Shown: piece by piece, positions 1 to 64,000 of the stretch
How positions within the stretch are numbered: position 1 is the stretch's first letter
Layout: each line of letters starts with the position of its first letter
From: an uncultured Alphaproteobacteria bacterium
GTDB taxonomy: Bacteria; Pseudomonadota; Alphaproteobacteria; UBA7985; CAJQQZ01
DNA: 64,000 nucleotides
Assembly: GCA_905480575.1 (NCBI GenBank)
Contig: CAJQQZ010000032.1
Location: forward strand, 1-64,000
Direction: 5' to 3'
Notes under the pieces: model-generated
Databases searched by the model: none
Told to the model about the DNA's origin: nothing
The model's input: the letters and a program-made list of their open reading frames with translations, nothing else
Translations under genes and position numbers: made by a program

Positions 1-281
1 TGTTGCGGAAGAACGCCATTTGAGACAATGATAGAGGGCAAAGAAATCTGGAAGGCCAAGTTCATAAACTGAATTTGATCCGACAGACACCGCATCAAAA
101 TCCGGAAACTGTCAGATCAGGTCTGAACTTCTACAGCTTAAGCCTGTCACCACTCTTTCATTGTCTTCCAAAGGTAGATTCATTTCTTACCAGATTAATC
201 CTCAATGAAGGGCAACTTAGTCAAGTTTTGAAAATGGTGGTAACCACAACAGTTCACAAAGCTGCGCGTTGTATGAGGCAA
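1..281. other. Left-edge stretch without a supported gene
   Basis: This edge region carries only a short plus-strand reading frame (75-317) with no recognisable domain and no good ribosome-binding site, and it runs into the 3' end of the minus-strand MBL gene. I see no tRNA, repeat or clear terminator. It may be the 3' flank of a gene lying to the left of the window. Confidence 0.4.
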
Positions 282-1118
282 CTACAGTTCTATTGTCATA
301 CCTTCTCGCGCGAATGAAGAGCCCGGCATGGCCGCATCTAACAACAAATCCATCGCTTCCAATTGCCTATCGGTTCTAGTGATTTCATGATGAAAAGCAA
401 TCATCCTCTTCACGCCGGCCGATTTGCACAACTCTACACCAGCATTCCAAGTGGAATGCCCCCAACCGATACGCTCCGCGAACTCTTCTTCAGTGAAGCA
501 GCTGTCGTAGATCACCAGATCACTGTCTTTAATCAGATGAGCAATCGTTTGATCTACTTCCCCAGCAACATGTTCCGTATCTGTGATGTAGCAGAAGGAC
601 CGACCATGGTAGTCGATCCGAAAACCTGTCGCTTCTCCTGGGTGATTGAGTTTACAAGTCGAAACCTTAATCTCTTCGTTTTCCAGTTGAAGGGCATCAC
701 CGGCCTTAAAGCCGCGGTACTCAAACCGACCTGGAAACACTTCTGTTGTAACCGGGAACAGAGGTGGTGACACCATCTTGTCAATGTGGCTTTTCACAGT
801 TTCGCCATCAATATGCCCAGCCCAGATGCGCAAGGTGGCAGAATTCTTAAATAAGGGCGCAAAAAACATTAAACCACAAAGGTGATCAGCATGAGAATGA
901 GTAAGAAAGAGGTTAAAATCCTCTTGCTCAAGCGAAACAAGGGACCGGCCCAGCGGCATCAACCCCGAACCACCATCCAGAATGATGACTTCATCGCCAC
1001 AACGAACCTCGACACAAGCCGTATTTCCGCCATAGGCAAACATTTCCGGGTCCGGTATGGGCAAACTGCCTCTCACACCCCAAAAACGAAGGCTAAACAG
1101 TGGTCTTGCATTGGTCAT
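282..1118 (-). CDS. MBL-fold metallo-hydrolase (COG1235/phosphodiesterase-like)
   Basis: A metallo-beta-lactamase-fold protein of about 278 residues. It begins with the FWGVRGSLPIP / YGGNTACVEV signature of the PhnP/cNMP-phosphodiesterase-like branch and carries the dinuclear metal motif HSHADH near residue 75, further His/Asp ligands at NHPGEATGF and ITDTEH, and GHSTW and AFHHE towards the C-terminus. The active site looks intact, so a hydrolase acting on a phosphodiester or similar small molecule is likely; the substrate is not readable. It is the last gene of a minus-strand group with a CNB-domain protein and a pseudo-ABC exporter, which makes a cyclic-nucleotide link attractive but unproven. 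ATG at 1118 is chosen; the frame can be extended to TTG at 1127. Neither has a strong Shine-Dalgarno. Confidence 0.85.
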   Translation of the reverse strand: MTNARPLFSLRFWGVRGSLPIPDPEMFAYGGNTACVEVRCGDEVIILDGGSGLMPLGRSLVSLEQEDFNLFLTHSHADHLCGLMFFAPLFKNSATLRIWAGHIDGETVKSHIDKMVSPPLFPVTTEVFPGRFEYRGFKAGDALQLENEEIKVSTCKLNHPGEATGFRIDYHGRSFCYITDTEHVAGEVDQTIAHLIKDSDLVIYDSCFTEEEFAERIGWGHSTWNAGVELCKSAGVKRMIAFHHEITRTDRQLEAMDLLLDAAMPGSSFAREGMTIEL

Positions 1119-1149
1119 CAAAAGCAATCAATTCTTTGGAGGGTAAAAA

Positions 1150-1599
1150 CTAACCCTTGCGGCTCACGGCTGCAAGTTTGGCGTTGGTGTTTTCGATACG
1201 AGAAACAAGCTCTTTCATTACTTCCAATGCCATCATCGGAAACTCTTTGATCATATTGATAAATACATCGCGACTAATACGCAGCGCCTCAATTTCCTCA
1301 ACCGCTTCTATCGTGGCGGTTCTAGGCGTGTCGCTAATGATCCCCATTTCACCGACAAAGGATCCCTCGCCGATCGAGGCAACCGTAATGACTTGATCAC
1401 CACTGTTCAAATTAACGTTCGCTTGCCCTTTTAGGATAACATAGGCGGCATCGGAGTCATCGCCTTGACGAAACAGGATGTCTCCTGGAGGAAAGCTCAC
1501 GCGTTCGCTAGCAAAGGCCAAAAGCTTCAGCCGCGCTGCTTCAATGTTAGCAAACATCGGCACACGCTGTAAGGTCTGGACTTCCAATTTCAAACTCAA
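1150..1599 (-). CDS. Stand-alone cyclic nucleotide-binding domain protein
   Basis: A 149-residue protein consisting essentially of one CNB (Crp-like) beta-barrel domain. The phosphate-binding cassette is visible as FVGEMGIISDTPRTAT, keeping the Gly-Glu and the Arg-Thr-Ala that hold the cyclic phosphate, so nucleotide binding is plausible. Unlike Crp/Fnr regulators there is no C-terminal helix-turn-helix; the end is a short helix. It should therefore act by protein contact rather than on DNA. The TTG start at 1599 has a good Shine-Dalgarno (AAAGGA) and follows the upstream ABC gene by 27 bases, so co-transcription is expected. A class III cyclase of adenylate type lies about 15 kb away at 16868-18133. 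Confidence 0.88.
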   Translation of the reverse strand: MSLKLEVQTLQRVPMFANIEAARLKLLAFASERVSFPPGDILFRQGDDSDAAYVILKGQANVNLNSGDQVITVASIGEGSFVGEMGIISDTPRTATIEAVEEIEALRISRDVFINMIKEFPMMALEVMKELVSRIENTNAKLAAVSRKG

Positions 1600-1626
1600 G
1601 TTTCTATCCTTTGCAAGTTAGATAGC

Positions 1627-4425
1627 TCATGCCGCCACCAAAGCCGCATAAGAGCCTCGCTTAGCTTTGAGCTCTGCCGGCGAGCCTTGCTCAACTATTT
1701 TACCATCTTCAAGATAGGCAACATAGTCAAACTCCTCAGCCAGTTCAGGCGATTTTAACACAGAAATGACCCCAAAGTCTTTCCTGTCTTCACGTATTCT
1801 GTGAATAATATCTCTTTCAAGTCGTTCGCTCAGTACAGACGTCGCTTCATTCAAAATCAAAAGGTCGGGCCTTTTTAGAAGGTTTCTAGCTAAAGCTGTC
1901 TGCACTCTCTGTACTGCAGAAAGTTGTTTCCCGCCAGATCCAACATTAAACTGCAGTCCAACTTGATAGACTTCATCAAGCAATCCCAATTTGTCGAAAA
2001 TTTCTGAGAACAGTTTTTCCACTTTGGACTGCACGCCAGATTGCCCTGGCCCAACACGTCCAAAAAGCACGTTATCCTGAAGGCTCGCTTCGCTATTGTA
2101 TCGGACCGGGTCATAGAACTCGACAAACTCGTGATCATCTTCGCTAATGTTATCCGCGAAGAATTTGCGTGCCCAAACAATTTTGTCTGTTAACTCATCG
2201 CTTAGGAGACCTAAACGATGGCGTGGTTCAACATACATGAATGGCAGGCTGAGCAACATTCGACGATCATCTTTTGAAAGACTATTGTGTCCCGCGTTGT
2301 TCCATCTTCCAACGATCTTCTCATAATCACCAAGGTCATCTGAAGAAATAAATGAAAACTGCCCAAAAAGTTCATGTCCAGGCGGTAGACCTTCGAAAAT
2401 TTCCACCATCGTCTCAGCGATTGTCACGCCCATTTGTAGCAAAGGCCGCCGCAGCTTTGACGTCCTCAGCACTTCACGGATGTAGGGGTCTCCAGCGAGA
2501 TTTTTTTCTTTGAACCTGTCCCCGACAGGTGTGCCAAACAACAGGTTTTCACCAATGGATGTGTTTTTGTTATAAACGTCAGGGTCGAAGGCTTCGATCA
2601 AATCCGTCATACCCTGATCTCTGAGTAACTCACGCATGAGCACTCTTGCCTCCAGGAATTGCTCGGATAACTCGGGCGAGTTGCCAGCATCTATCTTCCC
2701 ACGAAGTCCAAAACCGTAAACGTCTCCGTCCAATTGTACAATTTTCATCACGCGCAAGACTTGATCTTCGATGTCTTCTGGCCCGCTGGCACCCGCAGAA
2801 TCATAGTCGATCCAATCGGCATTGATGTCATCAAGTGAACTGCCGGTTCTGCGCGCCAACACAAATTCAGTTTTCCTGTTGACCAGTTCTTGTTGATTGT
2901 AGCTTGCCTCTTTCAATGGACGGTGTTTCAACCCGTAAACTAAATTGTCAAAGAGTGTTCCTTGAAACATAACGGCTTCTGGCCCAAGATATGAGAAACG
3001 CCGGCCGCTGATGGCCTCCGGCGTATCTTCCAAAACATGCCCCGCAATGTTTATTCTGCCACTATCCGGCCATTCGAAGCGTGCCATCAAACGACCGAAT
3101 GCTTCCTTGCCTCCGCCCAAAGGCCCAACGATGGCGATGTGCGTTTTAAAGGGTTGCTCCAAGTTGAGCGCCATTAACAAGGGTGGGCCACCGGATTTGT
3201 CATTCACCGTAACATTAGAGAGTTTAAGCATACCGTCTAGAACTTCGTCTGTACCCAGATTTGGATCTTGCAATTCCGCAGGCATAAGGCCGTCAGGATC
3301 AAACTGGTTGATGACCTGTTCGTACTTAATCTGGACGTCCAAACGTCGTTGATCCCAATCAATCAACTCTTTGATAGGAGACGGTAGGTCTTTGTATGCC
3401 GCTATGACTGCAACTAATTGTCCGATGTCCAATCGACCAGTAATCGCAAAATACCCGCCAACCAAATAGAACAGGAATGGCGTTACCTGCGCCAAGAAGT
3501 TGTTCATAAACTTCACGGCAAACTTTCGTTTGAAAATTGCGTAACGCAAACCAAAAATCACGCCTAACCGGGCCGAAACTTCCGCTCGTTCATAGTTTGA
3601 AGTGTCATGAACATGGATCACAGTGACGCCATCAACCACTTCGCCCACACGCCCTGCGAGTTCACGGGCAGCCAGTTGTCTTTGCTTACCTAAGATCAAC
3701 AGTCGACGTCTAAGACGTGGTATGATGGCCGTTTGCACCGCGACAATACCACCGGCAATCAGCCCCAACCAAAAGCTTTGCACAACGATGAAGGCCATAG
3801 CTGTGATCGCTTGCCCACCCAGAAAGACAGGTTGAACAAAAGCATCACCAATAAAGCCACCCAAGGGTTCAACTTCATCTTTGATCATCGTTGCCGTTTC
3901 AGCAGATTTCACATTTTTCATATGAAAGGGTGGGAAACGCAAGACTCTCTCAAACAAGGAATAACGCAAGCGACGAAGCATACGCTCCCCCATCGCGCCC
4001 TTGGAAAGGTTAATGTAGAACTTGAACCCACCGTTGATGAAGACAAAAGCTAAGAACAAAAGGCACAGACTGATGAGATAGGGAATTTGTTCCAGCATTA
4101 TCCCACTGGAAAGCTGAAAACTCTGTCCGCCTAAAAACTCAGGCAAACCCAAATTTATCTCAAAGAAAGGGGCCTTCTCTGTTCCGTCTTGAAAGGCCTC
4201 GCCCTGGATAGCCTGATTGACGATCAGCTTCGGGACGGTCAAGGAATAGAAATAGAACGGCAGTGAAATCAAGACGACAGACAGCACTGTAATTTGTTCT
4301 TTTCGCGAATGATGCCAGACGTATTTGAAAAGATTTCTTTCCATTGAAGAAAGCGGCCCCCTAAAAGCGTGGATTCCAGAATAGAGTCTAACGCCAATTT
4401 TCTTAGTCTGGCCTACACGATCCAT
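1627..4425 (-). CDS. ABC exporter-like protein with degenerate NBD and large repeat-bearing insertion
   Basis: An exporter-type fusion of about 930 residues, far longer than the usual 570-620. Residues 45-345 form a type I ABC transmembrane domain; the nucleotide-binding domain starts near 400. Its motifs are damaged: Walker A is GPLGGGKE (Ser/Thr replaced by Glu442), the signature is LSAVQ (836-840) instead of LSGGQ, Walker B is LLILNE (Asp to Asn860), and the H-loop His is replaced by Lys (about 892). About 340 residues separate Walker A from the signature, and the post-Q-loop pattern occurs three times: TLFDNLVYG (491-499), SIGENLLFG (624-632), SLQDNVLFG (782-790). A regulatory or scaffold role is as likely as transport. 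Start is uncertain: ATG 4425, TTG 4428 or Met29 (4344). Numbering here counts from TTG 4428. Confidence 0.85.
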   Translation of the reverse strand: MDRVGQTKKIGVRLYSGIHAFRGPLSSMERNLFKYVWHHSRKEQITVLSVVLISLPFYFYSLTVPKLIVNQAIQGEAFQDGTEKAPFFEINLGLPEFLGGQSFQLSSGIMLEQIPYLISLCLLFLAFVFINGGFKFYINLSKGAMGERMLRRLRYSLFERVLRFPPFHMKNVKSAETATMIKDEVEPLGGFIGDAFVQPVFLGGQAITAMAFIVVQSFWLGLIAGGIVAVQTAIIPRLRRRLLILGKQRQLAARELAGRVGEVVDGVTVIHVHDTSNYERAEVSARLGVIFGLRYAIFKRKFAVKFMNNFLAQVTPFLFYLVGGYFAITGRLDIGQLVAVIAAYKDLPSPIKELIDWDQRRLDVQIKYEQVINQFDPDGLMPAELQDPNLGTDEVLDGMLKLSNVTVNDKSGGPPLLMALNLEQPFKTHIAIVGPLGGGKEAFGRLMARFEWPDSGRINIAGHVLEDTPEAISGRRFSYLGPEAVMFQGTLFDNLVYGLKHRPLKEASYNQQELVNRKTEFVLARRTGSSLDDINADWIDYDSAGASGPEDIEDQVLRVMKIVQLDGDVYGFGLRGKIDAGNSPELSEQFLEARVLMRELLRDQGMTDLIEAFDPDVYNKNTSIGENLLFGTPVGDRFKEKNLAGDPYIREVLRTSKLRRPLLQMGVTIAETMVEIFEGLPPGHELFGQFSFISSDDLGDYEKIVGRWNNAGHNSLSKDDRRMLLSLPFMYVEPRHRLGLLSDELTDKIVWARKFFADNISEDDHEFVEFYDPVRYNSEASLQDNVLFGRVGPGQSGVQSKVEKLFSEIFDKLGLLDEVYQVGLQFNVGSGGKQLSAVQRVQTALARNLLKRPDLLILNEATSVLSERLERDIIHRIREDRKDFGVISVLKSPELAEEFDYVAYLEDGKIVEQGSPAELKAKRGSYAALVAA

Positions 4426-4428
4426 CAA

Positions 4429-4501
4429 ATCAATGAGAAATCTCCGTGCATTTACTCGAATTCGAAGCTATTGTGACTGTAAATGATGGCCAAGTTCCAA
4501 T
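4429..4501. promoter_or_regulatory. Divergent intergenic region of the ABC and glycosyltransferase operons
   Basis: Only 73 bases separate the start of the minus-strand ABC group from the plus-strand glycosyltransferase operon, so both promoters and any shared operator must lie here or inside the coding ends. It contains a 10-base palindrome TCGAATTCGA (4456-4465) and an outer 7-base inverted repeat CATTTAC/GTAAATG (4449-4455 and 4479-4485). No convincing -35/-10 pair was identified. Confidence 0.35.
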
Positions 4502-5839
4502 ATGGATTGGGCCTATGGCTCGAAAAACAGCACGGGGTTAACCGTGGAAGAAAAAACACACCGCTCCTGGTCACGTCGCAGTCCGCGCGTCCTGCTCTAT
4601 AGTCACGATACTTTTGGGTTGGGACACTTGCGTCGCAGCCGTGCTGTCGCGCATGCCTTGATCAAAGAGAGACCCGACCTTTCGATCCTCATTGTGTCCG
4701 GTTCTCCTATTATTGGGAACTTCGATTTCGGTGACGGCATCGACTATGTCCGTATCCCAGGGGTCACAAAGTTGCCGTCAGGTGAGTATTCTACTCTGAA
4801 CCTGAATCTAGAGATTGATGAGGCCACCGCCCTTAGAGCGTCGATCATTCGCCAAACCGCGGAAACATTTGATCCAGATATATTCATCGTCGATAAAGAG
4901 CCGACTGGATTCAGGGGCGAGGTCATTGATACGCTCGTCACCCTAAAACGCCGCGGCTGCCATTTGGTCCTTGGCCTTAGAGACATCATGGACGAACCGA
5001 GCTTGCTCATTCCCGAATGGCAGCGCAAGAACGCTATCGACTCTCTTGAGCGTTTGTATGACGAAATCTGGATCTACGGCCTGAAAGATATCTACAACCC
5101 ATTAAGCGGCTTCCAGCTGACCAGCGAAGTCGAAGAAAAGATTCGCTATACTGGCTATCTCAAGCGGTCTATGCCCAGCGAACCCACAATAGCGAACTGG
5201 CCCGAGGTGACGGAAAAGGATTTCATTCTCGTCACGACGGGTGGCGGTGGCGATGGCTATGATCTTATCGACTGGGTACTGTCTGCATATGAGACTGACG
5301 AAACGCTCGATGTCCCCTCTCTGCTTGTCCTAGGTCCTTTCATGCAAAGTGACTTACGCTCCCAACTCATGACTAGGATCGACAAACTCGAGCATGTTCA
5401 CGCGATGGTTTTCGACGCAAAGATTGAATACCTCGAGGAGAAAGCTGTCGGTGTGGTCGCAATGGGCGGATACAATACTTTCTGCGAAATTCTATCCCTG
5501 GACAAAAGAGCCATTATTGTCCCTCGTACCGCTCCTCGTTTAGAGCAATACATAAGAGCTTTCCATGCCTCCCGCTGGGGGTTGGTTCAAATGCTTGTGG
5601 ACGAAAGCCAATGCGGCGGCGCTGCTCGTGATCCAATGGACATGGCCAAAGCTCTTAAAAAGCTCCCTAAACAAAAGAAACCGTCACAAGTGACAATTCC
5701 TGGTTTGCTTGACGGACTAAGCCGTATCAAAGAATTGGCTGCGCCTTGGTTACCGCCAAAACTCAAAGACAAAAACTCTGAAAAAACTGAAGCGACATAC
5801 AGCGGCAACGTACAGCCGTTGAGACGCCCTGCAAGATAG
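4502..5839 (+). CDS. MurG/GT28-like glycosyltransferase (COG4671 type)
   Basis: A 445-residue predicted glycosyltransferase with a GT-B fold. The N-terminal domain opens with HDTFGLGHLRRSRAVAHAL, the glycine-rich acceptor-side loop typical of MurG-like enzymes, and the C-terminal domain has TTGGGGDGYDLI followed by MGGYNTFCEIL and PRLEQYIRA, matching the nucleotide-sugar-binding region. There is no signal peptide or membrane helix, so it should work on the cytoplasmic side. The donor and acceptor cannot be read. It heads a run of six plus-strand genes with small gaps or overlaps, and a distant paralogue is encoded at 8866-10008. The first 25 residues before the Rossmann strand are unusual, so a downstream start is possible. 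Confidence 0.85.
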   Translation: MDWAYGSKNSTGLTVEEKTHRSWSRRSPRVLLYSHDTFGLGHLRRSRAVAHALIKERPDLSILIVSGSPIIGNFDFGDGIDYVRIPGVTKLPSGEYSTLNLNLEIDEATALRASIIRQTAETFDPDIFIVDKEPTGFRGEVIDTLVTLKRRGCHLVLGLRDIMDEPSLLIPEWQRKNAIDSLERLYDEIWIYGLKDIYNPLSGFQLTSEVEEKIRYTGYLKRSMPSEPTIANWPEVTEKDFILVTTGGGGDGYDLIDWVLSAYETDETLDVPSLLVLGPFMQSDLRSQLMTRIDKLEHVHAMVFDAKIEYLEEKAVGVVAMGGYNTFCEILSLDKRAIIVPRTAPRLEQYIRAFHASRWGLVQMLVDESQCGGAARDPMDMAKALKKLPKQKKPSQVTIPGLLDGLSRIKELAAPWLPPKLKDKNSEKTEATYSGNVQPLRRPAR

Positions 5840-5881
5840 TCTATTCAGCCAACACCCTAACCATCTTGGATCTTGTCGAGT

Positions 5882-7138
5882 ATGCCCGCTTCGGTCGAAT
5901 CATCAGCTCACGTCGCCTTCATCTTGAAAGGTTACCCCAGACTTTCTGAAACTTTCATATCGCAAGAAATCTATGCCCTCGAAGAACGGGGCATAAAGCT
6001 GTCAATTTGGTCACTCAGGCACCCAACTGACAAAACCCGCCATGAATTGCATGACCGTATTGCGGCGCCTGTGCATTACCTTCCGGAGTATCTCTATCAG
6101 GAACCCTGGCGCTTCATCAAAGCTTTGGCCTGGTCGTTTGCTCAAATCAGATTTTGGTTGCTGTTGTCTGTATGGTTGAAGGACCTCTTTAGAGATTTAA
6201 CACCAAACAGAGGGCGGCGTTTTGGTCAAGCTTTAGTCATGGCGGCCGAGTTACCTGCTAACGCTCGTCATTTACACGCTCACTTCCTGCATACACCCTG
6301 TTCTGTCACAAGATACGCCGCTATTCTGCTTAGAAAGCCCTGGAGTTTTTCGGCTCATGCGAAGGATATCTGGACGTCTCCGGCATGGGAAAAGAAGGAA
6401 AAGGTAGCTGAAGCAGAATGGGGAGTTACCTGCACGCAGCTTGGTGCAGAACATCTACAGTCGCTTTGCCCAGCTGATCAGTCTGGCAAAATGAAGCTGG
6501 TTTATCATGGCCTCGACTTAGATCGTTTCCCCGAAGCTCCTGCGAAAAAAGAAACAAGAGATGGTAGTGATGAGCAGGCGCCTGTTCAATTGCTTTCTGT
6601 TGGACGTGCGGTGGAGAAGAAAGGCTACCCAGACCTGCTCATTGCTCTGGCGCGACTGCCGAAGGAATTACATTGGAATTTGACACATATTGGTGGCGGC
6701 AATGACCTCGACAAGCTGAAGTCTCAGGCAGTCGAGCTCGAACTAGGCGATAGGGTTCAATGGCTTGGGGCTCAACCTCATTCTCAAGTCCTTGAATGTC
6801 TCCGTACTTCTGACATCTTCGTCTTGCCGAGCCGAAAAGGCGCAGATGGCGATATGGATGGCTTGCCCAACGTACTGATGGAAGCAGCCAGTCAGAAGTT
6901 GGCTTCTGTTTCAACCGACTTCTCATCCATTCCAGAATTCTTAGAAGATGGTGTCAGCGGATTGTTGGTCCCTCCTCAAGCGCCAGAAGCGCTTTTTTCA
7001 GCTCTCGAGAAGATGATTACGAACCCAAAGATACGCACTGCTTTTTCTGAAGCGGCCCATCGGAGATTAAAAGACTCTTTTCAGATGCATCAGTCTATTG
7101 AAGATCTGGTGAACCGTTTCCAGCCTTACTTTCGATAG
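5882..7138 (+). CDS. GT4-family glycosyltransferase
   Basis: A GT-B glycosyltransferase of about 418 residues. FILKGYPRLSETFISQEI at the N-terminus is the opening typical of colanic-acid/exopolysaccharide-type group 4 transferases; HAHFLHTPCSVTRYAA and SFSAHAKDIW belong to the acceptor domain. The C-terminal donor domain has LSVGRAVEKKGYPDLL and the E(x7)E-type element around GLPNVLMEAAS, with ASVSTDFSSIPEFLEDGVSGLLV following as in GT4. A hydrophobic patch near residues 85-105 may be membrane-associated. The reading frame can start at TTG 5873; ATG 5882 is chosen. It is the second gene of the glycan operon. Confidence 0.87.
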   Translation: MPASVESSAHVAFILKGYPRLSETFISQEIYALEERGIKLSIWSLRHPTDKTRHELHDRIAAPVHYLPEYLYQEPWRFIKALAWSFAQIRFWLLLSVWLKDLFRDLTPNRGRRFGQALVMAAELPANARHLHAHFLHTPCSVTRYAAILLRKPWSFSAHAKDIWTSPAWEKKEKVAEAEWGVTCTQLGAEHLQSLCPADQSGKMKLVYHGLDLDRFPEAPAKKETRDGSDEQAPVQLLSVGRAVEKKGYPDLLIALARLPKELHWNLTHIGGGNDLDKLKSQAVELELGDRVQWLGAQPHSQVLECLRTSDIFVLPSRKGADGDMDGLPNVLMEAASQKLASVSTDFSSIPEFLEDGVSGLLVPPQAPEALFSALEKMITNPKIRTAFSEAAHRRLKDSFQMHQSIEDLVNRFQPYFR

Positions 7139-7179
7139 GCAGATTGCACATTTGTTGCCAAAAATGTTAAATCCCTAAT

Positions 7180-8274
7180 ATGAAAGTCGCTTTCTACGCG
7201 CCACTAAAATCCCCAAATCACCCAACACCTTCGGGTGACAGAACTCTCGCACGTCAACTTATGTCTTGCCTTTCTGACTTTTGTGAAGAGGTCACTTTGG
7301 CTTCTGAGTGCAGAAGTTTAGAGAAGAGAGGCGACGAACAGCGGCAAAAACAACTCATCGATTCCGCTGAAACTGAAACCGCACGGCTGTTGGAAACTTA
7401 TCAGAACCAGGGCCAGACACCTGACATCTGGTTTACTTATCATCTTTACTACAAAGCGCCTGACCTGATCGGTCCGTCGGTCTCAAAGGCATTAAACATT
7501 CCTTATGTTGCTGCGGAGGCTTCACGCGCACCAAAACGAGCAACTGGCCCTTGGCAACTCTTTCATAAGAAAGCTGAGGCAGCAATTGATCATGCCTCAA
7601 TCATTTTCCACCTCACTAAGAGAGACCGAGAATGCCTTGAACTTGTTCGTCCAGAACACCAAAGACTGGTCCACTTGCCGCCCTTCATTGAACCACCTGA
7701 TGTGCCAAGCAGCCATGGATTGAAAGATAAAACTATTCGTTTGATAACAATCGCGATGATGAGGTCAGGCGACAAAATGGCCTCATACACAATCCTCGCT
7801 AACACCTTAACCGAGCTGGCGAACCATAACTGGATCCTCGACATTATCGGCGATGGTCCTTCATCTGACGAAGTTCATCAGCTTTTCAAGCCCTTTAGCT
7901 CCCGAGTTAAGTTCCTCGGAAAAATAGAAGACATCAACCAAAAGAATGCCCATCTGAGCTCATCAGACATTTTTATCTGGCCAGGCATTAATGAGGCTTT
8001 TGGCTTGGTTTATCTGGAAGCTCAAGCATTGGGTCTGCCTGTCATAGCACTCGATACCGCCGGTGTGCCGGAAGTTGTTAGCGAAGGCGAAACAGGATTG
8101 TTGGCTGATCCGTTGAAACCTGCACAAATGGCTCAAAACTTGAACCGCCTCATGGAAGATAACGCACTCAGGTCACAGCTATCAAGGCGCGCTACAACTC
8201 ACATCCAAAGCCAACACACAAAAGAAAAAGCCACAGCTATTCTTCGTGAAAGCCTGGAACATTTGAAATCATGA
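7180..8274 (+). CDS. GT4-family glycosyltransferase
   Basis: A 364-residue group 4 glycosyltransferase. The N-terminus (MKVAFYAPLKSPNHPTPSGD) is the nucleotide-fold start with the conserved PSGDR loop of this subfamily; the donor domain shows FLGKIEDINQ, SDIFIWPGINEAFGLVYLEA with the catalytic E(x7)E pattern, and VIALDTAGVPEVVSEGETG. It is soluble and probably cytoplasmic. Its stop overlaps the next start in an ATGA arrangement (8271-8274), implying translational coupling to the histidine phosphatase. The sugar transferred cannot be assigned from sequence. Confidence 0.88.
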   Translation: MKVAFYAPLKSPNHPTPSGDRTLARQLMSCLSDFCEEVTLASECRSLEKRGDEQRQKQLIDSAETETARLLETYQNQGQTPDIWFTYHLYYKAPDLIGPSVSKALNIPYVAAEASRAPKRATGPWQLFHKKAEAAIDHASIIFHLTKRDRECLELVRPEHQRLVHLPPFIEPPDVPSSHGLKDKTIRLITIAMMRSGDKMASYTILANTLTELANHNWILDIIGDGPSSDEVHQLFKPFSSRVKFLGKIEDINQKNAHLSSSDIFIWPGINEAFGLVYLEAQALGLPVIALDTAGVPEVVSEGETGLLADPLKPAQMAQNLNRLMEDNALRSQLSRRATTHIQSQHTKEKATAILRESLEHLKS

Positions 8275-8873
8275 TAGAAATCTTTGTTGTTCGCCATGCC
8301 GTCACGGATTGGAACACAGAAAGACGTTTCCAAGGCCATAGCGACATCCCAATCAATGGTGCTGGCCGGTCAGAATTAGCCAAGTACCGTCTCCCTTCTT
8401 CCTGGGAAAGCGCTCTCTTATTGGCAAGTCCTTTGATTAGGGCAAGAGAAACGGCCCAAATACTCAGTGGACGGGAGCCAGAAATCGAACCAGCATTGAT
8501 GGAGATGAATTGGGGGCTTTGGGAAGGAAAAAAATACACAGACCTTAAGGCCGAACTTGGTGAAATTTTGACAAAAAACGAAGACCGCGGGCTCGACTTT
8601 AGACCAGAGCAAGGAGAAAGCCCGAGGGATGTCTGTGACCGGTTACAACTTTGGTTTGAAGCACTCGTTAATCAAAAACAAAAGCGCATCGTTGCTGTCA
8701 CTCACAAAGGGATAATACGAGCTATGATGGCTCTCGCTTTTGATTGGGAAATGATGGGTAAGGCGCCAGTGAAATTGCAACGCTATGCTGGACACCATTT
8801 CTCAATCAGTCAGGATGGACAGTTACGTAACATCGCCATGAACCTTGTCTTGAAAGAGAACTTAAGTGACTGA
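8271..8873 (+). CDS. Histidine phosphatase family protein (phosphoglycerate mutase-like)
   Basis: A 200-residue branch 1 histidine phosphatase. The catalytic motif appears as VVRHAVTDWN with the phospho-accepting His at residue 9, followed by RRFQGHSDIPINGAGR; the acid residue lies in MEMNWGLWEG and the second catalytic His in VTHKGIIRAM. Length and motifs fit small-molecule phosphatases such as alpha-ribazole, glucosyl-3-phosphoglycerate or sugar phosphatases. Being translationally coupled between two glycosyltransferases suggests it dephosphorylates a glycosylated intermediate or a sugar phosphate of the same pathway; this is inference. The 3' end overlaps the next gene by 8 bases. Confidence 0.88.
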   Translation: MIEIFVVRHAVTDWNTERRFQGHSDIPINGAGRSELAKYRLPSSWESALLLASPLIRARETAQILSGREPEIEPALMEMNWGLWEGKKYTDLKAELGEILTKNEDRGLDFRPEQGESPRDVCDRLQLWFEALVNQKQKRIVAVTHKGIIRAMMALAFDWEMMGKAPVKLQRYAGHHFSISQDGQLRNIAMNLVLKENLSD

Positions 8874-10008
8874 AAACAAACCTCTTTCCGTTTTCATCTA
8901 TGTCACACACCTCCTGGGATCAGGACATCTTTCTCGCGCATTGGCTATTGCTCAAGCTTGCCATGACGACGGAATGGTTGTCACTTTGGCCACCGGCGGC
9001 TTTCCAACACACAAATTGAAAGACCGAGCATTTCGGATCGTTCAATTACCCCCATGTAGGATCAAGGGGACTGATTTCTTAACTCTCTTTGATGAATACG
9101 ACCAGGTCGTCGACGAAGAATGGAAAATCGGGCGTGCCAAAGAACTTGAGACAGCATTTAAGGATGCTTCACCTGACGTGATCATAACTGAGCTTTTCCC
9201 GCTTGGGCGTCGTCAAATGACATTCGAACTTGACCCGCTTCTGGACGCCTGCAAAATAGCTCGTCCCAAACCTATGGTTTTTTGTTCCGTCAGAGACATC
9301 TTGCAGCCTCCAAGCAAACAAAAGAAAATTACTCGCGCTGAGCAGTACCTAGAGGATTATTACGGCGGTTTGCTAGTTCACGGCGACCCTAGAATCGCAC
9401 CCCTGGGGCAATCTTTCCCGATGAAAGCTGAGGTATTAGCTTTAGCGCAATATACCGGCTTTATTTTTGACGGAGAAAAGCCAGAGGAAAACAAGGAACG
9501 CAACCAAGAAATCATTGTTTCCGCGGGTGGTGGGGCAGCTGGTGAAAGCCTATATCGTATTGCGGCTGAAGCCTCTCAACTGGGACCAGATGGCTTTGTT
9601 TGGCATTTGTTAATTGGCCGTGGCCTTCCTCAAGAGTTCTTTGAAGAGATCACGAGCAAGGCACATGCAAACCTGATTGTTGAGTGGGCAAGGTCAGATT
9701 TTCCGGATCTTTTGGCCAGCGCAGCGCTTTCGATCAGTCAAGCGGGATACAATACGATGCTGGACATTGTGAATGCCGACGTCAATTCAATTACTGTCCC
9801 ATTCTCCGACGGCGGCGAAGTTGAACAAAACTTAAGGGCGAAGCTTTTCGAAAAAGCCGGTTACACAACCGTTGTAAAGTCTGAAGAATTAAGTGCGGCA
9901 AAACTCCTTCTATCTGTCACTGAAGTTCTAAACGCCCCCAAACAAGAAAGACTGCCCTTGAATTTGGAAGGTGGGAAGGGAACTGTCGAAACGATCAAGA
10001 CCCTTTGA
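8866..10008 (+). CDS. MurG/GT28-like glycosyltransferase, second copy
   Basis: A 380-residue GT-B enzyme resembling the first gene of the operon in architecture. YVTHLLGSGHLSRALAIAQ is the glycine-rich loop; VSAGGGAAGESL and SISQAGYNTMLDIV with GGEVEQNLRA make up the donor-binding C-terminal half. Start is GTG at 8866, overlapping the phosphatase gene by 8 bases, so coupling is expected. Having two members of this uncommon family in one operon with two GT4 enzymes suggests a four-step glycan or glycolipid assembly line. No membrane segment is evident. Confidence 0.82.
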   Translation: MTENKPLSVFIYVTHLLGSGHLSRALAIAQACHDDGMVVTLATGGFPTHKLKDRAFRIVQLPPCRIKGTDFLTLFDEYDQVVDEEWKIGRAKELETAFKDASPDVIITELFPLGRRQMTFELDPLLDACKIARPKPMVFCSVRDILQPPSKQKKITRAEQYLEDYYGGLLVHGDPRIAPLGQSFPMKAEVLALAQYTGFIFDGEKPEENKERNQEIIVSAGGGAAGESLYRIAAEASQLGPDGFVWHLLIGRGLPQEFFEEITSKAHANLIVEWARSDFPDLLASAALSISQAGYNTMLDIVNADVNSITVPFSDGGEVEQNLRAKLFEKAGYTTVVKSEELSAAKLLLSVTEVLNAPKQERLPLNLEGGKGTVETIKTL

Positions 10009-10024
10009 AATTCAAGGACGCACA

Positions 10025-10786
10025 ATGTTTGACTGGACCTCTCTTGCTTCTGAATTAGATCGATGGAGCACAGAAGGAAGAACTGCGAAGTTTTGGTGGC
10101 GAGACGACGATGCCATCGAAGCAACTCCTTCGCTAGATAAGCTCCTAAGGCTAAGTGAAACGGCTAAAGTTCCAATCACGCTCGCTGTGATACCCGCCTT
10201 CGCCAACATAAGCCTAGCGCAAGTCACCGAACAACTCCCACAAGTTTCGATCGCTGTTCATGGATATTCTCACACAAACTACGCCCCAAAAGGCGAAAAG
10301 AAACTTGAATTAGGGACTCAACGGCCCACGGAAACCGTGATTGCAGAACTAACCGAAGGAAAAGCCATACTCGAAAAACTTTTCCCGAGAGGCTTTAACC
10401 AGGCCTTGGTTCCACCCTGGAACCGGATAGATCAAGAAATCATCGAGCGAATAGAGGAATTAGGCTTCACTGCGCTATCAACCTTTCAGCCAATAGGATC
10501 TGAACAAGCGACATCGGGTGTTTGCCAGGTCAACTGTCACATCGACCCAATCGATTGGCACGGGACCCGGTCTTTAGCTGATCCACAGAACCTTATCGCA
10601 TACATAAGCGCGCTCCTAGAGCGCCAAAGGCAAGGCACGATAGACAACCAGGAACCACTTGGCTTACTCACTCATCATCTTGTTCACGATGAAGCAATCT
10701 GGGCGTTCACCGAAGACTTCATCAAAACGATAGAAAATCACCCCTCAGCCAAATTTGTGATCGGTCTTGAGCGGCGAAACGTCTAA
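10025..10786 (+). CDS. Polysaccharide deacetylase-like protein (NodB-related)
   Basis: A protein of about 253 residues with a recognisable NodB-homology outline: WWRDDDA (the Asp-Asp metal/base motif), AVHGYSHTNYAP (the HxxxH-type metal motif) and LVPPWNRID. These match the motif 1-3 order of carbohydrate esterase family 4, though in variant form, so deacetylation of an N-acetyl sugar is likely but not certain. There is no signal peptide, so it would act on a cytoplasmic intermediate. ATG 10025 is preferred because AAGGACG lies just upstream; the frame itself extends to GTG 9971 inside the preceding gene. It closes the glycan operon. Confidence 0.78.
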   Translation: MFDWTSLASELDRWSTEGRTAKFWWRDDDAIEATPSLDKLLRLSETAKVPITLAVIPAFANISLAQVTEQLPQVSIAVHGYSHTNYAPKGEKKLELGTQRPTETVIAELTEGKAILEKLFPRGFNQALVPPWNRIDQEIIERIEELGFTALSTFQPIGSEQATSGVCQVNCHIDPIDWHGTRSLADPQNLIAYISALLERQRQGTIDNQEPLGLLTHHLVHDEAIWAFTEDFIKTIENHPSAKFVIGLERRNV

Positions 10787-10870
10787 CAGCTTCAGAAAAA
10801 GCTTTGAGAGCTCCCCGCTTTCTCATAAAGTCTTCACAAAGCCGTTAAAAAAAGACGGTATAAACAGAGG

Positions 10871-12784
10871 ATGGTGAGTAGACGGATGGGTCCAATCCTT
10901 GAAGTCAATGGTCTGACGGTTTCTTTCAAAACCGACGCAGGCATTGTGAATGCGGTCAAGGGTATTTCCTTTGCGATTCCGCAAGGCAAAACTGTTGCCT
11001 TGGTTGGTGAATCTGGTTCCGGCAAATCTGTCAGTAGCCAGGCTATCATGGGCATTTTGCCCAAAGTCGGCAGTATCGAAGCGGGAGAAATCCTGTTCAA
11101 TGATCCTGACGATGGGCAACTTGCAATCGATATAGCCAGTTTGGATCAGGCATCGAGCGAAATGCGGGATCTTCAAGGCAGTCGCATTTCGATCATTTTC
11201 CAAGAGCCCATGACGTCACTATCGCCGCTTCATACGATTGGCGACCAAGTCACAGAGGCCCTCAAGCTTCATAAGTCTGTCTCCCAAGAAGAAGCCAACA
11301 CCGAAGCAGTAAAGATGTTCGAGCGTGTGGGTTTCCCCAACCCAGAGCGGGCTTTGACCACTTACCCCTTTGAGCTGTCAGGTGGACTTCGTCAAAGAGC
11401 GATGATTGCGATGGCGTTGATTTGTCGTCCAGCTCTCTTGATCGCCGATGAACCAACAACCGCGTTGGATGTGACAACTCAGGCGCAAATTCTTGAGCTG
11501 ATGCAGGAATTGCAGCGTGAGTTTGGAATGGCCATCTTGTTGATCACACACGATCTTGGCGTCGTTGCCAATATGGCGGACGAAGTCGTGGTTATGTATC
11601 ACGGCGAAATCATGGAACGCGGCGACCGCGAAACAATCTTTACAGACCCTCGTCATGACTATCTGAAGGCTCTTCTCAAGGCGGTCCCCCACTTCGATAT
11701 GGCGAAGGACGAGCGGCTGGTCCCCATTAGAGAAATAAAAACCAAGCCCGGTTCTTTTCTCATGGAACGAGCCTCAGAAGATAAGTTAGTCCCCAAACAA
11801 GGCGAAGATTTGATCCTTGATGTGAAAGGATTAAGCAAAACCTTCACGGCACGGTCAGGCTGGTTCAAAGGTGGTAGTGAGCGTAAAGTTTATGCCGTCA
11901 GCGAAGTAAATCTAAAAATAGAACGGGGGACGACACTCGGCCTCGTTGGTGAATCCGGTTGCGGAAAAACAACGTTGTCCAAAATGATCATGCGAGCCCT
12001 GTCACCCGATGAAGGGTCTGTTCTATACGACGATGGTCACGGTGGCGGCCCCAAAGAAGTCTGGGAACTGGCAGGCAAGGACCTCACTGCCTACCGTCAG
12101 AACGTTCAGTTTATTTTCCAGGACCCCTTTTCTTCGCTTAACCCACGGATGCCAGTTAATGAGATTCTATCCGAACCCTACAAAATTCATGGAATTGGAA
12201 ACGCGGACGAGCAGTATGAACGCGTAAAGGAGCTCATGGAGTTGGTTGGGCTGGATATCCGTTTCTTGCGGCGCTACCCACACTCGTTCTCTGGTGGTCA
12301 AAGGCAGCGGCTGGGGATTGCCCGTGCTTTAGCATTGAAACCTCAATTGGTTCTCTGTGATGAGCCTGTTTCGGCGCTTGATGTTTCTGTACAGGCTCAG
12401 GTTTTGAACCTGCTCAAGGATTTGCAAAAAGAACTCGGTCTCACTTATCTCTTTGTCTCGCACAACCTGGCCGTCGTAGATTACATAGCTGACACAATCG
12501 CTGTCATGTGCGCGGGCCACATCGTTGAGTACGCACCAAAAGACAAGCTCTTCCAGACACCTGTCCATCCATACACACAAGCCCTGTTGGCGGCGATACC
12601 CAGCCCCGACCTTGAACACCCTTTGGACTTCTCAAAGGTTGTTGCTGATCGCTTATCTAATCCAGCGGCATGGCCCGCACCATTTACCATTCAAACCGGC
12701 AAAGATCATCCTGCAATGATCGAAATAGAACCGGGACATTTCGTTCGCGCCACAGGTGCAATTGATATGAGGAAAGCATCCTAA
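10871..12784 (+). CDS. Dipeptide/oligopeptide-type ABC transporter, fused double ATPase
   Basis: A 637-residue protein with two complete ABC domains, as in GsiA and YejF. NBD1 has Walker A GESGSGKS (46-53), signature LSGGLRQR and Walker B LLIADEP; NBD2 has GESGCGKT, FSGGQRQR and LVLCDEP. The oligopeptide-transporter C-terminal extension (YAPKDKLFQTPVHPYTQALL) follows NBD2. Both sites look active. It powers the importer whose binding protein and two permeases come next, overlapping the binding-protein gene by one base (TAATG). Alternative starts are GTG 10874 or ATG 10886, just before the first beta-strand. Confidence 0.93.
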   Translation: MVSRRMGPILEVNGLTVSFKTDAGIVNAVKGISFAIPQGKTVALVGESGSGKSVSSQAIMGILPKVGSIEAGEILFNDPDDGQLAIDIASLDQASSEMRDLQGSRISIIFQEPMTSLSPLHTIGDQVTEALKLHKSVSQEEANTEAVKMFERVGFPNPERALTTYPFELSGGLRQRAMIAMALICRPALLIADEPTTALDVTTQAQILELMQELQREFGMAILLITHDLGVVANMADEVVVMYHGEIMERGDRETIFTDPRHDYLKALLKAVPHFDMAKDERLVPIREIKTKPGSFLMERASEDKLVPKQGEDLILDVKGLSKTFTARSGWFKGGSERKVYAVSEVNLKIERGTTLGLVGESGCGKTTLSKMIMRALSPDEGSVLYDDGHGGGPKEVWELAGKDLTAYRQNVQFIFQDPFSSLNPRMPVNEILSEPYKIHGIGNADEQYERVKELMELVGLDIRFLRRYPHSFSGGQRQRLGIARALALKPQLVLCDEPVSALDVSVQAQVLNLLKDLQKELGLTYLFVSHNLAVVDYIADTIAVMCAGHIVEYAPKDKLFQTPVHPYTQALLAAIPSPDLEHPLDFSKVVADRLSNPAAWPAPFTIQTGKDHPAMIEIEPGHFVRATGAIDMRKAS

Positions 12785-14685
12785 TGAATAAATTGACTTT
12801 GTCAGGGCTGGCGCTATCCAGCCTGCTACTGTTCTCCAATATTGCTTCAGCTCTCGAACTCGTCGAAACAACAACGTTGCAAGACGCCGTAGCCGCCGGT
12901 GAACTGCCCGCTGTGCAAGACCGCGTACCGAGCGAGCCTTACATTTCGGATCTCGCAGCAAAGGGTCAGGCTGTTGGTAAACATGGCGGCGAACTTAGAA
13001 CCCTCATTTCTAAAGCCAAGAGTGTTCGCTACATGGTTGTTTGGGGCTACGCTCGTTTGCTAGGCTATGACGAACAGTACAATCTTGTTCCGGACATCCT
13101 CAAAGCTGTGGACAACGAAGACAACAAAGTGTTCACATTGCACCTTCGTCCGGGCCATAAATGGTCAAACGGTGATCCATTCACAGCGGATGACTTCATC
13201 TACTATTGGAATGACGTTGCCAACAACGAGCTTACCAGTCCATCTGGCCCTCCAGCATTCATGGTCATTAACGGCGAACCCGCAACGGTCGAAAAAATCG
13301 ATGCTGTCACCGTGCGTTATAGTTGGAGCAGTTCAAATCCCAATTTCTTACCTTCATTTGCAAAAGCCCGCCCTCCGTTCATCTATCGCCCTTCAACTTA
13401 CCTGAAGCAGTTCCATGCTGACTATGTGGACGAAGCAAGCCTTACGGCTCAAATCGAAGAAGCCGGCGTTAGAAGCTGGGCAGCCCTCCATAACCGTAAA
13501 GACAATCTGTATAAGAACAACAATCCTGATTTGCCAACGCTACAGCCTTGGATGAATACAACAGCAGCACCTGCTAATCGTTTTATCATGAAGCGTAATC
13601 CTTACTTTCACCGCGTTGATTCGACTGGACAGCAACTGCCTTACATCGATCAAGTGACGATGAACGTCAGTTCAGGTGGCTTAATCTCAGCCAAAGCCAA
13701 TGCAGGTGAAACGGACCTCCAATCTCGCGGCCTTTCATTCTCAGACATCACTGTTCTTAAAGAAGGTGAAAGTCGCCACGGTTACAAAACCCATCTTTGG
13801 CCAGTCGCAAAGGCTTCTGAAATCGCGCTCTACCCGAATTTGAACAACACGGACCCTATGTGGCGCAAACTTCTGCGTGACAAGCGGTTCCGTTGGGCCT
13901 TGTCTCACGGCATTGACCGCAAGATCATTAACCGTTCAATCTTCTTTGGCCTTGCAAAAGAGTCCGCCAACACGTTGCTGCCATCAAGCCCGCTGTTCAA
14001 CCAAACACACGCAGATTCCGGTGCAGCACTTGATCTGGAAAAAGCCAACGCGTTGCTTGATGAAATCGGTCTAACAGATCGAGACTCAAATGGTTTCCGT
14101 AAACTTCCAAACGGCGAAACCCTAGAAATCATTGTAGAAACAGCTGGTGAATCAAGCCAACAGGTCGATGTATTGCAGTTGGTTTCAGAGACTTGGAAAG
14201 AAATTGGCGTCAAACTGTTCATTAAGCCATCTGACCGCACGGTTCTCAGAAACCGCTCCTATGCAGGCGAAACGGTGATGACAGTCTGGTCAGGTTGGGA
14301 CAACGGCATCGCTTCTGCCGACATGAGCCCAGGTGAACTCGCCCCAACGCGCCAAGACAACCTAGGTTGGCCAATGTGGGGGCAGTTTTACGAAACCAAA
14401 GGCCAAAACGGTGAAGCCCCTGACATAGCCTCCGCGCAGCGTTTGATGGAACTCAACAAAGCCTGGCAAGAAGCCTCCGACAAGTCCGCAAAAGAAGCAG
14501 CATGGAACGAAATGCTAGCGATCCATGCTGACGAACTCTTCATCATTGGTATCGTATCTGGTTCTCGCCAACCAGTGGTGGTTGCTGGCAATCTGAAGAA
14601 CGTGCCGGAAGTGGCCCCATACAGTTGGGACCCTGGCGGTCAATGGGGTGTCTGCCATCCTGATGAGTTCTTCTTCTCAAACTAA
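12784..14685 (+). CDS. ABC transporter substrate-binding protein, family 5
   Basis: A 633-residue periplasmic binding protein of the peptide/opine/nickel cluster. The first 23 residues form a clear signal peptide ending NIASA, with no lipobox. Family 5 marks are visible: HLRPGHKWSNGDPFTADDF, FRWALSHGIDRKIINRSIFFG and the C-terminal pattern near WNEMLAIHADELFIIG. It is on the long side for the family, like YejA-type proteins, which bind larger peptides or peptide conjugates. The ligand is not readable. Translation is coupled to the ATPase gene by a one-base overlap, and a permease follows after 18 bases. Confidence 0.92.
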   Translation: MNKLTLSGLALSSLLLFSNIASALELVETTTLQDAVAAGELPAVQDRVPSEPYISDLAAKGQAVGKHGGELRTLISKAKSVRYMVVWGYARLLGYDEQYNLVPDILKAVDNEDNKVFTLHLRPGHKWSNGDPFTADDFIYYWNDVANNELTSPSGPPAFMVINGEPATVEKIDAVTVRYSWSSSNPNFLPSFAKARPPFIYRPSTYLKQFHADYVDEASLTAQIEEAGVRSWAALHNRKDNLYKNNNPDLPTLQPWMNTTAAPANRFIMKRNPYFHRVDSTGQQLPYIDQVTMNVSSGGLISAKANAGETDLQSRGLSFSDITVLKEGESRHGYKTHLWPVAKASEIALYPNLNNTDPMWRKLLRDKRFRWALSHGIDRKIINRSIFFGLAKESANTLLPSSPLFNQTHADSGAALDLEKANALLDEIGLTDRDSNGFRKLPNGETLEIIVETAGESSQQVDVLQLVSETWKEIGVKLFIKPSDRTVLRNRSYAGETVMTVWSGWDNGIASADMSPGELAPTRQDNLGWPMWGQFYETKGQNGEAPDIASAQRLMELNKAWQEASDKSAKEAAWNEMLAIHADELFIIGIVSGSRQPVVVAGNLKNVPEVAPYSWDPGGQWGVCHPDEFFFSN

Positions 14686-14703
14686 TCTGAACGGAAGCTA
14701 TTT

Positions 14704-15720
14704 GTGGCTCGTTACCTTTTCTTTCGCCTATTGACCATGTTTGGCACCCTACTGGTGATCAGCTTCTTGATGTTTGTCGTCATTAAGCTGCCGCCGGGGG
14801 ATTTCCTATCGAATCAAATCGCTGAACTGAGATCTCAAGGCGAAAGTGCCTCTATTGAAAAGGCAGAGTTCCTTAGACAGCAATATGGCTTAGACCGGCC
14901 ATTCTTCGCGCAGTATTTCTCGTGGTTGGGTGTGTGGCCCGGACCCAATGGGTTTTCCGGCCTTCTCCAGGGCGATTGGGGTTGGTCTTTCGAGTATGAA
15001 CGCCCAGTGGATCAAGTTGTTGGCGATACTTTGTCTCTGACAATTCTTGTTAATCTTGCGACGATTCTCTTTATTTACATCGTAGCACTGCCTATTGGCA
15101 TCTACTCTGCGACCCGACAGTATTCAATCGGGGACTATGGCATTACGCTAGTCGGCTACATCGGTTTGGCAACCCCAAACTTTTTGCTTGGTTTGATCAT
15201 GCTGTTTTATGCCAACCGTTGGTTCGGCGTTTCAATCGGTGGTCTGATGGATCCGGTGTTTGAAGATCAACCTTGGTCCCTCGCCAAAATCTGGTCGGTT
15301 CTTGCACACTTAGTTGTGCCTACAATCGTTATTGGCACGTCGGGAACAGCCGCAATGATCCGGCGACTAAGGGCTAACCTTTTGGACGAATTGCAGAAGC
15401 AGTATTACACGACTGCAAAGTCTAAGGGCCTCCGCCCTACCAAAGCTCTGGTGAAATACCCATTGCGGATGGCTCTAAACCCATTCGTAGCCGATATCGG
15501 CAACCTCCTTCCCTCCATGGTGTCAGGTTCGGTTTTGGTTTCCCTGGTGCTTAGCCTGCCGACAGTTGGGCCAATCTTGCTAGATGCCTTGTCTTCTCAA
15601 GACCAATACTTGGCTGGTTTTATATTGATGTTCACAGCAGTACTGACCGTGATTGGAATGATGGTTTCCGACGTTTTGTTGGCAATTCTTGATCCACGCA
15701 TCCGGTTCTCGGCCAGATAG
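14704..15720 (+). CDS. ABC transporter permease (DppB/OppB/YejB type)
   Basis: A 338-residue inner-membrane permease beginning at GTG 14704. TM1 is at the N-terminus (FRLLTMFGTLLVISFLMFVV), a large extracytoplasmic loop follows, and five further helices come after residue 110. The cytoplasmic coupling (EAA) loop is visible as YYTTAKSKGLRPTKAL followed by the conserved proline/asparagine region. It pairs with the next gene to form the membrane channel of the peptide-type importer. Confidence 0.92.
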   Translation: MARYLFFRLLTMFGTLLVISFLMFVVIKLPPGDFLSNQIAELRSQGESASIEKAEFLRQQYGLDRPFFAQYFSWLGVWPGPNGFSGLLQGDWGWSFEYERPVDQVVGDTLSLTILVNLATILFIYIVALPIGIYSATRQYSIGDYGITLVGYIGLATPNFLLGLIMLFYANRWFGVSIGGLMDPVFEDQPWSLAKIWSVLAHLVVPTIVIGTSGTAAMIRRLRANLLDELQKQYYTTAKSKGLRPTKALVKYPLRMALNPFVADIGNLLPSMVSGSVLVSLVLSLPTVGPILLDALSSQDQYLAGFILMFTAVLTVIGMMVSDVLLAILDPRIRFSAR

Positions 15721-15726
15721 GAGCTG

Positions 15727-16902
15727 ATGATGACAGACAAAAAGAAACAAGCTCCGAACGACGATCATTACGTCAATCCCGCACCCTTTGACCCCTACAC
15801 TGTCGAGGCTATTTCTCCAGAGCAGGAAAAGTTCTACCGCGCCTCCTCTCTTCAAATGATGTGGTGGAAGTTTCGCCGTCATAAATTGGCAGTTTGGTCA
15901 GGCGTCATTTTGGTGCTGTTATACTTTTCGATCCTGATTAGTGAGATTATTGCCCCTTACGGCCTGAACAGTCGCAACGCAGACTTTCTCTATTCACCTC
16001 CTCAATCCATTCATTGGTTCCACGAGGGATCGTTCCAAGGTCCGTTCGTCTACGGCAACAAAAGCGAACTGAACATGGAAACGTTCAAGTGGGAAACCAA
16101 GGTTGACACGACGAAGGTGGACAAATTGCGTTTCTTCTGCCGCGGAGATTCTTACAAATATCTAGGTATGTTTGATGGTGATTTCCATTTGGTATGCCCA
16201 GCAAAGGACGGAACATTCTTCTGGCTCGGAACTGACCGACTAGGCCGAGACATGTTCTCACGAATTGTCTATGGCACTCGAATATCACTCACAATCGGGT
16301 TGATCGGCATCACTATATCCTTCATCGTGGGTCTGACCCTGGGTGGCCTCGCGGGCTATTTCGGTGGCTGGATCGATAACGTCGTACAGCGCTCTATTGA
16401 GATCATACGTTCATTGCCAGAACTGCCCTTGTGGTTGGCTCTCTCGGCGGCTTTACCAGCGAACTGGTCCCCCATACTCGTCTTCTTCGGGATAACGATC
16501 ATATTAGGCTTGCTCGATTGGCCAGGGTTAGCCAGGGCAGTACGTTCAAAATTGCTGGCACTGCGGGAAGAGGACTATGTCAAAGCAGCTGAGCTGATGG
16601 GCGCAAAACCTAAACGCATCATTGCCCGGCACCTACTTCCAAACTTCATGAGCCACTTGATCGCGTCTGCAACCCTTTCCATTCCGTCCATGATCTTAGG
16701 TGAAACCGCTCTCTCATTCTTGGGGTTGGGGCTTCGACCACCTGTGACATCTTGGGGCGTTTTACTCAACGAGGCACAAGATTTAACAGCAATTCAAATT
16801 TACCCCTGGATTATGACGCCAATGATACCAGTTATTATAGTGATCTTGGCATTTAACTTCCTAGGAGATGGATTGCGTGACGCCGCAGACCCGTACCGAT
16901 AA
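15727..16902 (+). CDS. ABC transporter permease (DppC/OppC/YejE type) with long periplasmic loop
   Basis: A 391-residue permease. After an N-terminal cytoplasmic segment and TM1 (about 56-76) there is an unusually long extracytoplasmic stretch of about 90 residues before FWLGTDRLGRDMFSRIVYG, the typical OppC motif preceding TM2. The EAA loop is YVKAAELMGAKPKRIIARH. YejE-like permeases of large-peptide importers share the extended loop. The gene's last 35 bases overlap the start of the adenylate cyclase gene in another frame, linking the transporter and signalling gene in one transcript. Confidence 0.92.
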   Translation: MMTDKKKQAPNDDHYVNPAPFDPYTVEAISPEQEKFYRASSLQMMWWKFRRHKLAVWSGVILVLLYFSILISEIIAPYGLNSRNADFLYSPPQSIHWFHEGSFQGPFVYGNKSELNMETFKWETKVDTTKVDKLRFFCRGDSYKYLGMFDGDFHLVCPAKDGTFFWLGTDRLGRDMFSRIVYGTRISLTIGLIGITISFIVGLTLGGLAGYFGGWIDNVVQRSIEIIRSLPELPLWLALSAALPANWSPILVFFGITIILGLLDWPGLARAVRSKLLALREEDYVKAAELMGAKPKRIIARHLLPNFMSHLIASATLSIPSMILGETALSFLGLGLRPPVTSWGVLLNEAQDLTAIQIYPWIMTPMIPVIIVILAFNFLGDGLRDAADPYR

Positions 16903-18133
16903 CATAGCAAATGGCATCAATTGCCCCGTCACAGATTGGGTGCTCACCGAAGGTCGAAAACATCGATCTGTAGAAGCGCTTATTGTTGCTATCGCCGAAA
17001 AGCTACGATCCTTTGATGTTCCTTTAGATCGTTTCACCTTCTCGCTTCGGATGCTCCATCCCGAGCTGGCAGCAACCACCTATCTCTGGCGTTTGGGTGA
17101 GGAAATAGAGGTCAATCCGATCTCGATCGATCTGACCGGGACCGAGACTTATTACTCAAGCCCTTTCTATCCGGCGTTAGAATTCGGTGAAACAGTTCGC
17201 CGAAAGCTCTCAGATAACCCAGACGAGTTTCCAGTGTTCACAGATCTCATGGGACAAGGCTTCGTAGATTATTTAGCAAGCCCTATTGAGTTTTCAGACG
17301 AAGGCCGTCACGTCTACTCGGCTTCAACTAAAAACCAAGATGGGTTTGAGGATTGGCAGGTTGCAGCCATCTCCAGAATGATGGACTCTGCAAGCTTACT
17401 TTTTGAAGCCCTGGGCGTCCGGATGTTGGCGGAAACCGTTTGCCAAACTTATCTGGGTAAAAAAACTGGATCTCGGGTTTTATCAGGCAAAATTCACCGT
17501 GGGGATTCTGAACAAATTGATGCGGTCATTTGGTTTGCTGACTTGAGAGGCTTCACGTCTCTTTCGCAACGTCTCTCCGGCGAAGACATGGTAGCGCTGC
17601 TTAACGACTATCACGGCGCTCTTGCCGCCGCTGTTGAAGAGCATGGTGGCGAAGTTCTGAAGTTCATGGGCGATGGCTTGCTGGCGATATTGACCTATGA
17701 CGACGACTTGGAACGGCACAAAGCCTGCAGGGCGGCCTATGACGCGGTTTTTACCGCTGTTCAGTCTGTCAATGAGATCAATCGAGTGCGGACAGCTCAA
17801 AACAAAGAAATCATCGCTTTTGGCGTCGCATTACATACAGGTCGTTTGACCTATGGAAACATCGGTGCGCCAGGTCGTTTGGATTTCACAGTCATTGGTC
17901 CCGCCGTTAATCTTGCGAGCCGCATGGAAGGCTTTTGCAGTCAACTGGATCGCACGGTTTTAGCATCTCAGGATTTCGTAGATGCTTACGGCGGTGATTT
18001 TGTTTCGCTCGGAAAATTTAGTGCCAAAGGTGTTGAAGAGTCTATCTCCCTGTACGGTTGTCCTGTTGAATTTGCCCATCGAGGTTGTGTTGTCATCGAA
18101 GAAGGCAGTCAGATCGAAATGGAAGCTGCATAA
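16868..18133 (+). CDS. Class III adenylate cyclase
   Basis: A protein of up to 421 residues with a C-terminal class III cyclase domain from about residue 218. All key positions are present: metal aspartates D225 (FADLRGFT) and D269 (KFMGDG), adenine-selecting K265 and D339 (LDFTVIG), and transition-state N348 and R352 (VNLASR). This pattern predicts cAMP rather than cGMP. The first 200 residues have no membrane helix and resemble the soluble sensory N-terminus common in alphaproteobacterial cyclases. ATG 16868 sits directly against AGGAG; in-frame GTG 16877 has the better 9-base spacing to it and may be the real start. It overlaps the permease gene by 26-35 bases, so cAMP output may be tied to importer expression. 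Confidence 0.93.
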   Translation: MDCVTPQTRTDNIANGINCPVTDWVLTEGRKHRSVEALIVAIAEKLRSFDVPLDRFTFSLRMLHPELAATTYLWRLGEEIEVNPISIDLTGTETYYSSPFYPALEFGETVRRKLSDNPDEFPVFTDLMGQGFVDYLASPIEFSDEGRHVYSASTKNQDGFEDWQVAAISRMMDSASLLFEALGVRMLAETVCQTYLGKKTGSRVLSGKIHRGDSEQIDAVIWFADLRGFTSLSQRLSGEDMVALLNDYHGALAAAVEEHGGEVLKFMGDGLLAILTYDDDLERHKACRAAYDAVFTAVQSVNEINRVRTAQNKEIIAFGVALHTGRLTYGNIGAPGRLDFTVIGPAVNLASRMEGFCSQLDRTVLASQDFVDAYGGDFVSLGKFSAKGVEESISLYGCPVEFAHRGCVVIEEGSQIEMEAA

Positions 18134-18226
18134 GGCGCCCTTTAGCTTTGAATATGGCGTCCAACTGCCGCAAGCTACATTCAACGATTGAGATGAGCAG
18201 ATAATCCGTTCAAAAGTTGTCCGGTG

Positions 18227-19930
18227 ATGGATAAGCAAAAATTAAAGTCTGAGCGGAAGAAGAACCGAGCCTGGTTGAAAGAGCATAAAATGCTTTGCCG
18301 GCCTTGGTCCCAATTGTCCTATGCTAGTGAGATCGTCCAGGCAATTGCTGCTCTATCTTTCGCTTACTTTCTGAGCCATCTTTTGGTTTACCTTTTTGCC
18401 GACGAATCTTTTGGTCGATTTTCGATCACATTCGTTGTGTCGGCACTGATCGTTTTTGCCCTTTTTCGCGCCGGTGCAGCAGCCATCCAGCCTTGGCTTG
18501 GAGAGCGTGCGGCAACTCAAGTGAAATCCAAAGTTCGTTTAAAACTTCACGCTCAAGTGTTGGCAGCCGGCCCAGCACTCAAAAATCGAATGCCAGCTGG
18601 GTCGCTTGCAGCCGTTCTCGTCGATCAAGTAGAAGCGTTGAGCGGTTACTTTGCGCGCTATCGAACTAAAGCGCTGGCCGCCTCTACACTTCCCGCTTTC
18701 TTTCTCATTGCGATTTACTTTGTGAACTGGAAACTGGCCGTCGTCATGGGATTCGCTTGGATAATGGTTCCCTTTGCGATGGCATTGATTGGGATTGCGA
18801 TCGCAAAAGCCAGCCAAAGCCAGGTTGATGAACTAACCAGATTGGGCGGGCATTTCCTTGATCGGATTCAAGGCCTGACGTCCCTTCGTTTGTTTGGACA
18901 AGCCGAGGCAGAGGTCAAACGCACAGAAATAGCGGCGAACAGGTTCAAACGGAAAACCATGTCTGTTTTGAAGCTGGCCTTCCTTTCCTCTACTGCCTTG
19001 GAGCTAATCGCAACGGGAGCACTGTTTTTAACGGCAGTCTATGTGACTTCGGCTCTCATTGGCTCCATCGGATTACAACAAGGCCTGTTTGTACTGATCT
19101 TAGTCCCAGAATTTTTCCTCCCTCTACGACAATTCACAGCGGCCTATCACGAGCAATCGGCGGCAATGTCAGCCGCGCAAAAAATCCGCGAGTTGGAAAG
19201 CCATCTCAGCCCTGAACAAACCTCCCTTCCCGATCAAGGAGAAAAGCTGGCTTATGTCATTGAAAAGGCACCGAAGATCGAAGCAAAGGACCTTACTTTT
19301 GCCTATGATGATAACCAGGCAATCTTACAACAGCTTTCATTCTCTCTAGAACCGGGCAGCCTGACTGTTCTGAAGGGACCCAGCGGTGTTGGCAAATCAA
19401 CACTTTTATCGTTGTTGCTCGGCTTCACTCAATCCTACAGCGGTTCTCTTACAATTGATGGACGCGAACTTTCTGCAATAGACCTCTCTGTATTAAGGGA
19501 GACCCTTTGTTGGTCTGGACAGCAGCCTTATCTTTTTCATGGTACGCTAAAAGAAAACCTGCTGCTAGCAAAGCCAGCGGCCAAAGACACAGAACTTAAC
19601 CAGGCTATCGTGCAAGCTGGCCTCCAGCCTTTTGTGAGTTCACTTGGCAACGGATTGGAAAGTCACTTGAATGAGAGAGGTTCCAACGTTTCTGGTGGGC
19701 AGCTACAACGAATTGCCTTGGCTCGAGCGTTCATGAAGAACGGTTCCATACTCATTCTAGATGAACCATTGACTGCACTTGACCCCCGGAACCGCCAGGG
19801 AATTATTGAAGCCATACAAAAGCTACGCATTGGCAAGACTACTTTGATTGCAAGTCATGAGCCTGAGCTCGTCAAACTCGCCGACCAAGTGATTGAGTTA
19901 GAATCCCCGCATAAGGAAGCCATGGCATGA
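18227..19930 (+). CDS. cydD: CydD-like thiol reductant ABC exporter subunit
   Basis: About 567 residues: six-helix transmembrane domain over roughly 35-310, then an ABC domain with Walker A GPSGVGKS, signature VSGGQLQR and Walker B ILILDEP. CydDC exports cysteine and glutathione to the periplasm and is needed for assembly of cytochrome bd and for redox balance in E. coli. ATG 18227 is chosen; GTG 18224 is directly upstream in frame. The stop overlaps the next gene's ATG (ATGA). The cydAB oxidase genes are not in the window, so the usual cydDCAB linkage is absent here. Confidence 0.87.
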   Translation: MDKQKLKSERKKNRAWLKEHKMLCRPWSQLSYASEIVQAIAALSFAYFLSHLLVYLFADESFGRFSITFVVSALIVFALFRAGAAAIQPWLGERAATQVKSKVRLKLHAQVLAAGPALKNRMPAGSLAAVLVDQVEALSGYFARYRTKALAASTLPAFFLIAIYFVNWKLAVVMGFAWIMVPFAMALIGIAIAKASQSQVDELTRLGGHFLDRIQGLTSLRLFGQAEAEVKRTEIAANRFKRKTMSVLKLAFLSSTALELIATGALFLTAVYVTSALIGSIGLQQGLFVLILVPEFFLPLRQFTAAYHEQSAAMSAAQKIRELESHLSPEQTSLPDQGEKLAYVIEKAPKIEAKDLTFAYDDNQAILQQLSFSLEPGSLTVLKGPSGVGKSTLLSLLLGFTQSYSGSLTIDGRELSAIDLSVLRETLCWSGQQPYLFHGTLKENLLLAKPAAKDTELNQAIVQAGLQPFVSSLGNGLESHLNERGSNVSGGQLQRIALARAFMKNGSILILDEPLTALDPRNRQGIIEAIQKLRIGKTTLIASHEPELVKLADQVIELESPHKEAMA

Positions 19931-21645
19931 GTTCTGTACGGCGGCTATTTAATCTTTGGCGTGAAGAAAGGGTTTGGATAAGTCTCGGCGCTATCACTTC
20001 TCTGCTTTCCCTTTTATCGGCGATTTTGTTGATGGCTTTGGCTGGATGGATGGTTGGTGGTGCTGGCAATGGTAAAGTTGTTGCGGGCTTTGCGCTTTTA
20101 GGCGCGGTTGGGCCGAAAATTGTCATGAGGCTTCTTGTTCTCCTCAGAACACTCATGCGCTACAGCGAGCGCCTGGTCACGCACGAAGCGACATTTCGAA
20201 TTCTGTCCAAGTTACGCATATGGTTCATGAGAAATGCAATCCCTCTCAGCCCCAGAAAACTTGGAACCTATAAAAGCGGCGACCTTCTAAACCGAATGAT
20301 GTCCGATATTGACGCGCTGGATCATTTCTATCTTCGGTTTCTGGTTCCTGTCACTGTCGCTGTTGCGACCTGCTCACTTTTGATTCTATTCTTAGGCTTA
20401 CAGTCTTATGTATTAGCGCTCGTTGCTTTGGTCTTTTTCCTACTCTCCGGTTGGTTGATACCAGTGTTGGGCCAAAATGCGGGACTTGCACCAGGAAAAG
20501 GATTGGTCGAAGAAATCAGTGCTATGCGTAGTTTGGTGATTGAAGGCGTGCAAGGATCTGCGGAGCTATTGGTTTACGGCGGCGCTGACAATGCTCGAAA
20601 TCACCTACGTCAATCTGACCGGATGCTCTCCGACAATCATGCAAAGCTCGCCGTCGCCGCAGGTTTAACATCCGGGGCTAGCCAATTCCTTTCTCAATTG
20701 CTGTTACTGTCGCTCTTTGGTGCAGGCCTTTGGTTAATAGGTAGTGATGAAATAGCATCCGGTCAGCTAATACTCGCCTTGTTTGTCGTTCTAACAGCAT
20801 TAGAAGCTTTGGCTCTGATGCCCATGGCTTTTCTGTTCATGGGGAAAACTAGAACAGCGGCCGATCGGCTCTTTGAAGTTCTGGATCAGGCAGATACGGC
20901 AGAACGAGAGACCGCTTCAATTGATGATCCGTTCCCGCTCTCATTCACAAATGTTTCCTTTGGCTATGACAAAACCAACGATGTGTTGGAGAATGTTTCT
21001 CTCAAGTTTGCGCAAGGAAGTTGGACAACGATCCTGGGGCCTAGTGGCAGCGGAAAATCATCCATTCTTAATCTGATTCTAGGATTTTGGGAACCGAACC
21101 AAGGCGTGGTTAGTTTAGGCGGCGTTGATACAAAGCTGACTAACCCCGAAGAGATCCTGAAGCACTGCGCTTTCCTTTCGCAAAAGCCTCATATATTCAG
21201 CGGTTCAGTAAAAGATAACCTTTTGTTGGCTGAACCCAATGCGACTGAAGCCGAGATGTGGGCAGCACTCGATAAAGTGGACCTGAAGCAACACTTTGAA
21301 GGCAGAGAAGGACAGTTGGACACCTGGTTGGGTGAATTTGGCTTAGGATTATCGGGCGGCCAACAACGACGCTTGGCTCTCGCTCAGATTTTCCTTAAGG
21401 ACTCCCCTATTCTGCTGTTGGACGAGCCGACAGAGAACCTCGATCTACCCACCGAACAAGCGATCTACAAAGCGCTTTTTGAGTTCGCAAAAGACAAGAC
21501 CCTTATCCTCGTCACCCACAGGACGATAGAACTCCAGAGAATGGATCAATTGGTTTTGATCGACGAAGGAAGTATTGTGAATATGGGCGCCCCAAAAACT
21601 CTTTTAGAACAGCATGAATATTTAAGAGTCCAAAACATATCTTGA
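19927..21645 (+). CDS. cydC: CydC-like thiol reductant ABC exporter subunit
   Basis: A 572-residue half-transporter that pairs with CydD as a heterodimer. The transmembrane domain starts at once (LGAITSLLSLLSAILLMAL) with LLNRMMSDIDALDHFYLR, a conserved region of CydC proteins. The ABC domain carries [16 protein letters not shown] and LLLDEPTENLD. Overlap with cydD by four bases indicates translational coupling. Downstream there are 67 untranslated bases before the FAH-family gene, where transcription may or may not stop; no hairpin terminator was seen. Confidence 0.87.
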   Translation: MSSVRRLFNLWREERVWISLGAITSLLSLLSAILLMALAGWMVGGAGNGKVVAGFALLGAVGPKIVMRLLVLLRTLMRYSERLVTHEATFRILSKLRIWFMRNAIPLSPRKLGTYKSGDLLNRMMSDIDALDHFYLRFLVPVTVAVATCSLLILFLGLQSYVLALVALVFFLLSGWLIPVLGQNAGLAPGKGLVEEISAMRSLVIEGVQGSAELLVYGGADNARNHLRQSDRMLSDNHAKLAVAAGLTSGASQFLSQLLLLSLFGAGLWLIGSDEIASGQLILALFVVLTALEALALMPMAFLFMGKTRTAADRLFEVLDQADTAERETASIDDPFPLSFTNVSFGYDKTNDVLENVSLKFAQGSWTTILGPSGSGKSSILNLILGFWEPNQGVVSLGGVDTKLTNPEEILKHCAFLSQKPHIFSGSVKDNLLLAEPNATEAEMWAALDKVDLKQHFEGREGQLDTWLGEFGLGLSGGQQRRLALAQIFLKDSPILLLDEPTENLDLPTEQAIYKALFEFAKDKTLILVTHRTIELQRMDQLVLIDEGSIVNMGAPKTLLEQHEYLRVQNIS

Positions 21646-21712
21646 TGGTTCTCGCCCCTTGCCTTTGGTAAAAGAACTCTACATTAGCACCCAGTTATCA
21701 GGGAGACACTCA

Positions 21713-22549
21713 ATGAAGTTACTACGTTACGGCCCCGTCGGCCAAGAAAAGCCAGGCATGCTCGACGCTGACGGCAATATCCGTTCACTCGTCGGCAAAA
21801 TTGACGATGTATCAGGCGCTAATCTAAGCGCCGCAAAAATCGCTGAACTCCAAGCCTTGGATCCAAGCTCACTGGAGTTGGTTGATGGTTCCGTACGTGT
21901 TGGGTCTTGTTTGGGAGATATCACAAATCTTATCTGCATCGGCCTCAACTTTGCGGACCACGCTGCAGAAACAGGCAACCCGATCCCCAAAACTCCCGTA
22001 ATGTTTGCTAAACATACTTCTACGGTGACTGGTCCAAATGACGATATTCCTCTGATCAACGGTTCTGATCGCTCTGACTGGGAAGTCGAACTGGGCGTCG
22101 TTATAGGTGAAAATTGCACAAAAGTTTCAGAAGAAGATGCGATGGACTATGTTGCTGGCTTCTTCACAGCCAATGACGTCTCTGAGCGCCGCTTGCAAAA
22201 GGGCGAAGCCGGCCAGTGGTATCATGGCAAGTCACCAGACAACTATGCCCCTATTGGCCCCTGGGTGGTTACTAAGGATGAAGTCGGCGACTTTAACAAT
22301 CTCGGCATGCAATGTGTAATATCGGGAACAACAAGACAGAACGGCAACTCGAAGACCATGATCTTTACTGTGCCACAGCTTGTCTCATATATCTCTCAAT
22401 CTACAACATTGAAAGCTGGTGATGCGATCCTGACAGGCACGCCTCCGGGTGTTGGTGTGGGCCACGACCCAATGGTGTTCCTCAAGTCTGGTGATGAGAT
22501 GGTAACAGCCATTGATAAGCTCGGCGAACAACGCAATAAAATCGTTTAA
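21713..22549 (+). CDS. Fumarylacetoacetate hydrolase family protein
   Basis: A 278-residue FAH-superfamily enzyme. The metal-binding glutamates are in DWEVELGVVIG and the Asp in FTANDVSERR; CIGLNFADHAAE and the C-terminal ILTGTPPGVGVG are family marks. Close relatives include ureidoglycolate lyase and 2,4-diketo-3-deoxy-L-fuconate/rhamnonate hydrolase. Start is ATG 21713 with GGGAGA seven bases upstream; an upstream TTG (21659) extends the frame but is unlikely. The following gene, two bases away, is a D-erythronate dehydrogenase-like SDR, which points to sugar-acid catabolism rather than aromatic breakdown. Confidence 0.88.
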   Translation: MKLLRYGPVGQEKPGMLDADGNIRSLVGKIDDVSGANLSAAKIAELQALDPSSLELVDGSVRVGSCLGDITNLICIGLNFADHAAETGNPIPKTPVMFAKHTSTVTGPNDDIPLINGSDRSDWEVELGVVIGENCTKVSEEDAMDYVAGFFTANDVSERRLQKGEAGQWYHGKSPDNYAPIGPWVVTKDEVGDFNNLGMQCVISGTTRQNGNSKTMIFTVPQLVSYISQSTTLKAGDAILTGTPPGVGVGHDPMVFLKSGDEMVTAIDKLGEQRNKIV

Positions 22550-22551
22550 CC

Positions 22552-23523
22552 ATGCATATCGTAATCACCGGAGCCGCCGGTTTCATCGGAAAGAAATTGG
22601 CGGCACGTTTGGCTCGCGATTGTAAGATTGATGGGCAAACAATAACAAAGCTCACGCTTTTCGATATTGTTGAACCAGAGGCCCCACTTTCGAACGGGCC
22701 GGATATACTCACGGTCGCAGGAGACATAACCGACGCAGGTATTGCGGCCAGGTTAGTTGGCGATGATTGTGGTGGTGTCTTCCACCTGGCCGCCATTGTG
22801 TCGGCTGGTGCAGAAGAAGACTTCGACCTTGGCATGGCGGTCAATCTTGAGGCTAACCGTTCGTTGCTCGAAGCCTGTAGAGCTTTGCCTAACGTGCCAA
22901 AATATGTCTTTGCGAGTTCTGTTGCCGGTTTCGGTGGCAATATGCCCGCTATCCTAGATGATGAGACAGAACGCACACCACAGACCTCCTATGGCACCCA
23001 AAAGGTTATCGGAGAGCTGTTGGTCACGGACTATTCTCGTAAGGGCTTCCTTCAAGGTTGTTCGCTGCGCCTTCCCACCGTGGTTGTTCGTCCAGGCAAA
23101 CCTAATAAGGCAGCTTCGACCTGGGCAAGTTCTATCATTCGTGAACCGCTTCAGGGTGATGAGGTCATTTGTCCCGTGCGTACCAGCCAGGCCATGTTCC
23201 TGAGTTCGCCTGAAATCATTGTTGAAAACATGATCAAAGCTTGGGAGATGCCTGCGGAAAGTTGGGGCATGGTGCCTTCAATCACTCTTCCAGGTCTGAC
23301 TTTAACCGTAGAAGAGATGTTAGCGGCGCTGGAGAGAGTGGCTGGCAAAGAACCCGTGAACAAGGTCAAGTTCGTACCAGACGCACATATCCAAAAGATT
23401 TGCGATGGCTGGCCAACAACCTTTGAAACGCCACGTGCTGAAAGCCTAGGTTTCAGTAAAGACAATGACTATGATCAAATCATTCGCCAGTTTATGGAAA
23501 ACGACATGGTGAAGAATTCCTAA
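22552..23523 (+). CDS. NAD-dependent epimerase/dehydratase, DenD-like
   Basis: A 323-residue extended short-chain dehydrogenase. The NAD-binding motif GAAGFIG is at residues 7-13 and the catalytic Tyr-Lys is in SYGTQKVIGELL. VVVRPGKPNKAASTWASSI matches the substrate region of D-erythronate dehydrogenase (DenD)-type proteins, which oxidise C4 sugar acids at C2. It forms a two-gene unit with the FAH-family hydrolase. Its stop codon TAA (23521-23523) interleaves with the TAG of the convergent methyltransferase gene, so the two genes meet tail to tail with no spacer. Confidence 0.85.
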   Translation: MHIVITGAAGFIGKKLAARLARDCKIDGQTITKLTLFDIVEPEAPLSNGPDILTVAGDITDAGIAARLVGDDCGGVFHLAAIVSAGAEEDFDLGMAVNLEANRSLLEACRALPNVPKYVFASSVAGFGGNMPAILDDETERTPQTSYGTQKVIGELLVTDYSRKGFLQGCSLRLPTVVVRPGKPNKAASTWASSIIREPLQGDEVICPVRTSQAMFLSSPEIIVENMIKAWEMPAESWGMVPSITLPGLTLTVEEMLAALERVAGKEPVNKVKFVPDAHIQKICDGWPTTFETPRAESLGFSKDNDYDQIIRQFMENDMVKNS

Positions 23524-24227
23524 GATCGTTTGATGCGGACAGAAACTTCGGTACCGGAGAATCCTAGATATTCGAAGCCGTATCCTGTCCGCTCAATAAA
23601 CTCGTTGAACGCCTTGTATTCGTGCAAACGCCAGCCGTGATAGTTAAAGAACTCGTCAAACGCGATGATCGCTCCATCGACAAGCTTCCCCTCAACGGCT
23701 TGCAAAGCGCAATCAGTCGACGAATAAATATCACAGTCGATATGAACAAAAGCAATTGGGTCGCTGTGTTCTTCTAAGAAACCAGGCAAGGTCTCGTGGA
23801 ACAACCCTTTTACCAAGGAAACGTTTGAAAGCACTTTAGGCGCCACCCCTTTTCGATTGAAGTTCCGGCGGCTGTAGCGGTTCCCTACCCAATCCTCTGG
23901 CAATCCTTCAAACGAGTCAAACCCGTAGACTGTTCTGTCGGGACAAAGTCTTGCAAGGTGGTTAATCGTTGTGCCCTTATAAACACCAAATTCCAGCATT
24001 AATCCCGCTTCAAACTGGCCAGACAAAAACTCTAGGTGCATGAGCTTATCGTTAAAGAACTGTGCAGTTAACATCTCGGACGTCACCAAATCAGCCGCTT
24101 CAACTGTCGCTCTTTTCAAAAGTTCATTTCTTAAAGCCAACTGTCTTTTCGACGTGAAAAAGTCGACAACCCCAGCATTGCCAGATTTCGCGATAGATTT
24201 GATAAATTGCTTAAAAGGGTTCTTCAT
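23520..24227 (-). CDS. TylF/MycF-type class I methyltransferase
   Basis: A 235-residue SAM-dependent methyltransferase of the macrocin O-methyltransferase family. The SAM-binding motif is LMLEFGVYKGTTINHLA, followed by VYGFDSFEGLPEDW and the metal-site region FVHIDCDIYSSTDCAL; GAIIAFDEFFNYHGWRLHE is also typical. Members methylate sugar hydroxyls or related small molecules. The gene is convergent with the DenD-like gene and divergent from a second methyltransferase 109 bases away. The substrate is unknown. Confidence 0.85.
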   Translation of the reverse strand: MKNPFKQFIKSIAKSGNAGVVDFFTSKRQLALRNELLKRATVEAADLVTSEMLTAQFFNDKLMHLEFLSGQFEAGLMLEFGVYKGTTINHLARLCPDRTVYGFDSFEGLPEDWVGNRYSRRNFNRKGVAPKVLSNVSLVKGLFHETLPGFLEEHSDPIAFVHIDCDIYSSTDCALQAVEGKLVDGAIIAFDEFFNYHGWRLHEYKAFNEFIERTGYGFEYLGFSGTEVSVRIKRS

Positions 24228-24258
24228 TAGATTCGACTAACAGCTCAACAAGAGTTAT

Positions 24259-24281
24259 TTGCTTTGCACAGGTTGCTTTGC
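24259..24281 (+). repeat. Short direct repeat TTGCTTTGC x2
   Basis: Two exact copies of the 9-mer TTGCTTTGC start 14 bases apart (24259 and 24273) in the space between two divergent methyltransferase genes. The spacing is near one and a half helical turns. A regulator site is possible; chance is also possible. Confidence 0.35.
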
Positions 24282-24336
24282 TATCGCACCCTTTCATTCA
24301 CGCGCAAATCCAGCGACGGCGACATAGGACAAAACT

Positions 24337-24942
24337 TTGGCTGGCGACGAAGAACTTATTAAGGAATACTCCAAAATTCATAAGTCTCACGATTGGGGTT
24401 GGACTTCAGTCAAGAACTTACGATTTCTGTTGCCCTATGTTCGGATTTTGAGGCCTCAATCCATAATCGACTATGGTTGTGGTACAAGCCCTTTGCTTAA
24501 ATTGTTGGACGTCGACTCAATCAGGGAACGGAGACACTTCGACCCTGCTATTACTGAGCATGCCGAACCTCCGACCAAAGCATACGATTTACTCGTTTCA
24601 ATCGATGTTTTGGAACATGTCGACGAAGAACATCTCGATGAAGTTATTGCGCACATGGCCGAGCTCAGTAAAGAAGCGATCATCATCGTTGACACCAAAC
24701 CAGCAGCGCTTCTACTAGCCGACGGTCGCAATGCCCACCTCAGTCTCCATGACCATCATTGGTGGCAAATGCGCCTTGAAAAACACTTCGGGCCTATGAT
24801 CCCCATAAAAGTAAAGAGACGTAGCCGAGCTTCTTTTAGGACTTGGGAACTTACAACCTTCCAGAAGATCCAGTGGACCTATTGGCGTTTCACAGAGTTT
24901 CTCTCCTATCTCAAACGAAGAGTTGGCGGAACACGATACTAA
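24337..24942 (+). CDS. Class I SAM-dependent methyltransferase, substrate unknown
   Basis: A 201-residue protein with a Rossmann-like SAM domain: IIDYGCGTSPLLK (motif I), YDLLVSIDVLEHV (motif II, the VLEH pattern common in small-molecule methyltransferases) and IIIVDTKP. HLSLHDHHWW near residue 135 may form the active site. The start is TTG at 24337 with AGGAC upstream; no ATG gives a full SAM domain. It may act together with the TylF-like enzyme transcribed in the opposite direction. A 23-base palindrome overlaps its stop codon. Confidence 0.75.
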   Translation: MAGDEELIKEYSKIHKSHDWGWTSVKNLRFLLPYVRILRPQSIIDYGCGTSPLLKLLDVDSIRERRHFDPAITEHAEPPTKAYDLLVSIDVLEHVDEEHLDEVIAHMAELSKEAIIIVDTKPAALLLADGRNAHLSLHDHHWWQMRLEKHFGPMIPIKVKRRSRASFRTWELTTFQKIQWTYWRFTEFLSYLKRRVGGTRY

Positions 24943-24960
24943 AACCAACTTGGTTTTAGT
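24938..24960. terminator. 23-base perfect palindrome, probable bidirectional terminator
   Basis: ACTAAAACCAA and TTGGTTTTAGT are exact reverse complements around a single C. The palindrome overlaps the stop codon of the methyltransferase gene and lies between convergent genes, where a terminator usable from both sides would be expected; the A and T tracts sit inside the stem. The stem has only three GC pairs and no clean U-run follows, so an operator remains possible. Confidence 0.5.
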
Positions 24961-25048
24961 TGAAACACCATGAGAACATACGCTGCTGCGAGATCAAACC
25001 GGTATCACTCACAACTTGCCTTAAGCTATACGAGAAACGCTTTAACTC

Positions 25049-26215
25049 CTAAGCTGGCATCGCCATCTCAATCAGCTTCGCCCAGTAACTGACGCCGACG
25101 GGAATTGCTTCGTCATTGAAGTCATAAGCTGGGTGATGCAGCCCCGCACTGTCCCCATTGCCGACGAATATATAAGCGCCTGGTTTCTTTTGCAGCATGA
25201 AGGAGAAATCTTCTGCGCCCATAAGCGGTGCTGTATCGACGTCTACTTTATCCGCACCGGATATTTCAGCTGCTACTTTGGCTGCGAAGTCAACTTGATC
25301 CTTGTGGTTAACTGTCACGGGATAGTTGGGGCGATAGATGAACTTAGCTTTACAGTCGAATGCCTTGCCGACGTTTTCGGTAACTTCGTCCATTCGTTTG
25401 GCCATCAATTCACGAACGCCTTCATCAAGGCTTCGCATCGTACCGCACAGCTTGGCCGTCTGGGGAATGACATTGTAAGCGTCCCCGGCGTGAAACTGTG
25501 TCACCGAGATCACACCTGATTCAATCGGGTCTACTTGTCGACTGATGATGGTTTGAATGGCGTTGAAGATCTGTGAACCGACCATGATTGGGTCTTTAGT
25601 GTTATGTGGCATTGCTGCATGGCCACCAAGACCTTCGATTTCAATGTCGAAGAAGTCGGCCGCGGCCATGATACCACCGACGCGCATAGCAAACTGTCCA
25701 ACCGGAATACCTGGCATGTTGTGCATGCCATAGACTTCATCAACGTTGTACTTCTCGAACAAGCCATCTTCCATCATCTTCTTGGCACCTGCGCCACCTT
25801 CTTCAGCGGGTTGGAAAATCAGGATAGCAGTGCCGTTGAAGTTCCTGGTTTCAACCAAATACTTTGCCGCACCCAGCAGCATCGACGTGTGCCCATCGTG
25901 GCCGCAAGCATGCATGCGATTATCAATCGTTGATTTATGCTCAAATTCATTGATCTCGCTGATAGGCAACGCGTCCATATCAGCACGTAAGCCAATCATT
26001 CGACCACTGGTGTTCTCTTTGCCTTCAATGACGGCAACGACACCCGTTTTGCCCATACCGGTTTCGATTTTGTCGACACCAAAAGACTCAAGCAGCTCTT
26101 TGACACGTTTTGAGGTTCTGACTTCCTCGTAACAAATCTCTGGGTGCTGATGAAAATCCCGGCGCCACTCGGCGATTTCAGGCTGGAGATCGAAAATACG
26201 GTTAGAGATAAACAT
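25049..26215 (-). CDS. M20-family amidohydrolase (hippurate hydrolase/aminoacylase type)
   Basis: A 388-residue metal-dependent amidohydrolase. Metal ligands are in MHACGHDGHTSML, FQPAEEGGAGAK and LMGAEDFSFML; GLRADMDALPI and the dimerisation domain match the hippurate/N-acyl-amino-acid/IAA-amino-acid hydrolase branch. It hydrolyses N-acylated amino acids or similar amides in the cytoplasm. It follows azlC and azlD by 17 bases, so cleavage of an N-acyl amino acid and export of the released amino acid is a plausible pairing. Confidence 0.9.
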   Translation of the reverse strand: MFISNRIFDLQPEIAEWRRDFHQHPEICYEEVRTSKRVKELLESFGVDKIETGMGKTGVVAVIEGKENTSGRMIGLRADMDALPISEINEFEHKSTIDNRMHACGHDGHTSMLLGAAKYLVETRNFNGTAILIFQPAEEGGAGAKKMMEDGLFEKYNVDEVYGMHNMPGIPVGQFAMRVGGIMAAADFFDIEIEGLGGHAAMPHNTKDPIMVGSQIFNAIQTIISRQVDPIESGVISVTQFHAGDAYNVIPQTAKLCGTMRSLDEGVRELMAKRMDEVTENVGKAFDCKAKFIYRPNYPVTVNHKDQVDFAAKVAAEISGADKVDVDTAPLMGAEDFSFMLQKKPGAYIFVGNGDSAGLHHPAYDFNDEAIPVGVSYWAKLIEMAMPA

Positions 26216-26232
26216 GACAGAACCTCAAGAGA

Positions 26233-26589
26233 TCAGAAAGGCATAAGATGAGAGAGAAAGGGTAGTGTTGTCAAGGCCACGAATGCGCCAAGGCTGGCAG
26301 CAATGGCAAGCAACAAAGAGCGGCCAACAGAAAAGTAGAACAAGGCACCAACAGCGAGTGATAGAAATCTCGCAACCATTGAAGTGTCGGCAAGTTCGCC
26401 GCCAGGAAACACAAAGATACGTGCTATGAGAGCGGCAACCATGGCGTACGACACGCAAGTGACCCATTGGAACAGTGCTGAGCCAGTGTTGATCTTTTTA
26501 GCAAAAATTGACCCAACGAGCCGCCAGACGAAGGTTGCAAGCACGCAGCAAACAACGATCAGCCAGAGATAGTTGTAAGCTGTCATCAA
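26233..26589 (-). CDS. azlD: AzlD-family small membrane subunit
   Basis: A 118-residue membrane protein with about four helices (YNYLWLIVVCCVLATFVWR; then two to three further segments) and the pattern WVTCVSYAMVAALIARIFVFPGG typical of AzlD. AzlCD forms a branched-chain amino acid exporter. The ATG overlaps the azlC stop by four bases. Despite low sequence complexity, the pairing with AzlC makes the assignment firm. Confidence 0.85.
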   Translation of the reverse strand: MMTAYNYLWLIVVCCVLATFVWRLVGSIFAKKINTGSALFQWVTCVSYAMVAALIARIFVFPGGELADTSMVARFLSLAVGALFYFSVGRSLLLAIAASLGAFVALTTLPFLSHLMPF

Positions 26590-27311
26590 GCCTTATTCCC
26601 TTCCCAACGACGGAATAAGAAAAAGGCCAGTGTACCGCCACCGACGCCGGCAAAAAGCAACCCCCATTCGGGGGTGATCATATGAAGCAGCGGGCCAAGT
26701 ACTGCCCCAATGATCAATGCTGTTACAACCATTCGCCCCTTCATGCCCAAGAATACAAGCGCGAAGAAAATTGGGTTGACCATCAACAAGGCAGTATAGG
26801 CCCAAAGCGGCATGTCACCTGCGGCCCAGATCCCCGCCAATGCGCCGATCACCGCAAAAGAAATCAGTATGCTCGCAAAGACGAGAAAATAATGACGTCG
26901 GTGTTCAGGGGATATGGTTGGAAACTGACGCTGACATGAAGCCCAGGAGTTAAGCGACAACATCTGCCCCATCAACACCATGAAGCTTGTTGATTTAACG
27001 CCGTCCCGGACCAAAGGCAGGAACGAGACACACATCGGTAAGAACCGAGCATTCGCCATCGAACTGGCTAGAACAATCGCAAAGAGCCCTGCACCTGCGG
27101 CCTGATACTCGGCCATCACAACTTGCCCAGGCAAGCCCCAGATCCCAACAGTACAAAGCAGTATCATCCAGCCATCGAAACCAACCTCTAACGCCAATGT
27201 GGCAAAACCAGCTTTTTGGGTAGCAATTATAAGAATAGGTGCGCCCATCACGTCAGCAATTGCTCGGCGGGTTACACTTTTCTTTTCTTGGAGGACTATT
27301 TCTTCCGCCAT
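26586..27311 (-). CDS. azlC: AzlC-family branched-chain amino acid exporter subunit
   Basis: A 241-residue inner-membrane protein with five to six helices. PILIIATQKAGFATLALEVGFDGWMILLC and the long hydrophobic segments thereafter match the AzlC/YgaZ family, whose E. coli member YgaZ with YgaH exports valine. It starts a three-gene minus-strand unit (azlC, azlD, M20 amidohydrolase). A strong terminator at 27408-27444 insulates it from the upstream transporter operon. Confidence 0.87.
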   Translation of the reverse strand: MAEEIVLQEKKSVTRRAIADVMGAPILIIATQKAGFATLALEVGFDGWMILLCTVGIWGLPGQVVMAEYQAAGAGLFAIVLASSMANARFLPMCVSFLPLVRDGVKSTSFMVLMGQMLSLNSWASCQRQFPTISPEHRRHYFLVFASILISFAVIGALAGIWAAGDMPLWAYTALLMVNPIFFALVFLGMKGRMVVTALIIGAVLGPLLHMITPEWGLLFAGVGGGTLAFFLFRRWEGNKA

Positions 27312-27407
27312 AAGGCTCTTTCAACTGAGGTATTGGTGATCTGTGCCAAGGAGAGCAACTACTTCATTCGTCCCTGTTTTCAAGTAGAAATGATTGCTGA
27401 CTTAACG

Positions 27408-27444
27408 AAAAAAAACCGCCCGCAAAAATCTGTCTGCGAGCGGC
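27408..27444 (-). terminator. Strong rho-independent terminator of the TctCBA/acyl-CoA ligase operon
   Basis: Read on the minus strand, CCGCTCGCA pairs with TGCGGGCGG (nine pairs including one T-G wobble) across an 11-base loop and is followed by eight Ts. It lies 23 bases past the tctA stop and before azlC, so it ends the operon that begins at 34191. Confidence 0.9.
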
Positions 27445-27466
27445 TTCTTTCTAAACATTTGAGACT

Positions 27467-28954
27467 CTAGGCTGGTTTACGAACAGCCTTATAAACAGAC
27501 ACCAAAATCGTGATCGCACCGGCAGCAAACAAGATGAAACAAACAGGGCGTGTTACGAATTCAATGAAACTATGACCTGTCATCTGAGTTCCCTGAACCA
27601 GCGTTTTCTCACCAATGCCACCGAGGATAACACCGAGTACGATTGCAGGAATTGAGTAATCAGAACGTCTCATCAAGTAACCGACCAAACCAGCTGCAAA
27701 CATCACGAAAACATCGAGCGGAGAGTTTCTGCGTGCATAAGCACCGATAATGGCCATCAACAAAATGATGGGTGCCAAAAGGTGGAAGGGAACACGCAGC
27801 AAGTGAACCACTGTCTTTGTCTGCAGCCAACCAAGGAAGAAGATCGCAATATTGGCGAAGAACATTGCCACAAAGACGATCCATACAAGATCGTTGGAGT
27901 TGATGAAGACCAGTGGTCCAGGCTCAATGTTATGCGTTTGGAAGACTGAGTACATCATTGCCGTCAAAGCACCGCCAGGGATACCAATAGTCAATAGAGG
28001 TATCATAGCCGCACCGGTTGCCGCGTTATTGGCAGTCTCTGAGGAGACAACGCCTTCTAACTCACCCTTTCCAAAGTTTTCTGGGGTCTTTGACCAACGA
28101 ACGGCTTCATTATAGCCCATGAAGGCCGCAAGGGTCGCGCCAATTCCCGGCAGGATACCGGCAAAGAAGCCGATGACAATGGACCGCGCCACGGCATACT
28201 TTAGCTTCCAGAATTCAGCCAAGGTCGGGAAGTCCAAATTAACGGCCGGCGCATCCAAGTCGCCTTTTGCACGACGCTCCAACTGGAAAAAAATCTCCGA
28301 AATCGCAAAGAAACCGAGGATCAAGACCACGAAGTCGAAACCGGACCAAAGCTGCCAGATACCAAAATCAAAGCGTTGGCTACCGCTCACTGGTTCAGTA
28401 CCAATCATCGCGATGCACACACCGAAGAGAACTGACAACCAGCCCTTCCACAAAGATTTCGCGCCTACCGAGGAAGCGACCGCTACCCCAAAGAACACTA
28501 ATGCAAAGACTTCGGGCGAACTTGTTGTCTCCGCCCAGTCTGAAATTGGTTTGGTTGCGATCATCATAAGGATTGCAGAGGCTGTTCCCCCAACAGCGGA
28601 ACAAAGCACAGCGGCTCCAACTGCTTTACCAGCCATCCCCTTGAGTGTCATGGGGTAGCCATCGAAAGCAGTGGGCGCGTTTTCGGGCGCGCCCGGAATA
28701 TTAAAGAGAATAGCGGTAATCGCGCCACCGAACACACCGGAACAGTAGATGACTGCGAAGAACATCAGCGCGTTTTCTGATGAGAAGTTACTAGAGAAAG
28801 GCAAAGCAATCGCGGCCAGGGTCAACATTGATACGCCAGGGACTGCGCCAAAAATCATTCCACCAAGCAAGCCGGCAATAAAGACCGAAATGGAGAGCGG
28901 ATCACTAAATATGGTGTAGGTCGCTTGACCAAAGTTCAAAAAGAAATCTTGCAT
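27467..28954 (-). CDS. tctA: Tripartite tricarboxylate transporter, large membrane subunit TctA
   Basis: A 495-residue membrane protein with about 12 helices. IFGAVPGVSMLTLAAIALPF and ILFNIPGAPENAPTAFDGYP, then GFFAGILPGIGATLAAFMGY and TIGIPGGALTAMM, are the repeated glycine/proline-rich motifs of TctA. It forms the channel of a binding-protein-dependent secondary importer for carboxylates or sulfonates. It is the last gene of the operon led by the acylating aldehyde dehydrogenase. Confidence 0.93.
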   Translation of the reverse strand: MQDFFLNFGQATYTIFSDPLSISVFIAGLLGGMIFGAVPGVSMLTLAAIALPFSSNFSSENALMFFAVIYCSGVFGGAITAILFNIPGAPENAPTAFDGYPMTLKGMAGKAVGAAVLCSAVGGTASAILMMIATKPISDWAETTSSPEVFALVFFGVAVASSVGAKSLWKGWLSVLFGVCIAMIGTEPVSGSQRFDFGIWQLWSGFDFVVLILGFFAISEIFFQLERRAKGDLDAPAVNLDFPTLAEFWKLKYAVARSIVIGFFAGILPGIGATLAAFMGYNEAVRWSKTPENFGKGELEGVVSSETANNAATGAAMIPLLTIGIPGGALTAMMYSVFQTHNIEPGPLVFINSNDLVWIVFVAMFFANIAIFFLGWLQTKTVVHLLRVPFHLLAPIILLMAIIGAYARRNSPLDVFVMFAAGLVGYLMRRSDYSIPAIVLGVILGGIGEKTLVQGTQMTGHSFIEFVTRPVCFILFAAGAITILVSVYKAVRKPA

Positions 28955-28963
28955 GATCCGCTC

Positions 28964-29518
28964 CTAGAAAATCGAGTACATAAAGTTCTGCAGGGATGCA
29001 GATATCTCATAGAAAGTCCCGGTCCCAGTCGGCAATGTCATGCCCAGAACCCTGTAGAAAAGAACAATCAGAAAAACATGCAAACCGAATGCTAGTGCCA
29101 CTAATGGGAACCAGCGACGTTCACCGGATAACAACAGAATGGCAAGAATAAAGAATGGCGTTAGAATATAGAATCCCATCCAAGCGAGTAAAATACCATA
29201 CAAAAGTGATACGGATACAAACCCGAACAGTTTCGCATTCTGCCTGATGAAACCACCTTCGGAAGCAGCAGATGCCCGCTCCTCTGAGGGGTTTTCACCG
29301 TTAAACCAGGCAACCGCAAGGTTCACCAGTGCAACGACAATGATCATGCTGAAGATCATTCTTGGCCAAGTTGCAGGTGTAAAGGCACTGTCGTCTTCCG
29401 ACGTTAGGAACCCCGTTTGACTATTGGCGATAAGATCAAAGCACAAATAGAGTCCGAAGAGCGCAAAAGATATCCATAAACCTGTTTCGATCCAGGTTTT
29501 CAAACTGATGTTTTTCAT
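28964..29518 (-). CDS. tctB: Tripartite tricarboxylate transporter, small membrane subunit TctB
   Basis: A 184-residue protein with four membrane helices, matching the TctB family in size and layout (TM near 8-28, 48-68, then two in the C-terminal half around LFGFVSVSLLYGILLAWMGFY). ATG 29518 fits the start of the first helix; the open frame extends further but covers the intergenic hairpin. It assists TctA in the membrane. It is separated from tctC by a 71-base gap with a hairpin. Confidence 0.88.
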   Translation of the reverse strand: MKNISLKTWIETGLWISFALFGLYLCFDLIANSQTGFLTSEDDSAFTPATWPRMIFSMIIVVALVNLAVAWFNGENPSEERASAASEGGFIRQNAKLFGFVSVSLLYGILLAWMGFYILTPFFILAILLLSGERRWFPLVALAFGLHVFLIVLFYRVLGMTLPTGTGTFYEISASLQNFMYSIF

Positions 29519-29539
29519 GAAACTTCTCTGAATAAAGTT

Positions 29540-29571
29540 AAGGGCGGCAGGAGACATTCCACACCGCCCTT
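29540..29571 (-). promoter_or_regulatory. Intercistronic hairpin between tctC and tctB
   Basis: AAGGGCGG and CCGCCCTT form a perfect 8-base stem around a 16-base loop, between the binding-protein gene and the membrane-subunit genes. There is no U-run directly after it on the minus strand, so it is more likely an mRNA-stabilising or partial-termination element that raises TctC over TctB/TctA, as is common for binding-protein operons. Confidence 0.6.
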
Positions 29572-29589
29572 GAAAGTAGACAGGCTAGC

Positions 29590-30588
29590 TTACTTGATCA
29601 TACCAAGCTCTGTGTAGAGAGCCTTGTAGATACCAACAGTATCATTGATCAACTGAACTGAGCCAGCTGTGTCACGGAAAGAGTCAATCAAAGTCATGAA
29701 CTTCTTTTCGTTATATGCCTGGTAAGAGTCCTGGTCGTAAGCAGTCTGGAAAGCCCACTGCAACCATGCAAGACGGTCAGCAGGAACACCCTTCTTCACA
29801 TAGAATCCACGGAAACGGTACAGAGGCTTAATGTCTAGACCAACATCAGCCATGGAAGGTGTGTCAGCAAAAACGCCTGGACGCTCGTTCAACAGAGTCA
29901 AGATTGGCTTGAAATCGCCAGAATCGAGGAAACCGCGAACATCACCTGGCTGCTCAAACAATGCATCAACCTGGCCGCCTTTAAGCGCTGCATAACGGGG
30001 TCCGCCCTTGTCGAATGAGATCTGCTGCATTTCGATGCCAGACTGATCCATTACCTGCTTCAGCATCATACGTTCCATAGAACCGGCACGTGATACGTTA
30101 GCGATTGTAGCGTCGCCGCCCTTTGATTTTACATACTCTACAAAACCAGCCCAATCAGTGAAACGGTCTTCGTTTGAACGAATGTAAATCTGTGAGAAAG
30201 TGATCTGGCTTGTGACCAAAGGAATAAGGTCATCAGCTGGGTTGATTTTGCTTGAACCAGAAGCGAAAGCGGAAGCCGCATCGTCGATATGTTCAAGAAC
30301 TGTGTAGCCGTCAGCCGGGAAAGCCATGTAAGCCGCGAGACCTACCATGCCAGAACCACCAGGCTTGTGGTCACGGTTGATTGCTGCACCAGAGTGCGCT
30401 GTCACAGCTTCTGCCATGGCCGCTGCAACCTGACCAGAACCACCACCAGGGCCGTAAGGCACGATCATTGTCAATGGACGAGCTGGAAAGCCATCAGTAG
30501 TAGCTGGTGCATCAGCAGCAATCGCTGAACCAGATGCAAATAGAACCGCGCCTGTCAGCAGGCCGGCAAGAGTTTTAGTTAAGGACAT
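29590..30588 (-). CDS. tctC: Tripartite tricarboxylate transporter binding protein TctC
   Basis: A 332-residue periplasmic binding protein. The first 24 residues are a signal peptide ending SGSAIAA. FPARPLTMIVPYGPGGGSG is the TctC/BugT signature that binds the carboxylate via its glycine-rich loop. ATG 30588 has a strong GGGAGGA Shine-Dalgarno. It should deliver the operon's substrate, probably a small organic anion, to TctAB. It sits between the acyl-CoA ligase genes (184 bases upstream) and tctB. Confidence 0.93.
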   Translation of the reverse strand: MSLTKTLAGLLTGAVLFASGSAIAADAPATTDGFPARPLTMIVPYGPGGGSGQVAAAMAEAVTAHSGAAINRDHKPGGSGMVGLAAYMAFPADGYTVLEHIDDAASAFASGSSKINPADDLIPLVTSQITFSQIYIRSNEDRFTDWAGFVEYVKSKGGDATIANVSRAGSMERMMLKQVMDQSGIEMQQISFDKGGPRYAALKGGQVDALFEQPGDVRGFLDSGDFKPILTLLNERPGVFADTPSMADVGLDIKPLYRFRGFYVKKGVPADRLAWLQWAFQTAYDQDSYQAYNEKKFMTLIDSFRDTAGSVQLINDTVGIYKALYTELGMIK

Positions 30589-30772
30589 AAAGTTCCTCCC
30601 TTGTTTAGAACTATGCGCTCGTTTTTGAACGCACCTACGACTTCGTTTTTTTAGTCGTTTTGTTGTCAGCTTCTCACCCCGTCTTGGGACAACTGTGATC
30701 AACTGAAATCACCTTATCATCTCCTTTGCAAATTGCCAGAGCAAACACGAAGGAAACGTTGTTAGATTCGAC

Positions 30773-31639
30773 CTAAACCTTCCCTTTCAAAAAGGCCGGT
30801 ATTTGGCTAGGTACATCAGCGACAAAAACACCTGCCGCCTCCAACGCTTTGCGCTTTGAATCATAGTCACCTTTGCCTCCAGCAACGATGGCACCGGCAT
30901 GGCCCATCTTTTTACCAGGGGGCGACTGTCGACCAGCGACGAATGCCGCAACCGGTTTGGTCATCGTTTTAGCGAACTCTGCGGCTTCTTCTTCGGCAGA
31001 TCCACCGATTTCTCCACAGATAACAACGGCTTGCGTCTTTTCGTCAGCGTTGAGAATTTCTAGAGCATCACGCGTGTTGGTTCCAATCATCGGGTCACCA
31101 CCAATGCCGTAGAAGGCTGATTGCCCGATCCCAGATTGTGACAAATTCAAGCACAGCAAAGTACCAAGGCTGCCAGAACGTGAGATTACGCCTACGTTAC
31201 CTGGCTGAAACACAGTCTTGTTGAAACCGGGCATAATGCCGATAAAGCACTCACCGGGTGTCACTAAACCAGCTGTGTTTGGCCCAACGATCTGGGTTCC
31301 GTTCGCTTTCGCTGCTGCATGCATTTCCATGACGTCTTGCGCTGGGATATGCTCAGTAAGACAAAGAAGCATCCTTGCGCCGGCCTCACAAGCATCTATG
31401 CCTGCTGCTTTCGCCGCCATGGGCGGAATGAACATGATTGAAATATCGATGTCAGTGCTTTTAGACGCCTCTACAACAGAGCCGTAAACAGGCAAATCGA
31501 GATGTGTCTCACCTGCACGGTGCGGATTAACACCACCAACAACATTCGTGCCGCTTTCAATCATTTTCTCGGTCCAGAACGTGCCCTGACGGCCAGTCAT
31601 ACCTTGAACGATGACTTTATGATGTGAACGAGGGATCAT
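30773..31639 (-). CDS. ADP-forming acyl-CoA ligase, alpha subunit (SucD-like)
   Basis: A 288-residue SucD-type subunit. The CoA-binding Rossmann domain shows VQGMTGRQGTFWTEKM, and the active phosphohistidine is in KMGHAGAIVAGGKGDYDSK; GEIGGSAEEEAAEF gives the conserved glutamate. It forms an acyl-CoA from an acid, CoA and ATP with the beta subunit encoded directly upstream (ATGA overlap). Location with an acylating aldehyde dehydrogenase and a TctCBA importer argues for a catabolic acid other than succinate of the TCA cycle; sulfoacetate is the favoured guess, by analogy with SqwKL-type sulfoacetate-CoA ligases. Confidence 0.88.
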   Translation of the reverse strand: MIPRSHHKVIVQGMTGRQGTFWTEKMIESGTNVVGGVNPHRAGETHLDLPVYGSVVEASKSTDIDISIMFIPPMAAKAAGIDACEAGARMLLCLTEHIPAQDVMEMHAAAKANGTQIVGPNTAGLVTPGECFIGIMPGFNKTVFQPGNVGVISRSGSLGTLLCLNLSQSGIGQSAFYGIGGDPMIGTNTRDALEILNADEKTQAVVICGEIGGSAEEEAAEFAKTMTKPVAAFVAGRQSPPGKKMGHAGAIVAGGKGDYDSKRKALEAAGVFVADVPSQIPAFLKGKV

Positions 31640-32772
31640 GCGCCCGCTCCTTTCGCGGCAGCAACCGCAGCTTTCACTGCATCATCCATTAAGTCGTAAG
31701 AATCAATGCCCAAGCGATCCTTGACTAAGGCAATGGCTTCCTCTTCACCCGTGCCATGGATCGTAAAGAAGATGGGAATGTCTGGTCTTAATTCTTCCCA
31801 GGCGTTCACAACGCCTTCCGCCATCACATCCGTGCGCGCAAAGGCGCCGCAGAAATTAACCAGCAATGACTTAACTTTTGGGTTATCCAAAACAATGCCC
31901 AATGCCGTCGTCGCTTTGGTGTAGGCCTCGCCACCAATTTCCATAAAGTTCGCAGGCTGGCCACCGTAGTGTGCCACAACGTCCATTGTTGTCATCGTGA
32001 GGCCAGCACCGTTAGCGAGCACTCCTACTTCACCGTCAAGTTCGATGTACTTGAGATCAGCTTCTGCGGCACGGCCCTCGAGGCCTGTTTTGCGTTCAGG
32101 TGCAGCGTTCGCAGCCAGATCCGGGCGACGGTTTGCTGCTGACTCGTCTAAAGTCAGTTTACAATCCAGTGCAATAACTTGGTTGTCTTTTGTCACAACC
32201 AGTGGGTTGATCTCAATCAACTCCGCATCGTTCTCACGGTAGGCTGCGTAAAGTTTCAGCAAAGTTGCTTCAACGTCCGGCTTGACAACACCTAGATCAA
32301 CGTCAGCAAGCATGATCTTAACATCATCAGCGGTTAGCCCCTCGACGATTGAAACCGGCAGTTTCAGCATTGCATTTGGGTCTTTTTCCGTCGCTTCCTC
32401 TACGTCCATGCCGCCGTAGAGGGAGAAAAGAACCATCGGCCCTTTGCTGGCATGATCATTGAGTACAGCGGCATAGAGCTCGCTTGCAATCGGCACCTGG
32501 CCTTCGATTAGCACCTTCTCGACCGGCCAACCATCAATGGACATACCAATTATGTTTTCAGCATGAACACGGGCGTCATCCGCGGTTGCGGCTAGTTGAA
32601 TACCACCAGCTTTGCCTCGTTTCCCTGTTGGAACCTGGGCTTTAACAACACAAGGGCCGATCATGGCCGCAGCTTTTGCAGCAGCATCGGCATCATAAGC
32701 CAGCTGGCTGGGTGGAACCGCAATTCCATGCTTAGACAGTACAGGCTTGGCTGCGTGTTCTTCGAAATTCAT
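31636..32772 (-). CDS. ADP-forming acyl-CoA ligase, beta subunit (SucC-like, ATP-grasp)
   Basis: A 378-residue ATP-grasp subunit. VVKAQVPTGKRGKAGGIQLA is the ATP-grasp lysine region, AELIEINPLVVTKDN and ALDCKLTLDE hold metal ligands, and GVLANGAGLTMTTMDVV matches the SucC C-terminal domain. GGxxxCD of SucC is altered to CGAFARTD (near residue 312), in the part that contacts the acyl substrate, which supports a substrate different from succinate. It lies 12 bases after the aldehyde dehydrogenase gene and overlaps the alpha subunit gene by four bases. Confidence 0.88.
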   Translation of the reverse strand: MNFEEHAAKPVLSKHGIAVPPSQLAYDADAAAKAAAMIGPCVVKAQVPTGKRGKAGGIQLAATADDARVHAENIIGMSIDGWPVEKVLIEGQVPIASELYAAVLNDHASKGPMVLFSLYGGMDVEEATEKDPNAMLKLPVSIVEGLTADDVKIMLADVDLGVVKPDVEATLLKLYAAYRENDAELIEINPLVVTKDNQVIALDCKLTLDESAANRRPDLAANAAPERKTGLEGRAAEADLKYIELDGEVGVLANGAGLTMTTMDVVAHYGGQPANFMEIGGEAYTKATTALGIVLDNPKVKSLLVNFCGAFARTDVMAEGVVNAWEELRPDIPIFFTIHGTGEEEAIALVKDRLGIDSYDLMDDAVKAAVAAAKGAGA

Positions 32773-32784
32773 GCCGATCGACCT

Positions 32785-34191
32785 CTATTTACCGTATTTT
32801 GCCCAATGTCCGCCGAACAGCTCTTCTTCTTCCGGCTTATCTTCAGCGATCGTGCGCACGAGGTGTGTAATATTTATGAAGTTTGACCAGTTCAGATTGT
32901 CAGAGATCGTGTTGCCTGCCCAGGTGCCACCGCCCATGGAAAGCGTGAAAGGCAAACAGTTGTTAAAACCACCGCCATTGCCAAAAGTATGCGCCTGATT
33001 AACAAGAACACGAACAACGTCTGTCTCCGCAGCAAGTTCAGCGGCGTGGTTGTCATTGGCGGTATGAATGCCAACAGAATGGCCAAGACCTGTTACATGC
33101 AAGATTTCAGTACAAATGCGCTTTGCATCTGCAAAGTCTTTCGCCCGATAGACCGTCAAGACGAGAGCGAGTTTCTCATCAGCAAAAGAATTCTTACCGC
33201 CAACGTGATCTTCTTCGACCATGAAAAACTTGCAAGCCTGTGCTTCTTTGGCAAGCCCCATAACTTCCGCAGACTTATAAGCGTCTTGGGCAATCACTAA
33301 TCTATTGAGCTTGCCGTTTTGCCAAAGCGTGTTGGCGACTTTCTCTTTTTCCTCTGGGCTACAGCGCCAAGCACCAGCACGTTGTAGCGCTGCCATCGCA
33401 TCCTCGTAAACGTCATCTAGGATAACAACGGCGTTCTCAGACGAGCAGGAAGTAGCATTATCAAAGATCTTGGACATCGTGATCTTTTCAGCCGCATCGT
33501 CGAGATCCGCCGTTGAATCGATGATGACCGGAACATTACCAGCACCAACACCAATGGCGACCGTGCCCGACTGCATGGCACGCTTAACGTTGTTTTGAGA
33601 TCCGGTAACCACAGCAAGGTCACACTGGTTCATCAATTGTTGAGTTGTTTCTTTTGAAACGGGAGCAGGTAAGATCTGAACCAAGTCAGCAGGATGACCA
33701 ACCTTAACCAGCTCTTCTCTCATCAACTCAACAGTTTTGGTGGTTGTATGATAGCCAGCGGGAGAAGGCGCAATAATCACTGCGTTGCCACCTTTAAGTG
33801 CCATCATCGCTTTGTTGACTGGGGTCGCCGCTGGATTGGTAGAGGGGCAAACCGCACCCACGACACCAACTGGCTTGCCATATTTGATCAAGCCGCGTTC
33901 CTTTTCCTCTGAAATAACGCCGACGGTTTTAACGCGCATCAAATCACGTAGGGTTCCGAACGTTTTACGAGTGTTCTTAATGATCTTAGAATGAACATTT
34001 CCAATGCCAGTATCTTCAACGGCTAACTCAGCCAGCATCTTTGCGTTTTCTGGCTTATAAATCGACCAGGCGAGAGCTGTAACAGCTTCATCGACGCGGT
34101 TCTGATCTAGATTTTCATAAGCATCCATTGCAGCACGAGCTTTAGCAATTAGATCTCCAACGCGGGCTTCTTCATTAACTTCTGTTGTCAT
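32785..34191 (-). CDS. CoA-acylating aldehyde dehydrogenase, sulfoacetaldehyde dehydrogenase-like
   Basis: A 468-residue acylating aldehyde dehydrogenase of the EutE/AdhE-N/SauS group. The catalytic cysteine lies in FDNATSCSSENAVV, the cofactor loop in AVVTGSQNNVKRAM, and the C-terminus has HTFGNGGGFN and SMGGGTWAGN. Such enzymes interconvert an acyl-CoA and an aldehyde with NAD(P)H. SauS of Cupriavidus necator reduces sulfoacetyl-CoA to sulfoacetaldehyde; the neighbours here (acyl-CoA ligase and anion importer) supply exactly the upstream steps. Other short acyl-CoAs, such as malonyl- or succinyl-CoA, are not excluded. First gene of the operon, divergent from a LacI-type regulator. No xsc gene is in the window. 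Confidence 0.87.
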   Translation of the reverse strand: MTTEVNEEARVGDLIAKARAAMDAYENLDQNRVDEAVTALAWSIYKPENAKMLAELAVEDTGIGNVHSKIIKNTRKTFGTLRDLMRVKTVGVISEEKERGLIKYGKPVGVVGAVCPSTNPAATPVNKAMMALKGGNAVIIAPSPAGYHTTTKTVELMREELVKVGHPADLVQILPAPVSKETTQQLMNQCDLAVVTGSQNNVKRAMQSGTVAIGVGAGNVPVIIDSTADLDDAAEKITMSKIFDNATSCSSENAVVILDDVYEDAMAALQRAGAWRCSPEEKEKVANTLWQNGKLNRLVIAQDAYKSAEVMGLAKEAQACKFFMVEEDHVGGKNSFADEKLALVLTVYRAKDFADAKRICTEILHVTGLGHSVGIHTANDNHAAELAAETDVVRVLVNQAHTFGNGGGFNNCLPFTLSMGGGTWAGNTISDNLNWSNFINITHLVRTIAEDKPEEEELFGGHWAKYGK

Positions 34192-34243
34192 TCTCTACTT
34201 CTCATTTGAACAGTACCGCTCACCGGAATTCGGCAAGTTAGAT

Positions 34244-34299
34244 TTGACAAAGAATCTAATTCATGAAAATAGTAATGCAAAAGTTTTCATTAATTTTCA
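34244..34299. promoter_or_regulatory. Divergent promoters and nested palindromic operator for the LacI-type regulator
   Basis: AATGCAAAAGTTTTCATT (34274-34291) is an 18-base inverted repeat with 7 of 9 pairs matching, nested in an outer pair TGAAAAT (34264-34270) and ATTTTCA (34293-34299). Plus strand: a perfect -35 TTGACA at 34244-34249, but only a weak -10 near 34268. Minus strand: -35-like TTGCAT (34275-34280 complement) and -10-like TAGATT (34253-34258 complement) 16 bases apart, so the operator covers the -35 of the catabolic operon. This is the layout of a repressor controlling both itself and its target. Confidence 0.6.
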
Positions 34300-34312
34300 G
34301 AAAACTGATTGT

Positions 34313-35347
34313 ATGGTTAAAAAACAACAAGATACTATTGATATTTTCGCTGTGTCACGAATGGCGAAGGTTTCACCGGCCACAGTATCCAGGGTGTTCA
34401 ACCATCCGCACCTCGTGCGCCCTAATACGCGCAGCGCAGTCGATCTGGCTGTTGAGAAGCTGGGTTATGTTCGAAACCGCAAACCAAAATCTGTCGGTGG
34501 CAAACGCAGTGGAACAATTGGCGTCATAGTACCAACAGTAACGAATGCCATTTTTGCCGAAGTTATTCAGGCCTTTTCTGACGTCGTTAAACAATCAGGT
34601 TTTTCGACACTCATCGCCATCCATGATTATGACTTAAACCAAGAACTGGATATCCTGCGAAAGTTCCTAGAGCTGCAAGTCGACGGCATTGCGTTGATTG
34701 GGTTACAGCACCTAAAAGCCACTTACAAAACGATCGAACAAAGAGCCATTCCAGCGATCTCGATCTGGAACTATGATCCAGCATCCGAAATATCCTGTGT
34801 CGGAACTGACAACTATGAGGCTGGTTACCTAGCAACGAAGCACCTGATAGACCTGGGCCACAAGGAGATTGGTATCGCCTTCCCTCCTACCGACGACAAT
34901 GATCGGGCACGCAAACGATTGCAAGGTGCGAGAACGGCTCTGTCTGGGGCCGGAATGGAACCAGCCGACCAATGGACCGTTCAATCAGTCTACGAGATCA
35001 CTAAGGCTAAGAATGCTTGTTTGGACTTGCTTTCAATCGACAAAATACCCAGCGCCATTGTTTGTGGAAACGATATCATTGCCCAAGGAGCAAGCTTTGC
35101 CTGCCAACGTCTGGGACTATCCGTCCCAGACGACCTTTCTATCGTTGGCATTGGAGACTTCACCGGATCCGCTGACATGGAACCACCTTTATCAACAGTT
35201 CGTATTCCAGCTCGCAGAATTGGTCAGCAGGCTGGCCATCACCTCGCAATCACCATCCTCGAGAACAAACCCACGGAGATCCTCCGTAGCCAATTAGGCG
35301 TTGAAATGATTGTTAGAGGAACGACGGCGCCCTACGTGGCCGCCTGA
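34313..35347 (+). CDS. LacI/GalR-family transcriptional regulator
   Basis: A 344-residue regulator. The helix-turn-helix is VSRMAKVSPATVSRVFN near the N-terminus, followed by the hinge LGYVRNRKPKS and the periplasmic-binding-like effector domain (TIGVIVPTVTNAIFAEVIQA; VGTDNYEAGYLATKHLIDLG; SAIVCGNDIIAQGA). ATG 34313 places the HTH at the usual distance; the frame runs upstream to 34244. It is divergent from the aldehyde dehydrogenase operon, which it most likely represses until the substrate or its CoA thioester appears. Its C-terminal half resembles gluconate-type regulators (GntR of E. coli) in general layout only. Confidence 0.92.
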   Translation: MVKKQQDTIDIFAVSRMAKVSPATVSRVFNHPHLVRPNTRSAVDLAVEKLGYVRNRKPKSVGGKRSGTIGVIVPTVTNAIFAEVIQAFSDVVKQSGFSTLIAIHDYDLNQELDILRKFLELQVDGIALIGLQHLKATYKTIEQRAIPAISIWNYDPASEISCVGTDNYEAGYLATKHLIDLGHKEIGIAFPPTDDNDRARKRLQGARTALSGAGMEPADQWTVQSVYEITKAKNACLDLLSIDKIPSAIVCGNDIIAQGASFACQRLGLSVPDDLSIVGIGDFTGSADMEPPLSTVRIPARRIGQQAGHHLAITILENKPTEILRSQLGVEMIVRGTTAPYVAA

Positions 35348-35366
35348 AAGGAAGAAAGAGAACTCT

Positions 35367-36536
35367 GTGTACAAGCTAAAACCTACTTTATTCATTCTTG
35401 CTTTGTCGATTGTGGCAAGCAGCTCAGTTTTGCTTTTCGGCTCTCAAGCAAAAGCCGACGATGCAATCTGTTGTCTTGAGCGCAAGCCCAGCATTGAGCT
35501 CAATCATGAAATCATCGCTCAGGGCCTAGACACGCCTTGGGGTATGGCGTTCCTATCTGACGGCTCAATCTTGGTCACAGAACGGCCTGGCGCATTACGG
35601 CATATCAAGAATGGGTTAGTATCCGCACCTTTCTCCGGATTCCCAAAAATTGATGACATCGGCCAAGGTGGTCTGTTGGACATAGCCCTAGATCCAGACT
35701 TTGCTAGCAACAGCATCATTTATTTCAGCTACTCGGAACCATCGGCCAATGGGAAAAAATCGGGGACAGCTGTTGCTCGCGCTCAGATCAATCTGTCTGC
35801 AACACAACTGACCAGAGTCGAAACCATTTTCACGTCCAACATCAAAGGACGCGGGGGCCGTCACTTTGGTTCACGCATCCGCTTTGCTCCCGACAAGACG
35901 CTGTACGTTACTTTGGGTGACCGCGGAAATCCCGATAGAGCGCAGGATCCCTTTGATCATGCCGGTTCCATAATCCGCATCAATCGAGATGGATCAATCC
36001 CCAGCGACAATCCAGCCTTTGATGGCAAACACGCCTTACCTGAGATCTGGTCAATCGGTCACCGCAATCCGCAAGGCGCTACGATTGATCCAGTGTCTGG
36101 TGCTCTCTGGACCACTTCCCACGGTGATGCTGGTGGTGACGAGGTCAACAAACCGCAAATTGGTAGAAACTATGGCTGGCCACTGATCTCATACGGCACG
36201 ACCTATTCGGGTAGCGGATACAAGCTAGGGAACACAGCGCCGGGCTACGAGCAACCCAAGTATTACTGGGATCCATCCATCGCTCCGTCTGGTTTGACGT
36301 TCTACGATCCGCCCAATCCAGCTATTCCCTCGTGGAAAGGGTCGCTTTTGGCTGGGGCTCTAAGAGGCGAGCTTCTATCCCGGCTTATCTTGAAAAGTGA
36401 GCAAGTTATAGCCGAAGAACGCTATTTGGAGGGCGAGTTCGGCCGTATCCGAGACATCAAGGTCGGCCCAGATGGCGCTGTCTATCTGTTAACCGATGAC
36501 TGGGACGGCATCGTGGTTAGACTGACGGAAAAGTGA
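35367..36536 (+). CDS. Exported PQQ-dependent aldose/sorbosone dehydrogenase-like protein (YliI/HHIPL type)
   Basis: A 389-residue six-bladed beta-propeller protein with a signal peptide (TLFILALSIVASSSVLLFG ... SQAKA). LDTPWGMAFLSDGSILVTERPG, the catalytic-His region RHFGSRIRFAPD, LGDRGNPDRAQDP, IWSIGHRNPQGATID and HGDAGGDEVN are the conserved blocks of soluble aldose sugar dehydrogenases using PQQ. It would oxidise sugars in the periplasm. GTG 35367 is chosen because AAGGAAGAAAGAG precedes it and the signal peptide follows. It starts 20 bases after the lacI-type gene, so it may be cotranscribed with it. Two adjacent cysteines after the signal peptide (ICC) are unusual. Confidence 0.87.
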   Translation: MYKLKPTLFILALSIVASSSVLLFGSQAKADDAICCLERKPSIELNHEIIAQGLDTPWGMAFLSDGSILVTERPGALRHIKNGLVSAPFSGFPKIDDIGQGGLLDIALDPDFASNSIIYFSYSEPSANGKKSGTAVARAQINLSATQLTRVETIFTSNIKGRGGRHFGSRIRFAPDKTLYVTLGDRGNPDRAQDPFDHAGSIIRINRDGSIPSDNPAFDGKHALPEIWSIGHRNPQGATIDPVSGALWTTSHGDAGGDEVNKPQIGRNYGWPLISYGTTYSGSGYKLGNTAPGYEQPKYYWDPSIAPSGLTFYDPPNPAIPSWKGSLLAGALRGELLSRLILKSEQVIAEERYLEGEFGRIRDIKVGPDGAVYLLTDDWDGIVVRLTEK

Positions 36537-36541
36537 CTTTG

Positions 36542-36593
36542 CAATCCGATCCTAACATGTTGAAACCTCAGCACATGTATTAGGGGCGGATTG
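36542..36593 (+). promoter_or_regulatory. Long imperfect hairpin covering the ribosome-binding site of the next gene
   Basis: The 5' arm (36542-36560) and 3' arm (36573-36593) pair as CAATCCG/CGGATTG, CCTA/TAGG and ACATGT/ACATGT: 17 pairs with one 2x2 internal loop, a 2-base bulge and a 12-base loop. The 3' arm holds the GGGGCGGA that would serve as Shine-Dalgarno for ATG 36600, so folding could block initiation. It may equally be a DNA-level protein site. Confidence 0.55.
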
Positions 36594-36599
36594 GACGAA

Positions 36600-37226
36600 A
36601 TGAACATTCAAAAACTAGCAGGATTTTGTTTTGTCGGCACTGGGGCAATGACAGTTGCGGGCTTTCTACTGCATCCACACGGCTATACCCCAGAAGTCCA
36701 GTTCATGTGGTTGTTCGGACATGGCCTGATATCTCTTGGCTTAGTTTTGAACCTGATAGGCCTGGGTTGGTTCTATTCTTTGGAACGTCGGCACCTGGGA
36801 AAACTAGGACTGCTTGGATTGACCGCCATTGGCATCGGGTTGAGCCATTACATAGGAAAACTCTATTGGTCTGGCCTAATCTACCCTTTCGTCTTTGAGG
36901 CCCATCCAGGCTTTATAGCGGAAGTCGGCCTTGGTCCAGGGTCTGAACCGAAAGCTGTCGTCATAAAGGCAGTATATTTTTCAGGAGCCTTGTTGTTCGC
37001 CATAGGATTCGCGGCTTTTGGTTCTGCCTTGCTGAAAGCAAAGCGATTCCCAAAGGTTCCGATTGTTCTACTAATGTCTGGTGCAATCGCAGTTGGTGTT
37101 TGGCCACTTATGCCAGATCTTCTACAGATGTTGAGCCCAGTCGTATCAGCGATTTATGCAATTGGATTGGTCTGGCTCGGTGTGGTGTTGATCCGACGTC
37201 GTCAGAATGATCGGCAACAGGAGTAA
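36600..37226 (+). CDS. Multi-pass membrane protein of unknown function
   Basis: A 208-residue protein with about six hydrophobic segments: roughly 5-25, 38-60, 67-85, 119-140, 150-168 and 178-198. The first segment carries FLLHPHGYTPE and the second WLFGHGLISLG, where several histidines near membrane ends could bind heme or metal, but no family was recognised. The C-terminus is short, basic and cytoplasmic (RRRQNDRQQE). It follows the sugar dehydrogenase-like gene by 63 bases and a large hairpin. TTG 36591 is an alternative start. Confidence 0.75.
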   Translation: MNIQKLAGFCFVGTGAMTVAGFLLHPHGYTPEVQFMWLFGHGLISLGLVLNLIGLGWFYSLERRHLGKLGLLGLTAIGIGLSHYIGKLYWSGLIYPFVFEAHPGFIAEVGLGPGSEPKAVVIKAVYFSGALLFAIGFAAFGSALLKAKRFPKVPIVLLMSGAIAVGVWPLMPDLLQMLSPVVSAIYAIGLVWLGVVLIRRRQNDRQQE

Positions 37227-37241
37227 TAGATTATGGGTTTC

Positions 37242-37634
37242 TCAGTCCAAAACGACTGAAGCCCTGCCTTTGATCACAACTTCACCGTTTTGATTACTTG
37301 CATGCATCTCTAGTTCAGCGCTGCCATTAGCTACTGACATTACTTTACCTGTTGCAGTCACAACGTCCCCTACTCGAACTATGGCCGTGAAACGAACCTC
37401 GAACTCTCGGATATTTTCTTGAGGAACCCAGTCAGTGAGGACACGACCGAGAAATGCCATAGACAGCATGCCATGGGCAAAAACGTCTCCCATACCAGCG
37501 GCCTTAGCAAAGTCGCTGTCGACATGGATTGGGTTATGATCGCCCGAAGCACCACAATACAGTGCCAACATATGTCGTGTGATCGGCCCAACAATGACCG
37601 GTTCTAAGACTTGCCCAATAGAAATCTCAACCAT
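37242..37634 (-). CDS. MaoC-type (R)-specific hydratase, HadB-like
   Basis: A 130-residue hot-dog-fold protein with the hydratase-2 motif YCGASGDHNPIHVDSDFAKA, including the catalytic Asp and His. It hydrates or dehydrates an enoyl/3-hydroxyacyl-CoA. The preceding gene encodes the non-catalytic FAS1-like half, overlapping by 8 bases, so the pair should form a heterodimer in the style of mycobacterial HadAB. Substrate unknown. ATG 37634 is chosen, as it opens the conserved N-terminal strand. Confidence 0.87.
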   Translation of the reverse strand: MVEISIGQVLEPVIVGPITRHMLALYCGASGDHNPIHVDSDFAKAAGMGDVFAHGMLSMAFLGRVLTDWVPQENIREFEVRFTAIVRVGDVVTATGKVMSVANGSAELEMHASNQNGEVVIKGRASVVLD

Positions 37635-38085
37635 TGGGCTTCTCTCTATGTTGAACGACAATCGTCGTCAGCAGTTCTGCAATGAGAAGTCCGTCTTGGT
37701 TTGTCACTGTTAGTTCTTCTTCAAGGAACTCCAACTGACCGTCTTTTTTGTCGTAGATATTGGCAATCTTCTCGACCAAAGTCAGTCTATCGCCAGCGTA
37801 GCAAAGATTATGGTATTTAAATTTTTGGCCGCCATGCAGTACTTCCGCTAAGTCAATGTTTAGAAATTCCAAATAGTCGTAAGGATCTGGCTTTTCTTGG
37901 CGCAAGCACCACAGAAAAGTTGGTGGCACTGGAAGCGACCTATGACCAGCTGCCTTTGCCGCTTCTTCGTCACCGTAGATAGGATCAGTCTGGCCAATGG
38001 CTTTCGCAAAGAACCGAAGCCGGCCTTTTTCTACATCCAGTTCTCTGGGTGGAAAAGTGTAACCGATAAAATCTCTATTGATCAT
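37627..38085 (-). CDS. FAS1-like dehydratase subunit (MaoC N-terminal type), HadA-like
   Basis: A 152-residue hot-dog protein: IGYTFPPRELDVEKGRLRFFAKAIG and DPIYGDEEAAKAAGHRSLPVPPTF match the FAS1_DH/MaoC N-terminal dehydratase family, which shapes the substrate tunnel but lacks the catalytic Asp-His. HGGQKFKYHNLCYAGDRLTL is the family's central strand. It partners the downstream MaoC gene and overlaps the upstream ProC-like gene by four bases, suggesting one polycistronic mRNA of four genes starting at the PhyH dioxygenase. Confidence 0.85.
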   Translation of the reverse strand: MINRDFIGYTFPPRELDVEKGRLRFFAKAIGQTDPIYGDEEAAKAAGHRSLPVPPTFLWCLRQEKPDPYDYLEFLNIDLAEVLHGGQKFKYHNLCYAGDRLTLVEKIANIYDKKDGQLEFLEEELTVTNQDGLLIAELLTTIVVQHREKPNG

Positions 38086-38855
38086 TGTGAGCTTTCGCCC
38101 TTTAATCTCATTGTTACAGCGTGGAAAGCCTTGCTCCAGGGTAACATGGCCTTTTCCTCTTCAAGAACCTTTAAACCCAATGCCGTCACGCCACCTGGTG
38201 TCGCCAAGGATCGAAGTATTTCACCTCCGCTTCTTTCGCTCGCCAAAGCGACTTTAGCTGCTGAAGCTAGGGTTTCTACTGTTACCTTTTTTGCTTGCTC
38301 TTTCGATAGCCCAGCTCTTTGGTTGGCTTGCACCATCTCGTCTATCAACGCGAAGTACCAACCATAGGCCGCGCCGTTTGTGGAAGCAGCCTCGAACTCT
38401 TCTTCGCTCTGCATCAAAATTCCCACGCCGATTTGGCTGAGCAATTGATACACAGTCGCGTGTTCCGGAAAATAGGACGTAGGGCTGGCAAGCAGAGCTG
38501 ATGATGAGATTGGCATGGTGCGAACAATCGTTGCAGCGGGCGCCAATTCTTGTAATACCGCAATCTTAACTCCGGCCATTGCTGAAATCATCAGCTGCCC
38601 GTCCCTCCAGTTAAGCCCAGCTAATGCCGCCTCCACCTGTGCTGGCCGAACGGCAACAAAAATCGCGTCAGAAACATCAATAACCTGTTGATTTACTTGA
38701 ACTATTTCAGCCTTGAATCTGCTGCGAAATGCGCGAGACTTTTCTGGATTGTGGCTAGACACCACAAGCTTTCCGCTCCAACCTGATTTCCGCAATCCTT
38801 CACATACAAAGCCTGACAAATGGCCTGCACCAATGATGCCCAATTTCTTGATCAT
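38082..38855 (-). CDS. Pyrroline-5-carboxylate reductase-like protein (ProC family)
   Basis: A protein of about 257 residues with the NAD(P)-binding start KKLGIIGAGHLSGFVCEGL and ProC landmarks: ISAMAGVKIAVLQ, VRTMPISSSAL (ProC has RxMPNxP), and SLATPGGVTALGLKVLEEE. The Asn and Pro of the MPN motif are replaced, and the organism presumably has a canonical proC elsewhere, so a different imine or keto substrate is possible. It overlaps both neighbours by about four bases, tying it to the PhyH dioxygenase and the hydratase pair. ATG 38858 directly upstream is an alternative start. Confidence 0.8.
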   Translation of the reverse strand: MIKKLGIIGAGHLSGFVCEGLRKSGWSGKLVVSSHNPEKSRAFRSRFKAEIVQVNQQVIDVSDAIFVAVRPAQVEAALAGLNWRDGQLMISAMAGVKIAVLQELAPAATIVRTMPISSSALLASPTSYFPEHATVYQLLSQIGVGILMQSEEEFEAASTNGAAYGWYFALIDEMVQANQRAGLSKEQAKKVTVETLASAAKVALASERSGGEILRSLATPGGVTALGLKVLEEEKAMLPWSKAFHAVTMRLKGESSQ

Positions 38856-39652
38856 CAATGGCCAATTTCGAAATTGTTCAAACCGCTGACGTCTTTGCCT
38901 CGCACCAAGTAAAGCGGCCGCGTGCCGTAGCCATGGTGCGCATGGTCCTTGCCCATCTCAGCTCCCAGCGCGTGGTCATAGTGCGAAGTTGCGGGCATCA
39001 TCCGTACAATAAAGGCTGCACGACGCCTGTCTGTACGGTTAGCCTTCGATCCGTGGATCATATAGACATCATGAAACGAGACCTGCCCTGCTTCCAAAAT
39101 CAAGTCTTCCGCTGCATTTTCGTCGAAATGCTCGCTGTCCGTCACCAGGTTGATGGTCATATCGCCACCTTCTACCCATGAATGCGACACCAGTTTGTGG
39201 GCCTCATGCGAGCCGGGAATGAAACGCATCGGGCCGTTTTCTTCGGTTACGTCATCCAAGGGGATCCACAAAGTTAGCGTCTCCAGTGGTCGAATAGGAT
39301 AGTAGTCGCCATCTTGATGCCACGGTGTTTCTTTACCACTCTGTGCAGGTTTTCCGAAGATGGTCGTACCCCAGAGGATGATATCATCGCCAATCAACTG
39401 ACCTGCAATCTCCATGAGATCTGGATGGGTTGCAAACTCCAGCCATTTCGTAGAACCGACAACGCCTTGAGAGCCATTCACCTGATGAGGGGCCAACATA
39501 ATGTCTGATGTTAAATGCTTATTGTTATCCAAAAGCACCTGATACTCAGCTCTCATTTCTGCCAATAGTTCATCAGAAAGCCTGTACTTAGGAACGATCC
39601 AGCCCTTCTCTCGATAGGTTTCTAATTCCGCTTCGCTCAACCTAACACTCAT
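38855..39652 (-). CDS. Phytanoyl-CoA dioxygenase (PhyH) family Fe(II)/2-oxoglutarate oxygenase
   Basis: A 265-residue non-heme iron oxygenase. The facial triad is visible: His and Asp in TPWHQDGDYY, the distal His in FHDVYMIHGS, followed by the 2-oxoglutarate-binding Arg in RRAAFIVRMMP. RFIPGSHEAH is also typical. Members hydroxylate varied small molecules; CoA-ester chemistry would fit the hydratase pair in the same operon. It heads a four-gene minus-strand unit and is divergent from the DddQ-like lyase gene. The product cannot be assigned. Confidence 0.88.
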   Translation of the reverse strand: MSVRLSEAELETYREKGWIVPKYRLSDELLAEMRAEYQVLLDNNKHLTSDIMLAPHQVNGSQGVVGSTKWLEFATHPDLMEIAGQLIGDDIILWGTTIFGKPAQSGKETPWHQDGDYYPIRPLETLTLWIPLDDVTEENGPMRFIPGSHEAHKLVSHSWVEGGDMTINLVTDSEHFDENAAEDLILEAGQVSFHDVYMIHGSKANRTDRRRAAFIVRMMPATSHYDHALGAEMGKDHAHHGYGTRPLYLVRGKDVSGLNNFEIGH

Positions 39653-39784
39653 TGTGAAGTCTAGTCCTGTTCTCGTTTGATCTGTGTACTATTAAGAAGC
39701 TCTGAGCAGCGAGTTGTCAAGCAACACACAAAGCCTTGCCAACTCGAAAAAACCAAGATAGAGGGAAAATCAAAGGAGTTTTCC

Positions 39785-40411
39785 ATGTCGCAGTCATCTG
39801 AAAAAGCTTTCGAAACGCTCTTGCTCGAGATGGCTCAGCTTTTCGAGTTAGAACAGCAAGAACTGGGTCATGAAGAAGCCGGTGAAACCGCTTCTGTACT
39901 GCGTGAAGCAGCAGGCAAAACCGAACCAATTTTGGCGAAACCCTACGATTATGATCATTTGGTGGAAAAGACATTAGCATCAGCCCAACATCCTTGTGCT
40001 GTTGCTGCCAGGGATAGCATGCCGTTTATCCAGTGGGAGAATACTGCCGGTATCCTTGATGAGTATATTCCTGACGCCGTTTCTTCGGCTTTTGCTGGCA
40101 ATCAATTGATGGGTCCCGGAAGCCTAATTGACCATCCCTCCCTCCGGGCTGGTCTCTATTTCCAATGTGCAAACTCCTATTACGCTTTACACCATCACGA
40201 GGCAGTGGAGACCTATATCATGATTGACGGTACTGGCGATTGGACTCAAGGCGACGTTACGACAAGCTATGGCGTTGAGGGTCTCATTCACCACACCTCC
40301 TTCATGCCTCATGCATTTAGGACATTTGACAAGCCGCTGATGGCCATTTGGCGCTGGTCCGGTAACATCGATCCGTCGACGTATAAAATGCTACCGGATG
40401 AGAATGGGTGA
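39785..40411 (+). CDS. dddQ: DddQ-like cupin DMSP lyase
   Basis: A 208-residue cupin. The motif HHHEAVETY (136-144) matches HxHxAxExY of DMSP-cleaving cupins, a Tyr sits three residues before the first His (Y133), a further His follows at the expected distance in FMPHAF (H176), and IWRW gives W191. From memory of the DddQ structure, these fall at the same relative spacing as Y120, H125, E129, Y131, H163 and W178, the metal ligands and catalytic tyrosine. The predicted reaction is DMSP to dimethyl sulfide and acrylate. Length suits DddQ (about 200) better than DddW or DddK. ATG 39785 has AAAGGAG upstream. The cupin-DLL superfamily also holds members of other function, so activity is predicted, not shown. 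Confidence 0.75.
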   Translation: MSQSSEKAFETLLLEMAQLFELEQQELGHEEAGETASVLREAAGKTEPILAKPYDYDHLVEKTLASAQHPCAVAARDSMPFIQWENTAGILDEYIPDAVSSAFAGNQLMGPGSLIDHPSLRAGLYFQCANSYYALHHHEAVETYIMIDGTGDWTQGDVTTSYGVEGLIHHTSFMPHAFRTFDKPLMAIWRWSGNIDPSTYKMLPDENG

Positions 40412-40443
40412 ACGAATATTAAGCCACTTCAAGACAGCATTAT

Positions 40444-41370
40444 TCAATCTTGAATGTTGACAGATATTGAGTCCGCGTTTGCGATTTCCTCAGTCGTCAT
40501 CACAGTCATTAACTCATCACACTGAGATTGAGTCCTAGCCTTTGCTTCTCCTTTTTCTAACTCAGCTGTCTTTAGGCAATAAGCAAGAGCTTTGCTTTTG
40601 TTCCCTAGCGGTGGCTCAGCTTCCCAATATAGCCAAAAAAGTGCAGTCCCTGCATCAATGTGACCGCCGATTAGACCTTGTTTGTAGAGTGCCTCCGCTT
40701 TTTCCAGGTCTCTCGTGACGCCCGAGCCGCTTTCATACATGTAACCCAGGTTTCTTATAGCCCTCAGATTACCCTCATTAGCAGCTTGTGAGAATAGTTT
40801 CTTGGCTTGGTCAAAATCGACTTCCACACCAAGCCCCTTAGCATAGAGCGTCGCTAAATTGACAGTCCCAACACTATGGCCAGCTTCATGAGACTTCCTA
40901 TAAAACTCAAAGGCTGCGATGTAATTAGGTGGGGTTGATTGTTCTTCCAAAACACCTCTGTTTGCATAGGCAAGGCTGTAACCAAGCTTTATGGCCTGGT
41001 CGTAGGCAGCTTTTGCTCTGTTTGTATCTTTTGACACACCTCCTGCTCCGGTGGAGTAGAGCAAAGCCATATTGTACCAAGCCTTAGGGTAATTCTGAGC
41101 AGCTGATTTCTTGTACCATGAAAGTGCTTCCACAGCTGTACCTTCAGATTCTGGCAGGCTTTCGAGAGCCACACCCATCAAATTTTGAGCATCAGGATCA
41201 CCGTCGCGGGCTGCGGAACGCGTGAGTTCAATCATGGCGTGATAATTTTGGTTGTGGAATGATTGTCTTGCATAATCTAAGTCAGACAACGACTGACCGA
41301 AAGAAGCTGACAAAGCCCCGAACATAGCAGCAAAAGCAGCCCCCAGATAAAACAGTCTATCTATCTTCAC
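40444..41370 (-). CDS. Secreted Sel1-repeat (TPR-like) protein
   Basis: About 308 residues: a signal peptide (FYLGAAFAAMFGALSASFGQ) then five to six Sel1-like repeats of about 36 residues, such as ALSWYKKSAAQNYPKAWYNM, ALLYSTGAGGVSKD, ATLYAKGLGVEVDFDQAK and LGYMYESGSGVTRDLEKAE. These helical repeats mediate protein contacts, often in the periplasm. GTG 41370 begins two bases past... the glcF stop region and uses GAAGGGAT inside the end of glcF as its ribosome-binding site, so it is translationally coupled to glcF. A link with glycolate oxidase function is not known and may be only positional. Confidence 0.82.
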   Translation of the reverse strand: MKIDRLFYLGAAFAAMFGALSASFGQSLSDLDYARQSFHNQNYHAMIELTRSAARDGDPDAQNLMGVALESLPESEGTAVEALSWYKKSAAQNYPKAWYNMALLYSTGAGGVSKDTNRAKAAYDQAIKLGYSLAYANRGVLEEQSTPPNYIAAFEFYRKSHEAGHSVGTVNLATLYAKGLGVEVDFDQAKKLFSQAANEGNLRAIRNLGYMYESGSGVTRDLEKAEALYKQGLIGGHIDAGTALFWLYWEAEPPLGNKSKALAYCLKTAELEKGEAKARTQSQCDELMTVMTTEEIANADSISVNIQD

Positions 41371-41371
41371 G

Positions 41372-42664
41372 TTATATCCCTTCAGGCTTTGGTCCGCCAC
41401 TCGTCCAGTCCAACACTTCTACTGTATGGACAATAGGAATGTCAGTCCCTTGGCCAATTTGCGTAATACAACCAATGTTTCCCGTCGCTATGAATTCTGG
41501 GCGAGTCTTTTCTATGTTTGCAACTTTGTTCTCTAGCAGCTTGGCTGAAATTTCGGGCTGAAGAATATTGTAGGTTCCCGCCGAGCCACAACAAAGATGG
41601 CCCTGTGGAACGTCTTGGACTTTAAAACCTGCCGCCTTCAAAAGGTCTTTAGGCTGCGTTGTTATCTTTTGGCCATGTTGCATCGAACAAGCGGAATGAT
41701 AGGCTATACGCTGTCCCGTCTCAACGACCGAAGGCATGAGGCCAACATCAAAAAGAAACTCCGTCACATCTTTAGCCAGCGAAGAAATAAGCTCTGCTTT
41801 CTCCGCATAGTCAGGATCATTACGGAACATAAAACCATAGTCTTTGATTGTCGTTCCACAGCCCGAAGCATTGATGACAATGGCATCGAGTCCCTTGCCA
41901 CCACCCTCTTTCGTATCTCTATGCCAGGCATCAATCATGACTTTGGCTTGCGCGTGGGCTCGGTCAGATTTGCCCATGTGATGAACAAGAGAACCGCAAC
42001 AACCTGTATTCTCTGGGTAGACAACTTCCGCACCATGGCGCGTTAACAACCGCAAAGTCGCTTCGTTGATTGAAGGTTGCAGCACCTTTTGGGCGCAGCC
42101 CGGCAAAACAGCGACGCGGTATTTCTTTTGCCCCTCAGCCGGTGTCACTCCAGGTTTATCGAACGGTGAAGCAACTGGTAATCGCGTTGGCGCCAACTGT
42201 AGCATGGCCTTCAGGCGGGCGGGAAACAACCCAGCGAAGGGTTTCGCCATACCGGCGAATAGTAAAGAAACTTTAAAAAGCCTTGGGCTTGGCAGAACCG
42301 TTGCCAATAAGGCCCGTAGTCCTTTGTCAATCAAAGGGCGGTCATAAGTTTCTTCGATATGCTTGCGCGCATGGTCGACCAAATGCATGTAATTCACACC
42401 GGAAGGACAAGTAGACATACAAGACAAACAGGAAAGACAGCGATCCACGTGGGTAACCACCTCTTTGTTCGCTGGCTTGTCGTTCTCCAACATATCCTTG
42501 ATCAGATATATGCGCCCTCTCGGACTATCCAACTCATCCCCCAACAGCGTGTAAGTCGGGCAGGTGGCTGTGCAAAACCCACAGTGAACACAAGTTCTTA
42601 GAACTTGTTCAGAGGCGGCCATATCAGGATTTTTTAGTTGCTCAGGCGTAAAGTTAGTTTGCAT
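41372..42664 (-). CDS. glcF: Glycolate oxidase iron-sulfur subunit GlcF
   Basis: A 430-residue protein with two 4Fe-4S ferredoxin motifs, CVHCGFCTATCP and CLSCLSCMSTCP, followed by two CCG domains (PENTGCCGSLVHHMG and QGHLCCGSAGTYN). This is the GlcF layout, passing electrons from the flavin subunits GlcD/GlcE to the quinone pool. ATG 42664 is chosen: it lies just after the glcE stop and uses GAAGGGAT in the glcE 3' end as Shine-Dalgarno. Operon order is glcD-glcE-glcF. Confidence 0.95.
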   Translation of the reverse strand: MQTNFTPEQLKNPDMAASEQVLRTCVHCGFCTATCPTYTLLGDELDSPRGRIYLIKDMLENDKPANKEVVTHVDRCLSCLSCMSTCPSGVNYMHLVDHARKHIEETYDRPLIDKGLRALLATVLPSPRLFKVSLLFAGMAKPFAGLFPARLKAMLQLAPTRLPVASPFDKPGVTPAEGQKKYRVAVLPGCAQKVLQPSINEATLRLLTRHGAEVVYPENTGCCGSLVHHMGKSDRAHAQAKVMIDAWHRDTKEGGGKGLDAIVINASGCGTTIKDYGFMFRNDPDYAEKAELISSLAKDVTEFLFDVGLMPSVVETGQRIAYHSACSMQHGQKITTQPKDLLKAAGFKVQDVPQGHLCCGSAGTYNILQPEISAKLLENKVANIEKTRPEFIATGNIGCITQIGQGTDIPIVHTVEVLDWTSGGPKPEGI

Positions 42665-42665
42665 T

Positions 42666-43829
42666 TTATATCCCTTCGAACTGGCGGCCAGGATTGAGGA
42701 CAGCCTTAGGGTCAAAGGCTCTTTTTACCCCCTCACTTAGCATTCGGTTGCCTGGAGCAAGAGGGTCAAAAACATCCAACCTTTTGCGAATATCTTCAGG
42801 CGCTTTGAAGAGTAAAGCTTGTCCCCCCACAAGGGCTAATGCAGCACGGATGTCCAACCCGGATTGGTTTTCATCAAGCCCAATCCAAACAAGACCGCCG
42901 CCCCAATCATAGAACGCAGCTACATCACCTTGTTTTTTGAGTTCGTTTACCAATGCCGGCCCAGCCGTAAGCGTAGTTGAAACCTTCCAAACGATATCTT
43001 TCTTAGAGAGCAGAGAATTCACTTCCCTAACTTCGACCCAGAAAGCGTCTCCCTCTTCGTTCCCTATTGTTTCTAATTCACCAAAAGAGGCGAGCGCCAA
43101 CTTCAGCTCCTCGATGCGATAAGCAACTGATTTCTCCAATCCTTCTATCTGTACCGCGGTCTGTGACCTTCCTGGGACGTGGGCGGCGGTAACGACATCA
43201 AAGGGACTTCCCAACGCAACCGACATAAACTGAACAGCGCTCTCATCACTGAGGCCCGACGCGAAAAGAGTGACGCGACTTTCCTGAATGGGCAGAGTCT
43301 TCAACGTGACATCTGTCATCGCGGCTAATGTTCCCCACGACCCTGCCATCAGCTTGCAAAGATCGTAGCCAGTGACGTTCTTCATCACCCTACCGCCGTT
43401 CTTGATCTGCTCGCCCCGACCATTGATCATCTCAACACCCAAGAAGTGGTCGCGTGCAGCCCCTTTGGATAGGCGGCTTGGTCCTGAAAGATTTGTCGCT
43501 AAGACTCCGCCAATAGATGGCTCAGCGCTTGAACCCAGCAAGGCTGCGTAAGATGGCGGATCAAAAGCTAGACGTTGCCCCCCTTCCGCTAGAACTTTGG
43601 TTATCTCACTGACTGGTGTTCCTGCTTTGGCAGATACAACCATTTCGGATTGTTCGTAGAAATTGACACCTGTCAGACCAGATAAATCCAGCTGATTATC
43701 GCAATCGATGCACCGCCCAATAGTGCGTTTACTACCCTGCCCCAGAACTTCTATTGTCTTGCCTGAGCTATTATGCTCTTGGATGATCTTTTTTGCTTCT
43801 ACCGCGGTCGTTGCTTTAACTGTAGGCAT
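42666..43829 (-). CDS. glcE: Glycolate oxidase FAD-binding subunit GlcE
   Basis: A 387-residue FAD-binding (PCMH-type) subunit. VSAKAGTPVSEITKVLAEGG, SSAEPSIGGVLATNLSGPSR and GRVMKNVTGYDLCKLMAGS are the FAD-contact blocks of GlcE. It works with GlcD and GlcF to oxidise glycolate to glyoxylate. It starts three bases after glcD and ends with EGI-stop, whose coding bases double as the ribosome-binding site for glcF. Confidence 0.95.
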   Translation of the reverse strand: MPTVKATTAVEAKKIIQEHNSSGKTIEVLGQGSKRTIGRCIDCDNQLDLSGLTGVNFYEQSEMVVSAKAGTPVSEITKVLAEGGQRLAFDPPSYAALLGSSAEPSIGGVLATNLSGPSRLSKGAARDHFLGVEMINGRGEQIKNGGRVMKNVTGYDLCKLMAGSWGTLAAMTDVTLKTLPIQESRVTLFASGLSDESAVQFMSVALGSPFDVVTAAHVPGRSQTAVQIEGLEKSVAYRIEELKLALASFGELETIGNEEGDAFWVEVREVNSLLSKKDIVWKVSTTLTAGPALVNELKKQGDVAAFYDWGGGLVWIGLDENQSGLDIRAALALVGGQALLFKAPEDIRKRLDVFDPLAPGNRMLSEGVKRAFDPKAVLNPGRQFEGI

Positions 43830-43832
43830 TGG

Positions 43833-45284
43833 TTAAGCGGCCTCCATTTTAGCAACCTGTCCGTCTTCCAACGGAAAGACTTTCGCGGGATTCAAGAGCC
43901 ACTGCGGATCGAAGACTGATTTCAATCGCTTCATCTGATCAAGGTCATCTTTGTTGAACATGATCGGCATGAGGTCGCGTTTCTCGATTCCAACGCCATG
44001 CTCACCTGTCAGACATCCACCAACATCCACACACAACTGGAGGATTTCTGCGCCCATTTCTTCAACACGTTCCAACTCGCCTGGCTTGTTGCCGTTGTAG
44101 AGCACAAGGGGATGGAGGTTGCCATCGCCCGCGTGAAAAATGTTGGCCACTTGCAGCCCATACTTGTCCGAAATCGCCTGGATACCTTTGAGAACTTCAG
44201 GCAACCGAGAGGTCGGTATGGTTCCATCCATACAAAGGTAGTCCGGTGAGATTTGTCCTACCGCACCAAAGGCTGATTTCCGACCCTTCCAGATAGCAGC
44301 GCTCTCTGTTTCATTATAACTGACTTTCAGCGACACCGGATTGAAGTCTTTGGCAATGCTGGTGATTTTCCCCAGCTGGTCGTCAATTTCTTCATCCGAG
44401 CCTTCCACTTCGATGATCAGCATGGCTTCCACGTCGAGCGGATATCCTGCATTTGTGAAGTTTTCGGCTGCATGTATCGCTGGACGGTCCATAAACTCGA
44501 TGGCGACAGGAATGATTCCAGAGGCAATAATTGCAGCGACACAGGCTCCCGCATCCTCATTCGCATTAAACCCTACGAGGACAGGTCGCGCACCCTCTGG
44601 GCTGCGGAGAATACGTACGGTAATTTCTGTCACAACGCCCATCATGCCTTCAGAACCGATGAACAGCCCCATCAAGTCATAGGAATTGGCGTCTAAATGC
44701 TTGCCGCCGAATTCGACTATTGATCCGTCCATCAATGCTACTTTGAGGCCAAGAACATTGTTGGTTGTGACACCATATTTCAGACAGTGAGCCCCACCAG
44801 AATTCATCCCAATATTACCTGCAATCGTACAAGCCAGCTGACTGGAGGGATCTGGCGCATAAAAGAAGCCGTCCGGTGACACCGCGTTAGTGATGTTGAT
44901 GTTCGTCACACCAGCCTGAACTGTTGCAGTGCGGTTGTCATAGTCAATCTCGAGAATTGACTTCATTTTTGACACACCGAGAATAACTGCGTCACCCAAC
45001 GGCAACGCACCGCCCGCCAGAGACGTCCCCGCTCCTCTAGCCACAACGTTTACTCTTTGATCGTTGCAATACTTGAGAACAGCGGAAATTTCTTCTGTTG
45101 TCGAAGGCAGAACGACTGCCAAAGGCATCTGACGGTATGCCGCCAATCCATCTGTCTCAAAAGGGCGTAGCTCGTCCTCTTTGTCGATCACCGCGTCATC
45201 CGCACTAATCAGACTGCGCAACGCTGAAACAATTTCTGCCTTGCGGCTCACTATTTTTGGATCGGCCTCGGGTAGTTGCAACAT
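43833..45284 (-). CDS. glcD: Glycolate oxidase catalytic subunit GlcD
   Basis: A 483-residue FAD-linked oxidase. The PCMH FAD domain shows VVARGAGTSLAGGALPL, PSSQLACTIAGNIGMNSGG and LKYGVTTNNVLGLKV; the C-terminal oxidase domain has IFHAGDGNLHPLV and CLTGEHGVGIEKRDLMP, with the catalytic histidines. It oxidises glycolate (or D-lactate) to the 2-oxo acid. ATG 45284 has a GGAGGA Shine-Dalgarno that overlaps the stop codon of the upstream lyase gene (TAGGAGG), coupling the two. Confidence 0.95.
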   Translation of the reverse strand: MLQLPEADPKIVSRKAEIVSALRSLISADDAVIDKEDELRPFETDGLAAYRQMPLAVVLPSTTEEISAVLKYCNDQRVNVVARGAGTSLAGGALPLGDAVILGVSKMKSILEIDYDNRTATVQAGVTNINITNAVSPDGFFYAPDPSSQLACTIAGNIGMNSGGAHCLKYGVTTNNVLGLKVALMDGSIVEFGGKHLDANSYDLMGLFIGSEGMMGVVTEITVRILRSPEGARPVLVGFNANEDAGACVAAIIASGIIPVAIEFMDRPAIHAAENFTNAGYPLDVEAMLIIEVEGSDEEIDDQLGKITSIAKDFNPVSLKVSYNETESAAIWKGRKSAFGAVGQISPDYLCMDGTIPTSRLPEVLKGIQAISDKYGLQVANIFHAGDGNLHPLVLYNGNKPGELERVEEMGAEILQLCVDVGGCLTGEHGVGIEKRDLMPIMFNKDDLDQMKRLKSVFDPQWLLNPAKVFPLEDGQVAKMEAA

Positions 45285-45295
45285 ATCAAATCCTC

Positions 45296-46276
45296 CTAAG
45301 AAGCTGCAGCGATCTGTTCTGCTTTCTTGACCATGTTCTCAGCCTGTTTAATTGATGCGATGTCAATTAAACGACCATCCAGTGACACAGCGCCCAAGCC
45401 CTGAGCTGTGGCTTCTTCCATCGCCTCAATTATACGCTTGGCTTTGGTAATGTCGGCTTCTGAAGGGCTGTAAACTTCATTGGCGAGATCAAGCTGTGAT
45501 GGATGGATCGCCCATTTGCCTTCGCAACCAAGAACACCAGCACGATTTGCTTGCGCTCTAAAACCTTCTGAATCGGAGAAATCACCAAAGGGGCCATCCA
45601 CAGCGCGCAAGCCATAGGCTCTCGCTGCGACAACCATTCGAGAAACCGCGTAGTGCCACATGTCGCCCCAATGGTACTGGCGATCACTGTCCCCGGCTTC
45701 GCCAGTCAAAACGCCGTAGTCAGCATGTGGACCACCAATCATAGTGGTTCGGGCTTGTGTGGATGCTGCGTAATCTGCAACACCGAAATGAAGTGACTCA
45801 TTGCGTTTCGATGCGGCAGCTATCTCGTCAACGTTCGCCATGCCGAGTGCTGTTTCAATGATGATCTCAAACCCGAGACGCTTCTGACGACCAACTGCAT
45901 CCTCAACCTGGGTGCAAAGCATATCCAGCGCATAGATATCTGATGCGGTACCGATCTTTGGCAACATCAAAAGATCCAGCCTCTCGCCGGATTGTTCTAT
46001 GATATCAATCACATCTCTATACATGTAGTGAGTGTCTAGGCCATTCACCCGCACCGAAAGTGTCTTGTCGCCCCAGTCCAGTTCCTGAATAGCTTGAATG
46101 GCATTCTTTCTTGCTTGCGGTTTCTCATCAGGGGCAACGGCATCTTCAAGATCCAGGAACACGACATCCGCAGAAGACTGTGCTGCCTTCTCAAGAAACC
46201 TCATTTTACTGGCCGGAACGGCCAGTTCAGATCGGTTCATTCTCGCTGGCGCTTGTTCAACAATAGTAAATGACAT
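45296..46276 (-). CDS. HpcH/HpaI-type CoA-ester lyase (malyl-CoA/beta-methylmalyl-CoA lyase-like)
   Basis: A 326-residue TIM-barrel lyase of the citrate lyase beta-like family. SELAVPASKMRFLEKAAQS, VVFLDLEDAVAPDEKPQAR (metal Glu/Asp), SVRVNGLDT (substrate Arg) and FEIIIETALGM (Glu) are the Mcl active-site blocks; HFGVADYAAS and GCEGKWAIHPSQL follow. Mcl proteins join glyoxylate with acetyl- or propionyl-CoA, or run in reverse. Directly upstream of glcDEF, it can consume the glyoxylate they make. The start is ATG 46276 with AAGGAT upstream; the frame overlaps the IclR gene if read further. Confidence 0.88.
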   Translation of the reverse strand: MSFTIVEQAPARMNRSELAVPASKMRFLEKAAQSSADVVFLDLEDAVAPDEKPQARKNAIQAIQELDWGDKTLSVRVNGLDTHYMYRDVIDIIEQSGERLDLLMLPKIGTASDIYALDMLCTQVEDAVGRQKRLGFEIIIETALGMANVDEIAAASKRNESLHFGVADYAASTQARTTMIGGPHADYGVLTGEAGDSDRQYHWGDMWHYAVSRMVVAARAYGLRAVDGPFGDFSDSEGFRAQANRAGVLGCEGKWAIHPSQLDLANEVYSPSEADITKAKRIIEAMEEATAQGLGAVSLDGRLIDIASIKQAENMVKKAEQIAAAS

Positions 46277-46286
46277 CAGTACATCC

Positions 46287-47093
46287 TTAGTTTTGGGAGC
46301 TCGGGGAGTTACCACCAAATTCTCGCGTTATTCTTTCAGCTGTGGAACAGACCAACTTGCCTAGCTCCTGGAACTTGTTATCAGGTATTCTTGCTAGCGG
46401 ACCCGACAAAGATAATCCAGCCACGGGATCACAGTTTTCATCATATATTAGCGAAGCAACACAACGAAGTCCGACGGCATGTTCTTCATCATCAATGGCG
46501 TAGCCATCGCGCAGTGCATCAGCAAAAGCTTGGCGCATGACAGACATATCAGTGATCGTTTTATCGGTCACTCTGCGCATACCTGTTTTGGCCAGCAGAG
46601 CTGAACGTTCCTGTTCCGATTGCACGGCCAACATGGCCTTACCTATGCCAGAACAATGGAGCGGGACCCTTGTTCCTGGGGCCGCCATCGCGCGCATCAT
46701 TTGACGAGATTCAATCTGCGCCACATAGACGGCAGCATCACCGCTCTGAACCGCAAGGTTAACCGTCTCGCCCGTTGTCTCCATCAGCGCTTTCATGAAT
46801 GGTCTCGCCGTTTGAATGAGGTCGCGGTCACGAACAAAGGCGTTACCAATCGAGAAGGTTTTCACACCAACCGACCAAGTCAGGCTATCGGCGTCAAAAC
46901 GAGCAAATTTTTCCTGCTGAAGGGTCGATAACAACCGATGTGTTGTTGAAGGTGGAAAGCCAGACTGGGCGGCGATCGTTTTGAGAGACAACCCTCCTCC
47001 ACCATTAGCTAAAATCTCCAGCAACTGCAGTGCTTTTACGAGAGATTGGACTTGGCCTTTGTTGGAACCGTTGCTGTCAATTTTTGTTGGCAC
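46287..47093 (-). CDS. IclR-family transcriptional regulator
   Basis: A 268-residue regulator. The N-terminal winged HTH appears as LSLKTIAAQSGFPPSTTHRLLSTLQ, the effector (GAF-like) domain includes MRAMAAPGTRVPLHCSGIGKAML, DDEEHAVGLRCVASLI and VAGLSLSGP. IclR members often sense glyoxylate, pyruvate or allantoin-pathway compounds, which suits control of the glycolate genes that follow within 11 bases. GTG 47093 is the start; its ribosome-binding site lies in the arm of an inverted repeat (47098-47117). Confidence 0.92.
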   Translation of the reverse strand: MPTKIDSNGSNKGQVQSLVKALQLLEILANGGGGLSLKTIAAQSGFPPSTTHRLLSTLQQEKFARFDADSLTWSVGVKTFSIGNAFVRDRDLIQTARPFMKALMETTGETVNLAVQSGDAAVYVAQIESRQMMRAMAAPGTRVPLHCSGIGKAMLAVQSEQERSALLAKTGMRRVTDKTITDMSVMRQAFADALRDGYAIDDEEHAVGLRCVASLIYDENCDPVAGLSLSGPLARIPDNKFQELGKLVCSTAERITREFGGNSPSSQN

Positions 47094-47097
47094 AGAG

Positions 47098-47117
47098 CTT
47101 CTCCTATACCGGAGAAG
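47098..47117 (-). promoter_or_regulatory. Inverted repeat overlapping the ribosome-binding site of the IclR gene
   Basis: CTTCTCC and GGAGAAG are perfect 7-base complements separated by six bases, four bases upstream of the GTG start. On the mRNA the second arm is the Shine-Dalgarno. It could be an operator for autoregulation or a hairpin limiting translation of the regulator. Confidence 0.5.
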
Positions 47118-47174
47118 TTAACAAACTGTCCGCACTATGTAAAACGTCATTCCACAATATGAGACAAGAAAACC

Positions 47175-48038
47175 TCAATCCTGCCTAGACAATTTGTATT
47201 CACGGTAAAGGATAAAAATACCACTTCCTACGATCAGCAGTCCGCCAGCAATTGAAGCGAGATCAGGTATGTCGCCCCAAATCATAAATCCAAAGAGAGC
47301 AGCCCAAACCAACCCTGTGTATTCAAAGGGAGACGTAATCGCCGGATTGGCAAGCGTGTAAGCCTTGGTGATTAGGAACTGCGCTGACACACCAAACAAA
47401 GCAACAAATGCAACCAGCGCAAGTGATTCAGTGCTAACAGGCTCCCAAATCCACAACTGCGGAATCCACATGGTGGAAGCAAACCCTAACAGGGTGTAAA
47501 ACAAAATCGACTGCGCCGATTGTTTCTCGCCAAGCCGCCTGGTTGCCAATGCAACGAGAGCCCATCCGAATGCAGCGGCTAACATATACAACATCGGCCA
47601 TTGGAACCCGCCGCCAGGTTTAGTCATTAGAACAACCCCAAGGAATCCCACAACGACAGCCGACCAGCGTTTCAACCCGACCTGTTCCCTCAAGACAGGC
47701 ACCGAAAGAGCCGTCAAAAACAGCGGAAATGAGAAGAACAGCGCCGTCGCTGTTGCCAGCTCCAAATACTTCAGACCCGTGAAGAACAAGCACCAAGACA
47801 CGACGTTCACAAAAGTCCTGAAGAACAAAAGCTTGGGCTCATGGATCTTCAAATCCATTCTGGCCCTAAAGAGCTTCGTACCACTGTAGAGGAAAACAAT
47901 CCCAAAGAGGCTTCGGATGAAGATGATTTGCAGAACAGCCAATTCGACGGTAAGCCATTTTATCCCGCTGTCCTGGATAACAAAGAGAACTGCACCAAAG
48001 AGTACCATCACGATGGCTACCAATATTTGTTTGTTCAC
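47175..48038 (-). CDS. DMT-superfamily (EamA) transporter
   Basis: A 287-residue membrane protein with ten predicted helices in two EamA repeats of about 140 residues each (first from VAIVMVLFGAVLFVIQDSG, second from MLYMLAAAFGWALVALATRR). FIRSLFGIVFLY and SPFEYTGLVWAALFGFMIWGD are typical of EamA drug/metabolite exporters. The substrate is unknown. It stands alone between the IclR operon and the VWA gene. Confidence 0.88.
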   Translation of the reverse strand: MNKQILVAIVMVLFGAVLFVIQDSGIKWLTVELAVLQIIFIRSLFGIVFLYSGTKLFRARMDLKIHEPKLLFFRTFVNVVSWCLFFTGLKYLELATATALFFSFPLFLTALSVPVLREQVGLKRWSAVVVGFLGVVLMTKPGGGFQWPMLYMLAAAFGWALVALATRRLGEKQSAQSILFYTLLGFASTMWIPQLWIWEPVSTESLALVAFVALFGVSAQFLITKAYTLANPAITSPFEYTGLVWAALFGFMIWGDIPDLASIAGGLLIVGSGIFILYREYKLSRQD

Positions 48039-48207
48039 TTTGCCACCTGTTTTTCAAAACCAGATCTTCCCTAGCACCTAACGCATGGCAAAGCATCCTG
48101 ATAAATGAAGGTTCGGCGGCTATCGTTTATGACTGCAGTCACTTCCAGAGAGCACCAAACTGGGCTACTCTCCGTCTATACGAGCTAAAACAGTGATTGG
48201 GGAAGAC

Positions 48208-49377
48208 ATGATGGCATTCCAAAGATATTGGTTCGGAGTCCTCATTTGCTTGACGGCATTTGGACCGGCGAAAGCAGACACTGTGTTGGTATTGGACGCA
48301 TCAAACTCAATGTGGGGCGAAATCGGCGGTACTCACAAGATTGACATTGCTAAAGAAACCGTTGGCTTGATCATGCACGATTGGCCAGAAAGCGAAGCCA
48401 TTGGAATGATCGCCTACGGCCATCGACGTAAGTCTGATTGCAGCGATATCGAAACCCTTGTTCCCATTTCGCAGGGAGCAGCTGCAGACATTGCACGCCT
48501 CACCCAACAGCTTTCGCCCAAGGGCAAAACACCGCTCAGTGATGCAGTACTAGCAGCCGCTGAAGCGCTTCGATATCAAGAGTCGGAAGCGACGGTCGTT
48601 CTCGTCACAGACGGTGTCGAGACGTGCAACCAAGACCCCTGTCTACTGGCCACTCAATTGGAACAGCAGGGTATAGACTTCACCGCCCACGTGATCGGCT
48701 TTGACATGTCCTTGGAGGAACAAGCCTCTGTTGCTTGTCTCGCCTATGAAACAGGCGGTTTGTTCCTTCCCGCTGATAACGCTGGCGAGTTGGCTGAGGC
48801 TTTTGGAGAGGTCAGCGAAGTTTTGCAGGAAGAACAAGCACCAGCGATTGAAAGAGAGGCCGCTCTAACCGTCCCCAACGAAGTACCGGCTTCAACCAGC
48901 TTTTCTGTTCAGTGGTCAGTTGAAGAAGCGGTTTCGCAAGTCCGCATAATGTTGGTGCCCGAAGGAGCAGGCCCTAACAAGGCTTTCCACTCTATCAACT
49001 CACTCTCACCTCACAGATCATTCATTGCCCCCAATGAGCTTGGAGCCTACGACGTAATCGTTTGGGATGGCACGACAAAGTCTGTACTTGCCCGGCAACC
49101 GCTCCTGGTTGTTGAAGGCGGTGTGCAAATCTCTGCACCAGACAACGTTACTGCAGGCCAAAACTTCACTGTGAGTTGGGGGGCTGAAGGGACAAAAGTC
49201 GACCGAATAGCCGTTGCTACAATCGGCCAAGCCAAACCAAGAGGTCTCTACAACCGCTCTGCCTCCGGAAGAACGGAACGAAAAATGAGAGCCCCGAAAG
49301 AGGCCGGTCGATATGAGGTCCGCTACATTGGAGTTGGGGATACGGTCCTGGCGACGACGACTATCACAGTGGAGTAA
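48208..49377 (+). CDS. Secreted von Willebrand factor A-domain protein with two Ig-like C-terminal repeats
   Basis: About 389 residues. A signal peptide (MMAFQRYWFGVLICLTAFGPAKA) leads into a VWA domain with an intact MIDAS: DASNSM, KGKTPLSDAV (Thr) and VTDGVETC (Asp). After residue 215 come two related beta-rich modules, each opening with a pattern like V-x-V/APxxVxAGxxFxVxW (TVPNEVPASTSFSVQW and SAPDNVTAGQNFTVSW). The VWA part likely binds metal-dependent ligands in the periplasm or outside. ATG 48211 has better spacing to GGGGA than ATG 48208. No MoxR or transporter gene accompanies it. Confidence 0.83.
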   Translation: MMAFQRYWFGVLICLTAFGPAKADTVLVLDASNSMWGEIGGTHKIDIAKETVGLIMHDWPESEAIGMIAYGHRRKSDCSDIETLVPISQGAAADIARLTQQLSPKGKTPLSDAVLAAAEALRYQESEATVVLVTDGVETCNQDPCLLATQLEQQGIDFTAHVIGFDMSLEEQASVACLAYETGGLFLPADNAGELAEAFGEVSEVLQEEQAPAIEREAALTVPNEVPASTSFSVQWSVEEAVSQVRIMLVPEGAGPNKAFHSINSLSPHRSFIAPNELGAYDVIVWDGTTKSVLARQPLLVVEGGVQISAPDNVTAGQNFTVSWGAEGTKVDRIAVATIGQAKPRGLYNRSASGRTERKMRAPKEAGRYEVRYIGVGDTVLATTTITVE

Positions 49378-49383
49378 ATCGGC

Positions 49384-49686
49384 TTACTTGTTCAGGCCGT
49401 TCCAACAGGCCTCGTCGTAACCTAAAGCCCAAGCAGCGCCTTGCTCCACATCGCTTAGTTCATGCCAGGCTTTACCGTTAGAAGCTGGAAATTTGGCCTC
49501 ATTCCCACTATCCCAAATGTTCTCTGTCCAGCCAAGTTTACGCCAGTGTTTCTTGTACTTTCCTGGAATTTGATACCAAGCAAGACTACTCCATTCCGCA
49601 TCAACGGAAGAGTCTGCCTGCACTGAAGAAAAGGTAAACAAACTTACCAAAACAACAACTAGTGACGCTTTGAGGACTCTAACCAT
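49384..49686 (-). CDS. Small secreted protein of unknown function
   Basis: A 100-residue protein with a signal peptide (SLVVVLVSLFTFSSVQA) and a mature part of about 75 residues rich in Trp (SLAWYQIPGKYKKHWRKLGW, TENIWDSG, AAWALGYDEACWNGLNK). A single cysteine is near the end. No family was recognised. It is tail-to-tail with the VWA gene, only six bases apart, so the two are not cotranscribed. Confidence 0.65.
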   Translation of the reverse strand: MVRVLKASLVVVLVSLFTFSSVQADSSVDAEWSSLAWYQIPGKYKKHWRKLGWTENIWDSGNEAKFPASNGKAWHELSDVEQGAAWALGYDEACWNGLNK

Positions 49687-49755
49687 GACTACCTACAAAT
49701 TGTTTTTTGTCAATTTAGACAATAAACAATTTGTGTCAAGTTCTGATGCGCCCGT

Positions 49756-50970
49756 CTATCCTTTCAACAGATCTTTCATATTAGTTGAAGGATCGCTCAG
49801 GACCTCAGGAGCAATAGATTTTTTCATACCAATCAAACGCATGCCAACGACGTATTCCTGCGCTGAGTTACAGGCATTGACGGCTTTTAAGACACCATCC
49901 CTGAGCGCAAAGACAGCAAATTTGCCTTCTTCCAAAGAACCTCGAAGCACGAATTCATCGTCGTCCATAGGAACGCCGGCCATTTGCAGGCGATAGTCAT
50001 ATTGCTGGGTCCAGAACCATGGAACCTCGTTGTAGGCCTTCGGTTGCTCGACGATTGCACTTGCGGCGGCTTTTGACTGAGCTATCGCGTTGTGAACTGA
50101 TTCAAGACGGATGCCGTAACCAAGACTAAGGTTGTCAGTGTATGCGACGTCACCGACCGCATAGACATTGGCATCCGATGTCCGGCTGAATTCGTCAACC
50201 ACAACACCATTGGTGCATTCCAAGCCAGCCTGTTGAGCCAATTCATCATTGGCAACCGCACCTATTCCCACGATTACCAAATCGACGTCAACGCGGTCAC
50301 CGTTGGAGGTCACAACTGCTTCGACAGCTGTATCACCTTCAAAGGCTGTCACGCCGGTAGAAACCTGAATAGTGACACCTTTGTCTTGATGAACCTTTGT
50401 GAAGAATTCAGAAACCTGCGGCGCAACACCTCTGGCCATCATGCGGTCCAGGAACTCGAACACAGTGACTTCACAGCCCATTTTCCTGAGGCTTGAGGCA
50501 GTTTCCATGCCAATGTATCCACCGCCGATTACAGCTACTGATTTCGCATTCTCCGCCATCGCTTGAAGTGCCAGGGCATCATCAACCGTCCGGAGATAGG
50601 CAATTCCTTCCAAATCAGAACCGGGAACAGAAATCTCCCTTGCTCTGGTGCCTGTCGCGATGATTAAGTCATCGTAGCTGAGTTCTTTGTCGCCGTAGCG
50701 GACTATCTTGGCGCCAACGTCGATAGACTGCACCTTCGCATTGCGGATCAGGTTTATATTTTGATCAGGATAGAAATCCTCTGAGCGAAGAAAGGATTTC
50801 TCAATCGGCTGCTCCCCGAGCAAGAAGGCTTTAGACAGCGGCGGGCGTTCGTAAGGCAAATGGCTTTCATCACCAAGGATCGTAATCTCACCCTCGTATT
50901 TCATCTGGCGAAGAGAGATTGCTGCTTGGGCGCCGGCTTGTCCGGCACCAATGATTACAACACCAGCCAT
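49756..50970 (-). CDS. FAD-dependent ferredoxin/rubredoxin reductase
   Basis: A 404-residue pyridine nucleotide-disulfide-type oxidoreductase. FAD binding is at VVIIGAGQAGAQAAISLR, NAD binding at VAVIGGGYIGMETASSLR, and NVYAVGDVAY gives the second FAD motif; YERPPLSKAFL is the marker of putidaredoxin/rubredoxin reductase-like enzymes. It should pass NADH electrons to a small carrier that feeds the Rieske oxygenase encoded two genes upstream. No ferredoxin gene is next to it. Confidence 0.9.
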   Translation of the reverse strand: MAGVVIIGAGQAGAQAAISLRQMKYEGEITILGDESHLPYERPPLSKAFLLGEQPIEKSFLRSEDFYPDQNINLIRNAKVQSIDVGAKIVRYGDKELSYDDLIIATGTRAREISVPGSDLEGIAYLRTVDDALALQAMAENAKSVAVIGGGYIGMETASSLRKMGCEVTVFEFLDRMMARGVAPQVSEFFTKVHQDKGVTIQVSTGVTAFEGDTAVEAVVTSNGDRVDVDLVIVGIGAVANDELAQQAGLECTNGVVVDEFSRTSDANVYAVGDVAYTDNLSLGYGIRLESVHNAIAQSKAAASAIVEQPKAYNEVPWFWTQQYDYRLQMAGVPMDDDEFVLRGSLEEGKFAVFALRDGVLKAVNACNSAQEYVVGMRLIGMKKSIAPEVLSDPSTNMKDLLKG

Positions 50971-50989
50971 GTGCTTGGTCCTAACTTAT

Positions 50990-51223
50990 CTAAATTCTTC
51001 CGTGATCTTTCAGGCAAGACCGCATACGTTCCACACGATCCCACTCCCCACGCTGTAAAGCAAAGACCAGCGCGTTGGTCCAGTAGAAACAGGCTTCCTC
51101 TACTGCACCTGTCGCAAAATGGATGGCAGCGCCCTTCTCATAGATCTCTGCAACACGGTCTGTACGCTCTCGTTGCAGCAGATCGAGCAACTCATCGTTT
51201 AGAGCCTCAAGCTCTTGGTTCAT
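50990..51223 (-). CDS. Small helical protein between Rieske oxygenase and reductase genes
   Basis: A 77-residue, probably all-helical protein with a TPR-like helix pair (AVEEACFYWTNALVFALQRGEWDRVERMRSCL). It has no cysteine pattern for a ferredoxin. It sits six bases after the oxygenase stop and 19 bases before the reductase start, so it is part of the operon. A structural or assembly role for the oxygenase is a guess; no family was recognised. Confidence 0.7.
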   Translation of the reverse strand: MNQELEALNDELLDLLQRERTDRVAEIYEKGAAIHFATGAVEEACFYWTNALVFALQRGEWDRVERMRSCLKDHGRI

Positions 51224-51229
51224 TGAGAT

Positions 51230-52405
51230 CTATGCCGCTTTAGCCAGCTGTCTGGCAACCCAGATATGAAAAGCATGGGTTGGTGTGTCCATTGCCGGTG
51301 AGAAAACACCGCCGTCGAAACCCTCTGAGTTACGCCCCTTTTGCATGCCTTCAACCACGAAGATATCTTCGGCAAACACTTCATGCCAGTTCTCTGCGTT
51401 TTTCTTACGCAGGTCCGCATAGTCTTCGCCTGACGCTTCCTTCTTGAGGTAATAGAGTTCAACATGTTCAACTGTGCGATCAATGGATTTCGGCTCAAGC
51501 TGGATCGCGAAAAAATGGTCGTTGTGAATGCCAAGGAGAACATTCGGATACAGCGCTGTGTACTCCGAACTCGTGTCCCATTTTTCGTCGATGCCTTCAA
51601 TCCGTGGAAAACGTTTGCCGTTTTCATCCTTCAAAGGTTGGAAAACCTCTGACCCCTGCCCTGAATAATCATTGTCTTCGATAATGTGATAGTGATCTTC
51701 AAGGCGAGAATAGGAATTCAAGCCCGGATGGATCCAAGGAAGGTGGTATGATTCACAATAGTTCTCTACCGCCAATTTCCAGTTACAATTGACGTCAAAG
51801 CTGAAGGACGAATCCTCACCTGTATGGATCACTTCGACGCCCAGGAAGTCTTTCCAGCGTTCTTGCATCGGCGCAATTCTTTGCTCGAAGGATTCAGCCT
51901 TACCATCCAGGTTAATGAAGATCACATCCATCCAAACCGCAGACCGCACTTCGCGCAAACCATGCTTTTTTGGGTCGACATCTTCGTGGCGGTTGTTACC
52001 TGGTCCACCGACGTGTGGTGTCATCGCCAGTTCACCGTTCAAGCTGTAGCACCACGAATGGTAAGGGCAACGGAGCACACCTTTGGTATTGCCAGCTTCT
52101 TCAACCAAGATCATGCCACGGTGGCTGCAAACATTATGGAAGACTTTGATTTGATCATCTTGATCACGCAAAATCAGAAGAGGTTGACCCAACAACTCAA
52201 CAGGCTTGTAATCGCCTTTCTTTGGCAGATCTTTGCCAAAGCCAATGCAGGCCCAGTTCGGCGCGAAAACACGCTCTCGTTCGAGCTTCAAATAGTCTGC
52301 ATCGGTGTAGCATGTGTTGGGCAAACCGTGAGCTTCCGCCACCGGACGGTCAACGTGGTCCAGAACGCCGTGAAGCATCTTTTCGATTGGTGTGATTTCG
52401 TTCAT
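51230..52405 (-). CDS. Rieske non-heme iron oxygenase, alpha subunit (betaine/carnitine demethylase-type)
   Basis: A 391-residue ring-hydroxylating-type oxygenase. The Rieske cluster is bound by CSHRG and CPYHSW 17 residues apart; the catalytic domain has ENYCESYHLPWIHPGL with the iron-binding histidines and the bridging acid near it. The CntA/GbcA-like layout (single alpha subunit, no beta subunit gene) points to oxidation of quaternary amines such as glycine betaine, proline betaine or carnitine, or of a simple aromatic acid. ATG 52405 has AGGAG upstream. A cognate reductase gene follows. Confidence 0.88.
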   Translation of the reverse strand: MNEITPIEKMLHGVLDHVDRPVAEAHGLPNTCYTDADYLKLERERVFAPNWACIGFGKDLPKKGDYKPVELLGQPLLILRDQDDQIKVFHNVCSHRGMILVEEAGNTKGVLRCPYHSWCYSLNGELAMTPHVGGPGNNRHEDVDPKKHGLREVRSAVWMDVIFINLDGKAESFEQRIAPMQERWKDFLGVEVIHTGEDSSFSFDVNCNWKLAVENYCESYHLPWIHPGLNSYSRLEDHYHIIEDNDYSGQGSEVFQPLKDENGKRFPRIEGIDEKWDTSSEYTALYPNVLLGIHNDHFFAIQLEPKSIDRTVEHVELYYLKKEASGEDYADLRKKNAENWHEVFAEDIFVVEGMQKGRNSEGFDGGVFSPAMDTPTHAFHIWVARQLAKAA

Positions 52406-52527
52406 ATCAAACTCCTAAAACTTAGCGAGAAGTTGGCCACAAACTGGGCGCATTAACATTCTTTAACTTTCTTTGCTTCACCCGAAACTGCCGCGCTTTC
52501 TAAGAAACGACAGAGAGAATGTCAGTT

Positions 52528-52566
52528 TTAGAACAATCACAAAATTTGCGTCTTAGAACGATCACA
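52528..52566 (+). repeat. Near-identical 14-base direct repeat upstream of the TauD remnant
   Basis: TTAGAACAATCACA (52528-52541) and TTAGAACGATCACA (52553-52566) differ at one base and are 25 bases apart. They lie between the divergent Rieske operon and the broken dioxygenase, 31 bases before the latter's likely start. A regulator site left from the intact gene, or one still used by the Rieske operon, is possible. Confidence 0.45.
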
Positions 52567-52596
52567 TTTCCCGCGTTACCATCTAGAAATTTGCCT

Positions 52597-52800
52597 ATGG
52601 TTAACCTTACAAAACTCACTGGCGCTATTGGCGCAACCCTATCCGGGGTCGACCTCAGCGCTCCGACATCTTCAACAATCGATCTTCTTCGGCGATGCCT
52701 TGATGATCATTTGGTTGTTTTCGTGGAAGATTAAGATCTGGATCGATTTCAGTTGTCAGCCTTGGGGCGACAGTTCGGCCCGCCCTTTCTCCATCCCTAG
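52597..52800 (+). pseudogene. Remnant of a TauD/TfdA-family dioxygenase gene
   Basis: From ATG 52597 the frame encodes VNLTKLTGAIGATLSGVDLS and then DHLVVFVED, the N-terminal signature of TauD/TfdA Fe(II)/2-oxoglutarate dioxygenases. At 52732-52734 a TAA replaces the conserved Gln codon of the (F)xxDQ motif (one C-to-T change from CAA), and the homology continues in the same frame as DLDRFQLSALGRQFG and PPFLHP up to a second stop, TAG, at 52798-52800. The remaining three quarters of the gene (with the HxD...H iron site) is missing; dnaE ends 41 bases further on. A nonsense change plus a 3' deletion explains it. Confidence 0.85.
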
Positions 52801-52840
52801 GTGAACGCAGAGTCATGATCCGAACGACGGCGCTAGAATC

Positions 52841-55800
52841 CTAAAGATCCTGAACCTGAATACCAGGCAGAGATTTAACCGCTGCACGGATTGCCGCGTT
52901 CAGTTGATAGGTGTGAGGCAAATCGATCTCTGCTTCGTCGTCTTTTGTCAAAGTTAACACGAGAGAGACCTTGCCTCTCCCTCTTCCCCCCTGCTCGATT
53001 ACGGATTTCAGTTGGGGTAAAATCTCTGGCTTTTCGACAAAGATGCGCAAACCCATCGCGGCTTGAGCGACAACAGGTTCCAAGGGCTCGATCTTCTGTG
53101 CAGTTAATCGCCCACCACCTTCATCATCAACCCGGAAGTCCCCTGTTAGCAGAACAGCATTCCCGGTTTCCAAGTACTCACGGCTCGCATTAAGGGCATC
53201 AGAAAAGAGAGCAACTTCGTAGACGCCAGAGGTATCGGACAACTGAACGAACGCAAACCGGTTGCCTTTAGCTGACGTCCGCTCCTGCTTGTTCATCACC
53301 AAGCCCGCCAACTTAACCCTCGGGACCGCTTTGCCACCCTCCATCAACTCTTGAGAGGTTATGATTTTCAATTTCTTCAGGCTGGCTTCGTAATCGGCCA
53401 GAGGGTGACCGGTAAGGTAAAAACCTACAGCCTCAAACTCTTGGCGTAGCCGATCAATCGAAGACCAATCATCGATTGGGTTTAGCGGAATTTCTTGAGA
53501 TTCCGGCGCCATGACATCGCCGAACAAGCCGATCTGACCCGACGCTTTTTCACTTGCGGCCGCCGCTGCATGTTTCAGGACTTCTTCCATGTTCCCAAGC
53601 AACATTCGACGGTTACCGTTGATGCAATCTAAAGAGCCTGAACGCACCAAATTTTCAAACAACCGTTTGTTGATAGATTTGGGATCAAGGCGGAAAGCAA
53701 AATCAGAAAGTGATTTGAAAGCACCACGTTCCAATCGCTCTTCCACTAGTCCTTCCATCGCCGAACCGCCGACGTTCTTGATGGCTGCTAAAGCATAACG
53801 AACGGCCTTACTCCCGTCCTCCCTTAGCTCAACAGCGAATTCAGGTAGCGAGTGATTAATCGACGGTGGCAGCAGTTCAATTTTCAAGCGCTCGAGTTCT
53901 TGTTTAAACCCTGCTAGTTTATCGGTGTTGTTCATATCGTAGGTCATGGACGCCGCCATGAACTCGACTGGATAGTTGTGTTTCAGGTAAGCCGTTTGAT
54001 AGGCTACCAGCGCATAAGCAGCAGCATGAGATTTGTTGAAACCATAGCCTGCAAACTTTTCAACTTGCTTGAAAATCTCCGCGGCTTTCTTCTTGTTAAC
54101 ACCGTTCTCAACAGATCCTTTCACGAAGATCTCTTGCTGTTCGTCCATCTCTGATTTGATTTTCTTACCCATGGCACGGCGCAGCAAATCCGCTCCGCCA
54201 AGGCTGTAACCCGCCAACAGCTGAGCTGATTGCATCACCTGTTCCTGGTAGATCATGATGCCGTAGGTCTCCAACAGGATCGGCTCAAGCAACTCATGCA
54301 AACAATCGACCTCCTCTTCGCCGTGTTTACGACGAATGAAGGCCGGAATGTTGTCCATCGGACCTGGACGATAGAGCGCCACAACAGCGATGATGTCTTC
54401 GAATCTGTCGGGCTTCAGATTCTTGAGAACATCGCGCATACCCGATGATTCCAGCTGAAACACACCGACAGCCTCGCCTCTGGAGAGCATATCATAGGTG
54501 CCAACGTCATCCAGCGGCAGGTTCTTCAAATCTATGGAACCACCGTTCCGCTCAATCCACTCTTTGGCCTTCGCAAGAACCGTCAGCGTTTTCAGACCAA
54601 GAAAGTCGAACTTGACCAGACCAGCAGGTTCTACCCACTTCATGTTGAATTGTGTGGCGGGCATGTCCGAGCGTGGGTCACGGTAAAGAGCCACAAGCTC
54701 TTTCAGAGGACGGTCACCAATCACCACGCCAGCCGCGTGGGTCGAGGCGTGCCGGTAAAGCCCCTCTAACTTCATTGCAATATCAATAAGGCGGCGAACA
54801 GTCGGATCTTGGTTTCTGAGGTTCCTTAACCCCTCCTCACTCTCTACGGCCACATGCAATGGTGTTGGTTTAGCTGGGTTGTTCGGCACCATCTTTGAAA
54901 TGCGGTCAACCTGACCGTATGGCATCTGCAGAACACGCCCTACGTCTCGCAAGGCCGCACGGGCTTGAAGCTTACCAAAGGTAATAATTTGAGCGACGCG
55001 GTCGGCACCGTACTTATCGCGCACATAACGAATAACTTCGTCCCTTCGATCCTGACAAAAGTCGATATCGAAATCGGGCATCGACACCCGCTCAGGATTG
55101 AGGAAACGTTCGAACAGCAAACCAAACCGCAAGGGATCAAGGTCTGTAATTGTCAGCGCCCAGGCAACAACAGACCCTGCACCGGAACCACGACCTGGAC
55201 CGACCGGTATGTTGTTCATCTTCGACCAATGGATGAAGTCTGCGACGATTAGGAAGTAGCCCGGAAACCCCATGTCCTCGATAACCTTGAGCTCAAAGTC
55301 TAGACGCTCACGGTAAGGTATCGCACGCTCTTCAATAGTTTGACCTTCTTCCAATCCTTCTAGCCAAGATGGCGTTTCAAACCGTGCTTCCAACCCAGCT
55401 AGCGCTTGGGCGCGTAACTCTTCTGCTTCACTCCTGCCCTCAGAGCTGTCATAAGCGGGCAAGATGGGCGGATGCATTTCGGGCATGAAAGCACAACGTT
55501 GGGCAACAATAAGGGTGTTATCGATGGCTTCTGGTAAATCAGAGAAAAGGGAGCGCATGTCTCTGGCGGACTTAAATCCATGCTCTGGCGTCAGGCGCCG
55601 TCGTTGATCATCACCTACGGTCGTTCCCTGTGCAATGCACAGAAGGACGTCATGAGCTTCATACATGCCAGCGTCTTTGAAGTGTACATCATTGGTCGCA
55701 ATCAAGGGAATGTCATGTTCATAGGCCAGCGCAACAACTTTATCTTCAATCGCTAGCTCTTTCGCGCTTTCGTGGCGCATGACTTCCATGTAAATCCGGC

Positions 55801-56305
55801 CATCAAACAAAGACTTGTAGCGTTCTAGATCCGCGAGCGCTGCTGCATCCTGTCCCTCAAACAAATGCCGACCGAGGGAATGATTGGGGCCGCCAACAAA
55901 GGCCAACAGACCACCGGAGTGGGCCGTTAGCTTGTCAAACGAAATTTGTGCCTCCTCACTTACTTCACTTTCGAGGAAAGCGGTCGTCACGAGATCCATT
56001 AGATTAAGGTAGCCTTCTTGATTCTGCGCAAGAACCAATAGCTCGTCAGGTGCGTAACTCTGGCCAGTAGGCGATTTATCTTCTCTCGCTATTCCGAGCA
56101 CGGTCCCGACAATAGGCTGGACACCAGCCTTAGAGGCGGTAACTGAAAACTCCAAGGCACCAAAAAGGTTGTTGCGGTCAGTGACTGCAACGGCTGGCAT
56201 CTTGTATTTGGTGCAAAGCTCTACGAGCTCTCCAATCTTGAGAGCTCCTTCAGAAAGAGAATAAGCAGAACGGACGCGGAGGTGGACAAAATCGGAATGA
56301 ATCAT
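52841..56305 (-). CDS. dnaE: DNA polymerase III alpha subunit
   Basis: A 1154-residue replicative polymerase. The PHP domain is N-terminal (FVHLRVRSAYSLSEGALK), the polymerase palm carries PDFDIDFCQDRR with the catalytic aspartates and GPGRGSGAGSVVAWAL, then the helix-hairpin-helix region and a C-terminal OB domain (VKLAGLVMNKQERTSAKGN). This is the essential DnaE of the replisome, of usual length. ATG 56305 starts right at the PHP domain; ATG 56314 is an alternative. Confidence 0.97.
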   Translation of the reverse strand: MIHSDFVHLRVRSAYSLSEGALKIGELVELCTKYKMPAVAVTDRNNLFGALEFSVTASKAGVQPIVGTVLGIAREDKSPTGQSYAPDELLVLAQNQEGYLNLMDLVTTAFLESEVSEEAQISFDKLTAHSGGLLAFVGGPNHSLGRHLFEGQDAAALADLERYKSLFDGRIYMEVMRHESAKELAIEDKVVALAYEHDIPLIATNDVHFKDAGMYEAHDVLLCIAQGTTVGDDQRRRLTPEHGFKSARDMRSLFSDLPEAIDNTLIVAQRCAFMPEMHPPILPAYDSSEGRSEAEELRAQALAGLEARFETPSWLEGLEEGQTIEERAIPYRERLDFELKVIEDMGFPGYFLIVADFIHWSKMNNIPVGPGRGSGAGSVVAWALTITDLDPLRFGLLFERFLNPERVSMPDFDIDFCQDRRDEVIRYVRDKYGADRVAQIITFGKLQARAALRDVGRVLQMPYGQVDRISKMVPNNPAKPTPLHVAVESEEGLRNLRNQDPTVRRLIDIAMKLEGLYRHASTHAAGVVIGDRPLKELVALYRDPRSDMPATQFNMKWVEPAGLVKFDFLGLKTLTVLAKAKEWIERNGGSIDLKNLPLDDVGTYDMLSRGEAVGVFQLESSGMRDVLKNLKPDRFEDIIAVVALYRPGPMDNIPAFIRRKHGEEEVDCLHELLEPILLETYGIMIYQEQVMQSAQLLAGYSLGGADLLRRAMGKKIKSEMDEQQEIFVKGSVENGVNKKKAAEIFKQVEKFAGYGFNKSHAAAYALVAYQTAYLKHNYPVEFMAASMTYDMNNTDKLAGFKQELERLKIELLPPSINHSLPEFAVELREDGSKAVRYALAAIKNVGGSAMEGLVEERLERGAFKSLSDFAFRLDPKSINKRLFENLVRSGSLDCINGNRRMLLGNMEEVLKHAAAAASEKASGQIGLFGDVMAPESQEIPLNPIDDWSSIDRLRQEFEAVGFYLTGHPLADYEASLKKLKIITSQELMEGGKAVPRVKLAGLVMNKQERTSAKGNRFAFVQLSDTSGVYEVALFSDALNASREYLETGNAVLLTGDFRVDDEGGGRLTAQKIEPLEPVVAQAAMGLRIFVEKPEILPQLKSVIEQGGRGRGKVSLVLTLTKDDEAEIDLPHTYQLNAAIRAAVKSLPGIQVQDL

Positions 56306-56364
56306 AGGCCCCAATAGAGCAGGATTCGTTGCTTCTCGCGAGTCTGAATTTACTTCTTATGTGC

Positions 56365-56805
56365 TTAGATCACGTACTCTATGAATGGCGACTTGGTTGC
56401 TACCTTGTCATAGAGTTTACGGGCTGTGTCATTGAATTCCTGCGTCATCCAATAAACCTCGCAAGCGCCCTCTTTTGCCGCCGTTGCTTCAACCGCTTTG
56501 ATGAGTGCTTTAGCAACTCCCTGCCCCCGGCTCTCTGGGACAGTGAAGAGATCATGTAGGTAGCAACGTGGTTTGGTCGACCATGATGTCAGATGGAAAA
56601 GAAACTGTGTCATTCCAAGCAATTTGCCACTTTCATCCTCTGCGACGAGACAGAGGATACCACCATCGTCAGTATTGATTCTCTGCCAGGTCGCCTCTGT
56701 CACTTCTGCTGGCAACTCAGCTTCGTAGAAAACCAGATAGGCGTTCCAAAGCGTCGACCATTGATCATGGTCTTCGGGACGCACGGATCTAATTTGAAAT
56801 GTCAT
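56365..56805 (-). CDS. GNAT-family N-acetyltransferase
   Basis: A 146-residue GNAT protein. IRSVRPEDHDQWSTLWNAYL opens the fold, and LHDLFTVPESRGQGVAKALI is motif A, with the acetyl-CoA pyrophosphate loop RGQGVA. YWMTQEFNDTARKLYDKV is the C-terminal motif B. It acetylates an amine of unknown identity. It lies between lolD (three bases upstream) and dnaE, so it is probably transcribed with the lol genes. Confidence 0.87.
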   Translation of the reverse strand: MTFQIRSVRPEDHDQWSTLWNAYLVFYEAELPAEVTEATWQRINTDDGGILCLVAEDESGKLLGMTQFLFHLTSWSTKPRCYLHDLFTVPESRGQGVAKALIKAVEATAAKEGACEVYWMTQEFNDTARKLYDKVATKSPFIEYVI

Positions 56806-56808
56806 GGC

Positions 56809-57492
56809 TCAGATTCCCTTTTCTTTGATCAGGCCGCTTCCCAACTCAATCACACGGTCCATCCTAATGGCGAGTTGGTGGTTATGAGTAGCTATCAACG
56901 CCGCCAATTCATTCTTCTTGGTTAGTTCTAACAACATTGCAAAAACCATCTCAGAAGTGTCAGGATCAAGGTTACCGGTTGGTTCATCCGCGAGCAACAA
57001 AGCGGGCTCATTTGCCAAAGCTCTGGCAATGGCAACCCTTTGCTGTTCGCCCCCTGAAAGCCGAGCCGGACGGTGAGTCATTCGAGACCCCAACCCGACT
57101 TGTTCCAATAGACTTGCCGCTCTTTCGCGCGCTGCTTTTTTTGTTTTTCCGTTAATCAGTTGAGGCAAAACCACGTTTTCCAAGGCGGAAAACTCAGGCA
57201 ACAAATGATGATACTGATAGACAAAGCCAATGGTTTGGCTTCTAAGCTTTGTTCTTTTCTTATCGTTCAGCCGTGAAGCATCTTGCTGGCTTATTCTGAT
57301 TGTCCCAGCGCTCGGGCTTTCCAACAATCCAGCAATGTGCATCAGTGTGGATTTACCCGACCCGGATGGTCCAACGAGGGCTACCATCTCTCCCGATGAA
57401 ATGGTGAGGTCACAACCTTTGAGCACCTCAAGCTTTTCGCCCGCTTGCTCAAATGATTTTACTACTTTTTCTAATTCCAGAACTCTGGTCAT
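56809..57492 (-). CDS. lolD: Lipoprotein-releasing ABC transporter ATPase LolD
   Basis: A 227-residue ATPase with Walker A GPSGSGKS, LolD-type [16 protein letters not shown] after the Q-loop, signature LSGGEQQR and Walker [12 protein letters not shown]. With LolC/LolE it extracts outer-membrane lipoproteins from the inner membrane and hands them to LolA. ATG 57492 is chosen over TTG 57498. It follows the second permease gene by eight bases. Confidence 0.93.
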
Positions 57493-57500
57493 GAACAATC

Positions 57501-58739
57501 CTAGCTGTACCGAAGAACTTCAACAGGGTCGAGGCGCGCTGCTCGCCATGCAGGATAGAGTGTTGCAAGCACCGTTACTAACAAAGAGACACCAAGGATC
57601 AGCGTGACATGAAGCGGAACTATCACGGCCTCTAAAGACGACAGATAATAGAGCTGTGTCCTTAGCGCTCCTTCATCGACCATCAAGCTGAGTGAGTTGG
57701 CCCATCCAGTAAGGTTATGTGCGATCAACAGTCCGATCCCCGTGCCAGCCAAAGTACCAACAACGCCGACAAGACCGCCAGACATCAAAAACACCCGCAA
57801 AACCGAACCGCTTTGCATCCCCATAGTGCGCAATATCGCGATCCCTTTAGCCTTGTCTCTGACCAAGAGTATTTGGCCTGAAATAATGTTGAAGGCGGCC
57901 ACCAAAACAATCAAAAACAGAATAAAGAACATGACAGCGCGTTCGACTTCTAACGCAGACACTAGAGTAGGATTACGCTTCCGCCAGCTTTGAACCTCGA
58001 TGTCTTTATTGCTCGCATATTGACCGGAGAGTTGATCAGTCGTTGAGTCAATCAGGCCCGTTTCTTTAACTCTGACCTCTAACCCACTCAACTTTTCCTT
58101 CTGCTGGAAAAAGATCTGTGCTGCTTCCAAGGGCATGTAAACATAACCCTTATCGCGGCGGGTTTGCATCAGTCCAACGACGGTGAAGTTTCTAATTCTA
58201 GGAACCCAACCAAAGGCCGTGAACATGCCTTTCGCAGAAACCAATTCAACTTCGTTGCCAATGGTCACGTTTAACTTTTGTGCTAATCGTAAAGGCAGAA
58301 CGACATCCCACTTCTTTAGTTCTCTAAAAGAACCCGCAATAAGCGATTGGGCAAGGTCAAGCTCCTGAGATAAGCTTTCAGGGTTTGTGCCCCTCACCAA
58401 TGCAGCCTGAGCATTGCCGCGAGCCGTAAGCATGACCTGCTCTTCCAGAAGAGGCGTCACACGTGCAACAGAAGGGTTGGCCGTTATCTCCGACGTCAGT
58501 TCGACAACTTGATCATCGGTGAAGCCCTTTTTACTTTCGACAACGATATGGCCACTGAAAGCAACGATTTGATCAACAAGACGTTCCCTAAACCCGGTCA
58601 TTACCGCCATTACGACGATCAGCGTTCCAACCCCTAACAGAATGCCTAAGAACGAAAAAACGGTAACGGTCGAGATGAGCCCCTCTTGCCGCTTTGTCCG
58701 CAGGTAACGCCAGGCCAGCATGCGCTCGACAAAACTCAC
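57501..58739 (-). CDS. LolC/LolE-family permease, second copy
   Basis: A 412-residue FtsX/LolE-like membrane protein: TM1 at VFSFLGILLGVGTLIVVMAVM, a periplasmic domain of about 220 residues, then three helices (FFILFLIVLVAAFNIISGQI; VGVVGTLAGTGIGLLIAHN; the last near the C-terminus). It starts with GTG, overlapping the stop of the first copy by one base (TAGTG). Together with the upstream copy and LolD it makes a heterodimeric Lol exporter like E. coli LolCDE. Which copy corresponds to LolC and which to LolE cannot be settled by eye. Confidence 0.9.
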   Translation of the reverse strand: MSFVERMLAWRYLRTKRQEGLISTVTVFSFLGILLGVGTLIVVMAVMTGFRERLVDQIVAFSGHIVVESKKGFTDDQVVELTSEITANPSVARVTPLLEEQVMLTARGNAQAALVRGTNPESLSQELDLAQSLIAGSFRELKKWDVVLPLRLAQKLNVTIGNEVELVSAKGMFTAFGWVPRIRNFTVVGLMQTRRDKGYVYMPLEAAQIFFQQKEKLSGLEVRVKETGLIDSTTDQLSGQYASNKDIEVQSWRKRNPTLVSALEVERAVMFFILFLIVLVAAFNIISGQILLVRDKAKGIAILRTMGMQSGSVLRVFLMSGGLVGVVGTLAGTGIGLLIAHNLTGWANSLSLMVDEGALRTQLYYLSSLEAVIVPLHVTLILGVSLLVTVLATLYPAWRAARLDPVEVLRYS

Positions 58740-59983
58740 TACTCGTACCTCAAGGCTTCGATGGGATCAGTGTTTGCTGCTTTCCAGGCAGGATAGAGTG
58801 AAGACAAAAAAGCCAAAGCAAAAGAGAGACTTGAAATGTAGATCAACGTTTGAGTTTTGATAAGCGACGGCAGTTCGTCTAAGGCGTAGACCTGATCATC
58901 AAAAAGCGGACGTCCTATCAAAGCTTCTAACCAAGCCCTGATCGTTTCTATGTTGTGGGCGAAGGCGATACCACCAACAATCCCAAGAACTGTGCCGATT
59001 ACGCCAATGAATGCCCCTGAAAAGAGAAAAATACCAAGAATTGATCCCCTGCCTGCGCCCATCGTTCTAAGGATCGCTATGTCCCCAGCCTTATCGTTCA
59101 CGAGCATTATCTGGCCAGTGACAATCGAGAACGCAGCCACAACAACAATCAAGGTCAGTATGAAAAATACGAGCGTTTGTTGTGTTTTCACAAGCTGCAG
59201 AAAACCTGAGCTCTTCGTCTGCCAATTCACGATTGCGAGTGATCCATCAACCTTTGACCAGATGTCTTCTTGAACTCTGTCTGCGTTTGTTGGATCTGTC
59301 ACCGAGACTTCAAACGACGTCACCTGGCCCTCGCGTTCAAGGTAAATCTGCGCGGTATCAAGCGGCATCAAAATGACGGAGGAATCAAAATCATACATGC
59401 CCATCTCGAAAAGCCCTGAAATCACAAACCGTGAGGACTTAGGGGCTAACTGAATGCCCTCTTCATCTTCTTCGCCAATGGAAGTTGTGACTGCGACTTC
59501 ATCTCCCAGTTCGAGATTAAGTTTCTTAGCCAGCCGTTTACCCATGAGAAGGCTAAAACCGTTGAAGTAAGCGAGATCACCTTCCAGTTTATCAACGAGA
59601 ATCTTCTTGGACTTTGCTCCCTTTGCACTGATGCCACGTACGTAAACCCCGGCAGCGTTCCCTTTGTTCATCACCAGAGCCTGACCTTCGAGGAAAGGAA
59701 CCACAGATTGGACATCCTCTAGGGCCTCTGTTCTTTCAACAATGTCCTCAAAGTCAGTGAGTGGTTCAAAAGAGGAAGAAACCGTCAAATGACCGTTCAG
59801 AGCTAATATCCGAGTCAACAGTTCATGGCGAAAGCCGTCCATCACAGCCATTGACACAACCAATGTACCAACGCCGAGCATGATCCCAAGAAGCGAGAAG
59901 AGTGCAATAATCGAGATGAACCCTTCTTGCCGACGGGCTCTCATGTATCGAAATGCGACCAGTCTTTCAAAAACTGCGATCAT
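58739..59983 (-). CDS. LolC/LolE-family permease, first copy
   Basis: A 414-residue paralogue of the next gene with the same four-helix layout: TM1 IIALFSLLGIMLGVGTLVVS, a periplasmic domain, and FFILTLIVVVAAFSIVTGQI plus two C-terminal helices. RYMRARRQEGFISI at the start is almost shared by both copies (RYLRTKRQEGLIST), indicating an old tandem duplication. Many alphaproteobacteria carry only one LolC/E-type permease here, so the pair deserves note. Lies 22 bases after proS. Confidence 0.9.
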   Translation of the reverse strand: MIAVFERLVAFRYMRARRQEGFISIIALFSLLGIMLGVGTLVVSMAVMDGFRHELLTRILALNGHLTVSSSFEPLTDFEDIVERTEALEDVQSVVPFLEGQALVMNKGNAAGVYVRGISAKGAKSKKILVDKLEGDLAYFNGFSLLMGKRLAKKLNLELGDEVAVTTSIGEEDEEGIQLAPKSSRFVISGLFEMGMYDFDSSVILMPLDTAQIYLEREGQVTSFEVSVTDPTNADRVQEDIWSKVDGSLAIVNWQTKSSGFLQLVKTQQTLVFFILTLIVVVAAFSIVTGQIMLVNDKAGDIAILRTMGAGRGSILGIFLFSGAFIGVIGTVLGIVGGIAFAHNIETIRAWLEALIGRPLFDDQVYALDELPSLIKTQTLIYISSLSFALAFLSSLYPAWKAANTDPIEALRYE

Positions 59984-60005
59984 TGGATGCCCTTCAAGGC
60001 GTCAA

Positions 60006-61328
60006 CTAAGCTCCTAGGAAGCGATTAAGGACGGCGCCCATAGACATAACCTCTTTTTCGCCTGTAGCACGGTTTTTGACTTCAATTTCGTCTTTTTCAA
60101 GACCACGTGGTCCAATCACGACCTGCCAAGGCAAACCAATGAGATCCATATCGGCGAACTTGGCCCCTGCTCTCTCTTTTCGATCATCGTAGAGTGTCTC
60201 GACACCACCAGCAGACAACTTGCTGTAAAGCCCTTCACAAGCCTGATCACAGGCATCATCGCCGGTTTTAAGATTGATCAACCCGATATGGAACGGAGCA
60301 ACCTCTTCCGGCCAAATAATACCGCGTTCATCATGGCTAGCCTCGATAATACCACCAACCAAACGCGACACACCGATACCGTACGACCCCATATGAACAG
60401 GTACTTCTTGCCCTTGTTCGTTCATAACCAGGCCATTCAAAGGTTCCGAGTACTTGGTTCCAAAATAGAAGATATGTCCGACCTCAATGCCTCGGCGTTG
60501 ACGACGGCGCTCTTCTGGAACCTGAGCTTCATAGAGTGACTGCTCATGTGTTTCATCTGTACGAGCATAAGCAGATGTCAAGTAATCGAAAGCTTCATTC
60601 GCTGCTTCTGGCTTGCTAAGATCAGCGGAGAATACATCGCGTTCAACAATATCTGAATCAAAGAAAACTTCTGATTCTCCTGTATCAGCCTGGATCAAAA
60701 ATTCATGGCTCAGGTCGCCACCAATAGGTCCTGTATCAGCTTGCATTGGAATAGCCGTTAACCCCATGCGTCTGAATGTGCGCAAGTAGGATACAAAAAC
60801 ACGTTTGTAAGCCAACTCCGCGGCTTCTTTATCCACGTCAAAAGAATATCCATCCTTCATCAAGAATTCACGGCCACGCATGACGCCAAATCTTGGACGA
60901 ACCTCATCTCTGAACTTCCATTGGATGTGGTAGAGATTGAGTGGCAGGTCTTTGTAAGACTTCACTTCACGACGGAATATATCCGTGATGAGCTCTTCGT
61001 TGGTTGGTCCAAACAACATATCACGATCATGGCGGTCGGTGATGCGAAGCATTTCTTTGCCGTAATCGTCATAACGACCAGATTGGCGCCAAAGATCCGC
61101 GGATTGAATGGTTGGCATGAGAACCTCGTTACAGCCAGCTGCGTTCTGCTCTTCACGCACAATCTGCTCGATGTTTCTCAGAACCTTCAACCCCATCGGC
61201 AACCAGGAGTAAATCCCTGCTGAAGCCTGGCGCACCATTCCTGCGCGAAGCATGTAACGGTGGGAAACGATCTGCGCCTCAGAGGGCGTATCCTTCATTG
61301 TCGGCAGAAAATAACGTGAAAAACGCAT
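60006..61328 (-). CDS. proS: Prolyl-tRNA synthetase, short alphaproteobacterial form
   Basis: A 440-residue class II aminoacyl-tRNA synthetase charging tRNA-Pro. Motif 2 is [26 protein letters not shown], and the C-terminal part with [13 protein letters not shown] and the anticodon-binding domain follow. The editing insertion present in the 570-residue E. coli enzyme is absent, as usual in alphaproteobacteria. It is the first gene of the proS-lolC/E-lolC/E-lolD block. Confidence 0.96.
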
Positions 61329-61825
61329 CTGGTGCGGCTCCTAGCCTTCTATTTATTCTGTTCTGTTGCACGTCTTAACGGGCTGTGTCTGTAGAGTCTA
61401 GATTAGACTACATCCCATCGTTTGAATGCCCTGCTTCATCTTCCACCTCCTAAGTCAAACAACCTAGATCACCAGAAAGACACTTACGAAAAATAGATAG
61501 AATTAGAGGATTCTGGAAAATGTTGCAGAGGATTGATGTTAACTCGCTAAAAACTTCCTAAAATAGAAAATGAATCGGACAGAAGTGGAGTCCTAATTTT
61601 TGCGTGAAGAAGAAGAGGAGTCGAGCTTGCGATACCCCTTCCGCATTTTGTAAAAACTGTGAGCTTCACTAAGAAAGCAGCTCCATCGAGCAAACAATAA
61701 TGCAAAATAAAAGCAAAAAACGACCTTGGGAGGCTGGCAGTGTTATTTCACGCCAGCTTTTTTCTTGGCTTCAACTCTCTATTTTGAGAGTTGCATTTCC
61801 AAATGACATTTCTCCCATTTCCCGC
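61329..61825. other. 497-base intergenic region upstream of proS
   Basis: No protein gene is supported here. The stretch is AT-rich, must hold the proS promoter (minus strand), and contains the terminator hairpin at 61733-61765 and a second perfect 8-base stem, CAACTCTC/GAGAGTTG (61772-61793), with a six-base loop. No tRNA cloverleaf was found. A plus-strand small RNA ending at the terminator cannot be excluded. Confidence 0.5.
61733..61765. terminator. Rho-independent terminator, possibly bidirectional
   Basis: GCTGGC and GCCAGC pair exactly, extended inward by GTG/CAC past one bulged A, with a TTATTT loop, and six Ts follow at once on the plus strand. On the minus strand the stem is followed by a T-run only after about 11 bases. 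It most simply ends the minus-strand mce-DUF1467 transcript, but its better orientation is plus. Confidence 0.7.
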
Positions 61826-62062
61826 TCATCTAACGATACGAAGTTCCATTAAGGAGCCAATGTAAAAGAATGCGGCCGTTAGAACTGCCGCTATGACAGT
61901 CGTGATCAGTGCTTTCTTCAACAGCAAAGGCCGATTGGGTGCGCCGACCTCGTTAACCGATGGGTCATCAGCTGTATTCTTTTTCATACCCCACGGTAAA
62001 ACCATGAAGAACACCAGCCACCAAGCAACGACAAAAACCAAGATAAAGCTAAATGTGTTCAT
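61826..62062 (-). CDS. DUF1467 small membrane protein
   Basis: A 78-residue protein with two membrane helices (FILVFVVAWWLVFFMVLPWG and LITTVIAAVLTAAFFYIGSL) around a short loop with GAPNRPLLLKKA. This is the DUF1467 family, a small inner-membrane protein found next to mce and proS in many alphaproteobacteria; function unknown. Its ATG overlaps the mce stop by one base, so the two are translated together. Confidence 0.9.
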   Translation of the reverse strand: MNTFSFILVFVVAWWLVFFMVLPWGMKKNTADDPSVNEVGAPNRPLLLKKALITTVIAAVLTAAFFYIGSLMELRIVR

Positions 62063-62466
62063 TAGGCTTGTTCCAACTCGACGAGTGTGCCCTGGAAGTC
62101 TTTGGGATGCAGGAAGATTACAGGTTTATTGTGTGCACCAACTTTTGGTTCTCCGTCACCCAATACACGGGATCCCGCAGCCACCAACCGATCTCTAGCA
62201 GCGATGATATCATCCACTTCGTAACAAATATGATGGATGCCGCCAGAAGGATTTTTCTCCAAAAAGCCGGCAATGGGAGAATTCTCACCCAAAGGATACA
62301 GCAGTTCAATTTTAGTGTTTGGCAATTCCACAAAAACGACTGTCACTCCATGTTCTGGCAGCGACATAGGTTCCAACACGGCCGCCCCCAAATTATCACG
62401 ATAGACGGCTGTCCCCTGCTCCAAATCAGGAACAGCTATTGCAACATGATTTAGACGACCAATCAT
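62062..62466 (-). CDS. mce: Methylmalonyl-CoA epimerase
   Basis: A 134-residue vicinal-oxygen-chelate protein. GRLNHVAIAVPDLEQGTAVYRD supplies the first metal His, and GGIHHICYEVDDI the central metal/catalytic residues; the Glu near the C-terminus (GTLVELEQ) completes the site. It interconverts (S)- and (R)-methylmalonyl-CoA in propionyl-CoA breakdown. It follows rnj by six bases and overlaps the DUF1467 gene by one base. Confidence 0.94.
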   Translation of the reverse strand: MIGRLNHVAIAVPDLEQGTAVYRDNLGAAVLEPMSLPEHGVTVVFVELPNTKIELLYPLGENSPIAGFLEKNPSGGIHHICYEVDDIIAARDRLVAAGSRVLGDGEPKVGAHNKPVIFLHPKDFQGTLVELEQA

Positions 62467-62472
62467 CCTATT

Positions 62473-64000
62473 TTACCTTTTAACTCTCGTTACATTTACT
62501 TCAATGATAGGCTTCTTACCCGTCTCATTGAGGAAGAAGCGCCGCAACGCACGGCGAACGAACTCGGCTATGTCCTTGTCGCTTGTTCTGTCTCCATTCG
62601 GTACGCGGTCCAATGCATCCCAGGCCCAATCCTCGGCTTCCTTAGCAACATCGCCTTCGTAGGCTTTGTCCAAAACGCCAACACTGGAAACAACAGGATC
62701 GGCTACGGCTTCCCCTTTTCTGTTCACAACCACAAATACCGTCACAAAGCCGACGGAAGAAAGTTTTCTTCTTTCTCGCAAGATCGATCCATCAATCTCA
62801 ATCAGCCTATCACCATCCAGCCCCAGCCGTCCAGCATGCGTTTCGCCAATAACCTTTGCGGGCCCGTCCTTAACAATCCCAACAATTTGGCCGTTTCGAA
62901 TGGTGAGTGCCTGATCGATACCATAATCTACCGCCAAATCACGGTGCGCAAGTAGATGCCTTGTCTCGCCATGCATTGGTATAACAATTTCCGGCCTGAC
63001 CAAGTCATAGAAACGTTTCAAATCCTCGCGTGCTGGATGACCGCTGACGTGTATCATACCATGCTTTTCTGTGATCAACTCAACACCCTGACCAGAAAGG
63101 CGGTTTTGAACTCTGCCGATTTTGGTCTCGTTTCCAGGGATTTCCCGCGCCGAGAAGATCACAGCGTCTCCTGAATCTAATGTCAGATGCCTGTGCTCCT
63201 GACGTGAAATTCTTGCCAAAGCCGACATTGGCTCGCCCTGACTGCCCGTGCAAACGATCAGAACTTCGCTTTTGGGCAAGAAGCCAACGTCTTCTTCATT
63301 AACCAGAGCAACGCCTTTGGGTAAGTAGCCAAGCTTTTGAGCAATACTGCCCATGCGCACGAGAGAACGTCCGACCAAACAAGGCCGTCGACCGGTTTGC
63401 GCAGCAACGTCTAAAAGACCAACTAGCCTTGCAACGTTTGTCGAAAAACAAGTAACCGCAACACGGTTTTCAAGCTTCGAGATCTGCTCAAGAAGGCCTG
63501 CTTTAGCATCCCCTTCCGAGCCCGTTGCCCCTTCATCCAAAGCATTGGTTGAATCACAAACCAGGGCTTTAACGCCCTTGTTTCCCAAGGCCCGAAAACG
63601 GTCTTCATCAAGAAACCGTGAAACCAAAGGATCACTGTCAAATTTGAAGTCACCGGAATGAATGATTGTTCCAACATCCGTTGTAATCGCTAAAGCGTTT
63701 GCTTCTGGTACAGAATGACAAACTGGAACCAATTCAATCTCGAAAGGACCCACCCTAAACGGCTCGCCAGGATTAACGCGATTGACACTTACTTCACCAT
63801 CCAGATCGTTCTCATTGAGCTTGTGATCAAGCACTTCGGCAGCGAAAGGTGACAGATAGACAGGGCATTCCAATTCTTGCCAAAGATAACCAATAGCACC
63901 GATGTGATCTTCATGCGCATGTGTAACAACAATGCCGTCCAGCTTACCTTTTTGATCCGCGATGAAGCTTGGATCAGCTGTCAGGATATCCACGCCAGGC
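62473..64000 (-). CDS. rnj: Ribonuclease J, N-terminus outside the window
   Basis: A partial gene: the open frame continues through the right edge, leaving about 508 visible residues of an expected 550 or so. The beta-CASP metallo-beta-lactamase core is clear: VVTHAHEDHIGAIGYLW (metal motif), IIHSGDFKFD, SEVLIVCTGSQGEPMSAL (beta-CASP), and VSGHPAREDLKRF with PEIVIPMHGETRHL (distal ligands). The C-terminal domain follows. RNase J acts in mRNA and rRNA processing with 5'-exonuclease and endonuclease activity. First visible gene of the rnj-mce-DUF1467 unit. Confidence 0.95.
   Translation of the reverse strand, partial: PGVDILTADPSFIADQKGKLDGIVVTHAHEDHIGAIGYLWQELECPVYLSPFAAEVLDHKLNENDLDGEVSVNRVNPGEPFRVGPFEIELVPVCHSVPEANALAITTDVGTIIHSGDFKFDSDPLVSRFLDEDRFRALGNKGVKALVCDSTNALDEGATGSEGDAKAGLLEQISKLENRVAVTCFSTNVARLVGLLDVAAQTGRRPCLVGRSLVRMGSIAQKLGYLPKGVALVNEEDVGFLPKSEVLIVCTGSQGEPMSALARISRQEHRHLTLDSGDAVIFSAREIPGNETKIGRVQNRLSGQGVELITEKHGMIHVSGHPAREDLKRFYDLVRPEIVIPMHGETRHLLAHRDLAVDYGIDQALTIRNGQIVGIVKDGPAKVIGETHAGRLGLDGDRLIEIDGSILRERRKLSSVGFVTVFVVVNRKGEAVADPVVSSVGVLDKAYEGDVAKEAEDWAWDALDRVPNGDRTSDKDIAEFVRRALRRFFLNETGKKPIIEVNVTRVKR

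Follow-up and report, generated by a model that had tools for sequence, protein, structure and literature searches.

What defines an ABC transporter is its ATPase. In TAP, TM287/288, CFTR and SUR, catalytic residues have been lost and nucleotides are used asymmetrically or for regulation, and these proteins keep one consensus site. The NHLM and bacteriocin exporters that are linked to cyclic-nucleotide-binding (cNMP) proteins keep their ATPase motifs.

Here we describe pABC, a pseudo-ABC exporter encoded in the window, by which we mean the whole stretch of 64,000 nucleotides from an uncultured alphaproteobacterium that was analysed. Like the type IV exporters MsbA, Sav1866, ABCB1 and PCAT1, pABC contains PF00664 and the start of PF00005 and finds its best sequence and fold matches among them, but its four ATPase motifs are broken family-wide and it carries about 295 extra residues. 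It shares the loss of catalytic residues with TAP, TM287/288, CFTR and SUR, but it retains no consensus site and lacks a linked partner gene. As in TIGR03896 (cyc_nuc_ocin) and the NHLM exporters of TIGR03796 and TIGR03797, a Crp-like domain accompanies an exporter and is not a DNA-binding regulator; in contrast to those systems, there is no peptidase or NHLM leader system at pABC. The corresponding models remained below their cut-offs, with scores for pABC of 129 versus 853 (TIGR03796) and 105 versus 709 (TIGR03797), and for the cNMP protein of 48 bits versus 161 (TIGR03896). The best NCBIfam model for pABC was MsbA, at 173 versus a cut-off of 602. A search of the literature for a degenerate ABC exporter with a cNMP domain or a duplicated helical subdomain found no description of one.

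pABC has an exporter fold and four broken ATPase motifs

The features of the locus are collected in Table 1. The real start of pABC may lie 28 codons further in than the open reading frame suggests, since Met29 (about position 4344 of the window) is a Met in 105 of the 124 aligned members and residues 1-27 were disordered in the AlphaFold2 model; Met29 is thus the likely true start. Pfam matched ABC_membrane (PF00664) to residues 117-342 (E 5e-12) and PF00005 to residues 421-510 (E 8e-11), the latter covering only the first part of the ATPase domain, while residues 829-931 resemble the end of the nucleotide-binding domain (NBD) of ABCB4. In the AlphaFold2 model the loop between TM1 and TM2 is beta-structured (about residues 86-112), and confidence was high for most of the cytoplasmic region and low at residues 186-198 and 350-364. 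A fold search with the whole protein matched exporters with TM-scores of at most 0.38 by query length, and such low scores are expected for a monomer with a large extra mass and these low-confidence regions. PF00664, the model and the fold search agree on a type IV exporter membrane fold, and PF00005 and the resemblance to ABCB4 show an NBD of ABC ancestry. The fold is a known one, and the pABC family clearly derives from type IV exporters.

Table 1. Features of the pABC locus, in positions of the window
Feature	Position	Strand	Remarks
MBL-fold metallo-hydrolase, HxHxDH	282..1127	-	PF12706
cNMP-binding protein, 149 aa, stand-alone, Crp-like	1150..1599	-	PF00027, E 9e-23
pABC (pseudo-ABC exporter)	1627..4428	-	ORF 933 aa; 932 aa from ATG at 4425
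pABC unit gamma	1813..2145	-	residues ~762-872; hhalign, motif positions
pABC unit beta	2131..2616	-	residues ~605-766; hhalign
pABC unit alpha	2605..3006	-	residues ~475-608; hhalign, shuffled controls, DSSP
pABC broken Walker A, GPLGGGKE	3103..3126	-	residues 435-442
pABC transmembrane domain, six-helix exporter type	3253..4344	-	residues 29-392; Pfam ABC_membrane, AlphaFold2 secondary structure
GTa, MurG-like glycosyltransferase family	4502..5839	+	divergent from pABC; conserved neighbour, weak TIGR00661 match
GTb, GT4 glycosyltransferase	5873..7138	+	PF00534, conserved neighbour
GTc, GT4 glycosyltransferase	7180..8274	+	
Histidine phosphatase family protein	8271..8873	+	
GTd, GT28-C glycosyltransferase	8866..10008	+	PF04101, conserved neighbour
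Polysaccharide deacetylase	9971..10786	+	PF01522, conserved neighbour
Opp/Yej-type importer	10871..16902	+	often conserved beside pABC
Class III nucleotide cyclase	16868..18133	+	PF00211, E 2e-14; overlaps importer operon end

The original prediction had named a broken Walker A (GPLGGGKE), a broken signature (LSAVQ), a broken Walker B (LLILNE) and a Lys at the H-loop position, and all four were confirmed, at residues 435-442, 836-840 and 856-861 and at Lys892. Its estimate of about 340 residues between Walker A and signature was too low: the count is 393, compared to 96-101 in the canonical exporters of the loci compared, which leaves an excess of about 295 residues.

The helical-subdomain segment is repeated

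The segment following the Q-loop had been predicted to recur three times, and its cores TLFDNLVYG, SIGENLLFG and SLQDNVLFG were confirmed at residues 491-499, 624-632 and 782-790. Also present were the related pieces FDPDVYN (614-620) and YDPVRYN (772-778) and the degraded signature-like stretch LSEQFLEARVLMREL (residues 587-601). The repeated unit is longer than nine residues and spans 60-100. Unit alpha contains the Q-loop strand, TLFDNLVYG, an ADWIDY linker, helices and a degraded signature helix (585-604). Unit beta contains FDPDVYN, SIGENLLFG, helices and an MGxxIAETMVE..LPPGH segment, and unit gamma contains YDPVRYN, SLQDNVLFG, helices and the broken signature and Walker B. In the AlphaFold2 model, beta and gamma share one arrangement: a strand, the Asn-helix, a short strand and then helices.

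Profile-profile comparison with hhalign gave a probability of 98.6 (E 6.5e-16) for beta (605-700) against gamma (762-872), 94.4 for alpha against gamma and 92-93 for alpha against beta, whereas the membrane domain of pABC, used as a control, gave less than 1. The inter-unit scores of 84.7, 46.1 and 42.5 were set against 60 column-shuffled controls each, which reached maxima of 21.9, 19.8 and 18.3; over all controls the probability never exceeded 14.3 and the score never exceeded 21.9. Of 20,000 shuffled versions of residues 505-830, only 6 contained a second-best hit for TLFDNLVYG that reached the quality of the observed one. Canonical exporters matched gamma with a probability of 99.4 and alpha with 96.5. 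The match of beta to canonical exporters (E 1.9e-4) was far weaker than its match to gamma, which indicates an internal duplication. The profiles thus support a tandem triplication of the helical-subdomain segment. Unit alpha of the compact relative L111 has about 100 residues, which is the normal length from Q-loop to signature; L114, from the same divergent branch, also has a compact unit alpha.

The insert comprising alpha and beta (residues 472-772) was modelled less well alone (pTM 0.59) than in the full protein, and the excised model matched no solved fold (best E 0.8); the fragment is probably a poor folding unit. An insert unrelated to ABC folds would have contradicted the original prediction, and this objection applies in part, as the excised model by itself does not reveal an ABC-like insert; kinship with ABC proteins is shown by the profile homology.

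The motifs are lost across a family under purifying selection

A pABC match was found in 132 of 385 sampled alphaproteobacterial genomes, so that roughly a third of alphaproteobacterial species appear to have the gene. In a draw from the phylum 31 of 399 genomes contained pABC, all of them Alphaproteobacteria, and a second draw found it in none of the 44 listed genomes of other classes. Some contig records labelled Betaproteobacteria carry pABC, and these are probably MAG labels. A scan of genome contigs gave at least 577 confirmed relatives, of which the best 80 were kept; the alignments comprised 86 close members and 124 members in total.

The motifs scored were Walker A (GxxGxGK[ST]), Walker B with the catalytic Glu, the LSGGQ signature and the H-loop His. 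Walker A and LSGGQ were broken in every one of the 124 aligned members; 108 had none of the four motifs and 16 had exactly one. The Walker A Lys441 was kept in 53 of 124 (43%) and replaced by Ala or Arg in 57, and a Ser or Thr followed the Lys in 9. Glu861 was kept in 51 of 124, with Arg at this position in 31. The homologue alignment proposed with the original prediction shows a loss of motifs in all 124 members, some of which keep single residues such as Lys441 or Glu861. Homologues with intact motifs in the same gene position would have spoken against the prediction, and neither intact relatives nor intermediates were present among the 124. Judged by its motifs, the label 'ATP-driven ABC transporter' does not suit pABC, and 'ABC transporter ATP-binding protein' and similar names, the only ones given to it in the public records examined, are probably misleading. 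The predicted loss of normal ATP hydrolysis accordingly stands as far as the motifs go, and by extension ATP turnover itself would be lost.

Other parts of the protein are strongly conserved. The insert measured 321-326 aa in all 86 aligned close members. Across the 124 members, the central Asn of each unit (Asn495, Asn628 and Asn786) was at least 95% conserved, and Trp539, Arg595, Arg738 and Arg754 were nearly invariant. There were 54 positions with at least 95% conservation, and 33 of them lie within residues 45-364. In 26 independent pairs, dN/dS was 0.106 for the membrane domain, 0.136 for the insert and 0.165 and 0.114 for the two parts of the NBD core. pABC is therefore an old family under purifying selection, and conservation with a low dN/dS despite the motif loss argues that the protein is functional and works without the canonical ATPase residues.

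A cyclic-nucleotide-binding domain is linked or fused to pABC

The gene directly downstream of pABC encodes a cNMP protein in which Pfam recognised neither an HTH nor any other DNA-binding domain, and in the window it has the cassette GE..PRTA. Of 126 loci, 119 combine pABC with a cNMP domain: in 105 a separate cNMP gene adjoins pABC, and in 14 the domain is fused C-terminally to pABC. Pfam confirmed three of these fusions. The Arg-containing cassette was retained in 103 of 120. No cNMP gene was nearby in the remaining 7 loci, five of which form one divergent branch (L111, L112, L113, L114 and L117). In L117 a CHASE3 cyclase lies 0.3 kb from pABC.

The cyclase of the window has adenylate-type motifs (FADLRGFT, VLKFMGDG and LDFTVIG) and lies 12.4 kb from pABC in the divergent operon; the genome has 17 PF00211 matches. 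A class III cyclase was located within 5 kb of pABC in 13 of 126 loci and in the flanks examined of 36. The cyclic nucleotide pool may be a general one, since 113 of 126 loci had no cyclase within 5 kb. The cyclase architectures near pABC vary by lineage and include soluble, CHASE2, CHASE3 and ferredoxin-type 2Fe-2S forms. One genome (G736) has a single PF00211 match, at a distance of 0.4 kb from pABC, and in L126 and L127 the fused pABC-cNMP gene is preceded by a cyclase about 0.1 kb upstream. Cyclases combining PF00111 and PF00211 directly follow the cNMP gene in three loci (L096:361-2115, L122:3179-5311 and L123:2868-4664), and these 2Fe-2S-fused enzymes could be redox-sensing cyclases. Rhizobial cyclases, among them L136:760-2109 and those of Mesorhizobium L053 and L083, have Ser in place of the purine-binding Lys (IMSFIGDG) and Thr in place of the Asp (LTFSVFG). 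The nucleotide product of these enzymes is uncertain because the usual purine-specificity residues are absent.

An MBL-fold hydrolase is encoded beside the cNMP protein in the window and in some other loci, and HxHxDH was found in 30 of 31 homologues. It scored 37 bits against NF041851 (cut-off 400), and from its sequence it might conceivably be a cyclic-nucleotide phosphodiesterase.

pABC lies beside a glycan cluster

The divergent operon encodes four glycosyltransferases, the histidine phosphatase, the deacetylase and the importer, followed by the cyclase. The importer consists of a fused double ATPase with intact motifs, a solute-binding protein and two permeases. Flanks of at least 9 kb on both sides were available for 44 loci, of which 40 kept GTa near pABC, 43 GTd, 36 the deacetylase and 41 the importer ATPase; the counts are not independent, as many of the loci are closely related. 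Elsewhere in the window, positions 26001-30000 have an AT skew of about 0.22, and this region appears ordinary, with minus-strand genes for a large multi-pass membrane protein and a periplasmic binding protein that resemble a tripartite tricarboxylate transporter.

The same gene set was found on pSymB of Sinorhizobium meliloti, between the nodPQ sulfation and purine-catabolism regions. With smb21248 as the aminotransferase (PMC5498481), counting genes from it places pABC at approximately smb21267-smb21269, the tags being inferred. According to the report on the phazolicin-protecting polysaccharide (PPP), the PPP cluster is smb21252-smb21271 and nine genes in this interval are needed for the surface polysaccharide (PMC10128002). 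The same text states that smb21252 and smb21265 mutants are about eight-fold more sensitive to phazolicin and that a mutant in cyaA, an adenylate cyclase encoded elsewhere, is also more sensitive (PMC10128002). Gene order would put pABC, the cNMP protein, GTa, GTb and the deacetylase of S. meliloti in this interval, and we infer that pABC belongs to the PPP cluster as it is delimited there. The broken ATPase, the triplication and the cNMP protein are not discussed in the available part of that report, in which the glycan is uncharacterised (PMC10128002). In the cluster of S. meliloti, a gene for a polysaccharide lyase (PF14099; L136:2118-3086) separates the cyclase from the importer.

Membrane-domain-only paralogues occur in copper operons

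Paralogues of about 400 aa that consist of the membrane domain only were observed in L108 (4531-5730), L110 (4540-5781, minus strand), L109 and L139 (7791-9050). Several genera, with Azospirillum sp. TSA2s as one example, encode them after CopA multicopper oxidase/CopB in operons for copper resistance, and no open reading frame with a Walker A was present in the stretches examined. Their existence shows that a pABC-type transmembrane domain can persist without a nearby NBD, and it would fit a role in the membrane for which no NBD has to be encoded close by.

Discussion

The loss of the ATPase motifs, the linkage to a cNMP sensor and the position beside a glycan cluster together suggest that a second messenger, and not ATP hydrolysis, controls pABC. 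Our tentative reading, to which we assign a probability of about 0.45, is that pABC descends from an ABC exporter and now serves a surface glycan as a gate in the membrane, a flippase or an exporter subunit, under the control of a cyclic nucleotide. A local cyclase would produce cAMP (or cGMP), which would be bound by the cNMP protein. The loaded cNMP protein would then dock on the NBD of pABC and the transmembrane domain would change its state, thereby turning glycan movement or assembly on or off. The enlarged NBD would act as a docking and relay platform and would no longer provide the drive from ATP hydrolysis, and the MBL hydrolase may terminate the signal. ATP may still bind to pABC or be hydrolysed in an unconventional manner. 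The original prediction had guessed at a nucleotide sensor, scaffold or gated channel, and the gene context does point to a nucleotide sensor, although the sensor would be the cNMP domain and not the broken ATP site. A bolder proposal is that pABC represents a class of second-messenger-gated transporters derived from ABC exporters, in which hydrolysis was dropped, the helical subdomain was triplicated as a relay, and a dedicated cyclase and cNMP protein control the passage of glycan; we regard this as doubtful.

It is unlikely that pABC pairs, as the degenerate half of a heterodimer, with an ATP-active half-transporter encoded elsewhere in the genome. Heterodimers with a degenerate site such as TAP and TM287/288 are well known (reviewed in PMC7756269), and the genome that encodes pABC has canonical exporters that are possible partners. 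However, no canonical half-exporter was conserved next to pABC in the loci compared. Furthermore, the known degenerate halves retain what one consensus composite site requires, whereas a subunit without Walker A, Walker B and signature would leave neither of the two sites intact.

We find it similarly hard to favour a membrane scaffold without transport, which would recruit the glycosyltransferases and the deacetylase and be switched by the cNMP protein. The large conserved cytoplasmic domain under purifying selection and the tight linkage of pABC to cytoplasmic-type glycosyltransferases would fit such a role, but the transmembrane domain is the most constrained part of the protein (dN/dS 0.106 and 33 of the 54 conserved positions), which is more than an anchor needs.

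Slow ATP hydrolysis through non-canonical residues, with the extra units supplying replacement contacts, is less probable still. The pABC of the window keeps G-G-K-E and Glu861, and the Asn of each unit and Trp539, Arg595, Arg738 and Arg754 are nearly invariant, but a catalytic site would not tolerate Ala or Arg at position 441 in 57 of 124 members or Arg in place of Glu861 in 31. A decaying transporter or pseudogene with chance repeats, which the damage to all four motifs might suggest, can be dismissed given the constant insert of 321-326 aa in 86 members, a dN/dS of about 0.1-0.17 and repeats that score far above shuffled controls.

A family that occurs in rhizobial symbionts among others, and that has given up all its catalytic motifs but retained and elaborated its other parts, would show how an ABC fold can run without hydrolysis. 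pABC is also a candidate for the direct control of a transporter through a second messenger, with a stand-alone cAMP-type receptor as the sensor. In Sinorhizobium, where gene order places it in the PPP cluster, pABC would be a testable part of the uncharacterised polysaccharide that shields the bacterium from an antimicrobial peptide.
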